This document shows, in pieces, positions 1 to 64,000 of a stretch of 64,000 nt of DNA. Every line of letters begins with the position of its first letter. Position 1 is the first letter of the stretch. Source of the DNA: Morchella semilibera (lineage: Eukaryota > Ascomycota > Pezizomycetes > Pezizales > Morchellaceae); NCBI GenBank assembly GCA_009192285.1, contig CM018603.1, positions 4,562,062 through 4,626,061 on the forward strand. The letters are read 5' to 3'. The notes under the pieces are model-generated. The model ran no database searches and had not been told where the DNA came from. It saw only the letters and a program-made list of their open reading frames with translations. The translations under genes were made by a program, and so were the position numbers.

Positions 1-982
1 AGATTTCGTCCCGTCATTCCAGCTCAATCGGCGTTCCAGGTATCCTGTGTATTGTGCAACTCCTCCGAACGGATTGCGATGTATCACTGCCTGGCTCCGG
101 ACTCCCAGTCGAACCCCACGCCCAGTACACATACCAACCAACCCCCTGGCCCCTCAGACCTTTTGGCAAACCCTGAATATAACGAACGAATGATAATGTG
201 ATCCATGTTTTACCCTGGAGTGGAAACGACACCACGTTTCTAGGTGGATTATACAAGTTCGGAATTTCTACTATCTCTTGATCATATCTGTTAGTGACTA
301 GTTATGTCTTTAGCCGCCTTTCGTACGAAACAGTCCTTCCGCGACACCTCATTTGCTGAATGCATGGGCTACCCAAGAAGGATTCTTCTGAGTCTTGATC
401 CTGCTCATATGGATACGACGGCAATCACTGTTGTTCGAAGGTAGACTGTCAACCCCAGGTTGTAAGTACCCCACGCCATCAGACTCTAACGCTGTACTGT
501 ATCCCGTTATTGGAAGGTGCGAGCTCTCCAGTCTCTGCTGCCGTAAAAATACTAAGAAGACATCCACATCTAGACTTAGTAATGATACTGGACCTGGTAC
601 AAAAGCTAGTTTGAGCCTTGAGGGTCTCTGTACCGGCGGGGTTGGGGATATTGGCGTGTCCAGGCGTGATCTCCTTCATCTGGGTGCGCAGAGGTTAGTG
701 AACCTGACGTCAAGAATGTAGTGGGAGTTACCGACGAAGATATGCGGATGCTACCTTTGCTATAAAGTTAGCAATCTGGGGCCTGGTGGATGTTGGTACA
801 TATGAAGAGGCAGAGGAGGTTGCGGTTCAGTAACTGAGGTCATAGCTAGAAGATAGAGAACAGGCCCTTAAAGGGTTTATTTTTTCACCAATGCTAGCCT
901 ACTCCACCTGGAGGTGTGCCTCCGAAATTCCCTCATTGTCATTATTGGCCTGCGTCCTCAAGCTTCCGTATCCTCCCTCTTA
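1..982. other. Intergenic, no supported gene
   Basis: No supported coding sequence. The longest frame (395-721, forward, 108 codons) overlaps reverse frames of similar length and shows no motif, so it looks like chance. No tRNA-like A/B box pair or clear repeat was seen. Confidence 0.5.
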
Positions 983-1327
983 CTATGCCCCCGCTTCCGC
1001 CGCCTCCGCCGTCTCCATTACTCCTCCATTCACCTCCTCCTCCAGTATAACATCTTTGCGACACTGGTCATGCATCTCAGCATCGTTCAGCTTGATCTGC
1101 ATGTGCAACTTGAGAATAGCGATGTAATCCAGGATATGCTGCATCTCCACTGTGACGTTGTGGGGTGACATAGTGTTTGAGAATCCAGAACGCACGAGAT
1201 CTGCGCGGGCCAAGATGATGCGGCTCTCGAGGCGGTGGTAGACACGCATGCTGGAGCGGATCTGGTTATTACAGTTTTCGAGCCAGGTTGCGAGGTTGAA
1301 GCCGTTTACGAGTGGTTGGAGTGTCAT
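983..1327 (-). CDS. Small helical protein, array member 1
   Basis: A 114-residue protein is predicted if translation starts at the ATG at 1327. The frame stays open to 1567, but that extra N-terminus is Pro/Thr-rich and unlike the other members, and a splice-acceptor-like CCAG lies one base before this ATG, the layout seen in members 2 and 3. No convincing donor was found for this copy. The centre carries the pattern shared with members 2 and 5: a Tyr, then an Ile/Leu-rich helix ending Ala-Arg-x-Asp-Leu and an aromatic residue (here SGF). The C-terminus is Glu/Ala-rich and probably a helix or coiled coil. No signal peptide, membrane segment or known domain is visible. Function unknown; kinship to the other members is inferred by eye. 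Confidence 0.6.
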   Translation of the reverse strand: MTLQPLVNGFNLATWLENCNNQIRSSMRVYHRLESRIILARADLVRSGFSNTMSPHNVTVEMQHILDYIAILKLHMQIKLNDAEMHDQCRKDVILEEEVNGGVMETAEAAEAGA

Positions 1328-1990
1328 CCTGGCTCTGTCGGGGTTTTTGGGTTTTTGGGGAAGAGGTATGAGAAGGTGGGTGATAGTCAGTGGTGGGGTT
1401 GTGGTTGTGGTAGGATGGGGCTTTGGATGGGGCCACGTGACCCATGGGAGAGTATAGGTGGGGCTGGATGTAGGCATGACTAGGGGTGAGTGTGTCAGAG
1501 CTTTATAGCATCCGATCTTCCCCTGGGAAATAGAAAGAGAAATTGAGCATATACCCTTGGATAACACCAGAAAAGATCTCTTTCACAAGAAAGTAAAGCA
1601 CAAGCCAGACCTCCGATATCCAATGATGTCACCTACAGACGTTCACAAGACTTTTCACTTTAAGAACAAAAGCTAAGAGGTGAAAAAAGGGATTATGACT
1701 AGATTGTATTATAGAATTCCACCCCATGAACTCCTTTACTCGCGGGAAGAGTATCTTCCCACATTTGACCTTACATACCTGGGCTCTTTAACCCCACCAC
1801 CCCCCCCTCCCTGCCGCCGGCTCCAAGATTGACCGCACCCGCGCGAGATGGATTTGGGTGGGGGGGTGGGGTGGCGTATATGATAGGTGGTGAATGGAAG
1901 GTTTACTTGGGTGCCTAGAGTTTCAATTCCGTCCTAGTAGCACTACATGTAGTATCCCAACTTGCTATTTCCTCCCTATCCTCACGCAGC

Positions 1991-2332
1991 CTATGCTGTA
2001 GCTTCTACCCCCTTTCTCTCCGCTTTCTCTACCTCCTGCGCCTCCCATCCCTCTAGCTCCTGTAGCTTGAGATCCTTGAGTATTCTTACGCGCTCCATGG
2101 CCTCCCCATACTCCATCTCCAGCAGTTGCTTCATTATCATTATGTCATATTGTTGATCGAGGATATCGAGGCTCATGAATTCCGTGAAAGCTACATGGCT
2201 CAGGTCGATACGCGCCACGATTATGCGGCCTTGAATCGTGAGTATTTCGATGTATCTCATGTTCAGCTCCGCTTCCAGATCGGCGATCAAGGCGGTGTTG
2301 GATATGATGTTTGCGGGGTGGGATGTAGTCAT
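1991..2332 (-). CDS. Small helical protein, array member 2
   Basis: A 113-residue protein starting at the ATG at 2332. It is almost entirely predicted helix, with a core reading GRIIVARIDLSHVAF that aligns with SRIILARADLVRSGF of member 1 and CDLVIARVTLQESGY of member 5. The C-terminal third is charged (Lys/Glu) and ends in an Ala-containing tail. A candidate intron directly precedes the start: donor GTCAGT at 2405, branch-like GCTAACTAAC, acceptor CCAG at 2334, leaving one base before ATG. No known domain is recognised. An intracellular scaffold or coiled-coil role would fit the shape, but nothing in the sequence proves it. Confidence 0.65.
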   Translation of the reverse strand: MTTSHPANIISNTALIADLEAELNMRYIEILTIQGRIIVARIDLSHVAFTEFMSLDILDQQYDIMIMKQLLEMEYGEAMERVRILKDLKLQELEGWEAQEVEKAERKGVEATA

Positions 2333-2333
2333 G

Positions 2334-2405
2334 CTGGAACGTTGGGTTAGTTAGCTTGGTGGTGAGGGGATGTGGGATCAAGGAGAGGAGGTGGGGGCGA
2401 CTGAC
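2334..2405 (-). other. Candidate intron ending one base before ATG
   Basis: On the reverse strand GTCAGT opens and TTCCAG closes a 72-base stretch with a GCTAAC branch-like site. It would be a 5' UTR intron of the gene at 1991-2332. Predicted from splice motifs only. Confidence 0.5.
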
Positions 2406-3378
2406 ATTTCGGGAGGCTTTGTTGTAGAGTGGTGGGATGAGTTGTTTCGAGTAGGCTCCTGAGTTGATAGTGCTGGTGTTGTATAGTGGGGATGGTGGTG
2501 GCGGTGGTGGTAGTTGGGATTGGTAGCTAAGTAATTTCAGGGACGTTGGTTGATAGTGCACGGGAACCTCTACAGATGAAGTCGAAAACGCCGTTCAGTG
2601 GCACCACAAGCTCCAACCCCGCGCGATACCACTGACCGGTATTCCTTCTCCTATACAAATAAGGCCCCTTAGTTTATATCCGGATAAAAACCAAACGGCT
2701 TAAGAAAAACGATACGATCCAAAACATATCAATTTCAAATGACCATCAGTAACCAGCGCCCTAGCACAAGGGATGTGATTGACGGTATTTGGGATTAATG
2801 AATTACACATATATGGACGATAATTGATGCAACGGCTATCAATACTTCACATATAAGACCTACATACCTACTTATAGAATGGCAGGAAGCACACAGCCAA
2901 CTCCACTGTGCAGATTATTTCTCTGGAAATAATCTTTTTGCAGGTACATAACCAATAACCCGAGCTCCTATACCAAAGCATAAGGTCATATAAATAAACC
3001 CAGTGATCGAATACTGACTAAAAACATTTATTTTGACTACCTATACGGCGATCATTGAACTGAACCCCTCCTCATACCACCTCAAGAAGAGACCAAAATA
3101 TCACTATCAGTTCAAATGTAAATCTACATACGATCAGTATCTTGGATTGCGTAAACCAGGAGGATTTGTCTTCATATTATGAGCTAGGCCCAGTCATTCA
3201 ACGCCGGCGTACAGTAGTGGGGATTTGACAGTAGCTTGTTAGAAAATCAATCTTCTCCCCCACCTAGTGAATATCACTACCAGAAGCTCTTTCCCCTTTT
3301 CATCCTATGTTAAATTTTGTCTCAACAAAAATACACAGGTGATTACCATCTACCCCAGCTCCTACTATCGCCAGTACA
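2406..3378. other. Intergenic, AT-rich in part
   Basis: Nothing coding is supported. The stretch presumably holds the promoter of the 1991-2332 gene and the 3' region of the 3379-3930 gene. No clear repeats were noted. Confidence 0.5.
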
Positions 3379-3930
3379 TCACGCATCCTCCATCTCCCCT
3401 TCACACCACGCCACTTCCTCCTCCATAACCTCCACAACCTTCGCAATCGCCGCCAACTCCCCCGCCCTCGCAAAGGCGGCCTCCATCTCCTCCTCCACCA
3501 CATCGATGCGCATCAGCAGCGTATCCATCTCTGCCGTGAGGCCCTCGAAGCCGACGACGAGGTCGATCCCCGTTGCGTCTAACTCGTCGTATAGCGCTGT
3601 GAGCTCGCGCTGCTTTGCAGGGTGCTCCGCGAAGTCGGCGGTGATGGCCGAGAGCTTGCGGATCAGGTCTTCGGCTCTGTGCACGCGCGAGGTGGCGGCC
3701 CTGATGCTGCTGGTGAGGTGGGGGTCGAGCAGGTGTGGTGTGCTGCGGCTGCGGGCGGCGGAGAGATGGCGCTCTTGGTGGCGGCGGAAGGCATGGTAAA
3801 TGGTGAGGTGGCGGTGGAGGGTTGCGAGAAGCAGGGCGTGGAGGGTGGGGTCTTGACGGGAGTATTGCTGGCTGCGCTTGCTGGAGATAGTGGGTGCGGG
3901 AGCGGAGGGTGGGTAGGGTTGGTTGAGCAT
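3379..3930 (-). CDS. Small helical protein, array member 3 (183 residues)
   Basis: A 183-residue protein from the ATG at 3930, the longest of the set. After a Pro/Ser-rich N-terminus of about 30 residues it is predicted to be nearly all helix, with an IYHAFRRHQERHL...AAR stretch resembling the Tyr-plus-Arg core of the other members, then a Glu/Ala-rich C-terminal coiled coil. A 54-base intron is well supported just upstream: donor GTAGAG, branch GTCTAAC, acceptor CTCCAG, with one base left before the ATG. Codons are GC-rich. Membership of the array is weaker than for members 1, 2 and 5 because the sequence is more diverged. No catalytic or membrane motif is seen and function is unknown. Confidence 0.65.
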   Translation of the reverse strand: MLNQPYPPSAPAPTISSKRSQQYSRQDPTLHALLLATLHRHLTIYHAFRRHQERHLSAARSRSTPHLLDPHLTSSIRAATSRVHRAEDLIRKLSAITADFAEHPAKQRELTALYDELDATGIDLVVGFEGLTAEMDTLLMRIDVVEEEMEAAFARAGELAAIAKVVEVMEEEVAWCEGEMEDA

Positions 3931-3931
3931 A

Positions 3932-3985
3932 CTGGAGAGCGGGGATGTTAGACGGTGGGATAAGGTAGGAGGGGTGAAGCTCTAC
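3932..3985 (-). other. Candidate 5' UTR intron of array member 3
   Basis: The reverse strand reads GTAGAG, then GTCTAAC near the end, then CTCCAG: 54 bases, a typical fungal intron size. The start codon follows after a single T. Confidence 0.6.
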
Positions 3986-4351
3986 CTTGCGGGCCTAGAT
4001 GGGTGTTTTGGTAGTTGAAGGGTTATGTGCTTTGGAGAAGTGGTTTTGATGATGGGAAAGAGAGACTTTCAATTTCGAGTAGTGTGTAATCTTGAATGGA
4101 GTGGATCGCGCAAAGACAGTTGGATGGGAACTTGCACTCAAATGAGAGCTTCCTGACTAGCGGGCTGATGTAATTGTTCCGGGGGAGCTCTACCTCATAT
4201 CTTATGCTCTTGGGAGTCACAAAGACCACATCTTAGTTTTATTACTTTGAGATATTTTCAGTCAGCTGAAGGATATACTTAATCTTCTGATTAACGCGGG
4301 CGTTGAATAGCGTTTACATACAAAACTAACCGCCCCTTTCTATGTTGGCAT

Positions 4352-4356
4352 GATGT
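4352..4356. repeat. Target site duplication GATGT (left)
   Basis: The five bases GATGT abut the left LTR at 4357 and recur at 11834-11838 directly after the right LTR, as expected for integrase-mediated insertion. Confidence 0.9.
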
Positions 4357-4748
4357 TGTAAAGGGATATCTCAGAAGTCACTAAGATATGGCTAATGCTA
4401 AGCGATAGTTCTGTAGCTTTTAAACTTGTAATATTGTAGACCGGATTCCGTTCGCTTGAGAGGATGATGATTCCCCTAAGACGACGGGAATCCTACTAGC
4501 TATTTATACAGGAAGAACCCCCTTAAACCCGCTAATTCCTTCAATAGCAAATCTCCCGCAATGCCTCCGCTACTGCTCCGATTTCCTACGAGGTGGGGTA
4601 ACCAAGGGTCCACTCATAAGGTGTGGTAGTGGTTGCCGAGTTATAACCGAACCCCGCTTCTGGGCGTACGTCACTCTTCCATCGCGCCGTCATACCAGGA
4701 CAATACCATTGTACTACCAGTACCGCACTCTCCAGCAATCCTGTAACA
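4357..4748 (-). repeat. 3' LTR of the Ty3/gypsy element
   Basis: A 392-base direct repeat, TG...CA bounded and identical by eye to 11442-11833. Because the element lies on the reverse strand, this left copy is its 3' LTR. Confidence 0.93.
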
Positions 4749-4763
4749 CTACTCTCCCCTTCC
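4749..4763 (-). other. Polypurine tract
   Basis: On the reverse strand the bases just inside the 3' LTR read GGAAGGGGAGAGTAG, a purine run in the right place to prime plus-strand DNA synthesis in an LTR element. Confidence 0.75.
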
Positions 4764-4842
4764 AAGCCGTCGTCCTCGACCGTTAAACCCTTCCATGGAA
4801 AAAACCCTGTGGGAAAAGCCATGATGAGGGAAGGTATCGGGA

Positions 4843-6288
4843 TTAATGCTTCATCAACCGCCGCTGCCTCTTAGTCTGCCGTACTCCGGACTCCGGAGCT
4901 ACTGTCACTTGACTCCGAGTGCGGGGACGGTTGCTAATAACTGGTTTAGCGTTCTCGTCAGCCAGTGCCTCTTGGGGCTCTGGTGTGGCCAGCCGTTTGC
5001 GAGTGTTCTGCTTCCGATTTGGATCCGTATCTTCACGATAGGGTCGCAGGAGCATCTCGTGAAACACGTTATGAACCCTCCAGTCTGCTGGTAGGTCCAG
5101 TCGGTATGCTCGATTACCGACTTTGGCTAGTACTTCGAAGGGTCCGGTGAACTTATCTGACCACTTGTTATATCCTCCGAGGTTCCTTGTGTCTAGCAGG
5201 ACCTTCTGCCCTGGTTCGAACTGCTGTGCTGCGGGACCAGGTCGTGACGCCATTTTATCGTACGTCTGCTGCAAGGTCACTCGAGCCAGTTCATGGGCGG
5301 CGAGAATTTCGTCCAGGTGGTTGTTCCCTTCGGCGTCCAGCTGCGCAATCTCCACATCCGTAGGCCAGTCTGAGCGTGGGTGAAACCCATAATTGCAGTA
5401 GAATGGTGACTGCCCGGTAGAGGAGTGTTTGGCGTTGTTGTAGGCGTACTCGCAGATAGGAAGTAGGTCTCTCCACTTCTTACCTGTGCCGGCCGTAAAC
5501 GCTCGTAGGTAGGACTCCATATGCTGGTTGGTCCTTTCCGTCTGACCATCTGTCTGCGGATGGAACGAGGTCGAGAGTCTTCTACGAATCCCTAGTCGTT
5601 CTGTGATCGCGGTCCAGAAAGCTGACACGAATTGTGTTCCTCGGTCCGATACTATTGATCGCGGGAGTCCGTGAAAGCGCCAGATGTCTTTGACGAAGGC
5701 TTGTGCGGTTTGCTCCGCGTTGATTCCTGTCATTGGGATGAAGTGCGCCATTTTACTGAAGCGGTCCACTACAACCATGACGTTCCGGAAACTTGACCGC
5801 TCCTTGGGCATTTCTACTACAAAATCCATGGAGATGTCGCACCAAGGGGTCGTGGCTAACTCTAGGGGCTGTGGAAGAGACATATGTCGTCGTCGTTGTT
5901 TGGCTCTTTGGCATACATCGCACGTGCTGACATATTTGGCTACATCCGTGGTCATTCCTGGCCACCAGTAGTTCCTGTCAATCAATTCCAAGGTTTTATC
6001 TCTGCCTAGATGCCCTGCCGTGGGTCGGTCGTGATGGTCTTCTATGACCTGCTTGACTGCGTGCCCAGGCACTACCCAGCGTCCTTCATGAGTCGCTGTA
6101 TTCTGATCGGGATCCCACTCTGTTGCAGCCCCCCGCAAGATGGTCTGCCGGGTCCACAGGTCCTCAGGATCTTCGTTATCAGGGAGTTCATCCGGAACTA
6201 TCCTACGAGTCCATCGACCCTCTTCTTCATACCAGTTCTGCAGAGCCGCAGGCATTCCCACTCCTGGTATGTGTACCCACTGATCCAC
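4843..6288 (-). CDS. Retrotransposon pol block: integrase
   Basis: This block of the Ty3/gypsy element encodes integrase. It shows the HHCC zinc-binding module (His residues near 86-93, CDVC near 123-126), the catalytic core with DISMDF, VSDRGTQF and a following E in DGQTERTN, then a GPY/F-type C-terminal module (KFTGPFEVL). A basic tail follows. Treated as part of the mobile element, not a host gene. Confidence 0.9.
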   Translation of the reverse strand: MDQWVHIPGVGMPAALQNWYEEEGRWTRRIVPDELPDNEDPEDLWTRQTILRGAATEWDPDQNTATHEGRWVVPGHAVKQVIEDHHDRPTAGHLGRDKTLELIDRNYWWPGMTTDVAKYVSTCDVCQRAKQRRRHMSLPQPLELATTPWCDISMDFVVEMPKERSSFRNVMVVVDRFSKMAHFIPMTGINAEQTAQAFVKDIWRFHGLPRSIVSDRGTQFVSAFWTAITERLGIRRRLSTSFHPQTDGQTERTNQHMESYLRAFTAGTGKKWRDLLPICEYAYNNAKHSSTGQSPFYCNYGFHPRSDWPTDVEIAQLDAEGNNHLDEILAAHELARVTLQQTYDKMASRPGPAAQQFEPGQKVLLDTRNLGGYNKWSDKFTGPFEVLAKVGNRAYRLDLPADWRVHNVFHEMLLRPYREDTDPNRKQNTRKRLATPEPQEALADENAKPVISNRPRTRSQVTVAPESGVRQTKRQRRLMKH

Positions 6289-6433
6289 TGGACGTACTTC
6301 TGATGAGTGATTGCAGAGGATTTCTTCACGGGGTTCTATTCCCGCTTGTGTCTTCTTGCAAAATGTCCGGGGAGGAGGTTTCTTTCTGCAAAGTGTTCAG
6401 GTGAGAGGAGCATTTTTACTGGCTGCTCTCGAA

Positions 6434-8386
6434 CTACTCCCCTTCCATAGCGTACTCCGGGCGCCTGGTTAAAGCATCAGGTTTCCCGTTCTTGTCGCCT
6501 GGTCGAAAGTGGATCTTGAAGTGAAAAGGTGCTATCTTTTCAGCCCATCGGGCCTGTCTTCTTGACAGCTTCTTGGTTGTTGTGAAGTACTGAAGGTTTT
6601 GGTGATCAGAATAAATCTGGATAGGTATGTCCGTACCTTCCAGCCAATGTCTCCAAGTCAGGAGGGCGGAAACTATTGCGAGCATCTCTTTATCGTAGAT
6701 CTCATAGTTGACTTCGGCCTCGTTGAACTTGCGAGAGTGGTAAGCCACCGGATGTAACTTGCCATCTTCGAACACCTGTGACAAGACCGCAGCCTCTGCC
6801 CAGTCGCTGGCATCTGTTTCAAGGACAGCCATGCGATGTTCGTCGTAGTGTCGGAGGATAGGAGCGGTGGTAAATAGCTTCTTGAGCCCCTCAAAAGCAT
6901 CCTGCTGCTCCCGACCCCACTTCCATACAGCATTTTTCTTCAGGAGATCTGTCATGGGCTTGCATACCGCAGAATACCCGTAGATGAACCGCCTTAGAAA
7001 GTTGGCGAATCCCAGGAAGCATTGAAGTTCCTTCACCTTTGTGGGTATTAACCACTCAGTGATAGCCTTCACCTTCTCGGGTGAGACTTGGGTGCCGCTA
7101 CCTGATAGCTTGAATCCTAGGAATTCTATCTCCGTTTGGAACCAAGCAGTCTTTTTCAGGTTGCCGTACAGGTGGTGATGTCGTAGCCGCTCCAGCACCC
7201 TGCGCACAAGAGCTACATGCTCTTGTCTGGACTTGGAATATATCAGGATATCATCCAAGTAAACCACTAGACCCTGATCTAACAGGTCCTTGAATATGGT
7301 ATTAACCATTGCCTGGAACGTTGCCGGGGCATTGGTTAAGCCGAAGGGCATTACTCTATATTCGAAGTGGCCGTATTTGGTCCGGAAAGCTGTCTTCCAC
7401 TCTTCTCCTTCGGCGATCCTTACTAGGTTGTAACCGTTCTTGAGATCGATCTTGGTGAAGAAGAGAGCTCCTTTCGTTGAGTCTGCCAGCTCTGTCATGA
7501 GAGGCAGTGGGTACCGGTTCTTGACTGTGACGGAGTTTAAGCCGCGGTAGTCGACGCATAACCGTAGTGACCCATCTTGTTTAGGGACGAAGAGGATTGG
7601 TGCCGCTGCTGGGCTGGAAGATGGGGCAATTTTACCTGCCGCTAACATTTCGTCCAGGTATTCCCTCAACGCTTTTTGTTCCGGGGGTGACAATGCATAG
7701 ATAGGACCCCACGGAGGTTGGCTTCCGTCCAAGAGAGGAATCGTATGATCCCACTCACTATGTTCCGGCAGGCGTCCTGCTCCTTCAGGGGAGAACACAT
7801 CTGCGTAGTCTTGGAACTCTTCCGGGATAGCACTAGCGAGAGTCTCGCTTCCCGTGTTTCGTGCCCAGAAAGGGTGCGACTCGAGAGGCATGTCAGGTTC
7901 AGGCATGTGTCGTAGAAGTCTGACGACCCTTTCTTGCCAACCTTCTTCGTACATGTCTCCTTCTGTCATCATACATCCCTTGATCTGGCACTTGATACTA
8001 TTAAAGCTAGCCTTATTCTGGCCCCAATGTATCGTGGGTTGATGCTCTTCGAGCCATCGATGTGGTATGACGAGATCTTCTCCGGCAAAGGTACCTATTT
8101 CGCAGGTGACCAGCCTGTCGAGGTGGCTACCAATGCGGAGTGTGAGAGGTTGGGTAATGTGAGTACCGGAGTGAGGCATACGTGAGCCATCAGCTTGTTT
8201 GATGAGGAGGGTTGTGGTGCGAGTCTTAACTGGGATGTCGGCCTGCTTGACGCAGTTCCAGGACATAATCCATGTCTCGGTACCGCTATCTAGCAACGCT
8301 TGGACCGTATGTGTAAAGTGTTTGTTGGTTTTAGGGTTGAGCCATGAGATCTCTATCTCGAGGCGGGTCTCTTGGGTGGTAGTCAT
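6434..8386 (-). CDS. Retrotransposon pol block: protease, RT, RNase H
   Basis: A block of about 650 codons of the Ty3/gypsy element. Near the start is an aspartic protease motif (LLDSGTETW). A full reverse transcriptase follows (KIDLKNGYN, the MPFGLTNAPATF segment, YLDDILIYS near residue 375), then RNase H (ETDASDWA near residue 523; IYSDHQNL). The domain order assigns it to Ty3/gypsy. It ends before the integrase block on the same strand. Confidence 0.93.
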   Translation of the reverse strand: MTTTQETRLEIEISWLNPKTNKHFTHTVQALLDSGTETWIMSWNCVKQADIPVKTRTTTLLIKQADGSRMPHSGTHITQPLTLRIGSHLDRLVTCEIGTFAGEDLVIPHRWLEEHQPTIHWGQNKASFNSIKCQIKGCMMTEGDMYEEGWQERVVRLLRHMPEPDMPLESHPFWARNTGSETLASAIPEEFQDYADVFSPEGAGRLPEHSEWDHTIPLLDGSQPPWGPIYALSPPEQKALREYLDEMLAAGKIAPSSSPAAAPILFVPKQDGSLRLCVDYRGLNSVTVKNRYPLPLMTELADSTKGALFFTKIDLKNGYNLVRIAEGEEWKTAFRTKYGHFEYRVMPFGLTNAPATFQAMVNTIFKDLLDQGLVVYLDDILIYSKSRQEHVALVRRVLERLRHHHLYGNLKKTAWFQTEIEFLGFKLSGSGTQVSPEKVKAITEWLIPTKVKELQCFLGFANFLRRFIYGYSAVCKPMTDLLKKNAVWKWGREQQDAFEGLKKLFTTAPILRHYDEHRMAVLETDASDWAEAAVLSQVFEDGKLHPVAYHSRKFNEAEVNYEIYDKEMLAIVSALLTWRHWLEGTDIPIQIYSDHQNLQYFTTTKKLSRRQARWAEKIAPFHFKIHFRPGDKNGKPDALTRRPEYAMEGE

Positions 8387-8764
8387 CTTGGTATGGGTGT
8401 GTTGTAGTAGAGGAGGATAGTTTTTACTTCTCCTCGAGGCGGATGAGGTTCCTTATATAACCAAGTGCGGGGTAGCTTTGACACGTCATGCCCAAAGAAT
8501 ACCTTGCCCTAATCACGAGTTCCTACTTTGCATTGGCAGTCTCTCCACAGGGTTATGGCAAGTCAACAGTGCGCAGTGCGTCTACTGTCCGCTATCTGTG
8601 TGGCCCCTCTGATTTCTGAACTTCTAGATTCGAGTCTTGGTTTCTGGCATTGGCCATTGCTTCCTCGCAGTATGGTTTTTTATAAAGAGGTTTTTATTTC
8701 CGTGCCCTAACAACTTATTTATTCGTAACCCAAAGAAAAGAAAACACTAAGAAATATAACAATT

Positions 8765-10936
8765 TTAGTCCTCCCCAAGTGCCGTGATCCTAGCCCTAAA
8801 TGCCTCGCCTTGAGGTCCCAATTTCTGCCTTTTCTCACTCTCTCCTTCCGGTTCCTTCGTCCTCGAAGTCTTATTCTCCCTTTTCCTCTTTTTCCCACTA
8901 GATCGTTCCGTCCCACCTGTCATCCTGACCTTTGAGGTCGAGTAACATTCCTTCGTCCAATGGCCTTCCCTTCCGCACCGGAGGCATTTATTCTCCTTCG
9001 TCCATTGGTCTTTCTCTGCTTGGGTGGCTCCCAGGCTACCAGTAGCTGGTCGAGGTTTGTTTGGAGAGTCCTCTCGTTCCTTTCTACGGGGACGGGAGTC
9101 GTCGCGCTCCTTTCTACGGGGGCGGGGTCGCTGGCGTTTGGGCTCTTGGTGCTTAGGTTCTCGAGTTTCCTGGGGTCTTGCTGGTTCCCTTCCACGCAGA
9201 ATCTTCTGGCGGGCTCTGACTTCAGCATCTTTCCTTCCCACTCTTCGAACCCATGCTAACCAATCTGGGAACTCAGATGGTTCTTCAATCGCAGCGGATA
9301 GTCTCTGTTCCAGCGTGGAGTTTATTCCTGTTAGAATCATGGACTTCATGACGATTGGGCCGACTCGAGCGTCCCATTCGAGGTTCTGCATCTCATTGAT
9401 GTAATCGTCGATAGGACCAGTTTGACGGAGATTATCCATCTTCTGCTTGGCCTGTTCTTGACTGGTGCGGTTACCATACTGGATGCGAAGTTCCTGCTTA
9501 AAGCGTTCCCAAGTACCGAGCCTAGGATTTATACTAAGCCTTTCCTTAAAGTTGCGCCAGAAGCTTGCTGCACTCCCGGTGAATTCCAGGGATGCCCAAA
9601 GGATTCGAGTCTTATCATCCCATATGACTCGGGGTTGAAGGTCCATCAGGATCTCCATTCGATCGATCCAATGGCGGACGTCTTCGTCGGGTTTACCAGA
9701 GAAGGGGATCTTGGCCTGTTTAGGGGTTTCTCCCTTGCGATGGCTGCGGGGAACCGGTGACTGCGTTTCTGCTCGTCGGTGGTGCCTGTCCCGTCTTCTC
9801 TTTGGTTTCCTATCATCATCGGAGGAGCTGGATGAGTCCGATGAGCTTGGACTGTCATCCCTCCTGTGCCTTCTTCTTCCGCTTCCGCCACCATTTCCTC
9901 CACCATTTCCTACCACTCCCTTCTCCAGTACAGGCTCCTCCTCCCTCCTACGTTTACCGTGGGATCTTCTGGGGGGTGGAGACGGGGATTTACTCCTCCT
10001 CCTGTTGGCTGGGGGTGAGGGTGGCGGTGCCCTTCCTTCTCCTGGGGAATCATTCTCAGACTCAACCCGGGGTTGCTTCTCCTTAAATGCTTTTAGTGCT
10101 ACCTTCAGCATTTTCCCCAACTCTGGCTGGATGGTGTCGGCAATAGGGGTAGGCGCCTTCGGTGGTTGAGCTGTCTGGGCTGCGGTGATAGTTGCCGCTA
10201 ACCCTTCAGGAACGTCCAGGTTTTTCTCTGTTTGCTGAGCCTGTATGTAGGCTGCCAGCGCCTGGGTTTGTTGCCGTTGTTGCTCATTTTCAAGGGCCAT
10301 TTGCCTGAACCTTAGCTCAGTTGCTGCCTGTTGATTTTGCGCATAGGCTTGGAACTGGCTAGCCAAAGTACCTAGGGCGGTGGTCATCTGCCCTTGTTGC
10401 CCTTCTACCTCCCGGAACTTCCCTTGTAATTCTCCCACCAGTTGTTGTCCACCTTGGACTACCTGGTCGTGTTGATGCTCCCTTGCCCTGGCTTCTGCCT
10501 GAAGGGCCCAGTCCGTCTGAGCCGCGAGGCCTCTCATACCCTGGACGAGTACCTCGGTCCTGAGGGGTCGTGGGGTCTCCTGCTCGTAGAACTGTTCGTC
10601 GACGGAGGAGGTGCTCGCGTAGCTGACGTCGCTCATATCCCCATCCGAACCAGAGCGCCTCACTGTAATAGTGGCCTGCCTGGTTGGAGTCTCGAAGGGG
10701 TTGAGGTCCATGCTGGCAGAGCTGCGCGTAATCCTTTTCGGATCTCGCTTGCGGACCTTCTTCGGGGCTTTGGCTTTGAGGGGGGCAGGGTTCCATAGCT
10801 CTACGGCGGGGGTGTCCCTGGCTCTGCTCGCTATTGTGGGATGAGCCTGGGCCAGGGCGGTATCTTTGTCCCGGACCACGATGGCTTCCGCCATATCTTG
10901 GTCTTCCCGTGAGGTTAACGCTAGTGGGAGGGACAT
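8765..10936 (-). CDS. Retrotransposon gag
   Basis: Long gag-like frame; the first ATG is at 10936, giving about 723 residues. The N-terminal 400 residues are low-complexity and Gln/Ser/Arg-rich with probable coiled coil. A retrotransposon gag domain begins near residue 415 (WIDRMEILMDL, then a WERFKQELRIQYG stretch). A CCHC zinc knuckle (CLRCGREGHWTKEC) sits near residue 650, and the tail is basic. It is the first internal gene after the 5' LTR and a leader of about 500 bases. Long Ser/Arg-rich N-terminal extensions are common in fungal gag proteins. Confidence 0.9.
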   Translation of the reverse strand: MSLPLALTSREDQDMAEAIVVRDKDTALAQAHPTIASRARDTPAVELWNPAPLKAKAPKKVRKRDPKRITRSSASMDLNPFETPTRQATITVRRSGSDGDMSDVSYASTSSVDEQFYEQETPRPLRTEVLVQGMRGLAAQTDWALQAEARAREHQHDQVVQGGQQLVGELQGKFREVEGQQGQMTTALGTLASQFQAYAQNQQAATELRFRQMALENEQQRQQTQALAAYIQAQQTEKNLDVPEGLAATITAAQTAQPPKAPTPIADTIQPELGKMLKVALKAFKEKQPRVESENDSPGEGRAPPPSPPANRRRSKSPSPPPRRSHGKRRREEEPVLEKGVVGNGGGNGGGSGRRRHRRDDSPSSSDSSSSSDDDRKPKRRRDRHHRRAETQSPVPRSHRKGETPKQAKIPFSGKPDEDVRHWIDRMEILMDLQPRVIWDDKTRILWASLEFTGSAASFWRNFKERLSINPRLGTWERFKQELRIQYGNRTSQEQAKQKMDNLRQTGPIDDYINEMQNLEWDARVGPIVMKSMILTGINSTLEQRLSAAIEEPSEFPDWLAWVRRVGRKDAEVRARQKILRGREPARPQETREPKHQEPKRQRPRPRRKERDDSRPRRKEREDSPNKPRPATGSLGATQAEKDQWTKENKCLRCGREGHWTKECYSTSKVRMTGGTERSSGKKRKRENKTSRTKEPEGESEKRQKLGPQGEAFRARITALGED

Positions 10937-11441
10937 CTTTAAAGAATTCAATTGGGAGGTCGGGGGTGTTGATGCACCAAGGTAGAGGGGTAAACCAAGG
11001 TACCGATTGCGCTAAGCCGTGAGAGTTCTGGCGAAGCGTTATGAGGATGGAGGGGGTGTGGTTGGGTTCAAGGATATTTTCCTTGAAGGTGGCGATGGTG
11101 CGTGCTTCTGTGAAGAAGCCTTGGTGTTGGAGGTAGCCGCAGTAGAGATGTTCTGCGCTGCCTCGAGGGACGGAAAAGGAGGTTTCACAGGGGAAGCGAA
11201 GCATGTACTAATCCTCTTGATCACTACTCCTTATACCGAGTGCCCGTGTACTATCCGTACCTAGCAATCACACAAGGTAATCGAAGTGTTGTCTCGAGAA
11301 AGTAGTGGGCTCGCTTATAGTAGGAGCAGAGTTGGACAGAGAGTCCAAATGTTTTCTCTGATTGCGACGTGGAGGCGGAGGTACCAATAGATGGCTCTCT
11401 CCACAGTCATAGGGTATGCGACCGGATAAGGCACAATATAG

Positions 11442-11833
11442 TGTAAAGGGATATCTCAGAAGTCACTAAGATATGGCTAATGCTAAGCGATAGTTCTGTA
11501 GCTTTTAAACTTGTAATATTGTAGACCGGATTCCGTTCGCTTGAGAGGATGATGATTCCCCTAAGACGACGGGAATCCTACTAGCTATTTATACAGGAAG
11601 AACCCCCTTAAACCCGCTAATTCCTTCAATAGCAAATCTCCCGCAATGCCTCCGCTACTGCTCCGATTTCCTACGAGGTGGGGTAACCAAGGGTCCACTC
11701 ATAAGGTGTGGTAGTGGTTGCCGAGTTATAACCGAACCCCGCTTCTGGGCGTACGTCACTCTTCCATCGCGCCGTCATACCAGGACAATACCATTGTACT
11801 ACCAGTACCGCACTCTCCAGCAATCCTGTAACA
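11442..11833 (-). repeat. 5' LTR of the Ty3/gypsy element
   Basis: A 392-base copy matching 4357-4748. In element orientation it is the 5' LTR, followed by the leader and gag. No clear tRNA primer-binding match was identified next to it. Confidence 0.93.
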
Positions 11834-11838
11834 GATGT
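11834..11838. repeat. Target site duplication GATGT (right)
   Basis: Matches 4352-4356 and marks the outer boundary of the insertion. Confidence 0.9.
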
Positions 11839-12417
11839 AGTCCTTTTGTGACAAACAGCTTGCAGTGCACAAAGTTTCGCACGTGGGTGAGTCATGGGGT
11901 ATCACTCGGTCAAAGTAGCGCACGCCACAAACCAGCCCGCAACACACCACCATCTAAATATCCCCAATACACTCGACGACCATATGCACAGTGAGATACA
12001 CTCTGAGTAGTTAACGCGGGCCGACGAAATACCTCTATTTTCCTAAAAGTTGCTGATATATTAATAAGACATAGGTGGTCAATAGGCATTTTTTCAATTA
12101 ATGATATAAACAAAAAAAAAAAAATCGGAATTTTTTGTCCTGGGCCAGGCTGCGGCTGGGGAGGTGCCTTATACACTTGTAACCGCTTAAGGCTTTACGG
12201 GACTCATTGGACATATGCCATGGGCAGGTCTTGGGCCTGTGGTGAGGCGCTGATAATCGTGCAGTCCAGTATGGGAAAGAGTATCACACCCGGACGACAT
12301 CAGCAACTAGGAAAAACGACCAAGACAACAACCACCATTAAAAGCACGGCACGCAAGAAGCACAACAAACTATCCATAACCCCAGATATTTATTCCTATC
12401 GCTATCCCCATAAACCA
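11839..12417. other. Intergenic with a possible A-tailed insert
   Basis: No gene is supported. At about 12095-12124 an AATTAATGATATAAAC sequence runs into a long A tract. This resembles the 3' ends of the short retroposon inserts described elsewhere in the window, but no clean target duplication was found. Confidence 0.4.
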
Positions 12418-12684
12418 TCACGCCTCACTCTCGCGCCTCTCCAGCTCCGCAAGCAACACGTCCTTCATTGCTCTATCCGCATCCCTGGCCTCCGCCAGTG
12501 CAGCCTCCATCATGCGCTCAATCTCCTCGATCTCGAGCAGGTACCGGCGCGGGCTGAGGGAGCGCTCGAGCTGCGAGTGCATGTGTGCGTGGTGGGACCG
12601 CAGCTCGTTGTACACGCCCATGGTGAGGCGGATGTAGTCGAGGTGGTGGGAGACAAGCTCGTCGGCCGTGGCGGGTGTGGACAT
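12418..12684 (-). CDS. Small helical protein, array member 4 (88 residues)
   Basis: An 88-residue protein from the ATG at 12684 (MSTPATADEL). It is predicted to be all helix after the first ten residues. A TMGVYNELRSHHAHMHSQLER stretch aligns loosely with IYHAFRRHQERHL of member 3, and the C-terminus is a Glu/Ala-rich coiled-coil segment ending ERRESEA. This is the shortest member, and no intron with good splice sites is visible at its start, unlike its neighbours. It lies just beyond the retrotransposon, so the insertion separates members 3 and 4. No known domain is recognised. Confidence 0.6.
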   Translation of the reverse strand: MSTPATADELVSHHLDYIRLTMGVYNELRSHHAHMHSQLERSLSPRRYLLEIEEIERMMEAALAEARDADRAMKDVLLAELERRESEA

Positions 12685-14534
12685 TATTCGTGCTAGGTTT
12701 TGGGTAGGTGGTAGATCTAAGGGAGGATTGGCGGTGGGTGATTGTTTGTATGTGAGCTGTTGGAAAGCGTGGAGGAGAGAAAAGGGTCTGGTGAAGTGGG
12801 GGTATCGGTATTGAGAGGCTTTAAGTGCGAGTTGAGGTGGTGTGTAGTGCTGTTTGGTTTTCGGAAACGGGGTCTTGAAATGTGTGGGTAGACATTTTTC
12901 CTGGCTACCATGTGATATATTTTGCTCGCCGTGTGGTTCGCCTTTGTGTTGGCTGTAGACCTCCGAGACGTAGGAAGGTCATGAGAATACCGATCTCGTT
13001 TGGCAGATCTTTATAGTTCCCAGGCCTAGAGCCATTGTGCTAGTTTATGGTATATAGGTACCTGTTGTACATAAATCAATTAGATCTATGAAGTCTTGTA
13101 CTGTCTACCTTTTTCGCCCAAGGATTAAGTCGCGGAGCTTGGAGCCTTGGAACATCGGTATTCTCAGGCAATGCGGTCAATAGCCAATTAACCCGATCAA
13201 ACAGACCCACCCTACCCCCCACCCGACGAGTATAAAGTTTCCCAAATTGAGAGAGAAAGTGTGATCTCGCCCCCCGGAAACAGTTGGTGTGTGCATGGTG
13301 CCGCTCACACAATAGACGCCCATGGCTCAGGTAACATCTGATCTAAACATTAGCCAGAGGAAGGGGGAAGATTTCTGTGTGGCTAATCTCAGGGAACATA
13401 TCATCGGGCTTAACTAACCACCAGTACCCAGGTGAACAAGGTTAGGTAAGTGTTTGAGCCGCACCACAGAAATTCTCCCAAAACAGAACCTACCAGTACC
13501 CATCCAACCACACCCCACCAATACCGTCATAGCCATCATCACCACCACCACGACGGCCATACTTTCCAACTCCCCAACGCTCAAACCCATCCCTTTCTCT
13601 TCGTCCAGTATCTTACAACATTTCACCAATAACAGGGCAGCATACAGCCGTAATAGCACTGGCTTGAGGGCCTACTCGCTTCTGGACTTGTACGTATCAC
13701 CCACGCGTTATTTTCTCAATCCATATTGTTCTTTCCATCTCTAATATAGTCTAGAACCCTACCTATCGGAAACGGGAGATAGGAAAGACTTCGAATCAAA
13801 CCAGTATCCTGCATCAGGATTTTTATCCCCCACAGAGCAAGCAGTGCTGAGGCCCGTAGACCCGTAGGGCCGCAGTCACAACCAAATCCAAATATGAATC
13901 CTGTTGGTAAATCATGTGGGCTGGACCTCGCTCGAGGTTGGCTTCGGTCCCTACTATCAACTGGGGATATGATAATTTCCGCCATGCCCAGGCGTCTGGG
14001 GTTGGTTGATGCGGAATGATATCTTCGGCTTGCTCGGGAGGCCCAGCACGGGCGGGTGCTGGGCGCACTGGTGGTTTTTTTTTTCATCCTGGTTCAGGCA
14101 ATATACGGCTCTATCGTCTCCTGGTTGGTCATTGAGTCTATCATGAGGCAAGCCCTATGACGTTACCAGTAGAGGTTTCATGATTATCGATATCGATAGT
14201 GGCAACTCTACGGCGACCTACCAAAGTGGGCTCGTTTTGTACTTTCCGATAGTCGTAGGACTGACTACAAGAGAAGGAGACCATTGACTTTAAGGGAAGA
14301 GGATATTTTTATATGAAACGCCGCTACCTTAGTCCTTTCAGATCTCGAACGTTGGCGGGCATTATGATGGGCGAATCAACACATGCATGGCAGATGAACG
14401 ACGGGAGACCGTACAGTGAACACTAATCAAGTGTATCATTTTAATTCGTCATCTAATGTCCCGGAAACAAAGTTCATCATCTCTCACTGGATTACATGAT
14501 TTGAAATTCACCTTTTAATTCCTCCTCTCACCAC
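12685..14534. other. Intergenic
   Basis: No gene is supported over about 1.85 kb. Several frames of 60-120 codons overlap on both strands between 13.4 and 14.15 kb without motifs. A run of CA/AC-rich short repeats lies near 13500-13560. Confidence 0.45.
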
Positions 14535-14996
14535 CTACTGCCCAGCACCCCCAGCCGCCTTCGCCTTCGCCTCCTCCGCCTTCGCCTCCTCCCCCTTCGT
14601 CTTCGCCTCCTTCTCCTTCGCCCTCTTCTCCTCCACTTCTTCAGCTACCAAGTGGTCGAACATCAAATCCTTCATGTGCATGTTGAGCTGCTCTGCAAAG
14701 CGGGTCTCGAGACGCATTTGTTCCTCAAGGCCTTTAACTCTTTCAAAGAGTGACTCCTGGTGGTCGGTCAACTCCTGTCCAGCGACGTAGCCGCTTTCCT
14801 GGAGGGTGACACGGGCAATAACGAGATCGCACTGGAGTTGGTAGATGTTTTTGGTAAGATCACGAACACCTTGCTGATGCCAATAGATTTGGATAAGACG
14901 GGCGAAGGATGCCCTGGCGGCGGGGCTCAAAGTGCTGCTCCTATTGCTGGTGTTAGTGTGGTAATTGGAGTGGTTAGAGAGGGTTGTGATTTACAT
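14535..14996 (-). CDS. Small helical protein, array member 5, start codon split by intron
   Basis: The gene has two exons, 14995-14996 and 14535-14940. The open frame has no ATG upstream of its helical domain; removing a 54-base intron joins A-T from exon 1 to G of exon 2 and gives a protein starting MSSTLSPAARASFARL, about 134 residues. The core NIYQLQCDLVIARVTLQESGY matches members 1 and 2 best. The C-terminal third is a Lys/Glu/Ala repeat, almost certainly a long single helix or coiled coil, encoded by GGCGGAGG-like codon repeats. No known domain, signal peptide or membrane segment is present. The gene model depends on the predicted intron; the frame itself is well supported by similarity to its neighbours. 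Confidence 0.65.
14941..14994 (-). other. Candidate intron inside the start codon
   Basis: Reverse-strand donor GTAAAT, branch-like CACTAAC, acceptor CAATAG: 54 bases. Splicing creates the ATG from AT plus G. A nearer CCAG lies too close to the branch A to be the likely acceptor. Confidence 0.55.
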
Positions 14997-16005
14997 TTTG
15001 ATGACTGTGAGGGTATGATAGGAATGGGGCTCTGGTTGTCGACTGTAGGGGAGGATGGTTTGAGTGGATGATGATGGGATGACGGAGGAAGGGGGGGAAT
15101 GGGGCCCTTTAAATAGTTTTTTCGGGCTTTGGGGATGCAAATATCGCTATACAGGTGGATTTTGACGAACAAACCCAAAGACCAGCTCGGATAGGCTTTC
15201 CTCCGGTCTGGAAAGCTTCAATATAGACAGCCAAGACTTGTCAGGCGGCGAAAAAACACGATGGTTCAATATATCCGAAATCACACAATATCACCAAAGG
15301 TCCCCTTGGTGCATTACTATTTCCAAGGGGCGGAAAACACTCCAAGTGTTAGCGCATACGTCTTTACATTTTTGCAGCTGGCAATGGTTGAGGGAGGACC
15401 GTTTACACCTGGGTGTTGAGTGGTGCCGTGGTAGGCGTACATGATGTATACACATGTATTACCGCCGAGCTGACATGTTACGATATCTCACGCATGGACC
15501 AAGGCAAGGCTTCACTTACTATGGTAGAATGAGTTCCCTAACTCGGTACATTGAATAAGGGGCAGGGGGTCTAACAAGCTACATCTATGTATATATAGAA
15601 ATCTGCAGACCCGTTACCGAGTAGCGGATGAGCGGACACAGACAGAGCAACTGTCTGGAGAGTTCGGAAAGCCCAATATCCAAACCTATCCGTCACAGTC
15701 CCTCTCCCTATATCTTTGGCTCATTCTTTAAAAGTTTCCAATCAAGGGCCATCAGCCGGCTACATTAAGACACAACCATTTCTCCCGTAACCGTCAATCC
15801 AACCTATAACCCGTGGTGGTGATTTACGTAGATAATGTCGGTGGTGGGCGTTGCGTTAACTATCCCATACAATACCCTACGGGATCTCCCGCCCTAACGT
15901 ACACATATACCAGGGTTACCACCTCGCCTCAAGCAGGTACATGCATGTATACATGTACTCTGGTTATCCCCTCTCCGCTCCCCCAATCCCCCTGCCAGTT
16001 GGACA
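14997..16005. other. Intergenic
   Basis: No gene is supported. A palindrome-rich patch near 15937-15957 contains GTACATGCATGTATACATGTAC-like overlapping palindromes, including the octamer TACATGTA. Confidence 0.45.
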
Positions 16006-16015
16006 TTTCATTGCC

Positions 16016-16047
16016 CTGAAATTAATGATGTAAACGAAAAAAAAAAC
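16016..16047 (+). mobile_element. Very short A-tailed retroposon insert
   Basis: Thirty-two bases (CTGAAATTAATGATGTAAAC, then an A-rich tail) lie between two copies of TTTCATTGCC at 16006-16015 and 16048-16057. A poly(A) end plus a 10-base target duplication is the hallmark of target-primed reverse transcription. The non-A part is only about 20 bases and matches the 3' ends of the inserts at 36187-36288 and 61805-61843. Confidence 0.75.
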
Positions 16048-16136
16048 TTTCATTGCCTTTGATGCGTTGCCAAGGAGATTGATCTTTCCACAAATGGGGG
16101 GCCCATAAACTACAGCGATAGAAAGAAAAGCATCGT

Positions 16137-16290
16137 GGCGTGGCCTAGTGGTAATACACTGGGCTTCGTCATATGACCACAACAGGTTCAAACCCTGGTG
16201 GGAGCAGTGATGAGAAAGCCCAATATGGTAGCGACGCTCTTGAGGGATGAGAACTTCTTCACATAAGTCTTTTGTTGCCGGCTTTTTTTA
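16137..16290 (+). ncRNA. tRNA-derived pol III unit, probable SINE
   Basis: An A-box-like TGGCCTAGTGG near 16142 and a B box GGTTCAAACCC near 16189 have tRNA-like spacing, and a T7 terminator follows at about 16284-16290. The head resembles a tRNA-Arg, with a loop reading CTTCGTC, but the acceptor strands do not pair, so it is not a working tRNA. About 85 bases of unrelated sequence follow the tRNA-like head. A tRNA-derived SINE or another pol III RNA fits best. No clear target duplication was found. Confidence 0.55.
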
Positions 16291-19236
16291 TCATTTAACC
16301 GCGGGTTATGTAAATTTTAGGGAACGGTGGTAGACAAATCCTCTCCACGGTACGTACATGTTGTCGTGCTTAGTCAATGCCCCCGTCACCCTCAACCAAT
16401 AGGGGCGCAAAAGGATGTAATCTAGTACATACATGTACATGTAGTTAGATTTTTAAGGTTATGCACCGAGTACTAGTTCGCGACTAACCTGTATCCTGAG
16501 ACTGCTCATATAACTGTATTTACCTTTCCCTGCTTCTTAGAATATCACTCAAGCGATATAACGAGCCACCCTCCGGTGCCAGGTAAGATAACTAATGAAT
16601 TAAAAAAAGGAAGAGAAAAAAAACAGGTGTCCTCTGGTGAACGATGAGTCTCAAGATAAAAACCACACCAGGGGTATGGGGGCAGGAGGGGAGGAAAAGA
16701 AAGAAGAAAGGAAGCAGAAAGCCAGACTGGTAGCGCATCGGCGGAGTGGTATTGTTTCGTTTTGTTTTTGTCTTGTTTTAGTTGTTTTTTTTTGGGGGGG
16801 GGAGAGGTAGTTAGAGCAGGGATTGGGGGGGGGGATATTTATCTACCCACGAAGGAGGTAGGAGATGGTTGTCATAGCCGGAAGGCTGATACATATGAAG
16901 AATAAATTAAAACAAAAAAAAAAAAAAAAAAGGTGTCACACCACCTGTCAGCCGAGTGACTGGCCATGATTTGAAATAACTCCATGTCCAACTACAGTAT
17001 ATTAGTCCAGCACCTACCCCCCCCCCCCCATCACGCAAACCACACTTACGGCCAAGCCTTATGAAGTTTCTCGCTACCACTGGCAGACAATATTCATATA
17101 TATGTGAAGCCGCGTCCGCAAGGTTTTGGCACCCCCAGTCTCGAAGCTCATAGTTCAAATCATGATACGAACAACCAGATAGGAGTGATCGCAAAGACAA
17201 CCTATGTTACATATCCCTATACTACCGTCTACCACAATCCTTCGCAACCCTACCTTTCGGGGAAAGGGACCGAAATATTTTGTTTGTAGTAATCACGGAT
17301 GTTTTGACAGGGTGCCAAAACTTTAATAAACCCCAGTTCCAACAACACCACATACTAGCATTAACTTTCAACACTCATGATGCGAGAATACCAAAGATCT
17401 GCCGGTCTCAATTGGGTGCGAATGTATATAAGATAACCACCAGCGGCATTAAAGCCCAGCCACAGAGCAATCCCCAAAAGAAAAGAAAAAAAGAAAAAAA
17501 TAGACAAAACAAAACAAAAAGCGAATATCAAGCCCCATCCAAGCACCGTCCCCCTCCGCTGAATGCCCGCCCCCAACAGCACCAAGAGAACAAAACAACG
17601 CTTCTCGATCAACATGCCAACCTCTCATAGACCACCCCTAAAGACAACCAACAAGCCAGCCAGCACCCCCGCCCGCTTCTTCTATCACCACACTTCTACA
17701 ATCGGTGCATATCCCCTGTGTTCAAACAGTGATGGCGGGGCCGATGAACATTTATCACTGGAATATTACTAGAAAGACTAGCTTAGAAGCCCGAGAATAG
17801 TAATTTACTCCTTGCCCCCGCACCCTGTCTCCGGACGGGTTGCAAAATTGTGGCGCAAAAAAAAACTCCCAATACCCACAAACGCTACCGCCCATGGAGT
17901 TGTTTACCCTTCTCTAGTGCTCATGGCACCCCCCCCCCCCCCACCTGATAGTCAGGAGGCATCGCGCACTAGGGCGTGGGTGCCTCTCGGGGCTGTGTGG
18001 ATTTGTGATTTGGGGTGAGATGTTTGGTGCCGGAGCTGTTGTAACGAGTGTATATGTAGTTTTCAGATACTAGGGTTGTCTCCCGCGAGGACATGTTGGG
18101 AGTGCGACTGAAAGGGAGATGTTCTCCTACATGGAACTGTAGTGCAGCTTAACAATTGCCAATGCCGGTGGAGATCAGCCGTGGAACGTATTGATGGTAG
18201 ACGAGGAGCAAGTAGGGATAAAATCTGGAATTATATTTGATCTATCCGGCCATTTACGAATACCCTGCAACGTAAAACAAAAACAAAAACAAAAATGAGG
18301 TACCGCCAATTTTAGGTATAAGTATCTTCTTAGCCCAGCCCCGGCGAAACCTTTGCCCCGCAAAACCAGTAATTGAGAAACCTCCTCCGGGGGGAATCTC
18401 TTGAACATGGGAGGGTCACCCGGGGATGCCTTTTTTTTCTCGCCCTTGGTTTAGCGCTTTTCCGAGCGAGTTGGAGAAAGAATAGCCAGGCTGCGAAAAC
18501 TGTGCTTGAACGGCGTGCGTTAAACCGTTTGCTTCTCCCGCCCTGATAATGACCGTTGTTTTTTGGTTTTGTTATTTTATTTTGCATCTTTTTATCGAGG
18601 AGGAAGGTTATGGCCACCCCTTGTATACCCGGGCTAGAGGGGTGAGCTTCTGTCATAAACTCCGGGTTTTAAGCATGTATGGAGTGTGAATACATGTAAA
18701 TAAATAATCCCCCCCCGAGCGTTGCCTGATAGCTACATCTAGAGAACATGCGTACCTACATTTACACACCTCCATCAGAAGTAACCGCGGAACAAAATGG
18801 GACCTATCACGATGTCTAGCAAGTAATTTACCGAGGTTCGAGAGCACCCCCGGAGAAGAAGTCACAGTCACAGAATATCATAAATGGCCGCAGGAAAGAT
18901 ATGTATCTAAATGGGGGAGGGAATTATTGATATTCATTGTTTATGATTTTTGGCTATGCTACGTCGTGGCGAGCCTGTACGCGGCTATCAGGCACGGGAG
19001 ACCACGAAGAAATATACCGCACATAGACGTTGACCGGCACCGTATCACCGCCATTGAAACCTCCACGAAAAAGGATACGGCCTGCAGTAATCCTTCGGTG
19101 GTCGTGCGCCCTGCCGGGTCCCCCACATTGGTGGCCAATGTGGCCAGCACTTTATATCCACGGTTCAGCGGCGGGCTTTCCTTGCTTCTTCCATTCTCGC
19201 TGGCGGGATGTAGGCGTTGGCCTACTTAGTCGTCTG
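16291..19236. other. Intergenic with homopolymer runs
   Basis: No gene is supported. Long homopolymer tracts occur (T then G near 16787-16803, A near 16914-16931, C near 17021-17031 and 17931-17942), and an A-rich patch lies at 17470-17520. Open frames here are short, compositionally driven and overlap on both strands. Two overlapping TACATGTA octamers lie at 16430-16443. Confidence 0.45.
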
Positions 19237-19366
19237 ACACATACTCCGAACTTGATGTTAGTGCCCGGACCGTGGTGGTTACCTCGAAAAGGAGGAGAAC
19301 CAAAACCACCCCCGGAGACTTTCCATAACCATATTGAGCACGACTACAACAACTCGGAGTATGTGT
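19237..19366. mobile_element. MITE-like element, 130 bases
   Basis: Starts ACACATACTCCGAACTTGATGT and ends with an imperfect inverted copy (CAACAACTCGGAGTATGTGT), so about 15-22 bases of terminal inverted repeat. CTG occurs immediately outside both ends (19234-19236 and 19367-19369), a possible 3-base target duplication. It has no coding capacity. A single copy cannot prove mobility. Confidence 0.5.
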
Positions 19367-19369
19367 CTG

Positions 19370-22319
19370 CACGCGCTCGGTCTAGCAAGGCCCTACGGAA
19401 GCCAAGACGCTCTGTAATTGTAGAACCTACGGTTCATACCAGTTAGTGAGAGGAATAATCAAGGATGAGGGATCGTATCATACCAGCGCACGGTAAGTGT
19501 GAGGGGGAGGTAGCCACCCCCGCGCACCTCGACCAATTTGGCACAGGGGGTCCAGAAATACCATCGCCCATTCCCGACTCCTTCTAGCCCCCAAATGACT
19601 GCTATCCCACTCAACAAGCCCTAGGCCGGTATCCAAGATACTAGGATTACGATGCCTCTGAGTAAACCTGAAGTCTAGTTAGCAATGTACACCCACAGCA
19701 GTGCGCGTTTACAAACCATCAATCCAATATAGTCGGAGGAGTGTCAAAAATTGGGGTTATAGCACCTGCTTCACGGGAGCATGATCGGGAATGAGAACAT
19801 TCCCTCATACTATGTTTCCGATGCAGGAGTCAATGGTGCTCCCCTTCCTAATCACCCCAACGTCTGTCCAGGGGAATGCGATGAATGCGATGGCCCCATC
19901 CCCGGCACCGCCTCCGACATTACACCGCGCCATTGGCCCCAGGAAATTGGTAAACTTTAAGCACCCTGATTGCTGCTTATCGGTGGGCGGACGAGTGCTT
20001 CGTGTGCGCTCGCTACGTATGATTATAGAGGCTGCTGTCGGGTTGTGTACATGGGGGCTGCCCCCAGGGTAGCAAGGGTAGGCAAGCGCGTCGCGTTCTA
20101 AGGCGGAGGCGGTCATATGTGAGCATGAAGAACATGAAACTAGGGGAGACTAGACTACCTGCAGCTGTATTATGGGGAACTGGGGTCTGTATTATCTAAG
20201 GATAGAGATGGGTTGACCATGGGCTAGGGATGGATTGGTTTGCGGAGTCCGCGTAATCGGGCAAATGGCTGACGGTATCTGGTCTCGTATATATCTGCTA
20301 TAAGTGTGGGGGTCGCGTGTCGGCCGACAGAGAGCTTCATCATCTTCGATCCAGCAGGTGGTGATAGTAATTGTTTTGGGCTGGTGCGGGGGGGTGCAAG
20401 GTGGTTGCAAGAAGCAGGGGAGATGAGGCTCAACAACTTAGTCAGCAAACTTAAGGCGGCTCTGGGGGTGTCTGCCCCAAAGAAACAAGCTCTCTACCAC
20501 CCCTACCAACATCCCCAGCACCTCCCCCACCCCAGACTCCACCACCAAAAAACCTCTACCAATAATAACAGTGTCGTCCTTCCCGGTCTAATTTCCGATG
20601 CGGTTCTAATCAAGGCCGCGCAAGCATGCCTCTAATCCTATTTCTTTGCGAAAGGTTTAAAGGAAACTCGGATTTGGCGTCCTGCATCTCTATACATGGG
20701 CAGTCCTGGATTCGAAGTTAGAATATTAGGAACTATATACGAGTCAGGGAAACCGTTACCCAAGTATCACAATCCTTGCATGCACCTAATCACAGCAGCC
20801 ATCACCTACCTCCGACGAGACCAGACAGACCCAGTATCGGCGAGGCGCGCATGAAGTGACTTCCTAAGTCGCACCCTGACTCTTCCCCCGGCCGCCGAAA
20901 CGCGACAGAGCAGCGGGAGCTTCATGAGGTACTTCCAAGCAAACTCCCCATGTTTCTCAATCTCAACCCATTGATTCTGACTCTTGTCTAATGCTCCGGA
21001 GTTGCTTACAGGCCACCATACTCATTCATTGCTCCCCCGCCGTCAGGCGGGCATGTTTCTTTATCGTTTAAGGCCGGACATCATTATCTAGTATCTAGTG
21101 GATGCACATAACATTGATTTAGGGGGCCTAGACTCTATTATGGGCTTGAGTGATTCACTGGTATTCGCTTACTGTCAAGTGCAGCACACCGCTCGCAACA
21201 TTTCTCGCCGAACGCCAATACAACAACCCGAATCCTCACCATTAAGGTAGAAGCAGTAACTATCTATCTTTTTCATGGCCGCCTTTTCATCTAGTACTAT
21301 CTCTACATTGTGTCAACACTCCCGCCGTCGAGGGGGGCCTATATGCAAGGATCTCGGCGAAATGGTACACGGGAGTCAAGGAAGTGCTTGTTTCCATGTC
21401 TTTGCTCGAGAAAATAATGAATTTAATTTTGGTGAAGCCATGCACTTGTCACAATACCTAATATCACTTACTCGCACGCTCCGTCTCGTTGATTTTACCT
21501 GTGTCTCAAGATGCTATTGACCTAGCTATGCGTCTAAAGTTATCTTTGCCAGCCCTTTTTTTCTTCTTTCTTTTCCTCAGAACATACTATACGTACAGAC
21601 AAGCCAGAGGATAACTATAAAGGCGGTCAACACCATACCACCATACACAATAGCCACACTACCGCAGCAAAATGCGGAACAGACACTCCACCAATATCGG
21701 CAGTAGGGTCGGTGGTTATTATTATTTATTTTAGGATCTAGGACGTATGCTTTTAGTGGTATGGAACCTAGCCATAGAGAAACCGTAGTCCCCGACACCC
21801 CCTCTACGAGAACGCTCCTGATGCCAGCCAGAACAATACAGTGCAGAATTTGTCATGGCACTGTGTTTTCTGAGCTGGTTCCTCTTGGCCTGCGTTGACG
21901 CGGGGGTCTCTTTTGCCTTCGGTAGTGTTTGGGTGGGATTGGGGGGGGGGGGCTCCCGCAATTTTCTTCCATCAATTACATAGATCACACGGGCCTGTAT
22001 ATAAACCCACCTATGGCACTGGTCTAAGCAAGAAAACCTATGTGATATAAAGATAATCGTCAAATAAAAAAGAAATCTTTTTTGCAGTTACGTACAAAGC
22101 TACGAACTCTGACAACTCTCCATTGACACAACTAAGAAAATATAGCAAGCGTATAAAATGTAACTATATGGTAAGTTTGTATCTCCCGGGCTTGAGACTC
22201 ATCACTACTAAAAGGAAAAAAGCTATAAAGACAATTATGTATAAAGAAGAGAAAGAAAAACTCACACAGGTTATACCGAAGTAAAGTAAAGGAAAGGACC
22301 GGTGCAATACAGAAGGGGC
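19370..22319. other. Intergenic
   Basis: No supported gene in about 2.9 kb. Several reverse and forward frames of 70-110 codons overlap each other and show no conserved motif. Confidence 0.45.
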
Positions 22320-24539
22320 TTATAGATGCGGCCAGAAGTCTTCCCAAGGAACTGTCTTGAATGATCCCTCCGGTAATTTCCTTATAATAAGAAAACATTC
22401 TATGATTATATATGCCCGTGATGCGATATATAGGGTAAATACCAGGTATGATGAACCGTCCACCAGAATCTCTTTGACTTTACTTAGTAACCTACTTATG
22501 TGGGTTCTGGCCCAGAAAAAGTAGGTAACTCTTGTCCTGAAGAGTTTATAAGTTCTTCTTATGCCAAAGAATTCTCTGCCCTCCAATGCCTCGCTCCTTG
22601 TTGTAAATGGCTTGAATAGTGTTTCTCCGATCCTCCTTGCGTAGTCTGACCCAAAGAGCCCTCGTATGTGAAAAAGCCATACAAATAGCAGTCCACCGGC
22701 AAGAAACCCGCATGATATTTTCCAGAGTAATTCTTCGGCCAGCGAGGGAAAGGTCATATTCCATGCGCTGGTGTGGATGGCAAAGTAGATTGCATAGCAT
22801 ACGGTAAAGGAAAATATGAACCGATTCAATTGCTGGGCCAGATGGAATGCAGAATAGTGGATACTTTCCCGAGGGGCAAAGCCATAAGACTTTGAACTAG
22901 AATCTTTGAGAGAGCGATACCTTGGGTCCCGTTGTTCCGCGACTGCAAGCGTAGCTGTTCGTAGATCTCTTTTTGTGAGGTAAAAGTGGTTATAGGACAT
23001 AGAGATATACTGGTCAAAAGCCGTTAACCTATACCCATTCGTAGTATCATAAACATAGATGTTTCTGCATTCACGTCCGAACTCACGCAGCTGATCCTGG
23101 ACCAATTCTGGTACTATAGGTATGTCCTCATCAATACCGGCATTCCCCGTCTGTCCTTGGTCGCTAAGGGGCAAGCTATACGGAGCAGCCCGCTCGAATA
23201 TCTGGAGGCTATAGCGTGTTTCTTGTCCGCCAGTGAGTAAAGTAAAATTGTGGATCGCGAACCCTGCCTGGATGCTCGGTGTACCTTCCTCCGTCCCCAT
23301 GTGGTAACTTCTCGTGAACAGGTATGCGCGTAAACATTCGTCCAGAAGCGCGAGTGACAGTGATATGGGCTGGCGGACGTTGTGCGGCTTTTGCCACCAG
23401 AAGCCATACATAACGACAGCAAACACGACATGTGCAAGAACGTTTAACTCGAGCAGTGTGACCGGTAGACTACTAGCCGCCCGACAGATACAATTGATCA
23501 ACATCCACCCGGCCTGTAGACAGACGACAAGCTTAGCTATAGCATCTGATTTTGATCTATCAGAAATATCACCCCTGAGAGAAGATAGCTTGAATGCGCT
23601 CAACACGCCTGCTCTAAGGAGATCAATTAACAGCTCTTTGTTGATAACACATGTCCTATCCTGCTCGCGAGGATATCCCGCCAGAGAAAACGTATAGCCG
23701 CCCATTTGGACAAAGAAAGCGTCCTCCATGGTAAATTCTATCCCCACCAAGACTGGACACTCCCCACATACCGTTTCGATCCAGGACTGAAATCTGACAA
23801 GAATTGTCATTAAAGAAGCCAAGAACTCGCTCCCGCAGCACGGGGGAGATTTTCCAATCCTGCCAGAACGATGAAGGATCTCAGAGAGGTGTTGGTGGGC
23901 CTTTTTAATGTCCCTTATAGAGTCCAGCGCCCCCCTCGCGAGTTTGGGGTCGACACCATCGAGAGGCGGGGCCCGGGTGGTAGCGGTGTCCTCAGGGCCT
24001 GTGGTGTTGTTGGATTTCAAGTCTTCCAAAGCTTTCTGTCCCTTCTCAATATGACTCTTCAAATCGTGTAAGCCCTTGAGCTCACTAGCCTTCTTTAGGG
24101 CGCTCCCCTCCGCTCTCGCTAGCAGTAAGCCCCCCTCTCTAATAACAGATTCCAGTATCTCTCCACCTGTTACAAGCAGTACATCGCGCAAAAGTCTTTT
24201 TGCCTCCCACCAATCGCGATATGCTTGAGCCATGATTAACTCTGGGGCAATTAGTGCCGTTAGCACTGAAAGCCCTTTATTCCTCAGAGATCGTAAGACG
24301 GTCGGATTTTTGATGATATTGGGATGGATAACGGTCCAGACCGCTAGCATCAATGTGATAGTTGAATTCATCAGAAGATCCATTGTGCCTCGACCTGTTG
24401 GGTTCGACTTAAAGGGGGGCTCAAATCGTTGTTCGGCTGCCGCGTTCGGTAATGGAGATGCAGCAACGGGGCCTGGGACGACCAGCGCGGTGATCCCATA
24501 GATAATGAGAGTGAACATTGACAGAAAGAGCACTGCCAT
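22320..24539 (-). CDS. Fungal multi-pass integral membrane protein
   Basis: About 739 residues from the first in-frame ATG at 24539; the frame continues a few codons upstream to a region with splice-like sequence, so an upstream exon is possible. It begins with a hydrophobic segment like a signal anchor, and further membrane spans follow near residues 60-80, 340-390 and in the last third. It has the look of a large fungal membrane-protein family: a pair of spans leading to FWWQKPHNV, and a C-terminal stretch with TSAWNMTFPSLAEELLWKIS before another span. A charged, probably helical region (residues about 140-230) may face the cytosol. No enzymatic motif is recognised. The next gene on the same strand is a lipase. 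Confidence 0.8.
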   Translation of the reverse strand: MAVLFLSMFTLIIYGITALVVPGPVAASPLPNAAAEQRFEPPFKSNPTGRGTMDLLMNSTITLMLAVWTVIHPNIIKNPTVLRSLRNKGLSVLTALIAPELIMAQAYRDWWEAKRLLRDVLLVTGGEILESVIREGGLLLARAEGSALKKASELKGLHDLKSHIEKGQKALEDLKSNNTTGPEDTATTRAPPLDGVDPKLARGALDSIRDIKKAHQHLSEILHRSGRIGKSPPCCGSEFLASLMTILVRFQSWIETVCGECPVLVGIEFTMEDAFFVQMGGYTFSLAGYPREQDRTCVINKELLIDLLRAGVLSAFKLSSLRGDISDRSKSDAIAKLVVCLQAGWMLINCICRAASSLPVTLLELNVLAHVVFAVVMYGFWWQKPHNVRQPISLSLALLDECLRAYLFTRSYHMGTEEGTPSIQAGFAIHNFTLLTGGQETRYSLQIFERAAPYSLPLSDQGQTGNAGIDEDIPIVPELVQDQLREFGRECRNIYVYDTTNGYRLTAFDQYISMSYNHFYLTKRDLRTATLAVAEQRDPRYRSLKDSSSKSYGFAPRESIHYSAFHLAQQLNRFIFSFTVCYAIYFAIHTSAWNMTFPSLAEELLWKISCGFLAGGLLFVWLFHIRGLFGSDYARRIGETLFKPFTTRSEALEGREFFGIRRTYKLFRTRVTYFFWARTHISRLLSKVKEILVDGSSYLVFTLYIASRAYIIIECFLIIRKLPEGSFKTVPWEDFWPHL

Positions 24540-26798
24540 TATAATCAGCACCTCAGGCACCCATTCCTTAGTATGCTATACTCACCAGGCCTGCTATACC
24601 AAACACAGTAGTCTGAGATCGATAGTAGATGGAAAATTTCTATAATTTAGGAACTTGATATTAGATTACCTTCCATATATTGCATATATTGGGATATGTA
24701 ACGTACATTAGACTGACAAGAAATTATTGTTGGTTATGCGTGCGGTTAAGTTGCCAGACCACTATACCAAAGTTGCTCCCTCTCGCCGGCTCGCCCCCAC
24801 AGGTTTTATATCAAGCTCGCAGTGTGGCAGCCCTTAGCCTTCCCGTGAATAGGTTCGGCAGCAAAGCCACCCCTACCCGGCACACCTGCCAACAATCACT
24901 GCAAAAACGGAAGGGCCGGACCCGAATACTCTACTCTCACTGGTCAAGGTCATGGAAACTTAACCTCAGTGGTCACGATTGAGGCTTAGCACCCACCCGC
25001 CACATCAGAAACTAAAAAGCGCCCCTCCGGTCTCAGGCCAGCCCGTTCAGAATTTTCGGACTTTTGCGACATGTGAATCGCTGTCGTGGGCCACTACAAA
25101 TCTTTCTAGTGCTGGGTGGACGGTTTCATTTTAGTCAAGGAAGGCGGAGTGGGTTATGGCCTTGATTTACCTGTTGAGCCCTCCGCTGTCCCATAGCCCC
25201 CCTCTGAGTTTTTCGTGTTTCAGTAGGCGTTCGGGGCCAATCGCAAACTACCAGCCGCAAGAACAAAGCTAGAGCAGTATCCCCAGCTGATACCGCAGAA
25301 CCTCAGGAGTAACGGATTTTCTCAAGGCAACCAAAACTTCCGCTTTGGCGCTGTCGGTTTGGGGCTGAACAGGCATTTGACCAGTCCGAAGCCCAATATT
25401 CCAGTCCCAGCCGCTCTTCCTGGCATTTTGTGATAAAATGTTAGCGCATGCATATATCCTACGTACTGATAATTCAGCTATACAGCACGGGGTCGGGAAC
25501 TGATGTTGACATCACGGGGAAATACCCCGCGCCACTATCCTCACGCCGAGCTGCCACGCCGAGCTGAACGTGCACGTAACCTGAAGTGTAGAGCCATATC
25601 AGTGACAACTCTTGATACGATTATGCTCTGATTCTCTAGGAAACGCCGCTTTACCTGGCATTTGCGATGATTGCATGTATGTATATGAAGAGATGGGTCC
25701 CTGGAATTGGATTTATAGCCGTTATAACGAAGCTGTAGTAGTATTGCTAGTTTGCAAAATTAACCGGACACCGCGTTGCATATGGGAAAGCAACTTCAAC
25801 ATCGACTACACCACAACCAAAACAGATAAATGTATGAGATTTCATCTTTGGTGTTCTCTATACTCATATTATCATATATTCCAATGTGGACTCAATTGAA
25901 GCAATTTGAACATTTGGTTATTGTAGCCCATTTGCATGGTCGCAACGTGAGCGTCCGGTCAATTTTGCAAACCCACTATACATAGCCACAGTGATGCTTA
26001 TACCAAAGTATACTTACCAGCCAGGTACAAACAAGAACGACAGAAGATGAATCGATTACTCCCAAAAGGAAGCAACCGACATAGAGTACGATAAGTATAT
26101 AATGGGGTATATATATATATATATTGTATATCAGATACATGAGCAGACACTTAATAAGGCCATCACCAGGCCGGCCTGTCCCCCTGGAACCGTAATTAAA
26201 CTCTACTGTACGTTTACCCCATTCATTTCGCATATCACCCCCGCCTACTGCTGCTGCAACCACAACCACTGTCTACAGGACTTACCCTAGCAACTAAACG
26301 CTTATCAATGTAGTACATGTAGCTGCACGAAAGCCGGCGCCAAGACACCGGCGGCTGGGCCTGAGGCACGACATTTGTGCGTAAACACCTTCAAGTTTCT
26401 AATCCCAATTTCTTTAGGATATAATTTTACTTCATACTATAAACCAGAGAGAAGATATAGTCTTGAACCAGATCGATGTTGGGTTCTGGGTAAACGCATT
26501 CAACCTCATTGCCCTGCATAGATACATGTATTTATCAGAACGCCAAGCCGGGGGTCTCACCCAATTCAATAAGAGCATTTCTGGTCTGGATGTTCCCTGA
26601 ATGCTAGGCCTTACACGTATATGTATGAAAGTCTATGCACTGGTAATAACCCCAATAATTTACTAATATTATGGTATATGTAGATGTGCTCAATGGATAT
26701 ACATAAATATGCTATGCTACGGGGGCTTGAGAAAGCATAAAAAGAACGACCTCGAAAGCACAGAGCTGAACACCACCACATATACCAAAACGTTACTA
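24540..26798. other. Intergenic
   Basis: No gene is supported across 2.2 kb. Holds a direct repeat of CACGCCGAGCTG near 25540-25570, an AT dinucleotide run near 26107-26123, and TACATGTA octamers at 26314 and 26523. Confidence 0.45.
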
Positions 26799-28241
26799 TT
26801 AACAAAGTCGTTCCAGTTTTGAGCTAATGCTATCCTTGTTACTCAAGATGTGGTCCGTAATCAATCTCAACTTCTGCCTCATGCTGATATAACCAAACCT
26901 CTCCTGGACATTTGTTACCTCCTCCACATTCTCTGCCTCTCCCGCCAGGTTGTATACAATGACCCATACCCTACCCGGGGGGACTAGTCTCTTGCTTCTC
27001 GCCGATTTTTTTAGATACATCAAGTGTTGCAGAAGAACGGCAGGGGAAGTGTCTTCCCTTAGTAAATCCTGCATGATACGCATCAGCCGTGCTGGCTCAC
27101 TCCATATCTTCTTTGTCATCGCACAGAAATCAGTAAAAACGCCTAGGCTGAGGTATGGAATAACGTCGTAACCGTTAACGAGGGTATATATCATGGATTT
27201 TGTCTTCTGCCCCAGCGAACTATCCATGCACGCCCCGGATCCGATAGCGAAGCACTCAATCTCACGGCCCTCAAGTGTTAGATTATTGGTCTCAAACCGT
27301 CCGGTTGGGGTCGGTTGTGAAAGAAGAATCGTCAGAAGTGCTGCTACACCCCCGCCTAGAGAGTGGCCTACAATCGCAAGCGAGTACCTCGGGTGAGCTC
27401 GGAGCTCATCTCGGATCTGCTGCAATGTGGCACTGGCACTCAAGAGGTCTACCGCTGAGTTCCACATACCACGATGTACTTGGTAGCTCTCGCCCCAAAT
27501 TGTTGCCTCGAAATAACCCGCGTCCAGGGCCTTAATAGCTGCCTCTATACTGTTCGTGCCCTTGAGCGAAAGAACAACCCGGAAGTAAGTGTCATCCACA
27601 GCCACAAAGTGCTCAAGCCTAGGCAAGCCAGCGACTTCGGTCTCGTCAACGTAGGGATATACTCTCGTCGGGTCGAGGCCGATCTCCTTTTCTATGAACA
27701 GGTTTTTTTCCGCGATACTGACAACCTTTTCCAACGAAGCGCCGGCAGGCTTTTCGTTTTCTGGCGGTTGACCGTAGGCCGCGCACGCATAGATCGAGAA
27801 TCGACTGAATAGCTGCATAATACGGGTATCCTCCCCCCTCATGTATGGCCGGCCATGGTGGAAGATATGAGGCCCACTTCGTAGCTGGCAGAGCACCAGC
27901 GTGAACATGGTGGTGGTGAGCTCTGGTATTGTGCACGTTCGGGGGTAGATATCTTGGAGGTTGTTGATAACGATATCAATTATACGCATGGTTTCATCGC
28001 CGAGCACCTTACGAGCGACCTCCAGCATTATCTGGAGGAGCTTCCAGGTACAGCCTATCGAGTTGATGACCACCGAATATGCCTTTACCGCGGCAATCAC
28101 TGCGGCAGCAGCGAAGGTGCTGAAAGAATGCACCACCAACGAGGGAACTGCGGAGGCGATTTGGGACATTGGGCCGACCACGGCCGTTGAGTGGGTGGTA
28201 GTCATCGAGCCGACGGCTGCCATTGGGCGGGTAGTAGTCAT
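26799..28241 (-). CDS. Class 3 lipase, diacylglycerol-lipase-like
   Basis: A 480-residue, apparently intronless gene. The class 3 lipase fold is clear: a strand with LSLKGTNS (residues 225-231, oxyanion region), HRGMWNSA (256-263), the nucleophile elbow GHSLGGG with Ser294, the catalytic Asp in NGYDVIPYLS (Asp359) and His464 in TDHILSNK. This order and these motifs fit sn-1-specific diacylglycerol lipases and related fungal acylglycerol lipases, which release fatty acid from glycerides. The N-terminal 60 residues are Ala/Val-rich and may touch membrane. The first 24 residues are two near-copies of a 12-residue unit, MTTTRPMAAVGS and MTTTHSTAVVGP, so three in-frame Met codons compete as starts. 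Likely active by motif; substrate unproven. Confidence 0.88.
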   Translation of the reverse strand: MTTTRPMAAVGSMTTTHSTAVVGPMSQIASAVPSLVVHSFSTFAAAAVIAAVKAYSVVINSIGCTWKLLQIMLEVARKVLGDETMRIIDIVINNLQDIYPRTCTIPELTTTMFTLVLCQLRSGPHIFHHGRPYMRGEDTRIMQLFSRFSIYACAAYGQPPENEKPAGASLEKVVSIAEKNLFIEKEIGLDPTRVYPYVDETEVAGLPRLEHFVAVDDTYFRVVLSLKGTNSIEAAIKALDAGYFEATIWGESYQVHRGMWNSAVDLLSASATLQQIRDELRAHPRYSLAIVGHSLGGGVAALLTILLSQPTPTGRFETNNLTLEGREIECFAIGSGACMDSSLGQKTKSMIYTLVNGYDVIPYLSLGVFTDFCAMTKKIWSEPARLMRIMQDLLREDTSPAVLLQHLMYLKKSARSKRLVPPGRVWVIVYNLAGEAENVEEVTNVQERFGYISMRQKLRLITDHILSNKDSISSKLERLC

Positions 28242-28265
28242 CGAGCCGACGGCGGCTAGTTGGGG
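28170..28265. repeat. 36-base tandem repeat over the lipase start
   Basis: Two and a half copies of a 36-base unit, each with GTAGTCATCGAGCCGACGG or a variant. The period is a multiple of three, so the repeat encodes a 12-residue repeat and duplicates the start codon in frame. Confidence 0.75.
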
Positions 28266-31200
28266 AAAGCCTTTCGCGGTCTGGTAGGGAGATCTGATAC
28301 CAGCGCTGATTGTTATCGCCTCACAGAGTGGATTTTGTTAGGCGGGTCTCTATTGACAAGTCTCAAAGACGTGAGGGTTATAAATCCAGTAGGGAGCCTT
28401 AGTCTATAATGCGCAGATACCCATCATCTTCAACTGGAGCAAGATTATTTCATTGCCAACAGCCACCAAGTAGATAGAATGGTAACGGCGCCCAAGAATA
28501 GCCGAACCACAAACCCATCGACGCGTAAATATCCCCCCATGCTGGAGGCTGTGCAAGTCTTGGATTGGGGAATGTTTTTTGGCAGGCGGTTATTAGGACT
28601 GAGTTGATGGGATAGGAGGTGTGCTCTTTCGATCATTGGTTTTATCTGAGCCTCGATCGGCTATATGTAGAAGAATGCATATGCAGATATCGGATCGGCC
28701 GAGCGAGAGTCATAGTGCTTTAATCACTCCAAACCTCCGACCACCACGTTTCTTCATAACATCTGCCCGAGATATGCATACCCCCCGGGGCGTTCAGAAC
28801 TAACACTTCCAGACTCTATTCCTGCTTTACCCATCACGGTTGTATTCCGGGCAGACAAAAAGTAGTTTTGTTTTAGGGCCTTTTCCGCAGCTCCCTAGGG
28901 CTAACATGCGCCTTCCCATACCCCGAGTACTTCTAAATATGGAGCTACAAGAAGGCTATCATTTAAAGGCTTGGCGTATTGCATCAAGGTGCATTTGACA
29001 GCCACCAATCACACATACGCGCCCGCCCGAACCCCTCCACTTGATACGTTTTTCCTTGGGGGCTCGAAAACATACTGCACTTCTAAAAGTGCATTGAAAT
29101 AAAATGTGATATCTTTTCCTGTAGCCTTGCGCAATTGATACTAGAGTACAGTTACGCTACACCTACCTTCGATCCGCGGGGCCCGGAGAATCAAACCTTG
29201 GGTGTACCAGCACTCATCATCTAGCATGTTTAACGGACGATGGCCTATCTACTATACGTGGCCCTGTGGCTCTGGATGGCCATCATACTTTGCGCTGGTA
29301 ATATGGATCCGTTGGGAGGTGACACCATAGACAGCCTCGCGAAGAGCCAGATATAATGCCGGTAGATTAATGAGAATTTAATACGCCTTGTTTGGTGGGA
29401 GAGGTGCTCACGTGTGTACCTTGCACCTTGGGTACCATGGGGTGTTTAGCAGGAGCTCTGCGCAGGTATTTTTTGACGGCAGAGCTGGGAGCTCTTACTG
29501 CCTCTTATTTCATGTAAGAGCAAAGAAACATAAGACTCCCTATTGGGATGTGACTATGGGTCAATAAGTCTGATACGCGCTAGCCTCGTGGTGATGAGCC
29601 AGGGTTAGGGTTAAGCGACGTCTGGTAATCGCTCCAGGATGTTCGCTGTCAATGGGTACTTTAAGCGAGAAGTATGTCATTCCACACCCATTCACCGATG
29701 ATGATGTGTAGCTGTTCGTGCCCCAGTGAAGCCGAAGCTGCACTCGCCTCATATCACCTAATTGTCCGTACGGGCCATTTCCCCCCCCTCCTTTTTTTTT
29801 TTTTTTTTTTTACGTTTGGGGAAGAACGGAGGGCTTCAGCAAGATCCAGCTCGCAGCTCCGTGCGTAGGGGAATAAGCTTTCTTCGCTGCAGTCTAGATA
29901 TTGCGTTCAAGCTTCAGGTCGCAGACTCGCTTATCAGCTTATCCCATCCATCTTATCTGATCGCACAACACTAGGAGCACGTCAACCATCAGCAAAACTA
30001 GCTAGTCCACCTACCTGTGAGCACCATACCAGCGGATACCAACCCCCCCGATAGCCTCCACCTCACGATATCCTGCTGTGGTTACCGAGAGGTCGAGAGG
30101 ATGCAAACCTCCGGAAACGGCGTGAGGCGCTGGAGGCGTTTTCTGGTGGGAGCCGGAGATAGGTGGTGAAATTCATGACGGCTACAAGCCTTCATGGGGC
30201 CTTGAGTGGCGGAGTGCTCACCCGAGCGCAGCAAAGGCCTCTCTAAGGTATCTATTTGCTATCTAGGATGGTGATGGGTGGTAGTCCTCTGTTCGTTCTT
30301 CCCCGCCCTCCCCATCTACCTTTTGGTGCTCTTTATAGGATCTGCTAACGCTCCAGCTAGCCTGAGTTCCAAGCACCGCAGGTTATCTACAACAAAGATC
30401 TACTCACAAGGGCAGAAACTCCCACGGCCGAGAAATAACCCACCCTCCCCCCTGGGCCCGTGGTGTGTGGATGGTCTCCTTTACCGAGCACAACTCGGGA
30501 TCAGTCTCTCATTTACACACCCCGATAGTAGGCGCTTCCTTTTGTTTCGCTACGGTGGGTGCGAGTATCTTTGTGGAAGGCCGCACTAATACTTACATCG
30601 GCGCACCAGCTTCTACAAGGCATACCAAACTACTACTAAGCCTACCTCGCCCTACACCTAACGATTGAGATGCACTACTCCCTCCTCTCTGACTTCCTAT
30701 TTCAACATTCTACATCGTATTCCGATTCCGATCTTAAGGGCCCTCCACGCCGAGGGGTTACTACTGCCTCTGCTTTGTCCCCGGTTACCGATGCCGGAAA
30801 CTAAAGACCTACGAAGGGCGAAATGTTATGCCGGAGAACGAGGGGGAGGATTGATCAATGTTGGCTTCTTTCTCAAGATAAGGTATCTGCCCGGCCTTTA
30901 CCCCCGATGAATAATTGGCGCGAGTGATGATGCATGATTGATCAACTTGCTAACCCGAATACGGATGGCCTAGAAGCTATGTCGCCGTTCATTTCCCCCC
31001 GAGTTGGAGACATACACCTGATGCCTAACGCCCTATCTCAGCTCATGGGCAATCAATCGTGGTCCCCTGTACTCGCGGTGGATCAGTTGTTTCCGGCACC
31101 ACTGCCAAAGTATTCGCATCAGTGGTAAGGACACCTTGCAGGATAATTTACTCCATCGCGACTTCAACCGCGAATAGAGTTGGAGGATGACCAAAAAATA

Positions 31201-32248
31201 CCTAGCTTTACCCAGTGCCAAACTCTCAGGAGAGACGTAGGCCCCCATCATCCTTCGCCGACTAGGTCCGCGAGTAGCATTATGCCCACCCCGCGTACAC
31301 ATTAGCCGCCTGCAAAGAGAAAGGTTAGAAAACCCAGGAAAAAATGCGGGTACGGCGGTCCTATGTCTTCTCCGAGCCGATTCGAGCGATGTAAGTCTCA
31401 ACCCTCCATTTATTTCGGTGCAGCACTAATCTCTCACCATTAGCCTATTACCTCTCTTCAAAATGCCATGGGACTGACATACCCAACCACCCCTCCTCTA
31501 TGAACTGCCCCTACTACAGGAGAGACTCTCAATACCACTCCGCACCCACCCTGCTGGTCTGCTTCCCTGGTTACTACCTCAGTGCCCTCCCTGCGAAGGT
31601 GTAGTTGGTACTACGATCCCACCACCGCCACCACCGACCCACCCCCACTCCCACCCCACCAACCCAGCCATCACCTCCGCGCTCCACCAGCTCCACGATC
31701 CCGCGATACCGCCGCCCCCACAAGCTTACGCTCCCCTACCTCAGCGGCGCAACCGCCCTTACCTCCGAATCCTCTCCCACCCACCCTCACCACCCACCGA
31801 TCCCTTTACGGGATACCGACCTTCACACCGGACACCATCACGCCCGCCAACGAGCACTGTACGAAATCCGGCGCCCCCGCTTCTCTCTATACTACTCTAG
31901 GCCACCGACTTCTAAAACATCAACATGCAGCAGAAATGGTGATCTACGGGTCTCGCCAGGTACGACCTACAAGACACTTGGTTTGGCTAATGGATATAGG
32001 TTTGGATAGCGAAAAACTTCCTTCGAATCCCACTTTTATACCACTTTTATACCAAAGACCCAAACCAACCTACGCCTAGCGCAATGACACCGCCACAGCT
32101 CCACCCCCGCCACTTGCCACCCCCGCCAAGGCAAGAAAGATCTCGGCTAACCACCCCCAACCCGACTGACTCACCAACCCAACCTTCCGACCAGCGTAAC
32201 GAAAGGCTAAAAGAAAAACAGCGCAGCCAGTTACCTGGCAACTTCTTC
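28266..32248. other. Intergenic, gene-poor
   Basis: No supported gene over about 4 kb. A T run of about 20 lies at 29791-29811. A Pro/Thr-rich frame at 31582-32079 overlaps another forward frame of equal quality and lacks motifs. Two telomere-like units (AGGGTTAGGGTT) near 29604 look like chance. Confidence 0.45.
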
Positions 32249-32333
32249 TGGTTCCAGAGGGGGTCAAATCCTCGACCCTGCCGTAACATACTAGATATTA
32301 GCACCACGCGCTAACCAACTGAGCCATGGAACC
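32249..32333 (-). tRNA. tRNA-Ile(AAT), intron-containing, possibly decayed
   Basis: The acceptor strands GGTTCCA and TGGAACC pair fully; the A box region TGGCTCAGTTGG is good; the loop CTAATAT places anticodon AAT at 32297-32299. An extra segment of about 11 bases after the anticodon fits an intron. The anticodon stem has a mismatch and the T arm reads GAGGA-TTTGACC-CCCTC instead of a TTC loop, weakening the B box. It may be a pseudogene. Confidence 0.6.
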
Positions 32334-35300
32334 TGGATAGAGCTAAAAATTCGCTTGACTAGGGCCGGCGTGGTCGGCATGGAGGTGTATGGGAGGGGCG
32401 GGGTTCGGAGGCTTGTAGAACACGCTTTTCGGGAGTGTTGCTCTCTGGATACACGGCAGGACTCACCGGAGCTCTCACAAAGCCAGAGGTATAGGTCGAC
32501 TAAGAGTCCCTAAGATTATGACTGGTGGAAAGGCCTATGACAATCTTCAACTGCTTCCGATACTCTCTCCCGGAGTCCGTATATTTACCCGCCCCGATTT
32601 GCAGCATATGCCCGGGCCTTTATCCCTATACCCTGTCGAATACTTACTTGTAGCTGCCAATTTAAGGAATCAGGTAGGTTGATATGACACTTCTTCTGCC
32701 CTTAAAACATCTCCCCACAGATCACGCATGGTGCCCAAGTCTAGTAGCGTCCGACACAGAGCTCTCTGGACAGGTTTCAACCAAGCGGGCAACGGATGAG
32801 TGGCCAGGTTGGTGAGACTGTAACTTTATGTGCTGAGATGTGCAGTCGTAGAGGATACTGCGGTAAGGACAAAGATGTTTGGTATAAGTACTCGGAGGTG
32901 ATGGATCCGTACTGGTTGCGGTATCTGGAGGTCGTTCGTTGCATAAGTAGCCCACCGGAAACACCCCAATGGCTGTCTGGAAATCTGATAAGTTGTACCC
33001 AATACGCACCTTCTAAAAGATTGTACATAGTTTTTTGTTGCTGCCTGTACTTGGTAGTAGCTCAATGGATTCTGTGCGTGGTGCTATTATCTCTGTGCCC
33101 CGTTAAATATTCCGTTTCGAGCAGATCTCCGGCCAAAGGATAAAATTTTACCGTTGCTATACTCGCGTATGGCGAGTCCAAATACCCCAGCAGTGTGTGT
33201 GTGTGTGGTGTGGGGGGGGGGGGGGGTTATGCCCTGCATGTGTGTGCGCGCCTGAAAACCTCCCTTTTCCCCGGAAGAGGGAAGGGGGCGTTTTTCAGGA
33301 AATGGTAAAGGGGGGTGCTGGACGATCGTAGCCTGTTTGGTTGCTCCGGAATTGTGGATGGAGACGGCGGTTGATACTGGGAAATGATTCCGAGCGCCGG
33401 TTTCTCCGTCGGGTAACGGTTGGGGGTGATGCCCCGCGGCCATTGTATGTAGCTATCCTTTATACACTATTGCAATGCGGAGCCGAGATTCTCATAGGGG
33501 GAAAGGCCCCGGAGGCGCCGGGCCAGTTTCTGTTATATCTCTTTTTTTTTTCTTCTTTGCCTGCGGCTGGGGAAAGAAAATAATATTGCCCACGAAATCG
33601 ATTGGGGATCAAGGAGCCGAATACTAAAGCCAACCATCTACCCCGCAACCTGTGGGATTGAGAAAGGTGGAAGGGCTGCCATATCCGCCTTGCCCTCGGC
33701 TTTCACACGGCGTTCTGTTCTATGGGTCTGTAGGCAACTCCTCACAAGGGTTAATCTGCGTTTTGGGCCTGATAGGGGCCTATCTTTGTAGGTTCGGGCT
33801 GTGGTAGTGTCCAGGGCGCTAATGATATCATGGATGTTTGCGGGAGTGGCTCGGGGGTGGTAAACCCGAGCTGGTCTGTTTTTCCGCACCCAACGATCGG
33901 AGGTCTCTTATACTCTTTGTTATTTACATATTCCCTTATCCAGCTTCCCCTTTGACCGCGAACCCCCCCCCCCCCCGGGGGTCTTCTACAACCCGGACCT
34001 ATATATAATCCTGCCAGAAAAGGATCATGACATTGGAATAGAGGAGGTCATTAAGGGCCTATGCAGTGGCACCCCAGGTTTCCCGATCGAACTTACCTCT
34101 AGCTCCGTAGATATCTTAAATATCGGCACCTATTCCCGATCCGCCATGGCGCCTTGTCGACCCACATGTACAGTGCATCTGTTTATGCCTATAGCTAGGG
34201 CCGTTTCTGGCGGTAGTTTTGGTTCTGGTTCACCCGCGCTGGTGTTTTGGTGCGGGAATAGGTTCCTTGAGGAATACTTGGAAAGGCATTGCGGAAGCAG
34301 CTCTTGCGGCGAGTGGCATCCGGGTAATGACAGCCCGGCCTAGGTAATAGGAAGGACAACAAAAAAAAATTTCTTCCCCCCGTATGATTTGGCGGGACCG
34401 TCTATAGCGAGGAGTCGGCATTAATATATACATGTTCAAGTTGTTGCTTCGCCCCCCCCCCCGCCCCTCCCCAAACCAGCATCCTTACACAGAATGAACT
34501 CCACGGTAGACATAAGATATACCTTCCCTAGTGCTTTCAGGTAGGATACTACTCCAATGCCGACTTCCTAGACACAAGCCCGTAGATACCCCTTACTTTT
34601 AATATCCGGCCTTTGCCGGCCTTGTAGCCACTTTCTTTCGCCCGAGGTTCCACACCCACACGAGTCTCAACCATCACCGCCGCCGGTTTTAGGTGCGCTC
34701 CGGAGCTCGCCCGGGGGCAGAAGGAAGCATGGGGAGGGCTGGCAGGTGCATACCCTTTGCCTCTACTGCTACCCTCTCTCAGTCCTTGCATAGCGTGATC
34801 GTTGTCAAAGGTAACCGGAAGTTTGCGTTGTAACAAAATCCGTTTGGGAATGCATTGTAGCTTCGACATCGCCTTGCCGTAACCGTAAGAGGCGTAAGAT
34901 AGGGAACCTCAGTTCTATGGTCTTCTGGAGTTATGGGTGTCTAAAACCTTTCTACGCGTTTGGGAGTGGTGCTTTGAAAATTTAGGTGTTTTAGGCCACC
35001 AAGCTAGTTTCCGATTATGTTTGACAGTGCACAATACCATGCGCTGTGGGTACCTCTGCCCCATCCTTGTTTACAAAAGCTGCCTCCGGAGCGCCTGTTT
35101 TGATCCGTTCTTTCGTCAGTTGGGTAAATTTATTACCCCCCCAAATCCCCGTTCCATGCATAACCTAACCAAATGGTTCCTCATATCCGATCACATATTC
35201 ACACCATTGCGCCGGTAAAACCCGCCTCGCAGACCTCTCCCCGGAAGTTCCCCGCCAACGGCATCATCTCTAAGCTAGAGCCTCTCAAGTAGGCTCTATT

Positions 35301-35735
35301 CGAAGCAGCCGTTCAACCGCGCCCAGATCAACGTGCGAGTGATGGTCCATGATGGGACCAGCAACTGATACATTACTTTTGTGGAGGCGGCCCAGGGGAT
35401 TGGGGGGGTGTGGTTGTTTGTGTCATGAGACACTGCTGGCATGGTATAGAAGTCGGGTAACACTCAGAAAAAAATTTTCAAGCTACTTCTAAAAACAACT
35501 CGGTGGCCAAAATCGCTCTGCACTCGTGCCCCTACCTACGCTCACCTTTCCTCCCTCCCTTTAATTCTACCATGCGAGACGCAAATCCATACACAAAAAA
35601 CCAAATTGTACACAGGCTTAGATGCGGTGCTCCACATGGCTAGGACCCCCACCTACGTACCACGCACCAGAATAAATCTCGCGACCCAAAGCCCGGAAAT
35701 ACGCGTCCGCGGTCTCAGGAATGACTAGAACTTTT
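32334..35735. other. Intergenic, gene-poor
   Basis: No gene is supported over 3.4 kb. A TG run passing into G runs at 33193-33226 and C runs at 33966-33977 and 34452-34462 are present. Frames of 60-120 codons overlap on both strands without motifs. Confidence 0.45.
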
Positions 35736-35738
35736 ATT

Positions 35739-35795
35739 AGGGGTAACCAAACCTGAGCTGAACTCCAGTTGAGTCCCGGAGTTGTGGTTCTTAGT
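35739..35795. repeat. Left terminal inverted repeat of the Harbinger element
   Basis: Pairs with 39149-39200 in inverted orientation. The first 18 bases match at 15 positions, and a second block TTGAGTCCCG...TTGTGGT matches after an 11-base gap. Confidence 0.7.
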
Positions 35796-35853
35796 TTAAG
35801 TAGCTAAGGGAAATGCAGTTTGGTGAGTGCTAGTGTTGTGAATTTTTTTTCCA

Positions 35854-35887
35854 AAAGTCCAACCAGCGACTTCACCGGTTGGACTTT
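35854..35887. repeat. 11-base perfect inverted repeat inside the Harbinger end
   Basis: AAAGTCCAACC and GGTTGGACTTT are separated by 12 bases, about 60 bases upstream of the transposase start. It could be a subterminal binding site for the Myb-like protein or a hairpin; this is inference. Confidence 0.6.
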
Positions 35888-35948
35888 GAAAAGATGGTAT
35901 GACCTTCCCGATATGTACTAGAGTCTACCGCTTGTTGTTCTAATCATC

Positions 35949-37425
35949 ATGCCACGAATTTCAGACAAAAAAAGAACTCTCGAGAGCTTGCAGAGGAGGA
36001 CAGAAGCAGATGCGCAACCGGAGGTGTTGGGTTACGCTGTGCCAATAGAGTTTATTGAGTCTTCTATTGAGGTGAAGAGTGAGAAGGAGATATCTTCTGA
36101 TTCAGAAGGATACTTGGGTAGTACGGAGGATGAGGATGGGGGTGATGGCAGCGAAGTACAATTGCTGTTAGGGCAATCGGCTACGATTTTTTTTTTGTTT
36201 ACTTCATTTATTGCATACAGCCCTAAGACTATGGGCCACCCCCTCTGGGGCAGACCTGTTTTCCTCCCCTCTTCCCTCAAGCTGTCAGCAATCGGCTACG
36301 AGAATGGAGGCACTTTCATCCGATACTGGAATGATCTCTCAAGCATTGGAAATCCTTGAGCCATTAAAATACTGGGAACCCCGTTATCACGCTCAAATGG
36401 TAGCGACAGTTGAGGAATGGTTTCATCAACCTATTCTCAAGAAGAATGAGTTTTTAAAACATTTTTCCGAATGAGTAAAAACTCTGTTGGAACGTTTCAA
36501 CTTTGCGACACCATCCAATTTTTCACAACCTATCGAACTACTCACAAAAGCTTGTTGAATATCAGCTTGCTGTTTTTCTGTGCAAGTTGAGAGGGAGTGG
36601 AGGTGGAAACATGGTGGCCAGGATTTTGCTTAGGATATCAGGAGGGACGGTCTCGCTATATGTTTCTGGCAGCGATTATAACCACGAAATCTGTTTCCAT
36701 CAAATGGCCAACAGCGAGACAAGGGATTATGCATGCCCAGAGAGTTTGTGATGCATCTATGGGGGTGTTTCCAGGCTGTATGGGGTTGATGGTACTTTTA
36801 TCACATTGAAATATACACCTCTAGTTGATTGGTATTTATATTTCAATCGTAAAGGTACATATGCACTTAATGCAATGGTGGTTTGTAATGACGAAGGCCG
36901 AATCACCTACACGCGAATAGGTGATGCATCTGTAGTCCACGGTGCCCGCATCTCCGATCGTTCTCAACTCAATCCCAATCCTCAACGATCCTCTGCCGAT
37001 AACGAATTCTTAATTGGTGGTTCAGCTTATACCTGCACAAAACAAATGGTAGCGCCGTCCAAGAAACCGAGAGCTCCGAACAATGACTGCAAACTATTCA
37101 ATGCTACACTCAGCTCCCAAAGAACTGTTATTGAACATGTTTTTGGCATTTTGAAAAGCCGGTTCCCCCCATTACTTTGATTGATATCAAAATTACTAGT
37201 TCAGATACTCATCGAACTATTATTAAGTAGTTTGAAACAGCCTGTATTTTACTTAATTTTTTATTAGATAATGAGGATGACTTGGATTGGGATTACCAAG
37301 AGGACATTGCAGAGCTCGCACAGGAAAGTCAGGAGTCAGTGGGTAATGAAGTGGAATTGAATGGAAACTAACGGGATGATGCATTACGGGAGGCTTTGTT
37401 CACACATATGAACAATATTGCTTAA
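35949..37425 (+). pseudogene. PIF/Harbinger transposase, broken
   Basis: Starts MPRISDKKRTLESLQRR at 35949. The first block runs to a retroposon insertion after LLLGQSAT; coding sense resumes in register after the duplicated target with RMEALSSDTGMISQALEIL. Further blocks in shifted frames follow. The first catalytic Asp is visible in GVDGTFITLKYTP (about 36788), in the context of YFNRKGTYALNAMVVCNDEGR. The second site reads ASVVHGARI, where the family normally has a His-Asp, so the catalytic Asp seems replaced by Gly. The Glu is in SSQRTVIEHVFGILKSRF (about 37133). The C-terminal NFLLDNEDDLDWDYQED and REALFTHMNNIA, ending at 37425, are still readable. At least three frame changes plus the insertion mean no full product. 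Confidence 0.85.
36187..36288 (-). mobile_element. Short A-tailed retroposon in the transposase
   Basis: A 102-base insert, T10 on the forward strand (a reverse-strand A tail), lies between two perfect copies of CAATCGGCTACGA at 36174-36186 and 36289-36301. The end next to the tail reads, on the reverse strand, CTGTATGCAATAAATGAAGTAAAC, matching the other short inserts. Removing it leaves the transposase reading in frame, so it landed in a still-readable gene. Likely a 5'-truncated LINE copy or a SINE. Confidence 0.88.
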
Positions 37426-37496
37426 ATATTGATATGTACATAAAAGAACTGCTTTTGAAGGCCGGTCCAATGTTAACAATATATAGTCAGACGTTA

Positions 37497-38385
37497 AGAG
37501 GAATCTGAATCCCTAGTCAATTTAGCCAGCAGCAACTCTGTCTTCCCCTCCATGTTGCGCAGTTTAATTAGTGACTCGGCATGTCTATTTCTTTTTTTTT
37601 CCAAAAGAAACTTATAGTTCCGCTCATCTCTCTGCTTTTCCCACTCTAGTCTTTTCTCTTCAAACCTAATCCGCTTGTCCTGAATACTCTCCAATGTTTC
37701 CTCCACCAAATTGCCCTCTCCCTTTTTAATGCCTTTTGACCGGTGCCTTTCACCTCACCCTTCCGGCTTGCCACAATTGGATTCTTCATTCCGCCGGAAA
37801 GTGGATGGTTATCTGCATCATCATCACTAGAGATTTGCTGAGTATTTTCCTCCAATTGACTGTCAAACTCCGGGTCCAGACCAGCGACGTCTTATCTTTC
37901 ATACTAGAGACCTTTTCCTTCACAAGCTCTCCCCTTCCAAATAAAATAAAATCCTCTTCCCCACCGGTTTCAGAGGCAAATAAAGGTCTGATTGCGTTGA
38001 TCCGCTTCAAAATATCATCAATTTGGTCAACATAAGGGCACATTTTATTTAACCAAATGAGTTTGATACTTTCCCACTTCTCAGGATCACCACTATCCTC
38101 GGAACGTTGGTCGTCACTAGTAGACTGTAGTCTATCCCTAGCGGCTTGATACCTCTTCTTCATGCTCTCCCATTGAGACTCCATCGCATCCGCCGTTCTC
38201 ACTTTCCCAAAAACCTCTGTTGGGATTTTGAGGTATGTGCTCTGCCCGTTCGTCTCGAGTTCCGAGTAATTGGTGATATTGCTTGACAACCAATCAAGCA
38301 GCTGCTCCTTCTCGTCGTTGTTCCAAGCTCCGGATTTGGGTCTTGTATTTACCAAAGCTCGCTTTGAAGATTCTTTGTCCGCCAT
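37497..38385 (-). pseudogene. Myb/SANT-like DNA-binding partner of Harbinger, broken
   Basis: Starts at the ATG at 38385 (MADKESSKRALVNTRPKSG). The N-terminal part has a Myb/SANT-like trihelix: AWNNDEKEQLLDWLSSN, then a middle helix, then DAMESQWESMKKRYQAARDRL. PIF/Harbinger elements commonly encode such a protein, which helps the transposase bind DNA and enter the nucleus. The later part (SDDDADNHPLSGG; then an EEKRLEWEKQRDERNYKFLLEK coiled coil, ending DSDSS) lies in other frames, so about two frame changes separate the blocks. It is convergent with the transposase, with about 70 bases between their ends. Confidence 0.78.
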
Positions 38386-39148
38386 TAAAAAAGATCTGTT
38401 ACTGGCTGATTTCTCGGCGCTGATTCCCGAAAGCTCAAACAGGAGCACCCAAATCTAACGAGGATTTTTTCTCTGGTGTTGAAACTGCCCCCTCTCTGTC
38501 TTGAATAGTTGTGAATCGGCTGAGTACACCTTGACTTCTCGGCATAGTGATCGAAAAGCTCGGCCCAACAGTGCGCCCCCTCCCCTTTCCACTAGCCACC
38601 AAAACCACACCTCCTACAACTTCAACTGGAGAGGGTGAATTACTATTCCCAGTAGGAATGCATCCCGCCATTGGAGATCAAAGGCTCGGTCCATAAGCAG
38701 AAACTCCAGGGAGGTCCGCTTCCCCAACAGTCCCAGCCACACCTTCCGGGCCCTGGATGGATAAGAAACAATTGAGGTAGAACTGATTGCTCAGCGTAAG
38801 GTTGCGATTTCTCGGCGCATAATCGTGCAGGCAATCATTCAAGTCCCTATCACAATCGGTTAGTACATGGTCTCCGATGAACCCGGACAGGACTATACCC
38901 AGTGGAGTGGTGATCAATAGGGGAATTTAAATCACCCAAAGCTAATTGAATACTTGGGAGCTATGACCTGTCTCCTTCCATCATGCTTTATTGTTTTTGG
39001 CTGTTGTATATATCAACGGGTTTTTCCTCTGAGGTTGTGAAAAAACCCTTTACCCCGCCGCTAGTAAGGACGCTAAAGCAACAAAAAAAAATTGACTTTG
39101 GGGTCTTCAAACCTCAGCCCCCATTCTGGTTAACTTCTGCATGCTAAA

Positions 39149-39200
39149 AACCTCAACTTGACCACAACCTCGGGACTCAAATTCAGGTTCGATTACTCCT
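39149..39200. repeat. Right terminal inverted repeat of the Harbinger element
   Basis: Inverted partner of 35739-35795; the outermost bases read GGTTCGATTACTCCT on the forward strand. Confidence 0.7.
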
Positions 39201-39203
39201 ATT

Positions 39204-41070
39204 TTCTATACCTTATACAAAGGGTCGGAAACAAATGCCGGACAACAATATCCTAGTTAAATCAAGCCTATGCCTTCCTCGAGGTTCTCACTAGTTAACG
39301 CGCGGTAGCCTTAAGTGTTTACTTCTGCTGCTCTTCTTCCATATGCGGGGTAGTGCACACTACCGGCAGAGTTGAGGAAGCTTTTGTTACCTCGCCGAGA
39401 GAAGATACCGAGGTCCTGGCGTCATTTTTGTGTGGTATTGTCCGTTGCTCGGGGACGATCGTTGGGGGGGTCGGTATTATCCCTTTGTTGAAGTAATGCT
39501 GGCAGCTCCTATGGGCCTTGTGGTTACAAGCCTATGGACCTTATGGTTACAAGTGGGTTAGATACCGTAGGGAAGCTTTTACGCTCGCGTTCTGGTACCG
39601 CCTCTCCCGCCTCAACAAACAAGTCAATCGCCGCCTACCGGAACTCCGAAACTCCCCCACGCTGGCGAAAACTTCGCCTGGCACTCCATAGAGCATGGCT
39701 CCATGGCTCAATTTAGTTTGTTAGTGCGTGGTGCTGATATCTCCTAGGGTATGTTACGCCAAGGCTGGGTTCGGCCCCTCCTGAAACCAGAAACCTCCGC
39801 CAGTTTACTGCGGTGCTCAGCTCCTCTATCCTTGGTGCTGGGGGTTGTGGTGGTGGTGGTGGTCGGCGCTGTATTGGTCGCTGGAGATGGTGGGGGCCTG
39901 GGGTGGATTTTTTTTATGGCTTGGCGGCCGCCGCATCGACTACTCATGCTTGGTACGTACCCACGCGTCTCCGCTAACATTAGAGACGTATTACAGCTAG
40001 ATACTATTGGATATCCGAAAGCGTTCTGTGAGGACAAGAAAGAAGGAACTTTCAATGAACTAAACCAAAAAAAAAAAAAAGAAGAAGGGAGGAACCAGGA
40101 TAGAATGCTAAGCCGAGTGATACCCCATGATTCAGGTGCGACACCAAAAGCTCGACCGCGAGGGGCTTCTCAACCGGAGAAAGGTTATGTTATTCACACA
40201 TATCCTAGGTGGAATAAGCAAAGATCCTCCAATGCGTCGCTGATCGGCGAGGGGGGCTTCGGGGGGCGCGATTCGTGTCCTCATTATCATGATGGGGCTG
40301 GTATATATGGACTTACAACGTCGTTGAACTCCCATGTCCTGGGGATATAGATACTTGCTATATTATACTCAAGAGGTTTTCTATTCGGACTTTTGCGCGC
40401 TCAGGTTCCAGTTATATGTACAGGTATAACCCTACGGCCTCCTCCACCACCTACATCGGGGTCGACGTACCCGGCACCAGAAAGAATCCCCCCGCGGCAG
40501 CCGGAAACCTCCCAAAACCAACCCCCCCCCCTCTCCTCCCCCTTCCCCACCCCTTAACACTCCTATGTCCCGTGGGCCCGCCGTTGCCGGGCAGTCGCAC
40601 TAGAAAAACCTTTCAACGCTAACAACCCGCGAGGCTTGGCATCCTCCCGGGGGCGGGCACAGGGTGAATAATAAGACCTTTTATAGGCGACAAGCTCGCC
40701 AGAACAGGATTCAGTGATGTAGTAGTGTCACGGTGGCTTGCCATCCCTTGATGATATGTGCCCGACCCGGGTTCCATTCCCGGCAGATTAATTCTTTAGT
40801 TAGAGGACAGTTGAAGGGGGCATCATTTGCGCTTCGGACCTGACCCCTTCTTTTTTCTTTCGTTTCTTCACATACCTGGTCATTTGGTGGGTAAGCGCTT
40901 GTATATAAAAATCTCTTTATATTCATTATCCGGCTTAATTTAAACGTAATTTTGACAAATCTTCTACTCTCTCTTAATCTAGGTCACGGTGCTCTGCAAC
41001 TCTACGTATCAATCTCAAATTCGAAGGAATAAGGTACCATCCCCCCAATCTAAGTTATTTACTATAAACC
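39204..41070. other. Intergenic, possible A-tailed insert and tRNA-like T arm
   Basis: No gene is supported. At 40056-40080 a CAATGAACTAAACC sequence runs into an A tract, resembling the short retroposon ends; AAGAAGGAAC before and AAGAAGGGAGGAAC after could be a degraded duplication. At about 40773-40789 a perfect tRNA-style T arm (CCGGG, TTCCATT, CCCGG) occurs without a matching acceptor stem. Confidence 0.4.
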
Positions 41071-41550
41071 TTATTCGGTATTAGAGTCGCTCTCTACGCT
41101 TCTCTCCACCTCCGGCTCGGCCCTCTCCTCCCCAACCATGGCCCGCAGCACCCCCGCCGTCGCTTGATTCTGGCGCATGAGGGCTGGGACGCGGCCCATA
41201 TAGCGGGATGTCACTGCCGGCGGGGCAGGGCCTTCATGGCTACCGGCGTTGTTAGTAGTCCCCATGCCCTGAGGGCGGCGGTCACCCCTTGCAGTAGAAG
41301 GCCGGGGCGGAAGGTGAGCGGGTTCAATGAGGTGTTGGGAGGTGGGAGGGGGTGTGAGGTGGGTCATGCGCCAGGGAGGGGCGGTCCAGAGCTCGTTGGT
41401 CGCGGAGGATAAGGCGGGCGTGGAGGTGGTAGGGATTATTCCGGGGGTGGGTGGTGGGCTCGGGGTTCGGGGGCTGGTGATGAGAGGGGCGGGGGTGCTG
41501 AGGGGGAGCGGACGGTCGTTGAGGTCAAAGCGGCGGATTGGAACGCCCAT
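41071..41550 (-). CDS. Proline-rich disordered small protein
   Basis: A 159-residue frame from the ATG at 41550 to the stop at 41071. It starts MGVPIRRFDLNDRPLPLS and is rich in Pro, Thr and Ser, with short SP/TP repeats that could be phosphorylation sites. The last 40 residues become helical and acidic (LRAMVGEERAEPEVERSVESDSN). No domain, signal peptide or membrane segment is seen. GC-rich composition contrasts with flanking AT-rich DNA, which supports coding, but a competing forward frame of 80 codons overlaps. Function unknown. Confidence 0.5.
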   Translation of the reverse strand: MGVPIRRFDLNDRPLPLSTPAPLITSPRTPSPPPTPGIIPTTSTPALSSATNELWTAPPWRMTHLTPPPTSQHLIEPAHLPPRPSTARGDRRPQGMGTTNNAGSHEGPAPPAVTSRYMGRVPALMRQNQATAGVLRAMVGEERAEPEVERSVESDSNTE

Positions 41551-42500
41551 TATCGGTTTTTGAGTTGGCTGTGAGGGTTCAGGTGGGTTGTGGATTGTAG
41601 AGCTCTAGCACAAGTATGGTTGCTTATATTCCGCACCACAGCGAGTGGGCTTTATAGAATTTGGGGAAGGAAGAGGCATAGTAGAGGAGATTCATTCACC
41701 TTGAATATTGCGCACAGTCTGGAACTTGATAGAGGGATAGTATGTGGTGCTCTGGCTTTCAACTGGTGTCTTTCAAGGGAGATTCTGATGGCGGTTCACC
41801 AATTCTAACTTGAGACCTGTCTCGTGTGGATATGCGGTGTGGTGAGTCTTAAAGGTGGCGTGCCGCCGTCCCGCTCTGTCTGCTTAGGGACCAACAAGAG
41901 CCTTAGATTCCAGCCATCTTATGGCTTAAAACTAAAACCTGGCTGCAAGTCTGTAATGAAAGGGTATAAGCGGGTATCATACCGCCCTACTTCAAACTTT
42001 TTACATACAAAAACAGGTAAATGGCATGGCTAAAAACCACCCAAACAGACAACATATCAAAACTCTATGAGATCAAAATTTTCATCATACCTATATCTAC
42101 AATTTCATCTTTGATATCTTGTCTGATCGAAAGCTTATTCGCGGTGTAGTTTATGTCACCTCTAAGATGCGCGGCACCATGGCATACACATACTCCTGAT
42201 GCCTCCCTGGCTACTCGCGGGGATGCGATATGGGAGGGTAATTACAGTAGGCTTCCGGCTTTCCCGCCAACATCGACGGTTCCACACATCCAAAGGCTGA
42301 CAAACCGCCACCTGATCTTCCTCCTGCCTGTGCAGGCCTCAAAATCAATCATTGACACCTAGTTACCTCCTCCCCAGTCCCAGCACCGGCGTGCCCCGAT
42401 ACAAACCCTAACCCATAGTGTATACCCATGTCAGCCAAGCCCCACAACCACTACGTGAAACTTTTTAGCTCAAATTGCCTTGACGGAGAATCGCCACCAG
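41551..42500. other. Intergenic
   Basis: Nothing coding is supported. Presumably holds the promoter of the 41071-41550 gene. Confidence 0.5.
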
Positions 42501-42581
42501 TCTTTGGTAGTATAGTGGTTAGTATACTCGCTTGTCAATTGACGAAACGCGAGTGACCGGGGTTCAATTCCCCGCCAGAGA
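42501..42581 (+). tRNA. tRNA-Asp(GTC) with a small intron
   Basis: Acceptor TCTTTGG pairs with CCAGAGA with one G-T wobble. D arm GTAT-AGTGGTTA-GTAT; anticodon GTC at 42534-42536 in stem CTCGC/GCGAG; T arm GGGG-TTCAATT-CCCC. About 10 bases of intron follow the anticodon (ATTGACGAA...). The sequence GTCAATTGAC is a perfect palindrome, so the intron can pair with the anticodon as in other pre-tRNAs. Confidence 0.92.
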
Positions 42582-42998
42582 GTTCTTTTGTTCGTTCACT
42601 GAGCAGCCCAGTTGGCCTCCGAGTTCGGTGCATTTTGGGGGTGCTGGCTGGTGGGGCGAGCGGCTCCGCTTCACCGATACTCACTCGACTTAAACCGCGG
42701 ATGAGCGACCGAGTGCTTTTTGATGGAGTATTTTGTGGATGGGGGAAGCGACAAAGTTGGTGGAAGCCTGTCTTAAGAGCAGGGATGACGAAAGATGCTC
42801 CTTGACAGTTTCCTGCGCTCGCGCCTTATATTGGCGGGCGATAAAACTTGAGGCGGGGGAAATTGTAGGTAGGCTGGTGGATGTGAATGAGCCAAGAAAT
42901 GCACAAATTTTTGTATCCCGAACCTCCGCCTGAAAAGAACATCAAGATATTCCGCAACGCCGAGGAATGGACCGGCTGTAAAGGGCACCAAAAAGAAC
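42582..42998. other. Spacer between two tRNA genes
   Basis: No gene is supported between the two tRNAs. Confidence 0.5.
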
Positions 42999-43090
42999 TG
43001 GACGCACTGGGAATCGAACCCAGGACCATCTCAAATTTCATTGCCGAGGAGGCATTGCAAATGAGATATTATACCCCTAAACCATACGCC
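42999..43090 (-). tRNA. tRNA-Ala(TGC) with an intron of about 21 bases
   Basis: Acceptor GGGCGTA/TGCGTCC pairs with wobbles; A box TGGTTTAGGGG; B box GGTTCGATTCC is perfect. Anticodon stem TCTCA/TGAGA encloses TTTGCAA plus about 21 extra bases; anticodon TGC is at 43057-43059. The intron contains GCC-TCCTC-GGC, able to form a hairpin next to the anticodon. Confidence 0.88.
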
Positions 43091-44057
43091 CTTGTTACGC
43101 GATGGTAAATAGCACTAATTTGTATAATTCTCAAGCGTTGTGTCGCCGGAGCTAAAGAAACAGGGGCGCAAATTTTTTTTCAACATCCTGGTAGGTGTTG
43201 TGCAGGGGTGGCACGTTCTGAGCGGAGAGCGCCGGGGTGGTGTGCCGCCGACCTCTGCGAGGCTCTTCTTCTGCTATCAGCCTTTTCTAAGAAAGAAAAA
43301 AAAATGTTACTGTTTCGGTGTTGGAGTATTTTGAGTGCCCTAGAGTTTGGGGAACGGACCTGGAAATAACCTTTTTTGTCGGGAAATAGCACAGCTTATC
43401 TCCTCTACCCGGGGGCGAATATCTAAGGTCTCTGGAGTCTACCCCCGGGATTTCAGCAGTGACATGTTGGTGGTGTTTTGCTCTTTGATGAGGGTTCTGA
43501 GGTCTCAGGGGGCCCCCAGCCATGTAAGGGACCTTTACCAGGCGATCGACGGGGTGCCTTTTTGAGCTTTCTGTAGAAGGAAGTGTAGGATGTCATTAGC
43601 AATACAGCGGAAAGGTGTTTGGCCGGGAATAACTCACAGACATATTGAAATAAACATTGTTGACCTCCACCAAAGGTTATTCTAAGGGCGGGGGAGGCAG
43701 ATACAGTATATAAGGAGAGGTTGCGTGGGGGGTCTACTAGTAACTGCGGTGATGCTATGGCAAGATTGAATGGGTTGCTTTGTAATATCGGCGTTTTGCA
43801 ACGCTGCACGCACTCTAGTGTCCACAGTAACGGATGGTGTTGAAGTGCAGATTCTAAATGCAATGACAAGTGCGAACTCCTGGAGTGTAGCTGTTAAAGT
43901 CAGTACTTCAACTGTAAACAAAAGCCGTGATTGGTCCCTGGATCAATCCTTCCGTCACCACCCATGGATGAGCCGGATACTACCCAGGAGATACTGCTCA
44001 CTGCCAATACACGCTCTGACATCTATTATGCTATGGGACAGATACAGAAGCACCGGT
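43091..44057. other. Intergenic
   Basis: No gene is supported. Overlapping frames at 43453-43869 (reverse) and 43770-44096 (forward) are of equal quality and lack motifs. Confidence 0.4.
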
Positions 44058-45175
44058 TGTCCCAGCATCTTAGCATCAGTCTCGATGGTTTGGTAGTCAT
44101 AGCGCTGTTGCAATGGATGGAGTTATCTTAAGCGAGGATGGGGTGAGATGAGGTGAGGTTGTTGTCATTAGGTTCTATGAGGTTCGGTTGCAGGAAGGAT
44201 TAGTAATAGAAATTGGCAAGATGGTGGGAAGGAATACGAGGTGTAGTAGCGAAGGATTTCTCTGAGGTTCTATGAGCGAATGTGTGAGTCATACCAGACT
44301 GGTGGGGTAGAAGTGTTAAATAATGGAGATAGATGTTTTCCTTAGATCTTTCTTTCTTTTCTCTGTGTCTCGTCTTCCTGTTATTTCGGTACATAAAAAT
44401 ATACTCCTATTCTCAACCCATAGTTTATCGCCCCCAGGGCCCTGTTCTCTTTAAGAGGAAAGCTCACAGTACCCCTCATCGTTCTCGTTGAGGTCTATCC
44501 GGCCCTCACTGTCCCTCAGCTTTACGTTCGTGTACTGTCCCGGCGTTTTAGCATCAGTCCCGAGGATTCGGTAGTCGAAGGGCTGTTGTGATTATTTAGG
44601 TATTGCTAAGCGAGTAAAGGGTGTACTAAGGAGAGGGTATCGTCATGAGATTCTAAGAGGTTCGATAACGTGATTGATTTGTAATGTATATAGCAAAGAT
44701 GGTGGGGAGAAATACGAGGTGTGGTTGCGACGGATTTTTATGGGTTTCTATGGGCTGATGTATGAGTCATAGTAGACTGATGAAGAAGAGGTGTTAAATA
44801 GCGGGGATAGGTGTTTTCCTTAGTTCCTTCTTTCTTTTCTCTCTGTCTCGTTTTCGTGTTATCTCGGTACATAGGAATCTACTCCTATTCATAAGTCATA
44901 GCCTTTCGTACCTCAAGATTCTATCCTCTAAAGAGGAAAGCCATAGTACCTCTCATTGTTCCTGTTGAGGTCCATCCGGTCCTCACTCTCTCTGTCTTAT
45001 GCTCTTGTGTCTTTGCCCTTGCCTTTGCCTTCACCGGTGCCTGTGCTTGTGCCTGCCCTTTGTTGTCTCTGTCTTCGTCGGTCTCCTTGTCAAGTAGGCT
45101 GTGCTCCTCGAACTCTTCTACGTCATCATTGTCATTTTCTACTTTGTGTCGGATTACTCCATCATACCAGTTTTT
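44058..45175 (+). repeat. Left arm: two tandem units
   Basis: Units start at 44058 and 44536, a period of 478 bases. Both contain GGTTCTATGAGGTTC-like, AATACGAGGTGT and GTCTCG...TTATnTCGGTACATA blocks. The second unit continues into a run of CTTTGCC/CTGTGCTTGTGCCTG-like short repeats. Confidence 0.7.
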
Positions 45176-45180
45176 GACAG

Positions 45181-46380
45181 TAATGCTGCGTGAACCTACA
45201 GCTATTATTGGAGATCGTTCTTTTCAGAGAAGATTACCGTACAATTCAAAGAAAATCTGGTCAACACAGATGAAGACTAATGACTAGTGTTTAGAGTTTT
45301 TACGCTTTTCAAAGCACCAAATTTGCGAACTCTCGATGCTTCCAAATATACCCAATAAATGTCTTGGTCGGTATCCAGCAGCACTAACTACTGCTTTAGC
45401 TATTGTATGCTACCGTCTAGCAAGGCCAATGCGATAAAAAGACTATGTCAAGGAGTTCAAAAGAGAGCGGGGATAGTTGAGTTCAATATTCAATGGTGTA
45501 TGTGTTCATCTCAACGAAGTATTTTACAAAAAGCTTCAATGGAATAGTTTTCTTCTCAGTGCGCAACGAATGGAATACTATTGTCAATGTATTCAAGAAT
45601 GCGGAGAGCCCTCTGGTATGGTATTGGAATTCATCGATGCGATTTATAAATGAATATGCAGGCTTTGACCAGAAACTGCTGACCAGGAACTCCTTTATTC
45701 TAGCCACAAACATGACTATACAATGCAATTTCTTGCTATTGTTACACTAGATGGTTTTATTCCTTCAATTTTGGGACCCTACAAAGGAAAGTCTGGGAAG
45801 TCCGGTGATTGGTCTAGTTAGGGTTAGTTAGGGTTAGTTAGCATTTTACTTAAAGGAAGGTATGATTGGAGCATATAAGACAGGAAGAATTATTAAACTC
45901 ACGGTAGAAGAATCGATCTTCAATATTTATATGACAAAAGAGCGTATGGCTGTTGAATGGGGATTTGACAAGGTAACACAGTATTTTGCGGTCACAGATC
46001 TACAGAGGAGTCATGAAATTGGTCTGTCACCATCTGCAATGTATTGTTTGACATCGATACTGTTGATAAATTGTCATACATATTGTTTCGGTTCTGAAAC
46101 TTGGGAGTCATTTGATTGTTTAGCTCCAAATGTGTATTGTTACTTTTCTTGTTCTGATTTGGAGGTGGTGGCATTGGATACGTACATAAAGAATTTTTTG
46201 CTCAAGCTATCATTGTTCCGACTGAGTTGGGTGTTGGGATGGAGTAAAACTCTGAGCACGAAGAGCTTCAATGGCCATTGGAATAGGATCGAGTGTATTG
46301 TTGGTGCGGCTGAGAATCTTTTCAGTTTTTTTTGTTGCCCCTCAAGTCTTTCTATACCTGTTGTTAAATCGGGTTGTTGT
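45181..46380 (+). pseudogene. DDE transposase relic
   Basis: Split over several frames. Recognisable parts: LREPTAIIGDRSF at 45187; DGFIPSILGPYKGKSG near 45752, resembling the DG-x-GPxxGR region of DDE transposases; then a longer block at 45862-46380 with AVEWGFDKVTQYFAVTDLQ (the Glu-bearing R/VEW-FG motif), a GLSPSAMYCLTSILLINCHT helix and CFGSETWESFDCLAP. These match, from memory, the C-terminal part of fungal Harbinger-like DDE endonucleases. Numerous stops and frame changes; the gene is dead. Confidence 0.65.
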
Positions 46381-47160
46381 ATCTATTGTTTCACGGAGCG
46401 AAGCGGAGTTCAGGGTGAAGCGAGCCAAGGTACACTACCTAGGCGGGACGTAACAGTAGTATCCAAGACGGAGCGAGGCGGAACTATGGAGCGAGGCGAA
46501 ATACGAGGTAGGGAACCGAATATATTCTAAAGGACTACAAATTCCTGAAGATAGGAAGATTGCGTGAAGAGGAAAGAAAGAAAACTATCTACAAGCGAGG
46601 ACAAGGTCCTTACATATATCACACCTCCCGACCCGATGATTAACCCGAGTAACCCTGTACAGAACCCCATAGAACCTCCCAAGACCCCTATTTCCGAACC
46701 CGACCTTATCCCCTATACCCAAAACCTTATTTCTGAACCAAACCCCTGATACCGAAACCCAAAGAACATAAGAGAATCCCTGACTAATCCCTATTCCCGC
46801 AACACCACTAAATCGCGCTCCATGCCGTGATATATTGGAGCGTAGGCTGAGTAATAAAAATTTCCTTCTAATGTTCAATCTTTCTCATTTCTATCTCACG
46901 TATCTACTGGACTCTGTTCCGGAGCAACACGGAGACGACTGACAAGAGAGCCGAGGTACACAACCGAGGCAGAGGCAGGAGCGGGAATGAGGATCAACAG
47001 AGGGAGAACATAATCGAGGAGTAGGGTTGTAAGGTAGAGGGTCCAGATAGCCTCTCTGACGAAGACGTGGAGGCGAAGATACTAGTAGACGATACGGACT
47101 ATAGTCATGGACTATGGACGAGGCGAAGCGAAGCGAGACGAGGCGAGATACTATGGGAGA
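46381..47160. repeat. GCGA-rich degenerate repeat tract
   Basis: Contains clusters of GCGAAGCG and GCGAGGCG motifs (46393-46503 and 47110-47148) plus a C-rich stretch with runs such as CCTATTTCCGAACCC (46620-46800). Part of 46918-46985 (AAGAGAGCCGAGGTACACAACC) is a direct-orientation relative of the inverted right arm near 48200. Confidence 0.6.
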
Positions 47161-47449
47161 CCCAAGGGGGTCTTGGCTAAACTGTGGTGATAAAGTATTT
47201 TATTCGGAACTAGAGACAAAGGACAAACAGAACTAAACCGTAGGGTTGATAACAGGAAGAACACGTAGGAAAAGAAAGAAAAAGAAAAAGACAAAGGAAA
47301 AATCTGTAGCAACGTATATATACCCCTACTAATCCCTGTACAGTTATGACTCATGACATCGTGTAATGCAAACCCATAGAAACTCCAAGAACCCAAAAGA
47401 AATAACATCACAACCGAAAACCAATTCTCCAATATCCTTTTCCTCCGCG

Positions 47450-48710
47450 AAATCCGTGGTACGCTGTGATAGACTCTCTGCCTGTGACGGAGTAACCTGA
47501 CGCAAAGTATAAGATGACAATGATGATGCAGGAGAACTCAAGGAGTACAGCCTACGCAAAAAAAAGACCGACGAAGACAGAAGCAACAAAGGGCAGGCAC
47601 AAGCACAAGCACAGGCACCGGCGAAGGCAAAGACAAGTACAAAGGCACAAAAGTACGAGACAGGGAGAGTGAGGACCAGATGGACCTCAACGAGAACGAT
47701 GAGAGGTACTATGGATTTCCTCTTTAGAGGGCAGAATCTTAGGTACGGAGACCTGTGGCTTGGGGATAGGGCTGGATTCCTATGTACCGAGATAACAGGA
47801 AGACGAGACAGAGAGAAAAGAAAGAAAGAACTAAGAAAAACATCTACACCCACTATTTAACACCTCTCCTCAACCAGTCCGCTATAACTCATTCATCAGC
47901 TCATAGAAACTCATAGAAATCCATTGCAACCACACCTCGTATTCCTCCACACCATCTCTGCTATTTACATTACAAATCCACCCCACCATCGAACCTCCTA
48001 GAACCCTATGATGACACCCTCTCTTTAGCGCACCTCTTCCTCACTTAGCAATACCTAAACAATCACAATAGCGCTTCTACTACTGAATCATCAGAACTGA
48101 TGCCAAGATGCCGGGACAGTGCCCTACAACTCTGCTCGTCAGTTAAGTCTCTTCCATGTCGCTCCTGATCACGCTCCCGTTTCTGCCTTGGTTGTGCACC
48201 TCAGCTCTCTTGCCTACTGTCTCGGTATTGCTGTGTAACACCGAACTATTGGGATTGGTGCCAAGACGCCGGGATAAGGGCAGGGAGAGTGAGGACCAGA
48301 TGGACCTGAACGAGCAACAATGAGAGGTGCTATAGATTTTCTCATTACCGATAATAAATTCTAAAGTCAAGGGAGCTATAGTTTAGGATAGAAGTATATT
48401 CCTATGTACCAAGATAACGGGAAGACGAGACAATAAGAAAATAAAAGAGAAAGTCTTCTCAGCTTATTTAACATACTCTTCTGCTAGTCCGCTATAATTC
48501 ATATCTTAATTCACCTTATCCAATTACCCCTTGTATTCCTTCTCACTATCTTTCCTTCATATTACAAATCCATCACGCCATTGAATCTCATAGAACCTAA
48601 CAACATCATCCTCACCTCATCTCATCCCCTTCTCACTTAATATGACCCCATCAGTTAGTACACTGCTTCGATTATTGAAATCTCGGGACTGATGCCAAGA
48701 TGCCAGGACA
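47450..48710 (-). repeat. Right arm: inverted, repeated
   Basis: Inverted relative of the left arm; unit starts lie at 48710, 48278 (partial) and 48118. The inner end shares GCATCATCATTGTCAT and the GTGCCTGTGCTTGTGCCTGCC tract with the left arm. Confidence 0.7.
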
Positions 48711-51651
48711 GCCCAGTGCTCCTCTCATCCTCGTCAGTGTTCTCATTGTCCTGGTTGTTTGCCTTGAGTCCCTCTGCATCACCATTGTCATTTGTTGCGT
48801 TGCGCTCAATTACTCCTTTGCAGCTATGCATTTTACATGCCGTAATAAGCTTTCTCTGAAAATCAGCTTTACTATACAATTTTTCAAGTACATTACCTAT
48901 TCATATTCAATTGAGATATATATAAACAATGAAAGTAAACACCCATAATCTGTTTAACCTGCCTTATACCCCATAGCACTTGTAAGAATAAATTCATTAG
49001 AACTGAAAAAATAGATTATCTTGATACCTAATATCAAAGAAAAAATTGAAAACATCAAATTATAGTTAGCTACCCCATGTGCGAAGAGTGTAGAATGATA
49101 TTGCAGGACAGGAGTAGAGGCTTTTGTGTGTTGAATCTCAATCATAGAGACTCTTTGATTTCATAATACAACTATTGATTTAGATATACTAGTCGATGCT
49201 CTCCCAATCCTAATAACATGAAGAGAATTATTAGTTTTATCGAAGATAATGGGGAGGAAGAGAGCTTTTTGCTATCAAGAAAAGAACCAATCACCCCTCG
49301 TACTGACAGTATTATCAAGGAATTTCAAAAAATATCTGAAGCATCACGTTCAATTCCAACATTTGCAGGGTTGGGTGAATTAGAGAAGGTGAGGAGAAAA
49401 GAATCAGATAGGAGGATGAATTTATTAGAGATATTAAAACAAGTTTTGAAGAGGAAGAATAGTTTTATGTTTGAAGCTATTGGGATTGGCGGGTTCATTG
49501 TTAATGTAACTAATGGAACTTCAAAATTAAACACCCCTAACCACAGGCCTGTGTGGTGTGCCAGTGAACCGCTCCCCGCACCCGTGTCTGCACCCTAGTA
49601 TAAACAGTTACAAATACGCTCTGCCTCCTCCGCCCGTTCTTCCGTTTTCCCTGGACCCAATGAGCTATTGGTAGTCGCTAGTCATGGAAGATCACTTGAT
49701 GTTCCTATTAGGAGCAGTTAACGCAGGACAGCGCTTGTGAAGAATCAAGCCGAATCACCTCTTTGTATCTAGATTTGCCACGACCGGTGCCAGGGGTCTC
49801 CGGCTATTCGCAGCCCCTTTCTTGTCGATTCGTAAAAGTGTAATGCTTCGCTCTGGGCGTGTGTTGCCTGCATTTTTATGGCTTGTTGGCCTGTCTTTCT
49901 GATTGGCCACCGCCAAATAGTCCTAACCAGCCCTTAAAGTCTCAAGTAGGGTTAGCCGGGTTCTGGTTGGTTTTTGTAGCGGTGGAAGATCTTTCAGTTG
50001 CTGAAAATATCGCGTGGGGTTACTAAAAGAGCGGAATCTGGGGCTCCCGACTGCGCTGTACTTGAACAGTGTACTAAAACCGTCCGCGAGACCGCCGATG
50101 CAGATGAAGTAGTTACCATAGAAAGCTTGGCGTGTTGTATCCCTTTCTCTTTTGGGTGCAAGGGCCGGCATGGGAAAAAAGTCATCCGGTATCGACATGG
50201 TCGTTACCGCCCTTGTTCCATAGGGGCCAGAGCTGGTTATCACTGAGGGTTTCTGTCGCTTTTTTAAGCACATGTATCTACTTCCTGACCACTTTCAATT
50301 GCGGCAGCGGTCAGTACACAACCCAGACGTAGAGCTCACAGCCCACCGTTTTCGATGCCGAAACCCCCCCCCCCTAAAAAAAAAAGACAAAAGACAAAAA
50401 AACGAGACAGCACGAAACATATAGGTCAAGATGTTTGTGGGGCGATGGACATATAAGATTCCCGACCTGGCTCTACCTTTTCTCGCGGAGGTCAGTGAGG
50501 AAGCAGGCAGACAATGCGATGCTTTTTGGATATGTACCCTTAGTGCACACCGCGGTAGGCAAGGTGGGGGCGTGCTAGCACGCAGAGAGAGTTGTGGGGG
50601 GAACTGATATACATCGCTAGCATGGTTTCGGACATGGTTGGGCAGGTAATGCCTACTAGGCTCATCTCTTGCCGGCTGGATAGAGATGGGAATGAGGGGG
50701 CCTTGTTGTGGTGGATTCTCAAGAATGCTGGGAATAGGGCTGCTATCAGAAGGAAAGGGCCGACTATATATAGGAACACCCAAAAGAAAAACCAGAAAAA
50801 AGGACTCCCACACGCAGGTAGCGTGGCAACTATTGGTCTGTGGTATTTGCGTGCAACATAACTTGCTTCATTATTTCTACATACTTTCGGTGATTCTAGG
50901 TACTAGCCCTGATCCTGAACCTGTGGTTTTTACTATAGGTCCCTCTGATTTTACTCCAGGATCAGGAGCATAAATGTATATATGGATACGCGAAGGTCGA
51001 GCTGTTCGCAGTGATACACCATGTACTCAAGTGCATTTATTTATCTCACTCTAAGATTTTTTTGTGGTCTACTCATAGACTATCACTCGGCCCACGTGAC
51101 CCTGCAATATTGGCGGAAGGGGAGATAGGGGGACGGCTTTACGATCGCACTGTGTGCGCCCATCTCTATCAACCATACTTTCTCCTCACCATTCTTCTTC
51201 TCATCCATCACCCATCCCCATCTTTTCATCTCCATCTGCAAAAGCCTGAAGCTAGCATCATACTGGCGAAAGAAGTTCTTCCTCCGGGGTTATAAAATCA
51301 TCATACCTTACCTACCTCACAGAGTTTACTTGCGAAGCTCGTTCTCATCTCTACCTCCTTCTCCTCCTCATCCCTTCCCCATCTCGTCTATCCTCTCTCT
51401 CTTCACACACGATACTTTTTTAGGTACCCAATTCCGATACTAAGGAGGAGGCAAGGAAGCTTCAGCCGTGAGATCTACATCAAACACAGCTATCTACAGG
51501 GCTGAAAAGTCAGGATTCAGCTACGCCCTCTCCCCCAACCAACATCTTTGATCCACTTCTAAACCTCTCTCTTCACCACTCACCTTCTCCCCGCCGCCAC
51601 TCTCTCACCGCACACACACACACCCACCACACAGATATAAATAAAAACGAA
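48711..51651. other. Mostly intergenic; AT-rich then GC-balanced
   Basis: 48800-49540 is strongly AT-rich, like the transposase relic, and holds the orphan frame at 49218-49598. The rest has no supported gene. Pyrimidine-rich tracts at 51170-51600 suit the 5' region of the gene at 51652. Confidence 0.45.
49218..49598 (+). CDS. Orphan AT-rich frame, possible transposon-linked protein
   Basis: A 126-codon frame from the ATG at 49218 (MKRIISFIEDNGEEESFLLS). The first 85 residues look protein-like: charged, helical, with LEKVRRKESDRRMNLLEILKQVLKRKNSF. It ends in an ordinary-composition tail from about residue 105. AT-rich codon use matches the nearby transposase relic, not the host genes, so it may be a remnant of that element's second gene. 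No domain recognised. Confidence 0.35.
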   Translation: MKRIISFIEDNGEEESFLLSRKEPITPRTDSIIKEFQKISEASRSIPTFAGLGELEKVRRKESDRRMNLLEILKQVLKRKNSFMFEAIGIGGFIVNVTNGTSKLNTPNHRPVWCASEPLPAPVSAP

Positions 51652-54600
51652 ATGCCCCGTAGACGCGTCTCGGGAACCTCCCGCCCCACCCCCGCCGCCT
51701 ACTCCCCCCGTAGCGGCCGCCCTGAGCAGCATCACCAGCAAGGCCAACATGACCACAAACAGTCACAGCCGGGCAATCCACACGTGGTCCCCGGAGGCCC
51801 TGGGTGGCCCTACCAGGCTTCAGGAGTTCCTGCAAAACCCGCAAGAAATAACAGTCCGGTACCGAGCTGTAAGTTCCGCAGTATGTAAGGATATTGAAGA
51901 TGAGTAACTGACAGTGGCCGATTATTTAGCTCCACCATATTCACCGCCTGAGGTGATTGGCGGGGATGAGGTTCGGCCCACCTTGCCTGATGAGCAGATC
52001 GCTGTAAACATCGAAGATAGCATTAGAGAAGGCTCCGCTTTAGGCGAGTCGAGGAGGGAGCGCGGAAATAGACAGAGGTCATTATCGGCTCCGCCGCCGG
52101 CGGGAGGTGGATCAAGAAACATGTATTATGAGGAAAAGGTAGATAAGCCGGTTCCACCTGGTCAGGGGCAGGAGGGCCCTCTGTTTAGGTACTTGCCAGG
52201 AGAGTTCGATGAAGAGAGCGAGGAGGATGAGGAGAGTCGGGTCTATCAGATGGATAGCACGTACCGCCGCGGTGGGGACGTGAGTGATATCAGCAGTGAT
52301 GTTACTGGGAACTGTGAAAATGTGAGATCCCATCCCCGTTTGCAGGAGTTAGGCCAAAGACTAATACGACCTAATGAATAGATGCTGGGTAGACGCCCTC
52401 TGGAGCAATCTAGTCAAGAGGAGGGGGTCATTGAACCTAGTTGTGGTCTAAATATACATCAAGGTGGTAAGGAGGAAAGCTTTGAGGAAGCCATTGAAGC
52501 CGTTCGTGCGGCAGCAAGAGCCCGTAGTACTTATCGTAGGGTATGCTCCCCCTCCAGGCTCCACTCGAGATTTAAGATGGGTTACTAATTGTGAATCATA
52601 TAGAACAATCGGGAGAGTGGTTGGGTAAGGGGTAATGGGGGAGAGATATCTCGTTGTGTCGTTCCAGAGGTAAGCGGCCCATAGTTCTTCGAGGATCGGT
52701 TTGTAACTGCTACTAACACCAGGCTTCAAACAGAGCAGCGAGGCGGGAGGTGCGGTGCCTAACGGAAACATGGGCGGTGTGAATCATGTTGATACACCAT
52801 GTGAATCCCATGGCGTCCAACTTGGGTGGGGTCCAGTGGGGCGTGCGGTGATGGAGGGAAGATATATAAAAAAAGGTACGTATTCTAACGCTGACACAGA
52901 TAACCCTCGATTATTTAAACGCTAATATTCACCAAGAATATGACCACTCACTAGTTCGCCACCAACGGTGCTCCGCCTGGGGTTCTCTTGCCTGCACGTC
53001 GGGGGAGGAGCATCCGTCCGAGAGCGAGGGCCCAGTAGGTGACTCCCCCCTCAGTAGGAAATGGGCGGGTCGCGCTGGGCACGCACCCAAGCCTGAAATA
53101 CCCCCAAGCTCCGGAGCAGCGTATCCGCGCTTCGTGGGTAACGGACCTTACCACCCTCAGGAAAGTCGTCATAACCAACCTTTGAAGCACCTCACCGCCT
53201 ACGGGGCGGTCTCAGGCCCGTGCACAACCGCGGGTGCGGCACCCTAAACCATTTTTCCATTCATGTCAACGCACCTGCGTATGACTCTGATGGCCTGGAA
53301 CTGGAGAGTGGGCATCGCCGCTACATCTCTCCTCCTCCCTTTACAACGGGCTCGGCCCGTCGCGAGGCACAAGAGCTTCTAAGGGCAGCGGCAGCCCGTT
53401 TTCAACCAGGACCAAGTTGCATAGACCGGCGATACGATAGTGTAGAACCCAGACCCAACAGTTACCCGATCTATAATATCCAGAACCCACGCCACTCCCA
53501 AAGCCCCTCCCCTCTCGTGGTTCCAGAACACCCCCAGGCATCGCTCCATCCCCAAGCACCGCTCCACCGACAGGAGCTGCATGCTCCTTGTGCCGCAGTC
53601 CATGCTCAATCAGCACCCCCCAGCCCTCCAGAAGCGGATAACGACCTGAGGGATCCCAGAGTACCACCTGTTGCGCTCAATGCCCACCAGTTGGAACATA
53701 TGACAAAGTGGGGACTTGATCACATATTGAACGGCGGGACGGAACTATATACTGTCGGCGCTTCTGCTCCAGATTACCTGCCTCCGGGTATGCATTGGAG
53801 AATCAAATATTACTTGAGGGTGTATATGAAGGGAATGTATTTCAGGGACATAAGGGAGCTATGGTCAAAAGCTGTGTCTACCCTGCGGGAGCGGGTGGAG
53901 TGGGGGAACCTCGAGAGGGACACAGAAACAGAATTGAGGAAGACAATTGGCCTCATCAATGCGGCTATCGAATACAAAGTGGAGAGGGACTCGAAACAAC
54001 CAGCACATGATAACCCGAGTACCAGATCCCCAGGGCCCGAAGGGATGCCACCGACACCGCGAAGAGCAAGCAAAAATCAACCAAACGACAGCAACCAGAC
54101 ACCTCGCCCCCCAGGCCCCGGCAGTGATTTGATCAAATACATTACTAAGATGCGAGAGTACCTGGAGACTGAGGGGGTTCAGGAAGACACAATAATCAGG
54201 GTAGTGATTGAGGCCCTTACTGCGGAACTCAAAAGGAGGTCTACGATGAGCGGAGATGTCCCCGCTGACGAGAGCCTGGCCGCAAAAACCATGGGATCGG
54301 GGGAGGGATCCCGGGGATCACAGGTTGAAGCTGGGAAGGCCGAAGTAAGCCCAACCTTGCAACCTTCATCACCCCTAGTTTCTACCTCGGAAAGAAGACC
54401 TGCCAGTGAGGAGCCAAACGACAGCAGTCACAGGAACAACCCATCCGACTCCCCAGGCTCCGGCGGTAATAATCAACCAGGGGCGGAGGAAGTAACCCTG
54501 CCGGTGTCGGAGCCATTGAGGGTGGGAGGGAAAAAGAGGAGGTGTGAGTCAGACGGCGGAGCTGAGGGACCTGCTGAATCGAAGCGACAATGTGGTGGCG

Positions 54601-54716
54601 AGTCGAGCGTTGGCCTATTGGAAATGAGCGAATTCAAGGAATCGGTACCGGATGGCAGGGCAAAGGCGAGACGGATGTCGTCGAGGATAAGAAAGAAGAG
54701 ATTGGAGGAGAGGTAG
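51652..54716 (+). CDS. Multi-exon gene, disordered probable nuclear protein
   Basis: At least seven exons: 51652-51868, 51915-52321, 52382-52540, 52604-52669, 52734-52875, 52955 to about 53120, and about 53216-54716. Introns one to five have good signals (GTAAGT, GTGAGA, GTATGC, GTAAGC, GTACGT donors; CTAAT/CTAAC/CTGAC branch-like sites) and keep the frame. The last junction is less sure; GTATCC at 53121 to CTCAG at 53215 restores frame. The product is mostly Pro/Ser/Glu-rich and disordered. One ordered segment in the last exon contains AHQLEHMTKWGLDHILNGG and a basic helical part (WRIKYYLRVYMKGMYFRDIRELW). The C-terminus has KKRR and RRMSSRIRKKRLEER, likely nuclear localisation signals. Family not recognised; a regulatory or chromatin role is a guess. 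Confidence 0.7.
52322..52381 (+). other. 60-base intron ending in the in-frame stop TAG
   Basis: Donor GTGAGA, branch-like CTAATAC/CTAATG, acceptor GAATAG. The host frame runs through it to TAG, which is also the acceptor. Phase 0 and divisible by three, so retention would simply truncate the protein. Confidence 0.6.
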
Positions 54717-55949
54717 AGTCTTTTTGTTACCGGTAACCTCGTGTATGTTACACCATTGTGCCTGTTTTGTTTTCCTCAAAGTAGAAGTACATAGTATTGA
54801 AATCAACCAGCGTGATCACTTTAAATGGAATAGTTGGTTTTACAGGTATATTTTAAGATTTAGGTGTGGTGGGGATGAAAATGGATGCAGTATTTTATCT
54901 TGTCGGGAGAGATTGAGGAAGGGCTGATTAGACAACAAACTAGCGAGTATCTATAAAGAAGTTTCTGTAGAGTGGCGATCTGAAGTTTCTAGAGCGAAAT
55001 ATCAAGAAATATTAGTGCTTGTCTGTGCGTAATTTGTTGGGTTGCAGCTTCGAGGCACAAGGTGCTATCCGTGTGAAGCAGCGTGTCAGCGAGTGCTTTC
55101 GCTGGTAATTTGCTCACTACATAGGATATCCTAGGAGGGATACAAAGGAAAATAAACGGGCCTTTCGTTATATGAGTATTTATTTCCATAAGGGTTCACC
55201 CGCCCGCCTGGGGGGTGTCTTCCACTGATTGCGCGGGGGGATATGAAGTAGAAGCGGTATTCAGGGGTGCCTGAGGGCGGCTGTACAGGGGGAGATGGGA
55301 AGCCTTTGCTTGGTCGATATAGTCGGTTTGGTTTTTTTTTTCTTTTTAGGTATAAATGCCAGTTTGGAGGGCTTGAAGCTCACGCATGGGTCTATTAGGG
55401 AAGGGAAGTATGAGGGAAATATAAATATAATTCACACGCCTCCCTCCATTTTAGGTCGCGGCAAGAATATTTATCGAGATATCCCATTGATCAGTCTCAT
55501 GGGGGCCGGGGATAGCTTGTGTCTCACACCAATATGCCTCTATTACGCTGAACGTTTAAAGCTTGCTCCAGAACCAGAGTATTGCTTACCCCCAGCCTCC
55601 CCAACCATCCGTGTGCAGCTTCATAGTGCTTATCGAAGCCAAAGATATTCGCCAACAGGCGATCAATTCATCACGGTGAGTCACTCGGTCTTGGCAATCC
55701 AGCATCAAAGTTTCGGCCAGACCATACAACTATTACCATCTCATCAATACCATCTTGAAAGCCCCACTTTCATCAGCATCAATCGAGCCTGGATTGAAAG
55801 TGTATGAAGGATAAAAGCTCTCCTTGATTCTGAAATGAACTCAATAGCTTACTATTCCAGCGTTTTTTAGTTCCAGAGAAGACTTCTACAAGCACTGAAA
55901 ACTCCACCATACAACCTGTCCTAACATCTAGAGTCCAGTTCATAAAAAG
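54717..55949. other. Intergenic
   Basis: No gene is firmly supported. A 170-codon forward frame (55295-55807) begins with a hydrophobic, Phe-rich stretch produced by a T run and shows no domain; it may be chance. Confidence 0.4.
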
Positions 55950-56023
55950 GTATGAAAGACTTATATTCCCGTCCCATTTGAAAGTGTTCACTCTACAGAA
56001 GAGGTAGACTAATTTGCACATAG
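55950..56023 (+). other. Candidate 5' UTR intron
   Basis: Donor GTATGA after AAAAAG, branch-like GACTAAT, acceptor CATAG: 74 bases. It ends 9 bases before the ATG of the next gene. Confidence 0.55.
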
Positions 56024-56032
56024 ACAGAAACT

Positions 56033-56434
56033 ATGGTGACAGTGCGTAATACCACATTGGGTCGAAATTCGGTGGTCACCTGGGTGGTTACACCAACCGC
56101 CACAGTTCCCCGTACAGAGTGGTTCATCCAAGCTGCTCCCACCCCGCTCATCGTTGAGTTTGGGGTCCGAGGCCTCCACCGCACCGTCCGCTTGATGATC
56201 TTCTGCCGCGGCACAAAGACTAAGGTGAAGGTCACCGGAAACGCCACCATCACAACCACCTACAACGCCGACGGGACCACTACCACCAAGGAGGAGCCCA
56301 ATGATGTTTATGTCAGGGGCGTCCAGATCGGAGGCAAGGACTATGTCATTGATGTTGCACGTCGTCCCCACGGGCTTTCTGTTGTAGTGACTCAATGCTT
56401 GGGGGGACATGAGAGCAACATCTTGCTGTGGTAG
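56033..56434 (+). CDS. Small beta-rich protein, unknown function
   Basis: A 133-residue protein from the ATG at 56033 (MVTVRNTTLGRNSVVTWVVT). Alternating Val/Thr pattern suggests a beta sandwich or barrel: VEFGVRGLHRTVRLMIF, TKVKVTGNATITTTYNADG, then VYVRGVQIGGKDYVIDVARR. No signal peptide, membrane span, Cys pairs or catalytic motif is evident. A 74-base candidate 5' UTR intron supports transcription on this strand, although a longer reverse frame (56009-56494) overlaps; its amino-acid make-up looks less natural. Possible secreted or lectin-like function cannot be supported. Confidence 0.55.
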   Translation: MVTVRNTTLGRNSVVTWVVTPTATVPRTEWFIQAAPTPLIVEFGVRGLHRTVRLMIFCRGTKTKVKVTGNATITTTYNADGTTTTKEEPNDVYVRGVQIGGKDYVIDVARRPHGLSVVVTQCLGGHESNILLW

Positions 56435-58786
56435 GCTGTAGAGGTGGTGGTGCCGGGTGAGCGGTGCTCTTGTCATACTTCCTGAGGGAGGCATATATAT
56501 ATGGAATGGTAGGTGGGATCTAGGAAAAAGAGTCTACCATTTCTATATGTTTTTTCATTGATAGTTTCGGTACGTTTTTCATTTTTTCCCAGAAGCTCGG
56601 GGATGCATTGCAGATCTAGATGTATTGACAATCACAGAATGCATGTTTTTCTTATAAATGTTGTCTAGCCAGCTAGGACGGGGATTAGGAATATACATTG
56701 CTTCATATAACGTGGGTCTCGTAGTTCCACAAAGATATACTGAACTAGGACATAAACTTTGGAAGATTACACCTTTGACTGCCAAAGTGGCCATGTTGAG
56801 CAACCTAAACCAACAACTCAGTGTTAGACAAAGGATTGAACCACTGCAAATGCCATTCGAGGTTATCTCAAGATGGAGCTCATAAAACTCAAGACCTTTG
56901 ACCCCACTTTCCAGGTGTATATAATATATTTTTCAAAGTTCTTTTTTCTTTTATTAATTCAGGACTCGCATGCAACCTTATATTCATGACGAGACTGTGG
57001 TATTCAAGGTGCCCTTTCAAGGGTTTCTGATTTTGTATGTTGTTCCCATACAGGTTTTGCGTTGCAGCGGCCACCAAAAACTACCAAAACCCATGTACCC
57101 CGACTGTATATAGAGCAACCTGAAAACTTGGGGAGATAATGGTAGGATGGCTCATTTCATAGGATATGCGGCGGGGCAGAGCGCAGGGAGTTAATCAAAA
57201 TTCAAATTATTATTTGCGCTCACAGGCAGTCGATGTCATAAATGTACTTTGCTCAAAATCTTGATTCTCAGAAAAGCAATACTGCCTCTTTGCACACCGC
57301 CACAATCTCTCGAGGAGTAGCATGGTCGCCTTGGATAAGGGCAATGGGCAGAGGTGTTGTATGGAGTTATGGATTTGTTGCCCTGTGATCTGTTATGTTA
57401 AGCTGATGAGCGGTTGAAGCCAACTGTTACAATTGCAGTGTGATTTGTTTTTCTCGTGGCAAATTTGATACTGTTGCGGCCTGGGTAAACGCCCATGAAC
57501 TATACCTGATACCATCTACAAATCACCAGTCGAGCAATCAATGCTTCAGATCACACCTATATCCCTACTCTCTTATTTCCTCTCGTTGGCTAATCTAGAA
57601 TAACGGTTTTGCTTAATCATCATATCTTCTGGGGTTACTAGTACATCAAATAGGGGCTTATAATCTCTAGGCATGAAACTAGTTCCGACCACTTAACTCC
57701 CAAGGGGCGCGTCAGGAGTAGAGGCCCTGGAGCTTCCATCTACATGATAATTAAGTAAGGGCGGACATTCTCCCGGCCCCCTAGTATCAGCTCGTAATAA
57801 CTAGATATCAGTCACGTCAATCGTCAAGCAATGCTCCCTCCTCCCCCCCATGTTGTGTTTGTTCTCGGCAAATAACTCTAGCATACGGGACTATGGACTA
57901 AGTTAAAGCGGGTCGGAATTGTACGAGTGATATTCTATGACCCCCGGACCCCGCAGGACCCATCTACAGCAACCCTCCAGGGTCCAGGATTCTGTTGGGA
58001 ACCTTCGCACCAGACCCCACTTCAAAGATGGAGTGTTGGTGATAGGGTAGAACTCGGGGGTCTCACTCATGGGTACTAGTCACTACAGTCGGAGCCCCTA
58101 TCCCAGTTCCTTGATGATATTCAGTTGAAAATAGGATAATCAATTACTGGGGGGAGGCAAGTCTCATTGCCACAGATCGACTGGAACCAGGCTCGACGCG
58201 GTGAGGCTAGAATATCAACTCTTGGAGCTTCCGAAACACTTCCGGGTTGCAGCTTATGTTCCAGTTGTCTTCTAGGTTTAATGGATTATAAGACTCCCGC
58301 CGCATCCCCAGCCAAATGCCCTATACTGTCCGGGCTCCCCAGAATGGCATATGCAGCAACACCGCATTCTGGGAGTCATTCCCGGCTCCAACTAGCACCT
58401 AAACCATCACTAGAATTCTTTCTTACCCGATGTTGACGTGCTATGTTGGGGTACTATAATAATACTACGAAGCGAATGCCAACCCTAACGCCTGTAGCTG
58501 GTGCCAAATGCTACATAGCGCCAGGACTAAACACCAAGTGATGGACATGGAAACAAATAAGTACGTACAGTGAAAGAACATGTTTACTGAGGCAGCATTC
58601 AAAGAGATCCACCTTCTAATTCTTACGGGCCGCATTGCCTCGAACCCCTAGCTCTACATGGGCCTTCTTGTAATCCAAGGGAAATCCCACGCAATGAAAT
58701 CCTTACTTTTCCTTAATGGATTCCTGGTAGGTCATACAGCGCTCGATATGTTTCTCATACGGCTTACTGTCGAAGTAGCGTGGACC
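56435..58786. other. Intergenic
   Basis: No gene is supported across 2.3 kb; only short frames and no tRNA or clear repeat. Confidence 0.45.
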
Positions 58787-60838
58787 TCAGGTACAGTAAA
58801 TTGCCTTCCCTTTGTTGTGCACACGCATATGTTGAATAAGGCCAGCATTAGTCTCGAAGGCACCGCCACATTCAGTGCACTTATGTGGTAAGCTCTTAGT
58901 GATTTGCAGCCTCGTATCTGTTTTTAGGTCGGATGACCTTGCGAACATCCTTCCGCCACGTCCAGGTTGATTGGGTGCCACGGTACCTCCCTCGCTAGGA
59001 GAATCAACAGTGTCGACTGGTTTGGAAGTCACAGGAATACTACCAGAGGCAGGGATATCGGGAGGTGGGGCGGAAGCCATGAGGTAGCAGGAACGGGCAC
59101 TATGTCTCCTGAGTGACTGGGCCATAGTGAAGCCCGTTCCGCAGTCGCAGAAGAATTTCTTCTCGTCTCTCGTTCGTACCACCATGGCGGATTTATTGGT
59201 CTTTGAGTGACGAGTGCGAGATCTAGTAACACGGGTCTCCAAGCAGATGTCTGTGTTGTTTGAGTAACTTCCCTCCTCGCTCACAACCCCTTCTGCCCTC
59301 TTGTCATCGTTCACTTTGGGAAGTGTATGCTTTCCCTCAGTATTGGGATGTCTCGTTGCCACATGGCGGGGGACGCTCCATTTGGATTGAAACGTCTTAT
59401 CGCAATATGGACAAGAGAATATTGCCGTCGATGGGTGTTTCTCCGTATCTGCAACATTATCACTAACAGCTCCAGCTTGTACTGATACTGAGGCGGTTGG
59501 GTCTGGCGGAGGAGGAATTTCACGGTCCGCACTGTGACCGTTGGTTGTGGGGTGGCAGTTCTTCTTATGGCGGATAAGAGAGGTATACCCCATATACCAG
59601 CGGTCGCAGGTCGAGCACAGGAAATGGGAGGTTATGGTGGCGGAGAACGCTGTATGGCTGTCATCGTTGGCCGTGGAGGAACCTTCCTTAACTGGGCGGA
59701 GCTGTCCTGATTGTGCGGAGGGCCCCCCCGTCCTATATTCGTTTGGAAAGCTGCTGTCCTCTGACTGATGGGACCTAGTGGATTGACTAATATTATAGTT
59801 TCCTGGATATGAGTCTGTACCAGAAGGAAATGAGAAACTTCTCCCACTCTGACCCAATACAGAACCTTCCCCCCCCCTAAATGGTGGGTTGCCGGCCTGT
59901 AGGGAGTGTGTAGGGATATCCAGGTTCATCGATTCCTCATTAATAGTCACGGTTGGGATTGGACGCAATGAGGTAAGAAGTGATGAACCGATTTCAGGGG
60001 GAAAGCTATCAGCTCCCTCGTCGTCTTCGCTATCTGAATAGCCATTGATATCCTCTAGGTAAATATTAGTCTCAGCTATTTCACCATCAGGGGTGTCTGT
60101 CAGCTCACCATTACCAAGGTACGGGTTCGGGAGGCTACCATTTCTGGAAAAAGGATTGAGCCCGCCCCTGGAGAATAAAGCGGAACGGCCCATGCCCTGG
60201 AATATCTTGGAAAGTCTGGAATCCTGGGTTGTTGGAGCAACTGGAAGCGGGTCGGGAGTGATTATGTGTACAAAAGAGGGATTATCGAATTGGAAATGGT
60301 CTCCCTGTCTTGATGGCCCAACCCTTCCTGGATATTGGCGCCGGACATCGCCCATTGAGTTCCGCCAGGTTTCCGCTCCTTCTGTCTTCCTATCTTTTAT
60401 GGTATGACCCAACGTCCCATCCAGGGGAAACATAGGATCCTCGCTTCTGCTACGACGAGCCGGGCTCCTTGTGTCAGGGGTAGTCCCTGGGCCGTCGCTG
60501 CTCGCCGGAGGCCCAGCGCCTCGGTCTCCAGGCATAAAGACATGCCCACGCATAACAGCCTCGATATCCACCCTGGAATCAATACGTCTACGTAAAGTTG
60601 CCTTTACACTTTCTGTCGTCAGCGAGCTCATCCACTCATGATAGCTCCCCAAAGCCGCAGGTACAAGTCGATCCGGCCCAGAGGCATCTTTCCAGTCCCC
60701 CATAGCGGAGACGAATGAGAATTCGGGACGAACGGTAAGGGCGGCAATGGTGGAGGGGGAAAGATTGAAGTAGTCTTCGCCTGAGACATTGTTGGCCCGA
60801 GAGCCAGAGCGTGTTCGGTTTGGAAACATTTTTTTCAT
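58787..60838 (-). CDS. C2H2 zinc-finger protein, probable transcription factor
   Basis: About 683 residues from the first in-frame ATG at 60838 (MKKMFPNRTRSGSR); the frame is open 72 codons further but without ATG, so an upstream exon is possible. The N-terminal region has a probably folded segment (YFNLSPSTIAALTVRPEF and MGDWKDASGPDRLVPAALGS), then about 250 disordered Ser/Pro/Gly residues. Four zinc fingers follow, spaced widely: CSTCDRWY...RHKKNCH (about residue 404), CPYCDKTF...RHVATRH (471), CDCGTGF...RRHSARSC (561, a variant with one residue between the cysteines and a terminal Cys) and CTECGGAF...QHMRVH (652). The protein ends 10 residues after the last finger. DNA binding and nuclear location are expected from the fingers; targets unknown. 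Confidence 0.82.
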   Translation of the reverse strand: MKKMFPNRTRSGSRANNVSGEDYFNLSPSTIAALTVRPEFSFVSAMGDWKDASGPDRLVPAALGSYHEWMSSLTTESVKATLRRRIDSRVDIEAVMRGHVFMPGDRGAGPPASSDGPGTTPDTRSPARRSRSEDPMFPLDGTLGHTIKDRKTEGAETWRNSMGDVRRQYPGRVGPSRQGDHFQFDNPSFVHIITPDPLPVAPTTQDSRLSKIFQGMGRSALFSRGGLNPFSRNGSLPNPYLGNGELTDTPDGEIAETNIYLEDINGYSDSEDDEGADSFPPEIGSSLLTSLRPIPTVTINEESMNLDIPTHSLQAGNPPFRGGEGSVLGQSGRSFSFPSGTDSYPGNYNISQSTRSHQSEDSSFPNEYRTGGPSAQSGQLRPVKEGSSTANDDSHTAFSATITSHFLCSTCDRWYMGYTSLIRHKKNCHPTTNGHSADREIPPPPDPTASVSVQAGAVSDNVADTEKHPSTAIFSCPYCDKTFQSKWSVPRHVATRHPNTEGKHTLPKVNDDKRAEGVVSEEGSYSNNTDICLETRVTRSRTRHSKTNKSAMVVRTRDEKKFFCDCGTGFTMAQSLRRHSARSCYLMASAPPPDIPASGSIPVTSKPVDTVDSPSEGGTVAPNQPGRGGRMFARSSDLKTDTRLQITKSLPHKCTECGGAFETNAGLIQHMRVHNKGKAIYCT

Positions 60839-61804
60839 CCTTCGACCGGCTGACTCGCGTGTCGTGGTTGGGAGAAAGGGGCTGTCCGTAATAGCGGGGA
60901 GAGTGGTTAGGCGGCGTAGGGAGAGGTGGTGAAAAGAGGGAGCGTGGGATACAGTTTCGAAAGAGAGACAGCTGTAGAGTTCGGGGGGTGGTGAGTTTGA
61001 GGTTCGGCGGCCAATTGGGAAGGGGAGGGGACTGGGGGGAAGAAGGTTCGCCAAAGGGAAGTGGGCACCACTGGCTTGGTCAGGATGAGGAAACGAGTAC
61101 AGCCATCATGGGGTGGAGTTGGGCAAAAAAGGAATTTACGGAACACCAGTGGGCGTCTTGGCGCACACAATGAAATCCAACGGCACGAGATATGTCTTCC
61201 TGAAAAAGATCCAAAGAGATGATGGTAGCGGGGCGAGTAAGTTTGGTAATATTTAAAGTGTGGCAGTACTGGGAGGTTCCAAAGGGTAGGATACCAACAT
61301 TGACCCAAGAAAATCGAACAAGTAGGGAGGCCTGTCCACCGGTTCGGATAGGAATAGTTTGAAGAAGCGCCTTATAAAGCGCAATGGGCCATATATCCTC
61401 TTTCATGATCGTAATAAGTGAAGATCCGGTGTCACCGGAGGTTCCGCATCCTCTTTGATCGATTAAACGGATTCTCTGGTCTTTCATTCGTGTCTGTGAA
61501 CATGGGACAATCTGTGCGTACACAATACAAAAGCAATTTCTTTGTCACATACCGTCGAATCACGGTAGAACCGAACAGGCAGGACAGGATCGAACCAGAA
61601 GGTGCATGTGGAGGGGAGTGGGAGAGAAGAATACACGAGACTTTCGGTGAAAAAGTATTCATGTAAGGGATGTATCTAGAGGCGGAGCTTATCCACACTT
61701 GCATCTATAATCTTCCTGATTTACTTCCACATTCATTGGACAGGGGTAATGGGATTGCGAGTGATATCTCATGACGATAAGGTGATATCTTATCAACTAG
61801 CGAG
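60839..61804. other. Upstream region of the zinc-finger gene
   Basis: Open reverse frames (61080-61523, 60907-61308) overlap and show no motif. May include an upstream exon and the promoter of the zinc-finger gene. Confidence 0.4.
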
Positions 61805-61843
61805 TTTTTTTTTTTTTTTGTTTACATCAGTAATCATATCCAG
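61805..61843 (-). mobile_element. Very short A-tailed retroposon insert
   Basis: Thirty-nine bases: T15 on the forward strand then GTTTACATCAGTAATCATAT and CCAG, lying between two perfect copies of TATCAACTAGCGAG (61791-61804 and 61844-61857). A 14-base target duplication with an A tail on the reverse strand is clear evidence of reverse-transcribed insertion of a nearly completely truncated template. Confidence 0.88.
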
Positions 61844-61857
61844 TATCAACTAGCGAG

Positions 61858-62315
61858 TGATTTGTGTGAACCAGATGGAATGTCCTGTTAATTGAGGAGA
61901 TGCAAGCCTAAAAAATCCGGGAGGTGATATCAAGGCTTTTTGGAGTGATATCATATGGGGCTGTAAAGGTGAGCGGCCGGGTTGATAATATTACGGTTCC
62001 GTTGGCGAAAGTGGTGTTGGGGTGATGTAGTTATCGAATATAAATGGTCGGGCAACGCCAACTCAGGTACTACGTTGAATTTCATAGAAAGTAGGAGACA
62101 GGAGATAGGCATTGTATATCATGGTATATGTTAATTTAATGTCTACTCGCAGTAAAAAATAAAATTCTAGGTTTAGTTGATTAATTAATTAGGAAAACTG
62201 CGACCCCACAGGTCCGACAACACACGAGGAAGAAAAGAACTCTAGCACCCACTCCCAAACTTGCTCCTCCGATCCCCGACTTGGATATATATATATATGG
62301 CTAACTAGGCAAGGG
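61858..62315. other. Intergenic
   Basis: Nothing coding is supported; TATATATATATATGG-like AT run near 62286-62297. Confidence 0.5.
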
Positions 62316-62630
62316 TTAACTAAGAGCACAAAAGTCCCAAACAACCCACTCCTTAATGGGCGTCTCGGTTCCATTCACTAGCACATGCGTCACCGTTTCC
62401 CTGCAAAACGGACACGGCATCGACGACGAGTAGGTGGGCTGACGGCTAGGCGGCGGGGCGCTGAACGGGCGTGAGATCACTTCCAAGTATGACTTCATTA
62501 GGCAGTCGCGGCACAGGCTGTGCGCGCACTGCACAAACTTCATGGTGGCTCTGTGGCAGTGGCAGACGCCGCAACAGTCTGGGTCGGTGGAGGTGCAGGA
62601 GCCCACGGATGCGTTGCGCGTGGTAGACAT
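62316..62630 (-). CDS. Small RING-type zinc-finger protein
   Basis: A 104-residue protein from the ATG at 62630 (MSTTRNASVGSC). It has a complete C3HC4 RING pattern: Cys20-x2-Cys23, Cys35, His37, Cys40, Cys43, and Cys73-x2-Cys76 in CPFC, with an unusually long, Pro/Ser-rich loop of 29 residues before the last pair. RING domains usually recruit E2 enzymes for ubiquitin transfer, so an E3 ligase role is plausible. The protein is little more than the domain itself plus an IKEWVVWDF-containing tail. No membrane segment. Intronless as drawn; a GT-rich promoter-proximal tract precedes it. Confidence 0.75.
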   Translation of the reverse strand: MSTTRNASVGSCTSTDPDCCGVCHCHRATMKFVQCAHSLCRDCLMKSYLEVISRPFSAPPPSRQPTYSSSMPCPFCRETVTHVLVNGTETPIKEWVVWDFCALS

Positions 62631-64000
62631 AATGAGGGATTTGTTGGTTTTTTTTGGGTGGTGTTGGGGGGGGGGGGTGGTTATTTGTAGGCCGTAGTTG
62701 TTGGTGGTGGTTGTTATTTCACTGGGTGGTATGGGAGTGGAATCAATGCTAGCTTTTTGGGGAATTTATGGTTGTGATAAAGTGTACCCTGGGAAGGTAA
62801 GTATGGGGCAATTGAAGAAGGGAAGGAAACAAATATCATGAGGATCGACTACCACGGTTCCACAATAAACCCCATACTACGGGCCTAGTTATCGCCAGGT
62901 TACTCTCCATCCAGGCCAGAATATAATCGTCCATCTCCCCACAATAGTACTACTGCCCCAAGAGGCTAGGCGGGTATTGATGTTGGGGACGGCAGACCCG
63001 TCGATATTGAATGGGATAATGGGGATTTTGGGTGGTTGTGTTTGTATATTGTGTTGCTTACACGGGTGGTGGTTTGCTGGATAGAAAATGGGAAGGAGTG
63101 GTTTGTGGAGTCTATAGTTGCTGCATTTCGAGAGTATATGGTGGTAGAGCATGCTTTGGACTGGCCTCTACGGTGTAATAGAAGTAGGAGAATGAGACAA
63201 TATAACGTGACCTGAATGCTGCCGGCGCGTGGCATACGGAAAGGCTTTAAAAATGTAGTATATTACATTTCGACAATAGGTAGAATAGTAGGTGGGGCTA
63301 TCCTTGAAAGAGAAAGGTGGGTGTTGTGGTAGTATTTGGTGGGTCCTTACGCAAGAGCGCCTTTGGAGGTATGGGGAGGTGGCTGCACGTACCGGACAAA
63401 TAGCCTGGGGAATGATGCATGGTAACCAAGTACTATTGGGTCACTGATCATCATTCGGTCTTGGCCTGGAGGTCTCTGGTCTTTTTTTTTTTTTTTTTTT
63501 TGTTTACCTCATTACATGTATGCAGTCTCTCGGCTACGACGTGATCACACCATTTTATCCCAGAGTACCCTCCCTCCATCGCCATCTCAAAGAAAGACGG
63601 GGGGAGGCCGTGTACATGTCGTCTCTTCCCCAAGACTAACCAACCTAGTGCGCTCACTATCTCGAGCCAGTGATTCCAACGGTTGAAACTGGTTGTATTC
63701 GGAGGTCATACCATACCGAACTGAACTGAATTACATACATGTCCAACTGAACTGAACTGAACTGGACTGAATATTGGTTCTCTAAGCCGGTTTAAGAGTT
63801 CTTTTGTTTGGTTTGCAAGTCCATAAATTAGATGTCTTTTCAGAGTCCTACTCTTGATTTATCAGGTGTAATCAAGCTCGCCTAAAAGCGGTGAAGGCGG
63901 GAAATACGTCCTCTATGTGATGGGTACCTGCATGATAGAACCGGTTAGTAAGCCGGTTTGAAGCAGTATTTGACTGTGATGAACTGTTCAAACCAAATTA
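62631..64000. other. Intergenic end of window
   Basis: No gene is supported. A G run lies at 62666-62679. T20 followed by GTTTACCTCATTACATGTAT and GCAG at 63482-63525 is another likely member of the short A-tailed insert family, with only a poor flanking repeat (TCTCTGG/TCTCTCGG). Confidence 0.45.
63714..63769. repeat. (CTGAA)n pentanucleotide repeat
   Basis: Two blocks of CTGAA units, broken by about 17 bases (CCGAACTGAACTGAATT and CAACTGAACTGAACTGAACT): an imperfect microsatellite. Confidence 0.8.

What the first reader, a model, noticed from the sequence alone, without database searches (positions are those of the whole stretch)
983..14996. Array of five small helical-protein genes of unknown family
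Five reverse-strand genes of 88-183 residues within 14 kb share a layout: short N-terminus, an [IV]Y...xAR core, then a Glu/Ala-rich coiled coil. Members 1, 2 and 5 align directly (SRIILARADLVRSGF / GRIIVARIDLSHVAF / CDLVIARVTLQESGY). Seen in sequence; common ancestry is inference and members 3 and 4 are weaker. I know no named family for it. Local duplication followed by fast divergence could mark a lineage-specific system.
Basis: partly seen in the sequence, partly recalled or inferred. Interest (0 to 1): 0.7.

Follow-up and report, generated by a model that had tools for sequence, protein, structure and literature searches.

The report
Fast-evolving array of helical hairpin genes
The five small genes are one end of a larger, inward-facing array of more than twenty fast-diverging relatives in what looks like a fungal chromosome; they seem to code for small two-helix hairpin proteins that match no named family we searched, and their job is unknown.

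Summary
The finding is real and larger than reported. A profile started from members 1, 2, 4 and 5 and iterated over 264 kb of the same chromosome, plus 21 kb further along, finds 26 related frames at E<0.005 and no decoy. Of these, 23 lie in C1:4,483,085-4,577,051: 10 on + to the left, then 13 on - to the right, all pointing inward. In leave-one-out tests 21 of 21 frames tried (of the 26) score E<=0.016 and none of 5,023 decoys does as well. Members 3 and 4 belong, member 3 only through 67 residues. Mean identity is 19%. AlphaFold gives confident two-helix hairpins for members 1 and 5. Pfam, NCBIfam, PHROGs and PDB give no convincing match. Nine single-member genome searches gave 23 non-self matches, 22 of them in C1:4.49-4.99 Mb. 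The pattern fits tandem birth-and-death duplication with the fold kept while other residues change freely. Function is inference: protein-binding modules under recognition or conflict pressure is my first choice (about 0.35); neutral turnover and nuclear adaptors stay open. Expression and presence in other species could not be tested.

The parts
983..1327 (-). member 1, 114 aa, hairpin-family gene
   Evidence: leave-one-out E 2.4e-21; predicted helices 12-46 and 60-113, pLDDT 86.5
1991..2332 (-). member 2, 113 aa, hairpin-family gene
   Evidence: leave-one-out E 0.0038 (0.057 with all five window rows removed); score 61 with member 1 against a shuffle maximum of 53
3379..3930 (-). member 3, 183 aa; family match only in residues 107-173
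   Evidence: leave-one-out E 1.6e-5; first 100 residues alone E 54, residues 90-183 alone E 1.8e-6
4357..11833 (-). Ty3-type LTR retrotransposon inserted between members 3 and 4; not part of the family
   Evidence: gag, RT-RNase H and integrase frames; two 392-nt LTRs with 0 mismatches and ACATC on both sides
12418..12684 (-). member 4, 88 aa, hairpin-family gene
   Evidence: leave-one-out E 7.4e-8; score 63 with member 1 against a shuffle maximum of 47
14535..14939 (-). member 5, second exon, hairpin-family gene
   Evidence: leave-one-out E 2.5e-16; predicted helices 6-48 and 59-131, pLDDT 88.6
14941..14994 (-). predicted 54-nt intron that splits the start codon of member 5 (AT at 14996-14995)
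   Evidence: GTAAAT, CTAAC, ATAG signals; no in-frame Met before the domain otherwise; not confirmed by transcripts

Best explanation
What it is (shown): two tandem arrays of one unnamed protein family, pointing at each other, on contig 1 of a genome that looks fungal, with more divergent relatives 60-410 kb further along. How it arose (well supported): repeated local duplication with loss and decay, the two-helix hairpin being kept while most other residues and both tails change. How it works (inferred): each gene makes a small protein, with no signal peptide or membrane stretch seen, that folds into an antiparallel helical hairpin and binds a partner through it. The variety of copies is most likely kept up because the partner also changes, as in recognition of non-self or an arms race with selfish or foreign elements. 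I put about 0.93 on family, array and hairpin, and about 0.35 on the recognition or conflict role; the confidence below is for the whole statement, role included.
For: 26 frames at E<0.005, 0 decoys under 0.005; leave-one-out 21 of 21 tried at E<=0.016, 0 of 5,023 decoys as good. 10 + then 13 - frames; same-strand pairs more alike, p 0.0002; tree label changes 3 against 8.0 shuffled. Two members modelled as the same hairpin. Constraint on the protein: in the older pair 4551760/4554718 aa identity is 0.372 against 0.177 expected under neutral change; in the young pair 4980352/4981991 replacements are conservative in kind (BLOSUM 2.87 against 2.39, 2.2% of simulations as high) and 94% of neutral copies would hold a stop. 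GC3 exceeds GC2 in 21 of 21 properly cut rows. Fast change: replacements in the young pair are as frequent as under neutral change (0.537 against 0.525). No membrane-like or signal-like stretch in the 16 of 20 rows printed.
Against: No expression data, no other strain or species. The young pair shows no excess of third-position differences (21, 29, 23 at positions 1, 2, 3), dN 0.30 against dS 0.36, and its amino-acid identity is no higher in frame (0.537) than in the two other frames (0.574, 0.574), which also fits relaxed constraint. Heptad period of mean hydropathy is not significant. Four of ten pairs in the finding are not significant alone. Within each half of the array similarity does not fall significantly with distance (p 0.23, 0.17). 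Sixteen of 20 inner tree branches are open. Several copies look broken. Nothing ties any copy to recognition or conflict.
Confidence: 0.35

Rival explanations
1. Neutral turnover: in a repeat-rich stretch tandem duplicates are born and decay, kept open for a while, with no shared role beyond weak constraint on folding.
For: dN 0.30 and dS 0.36 in the young pair and no third-position excess; replacement number equal to neutral; pieces parted by an in-frame stop (4498463/4498700) and partial copies (4540398, 4548911, 4558883); three Ty3-type copies among the genes.
Against: The older pair keeps far more of its protein than neutral change would (0.372 against 0.177), and 94-98% of neutral copies of the young pair would hold a stop; a shared profile survives at 19% mean identity.
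Confidence: 0.27
2. Nuclear adaptors or regulators: the hairpins pair with each other or with chromatin or transcription proteins, and copies differ in the stage or target they serve.
For: NLS-like basic stretches in 5 of 6 second-cluster frames; ING and NuA4 hairpin chains among the structural matches.
Confidence: 0.2
3. Proteins that act outside the cell on another organism, a helical counterpart of fast-diverging effector families.
For: Fast divergence with a kept fold, as described for MAX effectors (PMC4624222, abstract and section list seen).
Against: No signal-like N-terminus in the 16 of 20 rows printed (some rows are trimmed).
Confidence: 0.06
4. No common ancestry: Glu/Ala-rich helical frames that look alike by composition.
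For: Mean identity 0.188; 4 of 10 pairs not significant.
Against: 0 of 5,023 composition-keeping decoys reach any of the 21 members tried; C1:4,577,052-4,726,000, real DNA beside the array, gives 1 frame at E<0.005 against 23 in the array.
Confidence: 0.02

Closest known systems
wtf and Spok killer gene families of fungi (PMC12693581, passages seen)
   Same: Fast-changing fungal families with copy-number differences, expansion and broken copies
   Different: No test of killing here; Spok proteins are described there with a coiled-coil plus a resistance domain with a catalytic core, which these 90-180 residue proteins have no room for; wtf proteins cross membranes (recalled) and these show no membrane stretch
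MAX effectors (PMC4624222, abstract and section list seen)
   Same: Small fungal proteins with kept fold and almost no shared sequence
   Different: MAX effectors are secreted beta-sandwiches; these are all-helical and show no signal-like N-terminus
Antiparallel hairpin proteins such as prefoldin beta, ESCRT-III core and ING dimerisation domains
   Same: Two-helix hairpin of about 100 residues
HeLo-type helical domains of fungal regulated cell death (PMC12881547, passages seen)
   Same: Small helical domains in fast-changing fungal genes
   Different: HeLo is a four-helix bundle in that paper's terms; these are two-helix hairpins, and no HET or HeLo family matched in Pfam

Membership tests
Tandem birth-and-death gene array (general kind) | Related genes side by side | tested here: met
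   23 frames in 94 kb, one frame in the next 149 kb
Tandem birth-and-death gene array (general kind) | Neighbours share orientation and are more alike than distant copies | tested here: met
   strand-sorted, p 0.0002; Mantel r -0.230, p 0.0004 over the array, but not significant within either half
Tandem birth-and-death gene array (general kind) | Broken copies among open ones | tested here: met
   in-frame stop between 4498463 and 4498700; partial 4540398, 4548911, 4558883; an unseen intron is not excluded
Any Pfam family | Match over the curated cut-off | tested here: not met
   five window members and 20 family rows: single-member matches only, best E 0.017
Prefoldin, ESCRT-III or ING hairpins | Structural match clearly above unrelated hairpins | tested here: inconclusive
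Fungal killer genes (wtf, Spok) | Membrane-spanning protein (wtf) | tested here: not met
   highest 19-residue mean hydropathy 1.30 in 16 of 20 rows printed
Fungal killer genes (wtf, Spok) | Kills spores that do not inherit it | not testable with these tools
   needs crosses
MAX effectors | Secreted beta-sandwich | tested here: not met
   all-helical models; no signal-like N-terminus in rows printed
Lineage-specific gene family | Absent from related fungi | not testable with these tools
   no other fungal genome held; one member each found no relative in prokaryote genomes or viral contigs

The most novel reading that the evidence does not exclude
Half a megabase or more of one fungal chromosome works as a recognition locus: a large set of hairpin proteins diversifies next to a set of RING-finger proteins, the hairpins acting as variable receptors or adaptors for the RING ubiquitin ligases, a split counterpart of animal TRIM proteins (RING plus coiled coil; recalled).
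Probability: 0.07. Interest if true: 0.88.

Novelty: new variant of a known kind. Interest (0 to 1): 0.55.

Why it matters
Unnamed fungal genes are usually met one at a time. Here more than twenty relatives lie in a row, so fold, birth, decay and rate of change can be compared within one genome. If copies vary between strains, the locus would be a natural candidate for a new recognition or conflict system, testable by removing the array and by crossing strains.

Tried and rejected
Chance resemblance: rejected by decoys. Origin from the neighbouring Ty3 element: its gag, RT and integrase frames were in the searched set and are not among the profile hits at E<=10. Link to the MAT1-1 mating-type gene: PF04769 gives one match under its cut-off, on C22; other mating-type genes were not sought. 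A second hairpin in the first half of m3: not supported (E 54). Shared promoter word: CAAACAA in 8 of 21 upstream stretches (corrected p 0.004), but the commonest 7-letter word in 30 random sets of 21 background stretches reached 7, so this is weak. Heptad period: not significant. Spliced starts: 8 of 31 family frames against 39 of 408 control frames, and 4 of the 6 frames with no Met before the domain; suggestive only. PDB and viral fold searches: no match at E<=0.001. PADLOC was not searched. Papers: seven searches, whose lists were capped at 10-15 rows, showed no title or abstract start describing such an array; the library holds open-licence papers only. Passages were seen in PMC12693581, PMC12881547 and PMC13208314, abstract and section list of PMC4624222; nothing else was read. 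Mean codon-position GC is not used, because two of its 23 rows were cut wrongly. The organism was not identified; that it is a filamentous ascomycete is a guess from introns and retrotransposons.
Full report
Setting. The window is C1:4,562,062-4,626,061 of a 56.8-Mb genome in 23 contigs. Ty3-type retrotransposons and predicted introns with GT..CTAAC..AG signals suggest a filamentous fungus; the species was not identified. C1 coordinates are window coordinates plus 4,562,061.

Observation. The five frames exist as described. Members 1, 2 and 5 share the 'AR' core; member 4 aligns best with member 1 (score 63 against a shuffle maximum of 47) although it lacks that motif; member 3 is weak in pairwise tests. 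Member 3 matches over residues 107-173 only; its first hundred residues do not match.

Extent. I read C1:4,462,001-4,726,000 (and the window), 18 kb in two pieces of C1:4,954,001-4,986,000 and a 3-kb locus at 4,971,271. Iterated search of 2,642 frames gives 26 at E<0.005 and no decoy under 0.005. Ten are on +: 4483085, 4486082, 4489045, 4492061, 4493502, 4495649, 4498463, 4499584, 4512576, 4514074. Thirteen are on -: 4540398, 4547072, 4548911, 4551760, 4553600, 4554718, 4558883, 4561139, then members 1 (4563047), 2 (4564055), 3 (4565443), 4 (4574482) and 5 (4576599). The others are 4638432 (+), 4980352 and 4981991 (both -). E-values after iteration are inflated because members help to shape the profile; the cleaner figures are the leave-one-out ones, done for 21 of the 26 (not for 4498463, 4499584, 4638432, 4980352, 4981991): E 2.4e-21 to 0.016, no decoy of 5,023 as good. 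Four more frames of the second cluster (4955892, 4957816, 4971130, 4984741) score only 0.018-0.045 but are matched by cluster members in single-protein searches, two of these four matches being weak (4984984 E 0.47, 4957849 E 6.5e-4, 4971271 E 3.0e-5; 4955892 was the query). C1:4,577,052-4,726,000 serves as a control in the same chromosome: one frame at E<0.005.

Genome-wide. Nine natural members were used one at a time (in one search with its predicted spliced start). They gave 23 non-self matches at E<=10, several places more than once; 22 lie in C1:4.49-4.99 Mb and one weak match (E 0.48) on C5.

Layout and history. All ten + frames lie left of all thirteen - frames, so both halves point inward. 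Three of the 26 rows (4498463, 4558883, 4638432) were dropped for coverage, leaving 21 array rows and 2 second-cluster rows. In the 21, same-strand pairs are more alike than opposite-strand pairs (difference 0.184, p 0.0002) and similarity falls with distance (r -0.230, p 0.0004), but not significantly inside either half (p 0.23 and 0.17). On the tree the right-hand label needs 3 changes against 8.0 in shuffles (0 of 500 as low) and the left-hand label 4 against 7.4 (3 of 500); one left-hand clade is not rejected (p 0.556); 16 of 20 inner branches are open and end branches are very long. The simplest account is two tandem arrays set against each other, each grown locally. The Ty3-type element between members 3 and 4 has two 392-nt LTRs without a mismatch and ACATC on both sides, so this gap is young. 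Decay is visible: 4498463 and 4498700 are two family pieces in one frame parted by a stop, and 4540398, 4548911 and 4558883 match only part of the profile; unseen introns are not excluded.

Proteins. Two window members, modelled from four- and five-row alignments, give the same shape: member 5, helices 6-48 and 59-131, pLDDT 88.6; member 1, helices 12-46 and 60-113, pLDDT 86.5. Well-kept columns include I1, I8, Y15, L29, I/L54, M61, A68, K76 and D77; the first are seven or fourteen apart, but a shuffle test of mean hydropathy was not significant in either helix (77.7% and 20.9% of shuffles as good). No signal-like or membrane-like stretch was seen in the 16 of 20 rows printed, some of them trimmed. 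Tails differ: net acidic in 16 of 24 array rows; an NLS-like basic stretch in 5 of 6 second-cluster rows and 2 of 24 array rows.

Selection. In the young pair 4980352/4981991 the core has aa identity 0.537 against 0.525 expected under neutral change, but replacements are conservative in kind (2.2% of simulations as high for the core, 0.25% for the whole coding part), and 94% (core) to 98% (whole) of neutral copies would hold a stop. In the older pair 4551760/4554718 identity is 0.372 against 0.177 (0 of 2,000 as high). Against constraint in the young pair: dN 0.30 and dS 0.36 (NG86; YN00 gave no value), no third-position excess (21, 29, 23), and identity in the two other frames is no lower (0.574 each). 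Together this fits proteins whose fold is guarded while other residues are free, or pushed, to change; it does not tell free from pushed.

Surroundings. The region holds a second local family, RING fingers: eight frames from 4,624,380 to 4,696,229, the first in the window at 62,319-62,765. Of three tested, two pass a Pfam RING cut-off; the one in the window matches RING models below their cut-offs. A genome search with one RING frame gives 16 matches, the query included: 12 on C1 (nine at 4.62-4.73 Mb, one at 5.18 Mb, two at 3.55 Mb) and four on other contigs. A third set of frames, about 220 residues and without Pfam match in the two tested, also lies here (4466310 with 4712591 E 1.4e-5, 4467534 with 4712591 E 0.027), though the genome search with 4712591 found 4466310 only at E 0.36. 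So the hairpin array is part of a stretch rich in diverging local families.

Verdict. The family, the array and the hairpin are well supported. The role is inference. I favour variable protein-binding modules under recognition or conflict pressure at about 0.35, over neutral turnover at 0.27 and nuclear adaptors at 0.2. Nothing here shows expression.

Noticed in passing
window 62319-62765 (-) and C1:4,629,082-4,696,229: Second local family: eight diverging RING-finger frames; a genome search with one gives 12 of 16 matches on C1.
   Followed up: partly
C1:4466310, 4467534, 4712591: Third set of frames of about 220 residues, weakly related to each other; no Pfam match in the two tested.
   Followed up: partly
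window 4357-11833 (-): Ty3-type retrotransposon with two identical 392-nt LTRs and a 5-base target duplication; two more near copies lie in the array at C1:4504735-4510831 and 4529364-4535714.
   Followed up: partly
C1:4541926-4546125 (+): A 1,400-residue open frame that looks like a copia-type polyprotein by eye; not tested against Pfam.
   Followed up: no
window 22326-24575 (-): 750-residue frame that looks membrane-bound, no Pfam match at E<=0.1.
   Followed up: no
window 26805-28337 (-): Class 3 lipase (Lipase_3, E 4.5e-18).
   Followed up: no
window 37792-38454 (-): Weak Myb/SANT-like match below the cut-off (E 0.028).
   Followed up: no
window 58793-61105 (-): Frame with C2H2 zinc fingers (E 6.9e-11).
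   Followed up: no
window 42501-42582 (+): The only tRNA gene found in the window, tRNA-Asp (gtc).
   Followed up: no
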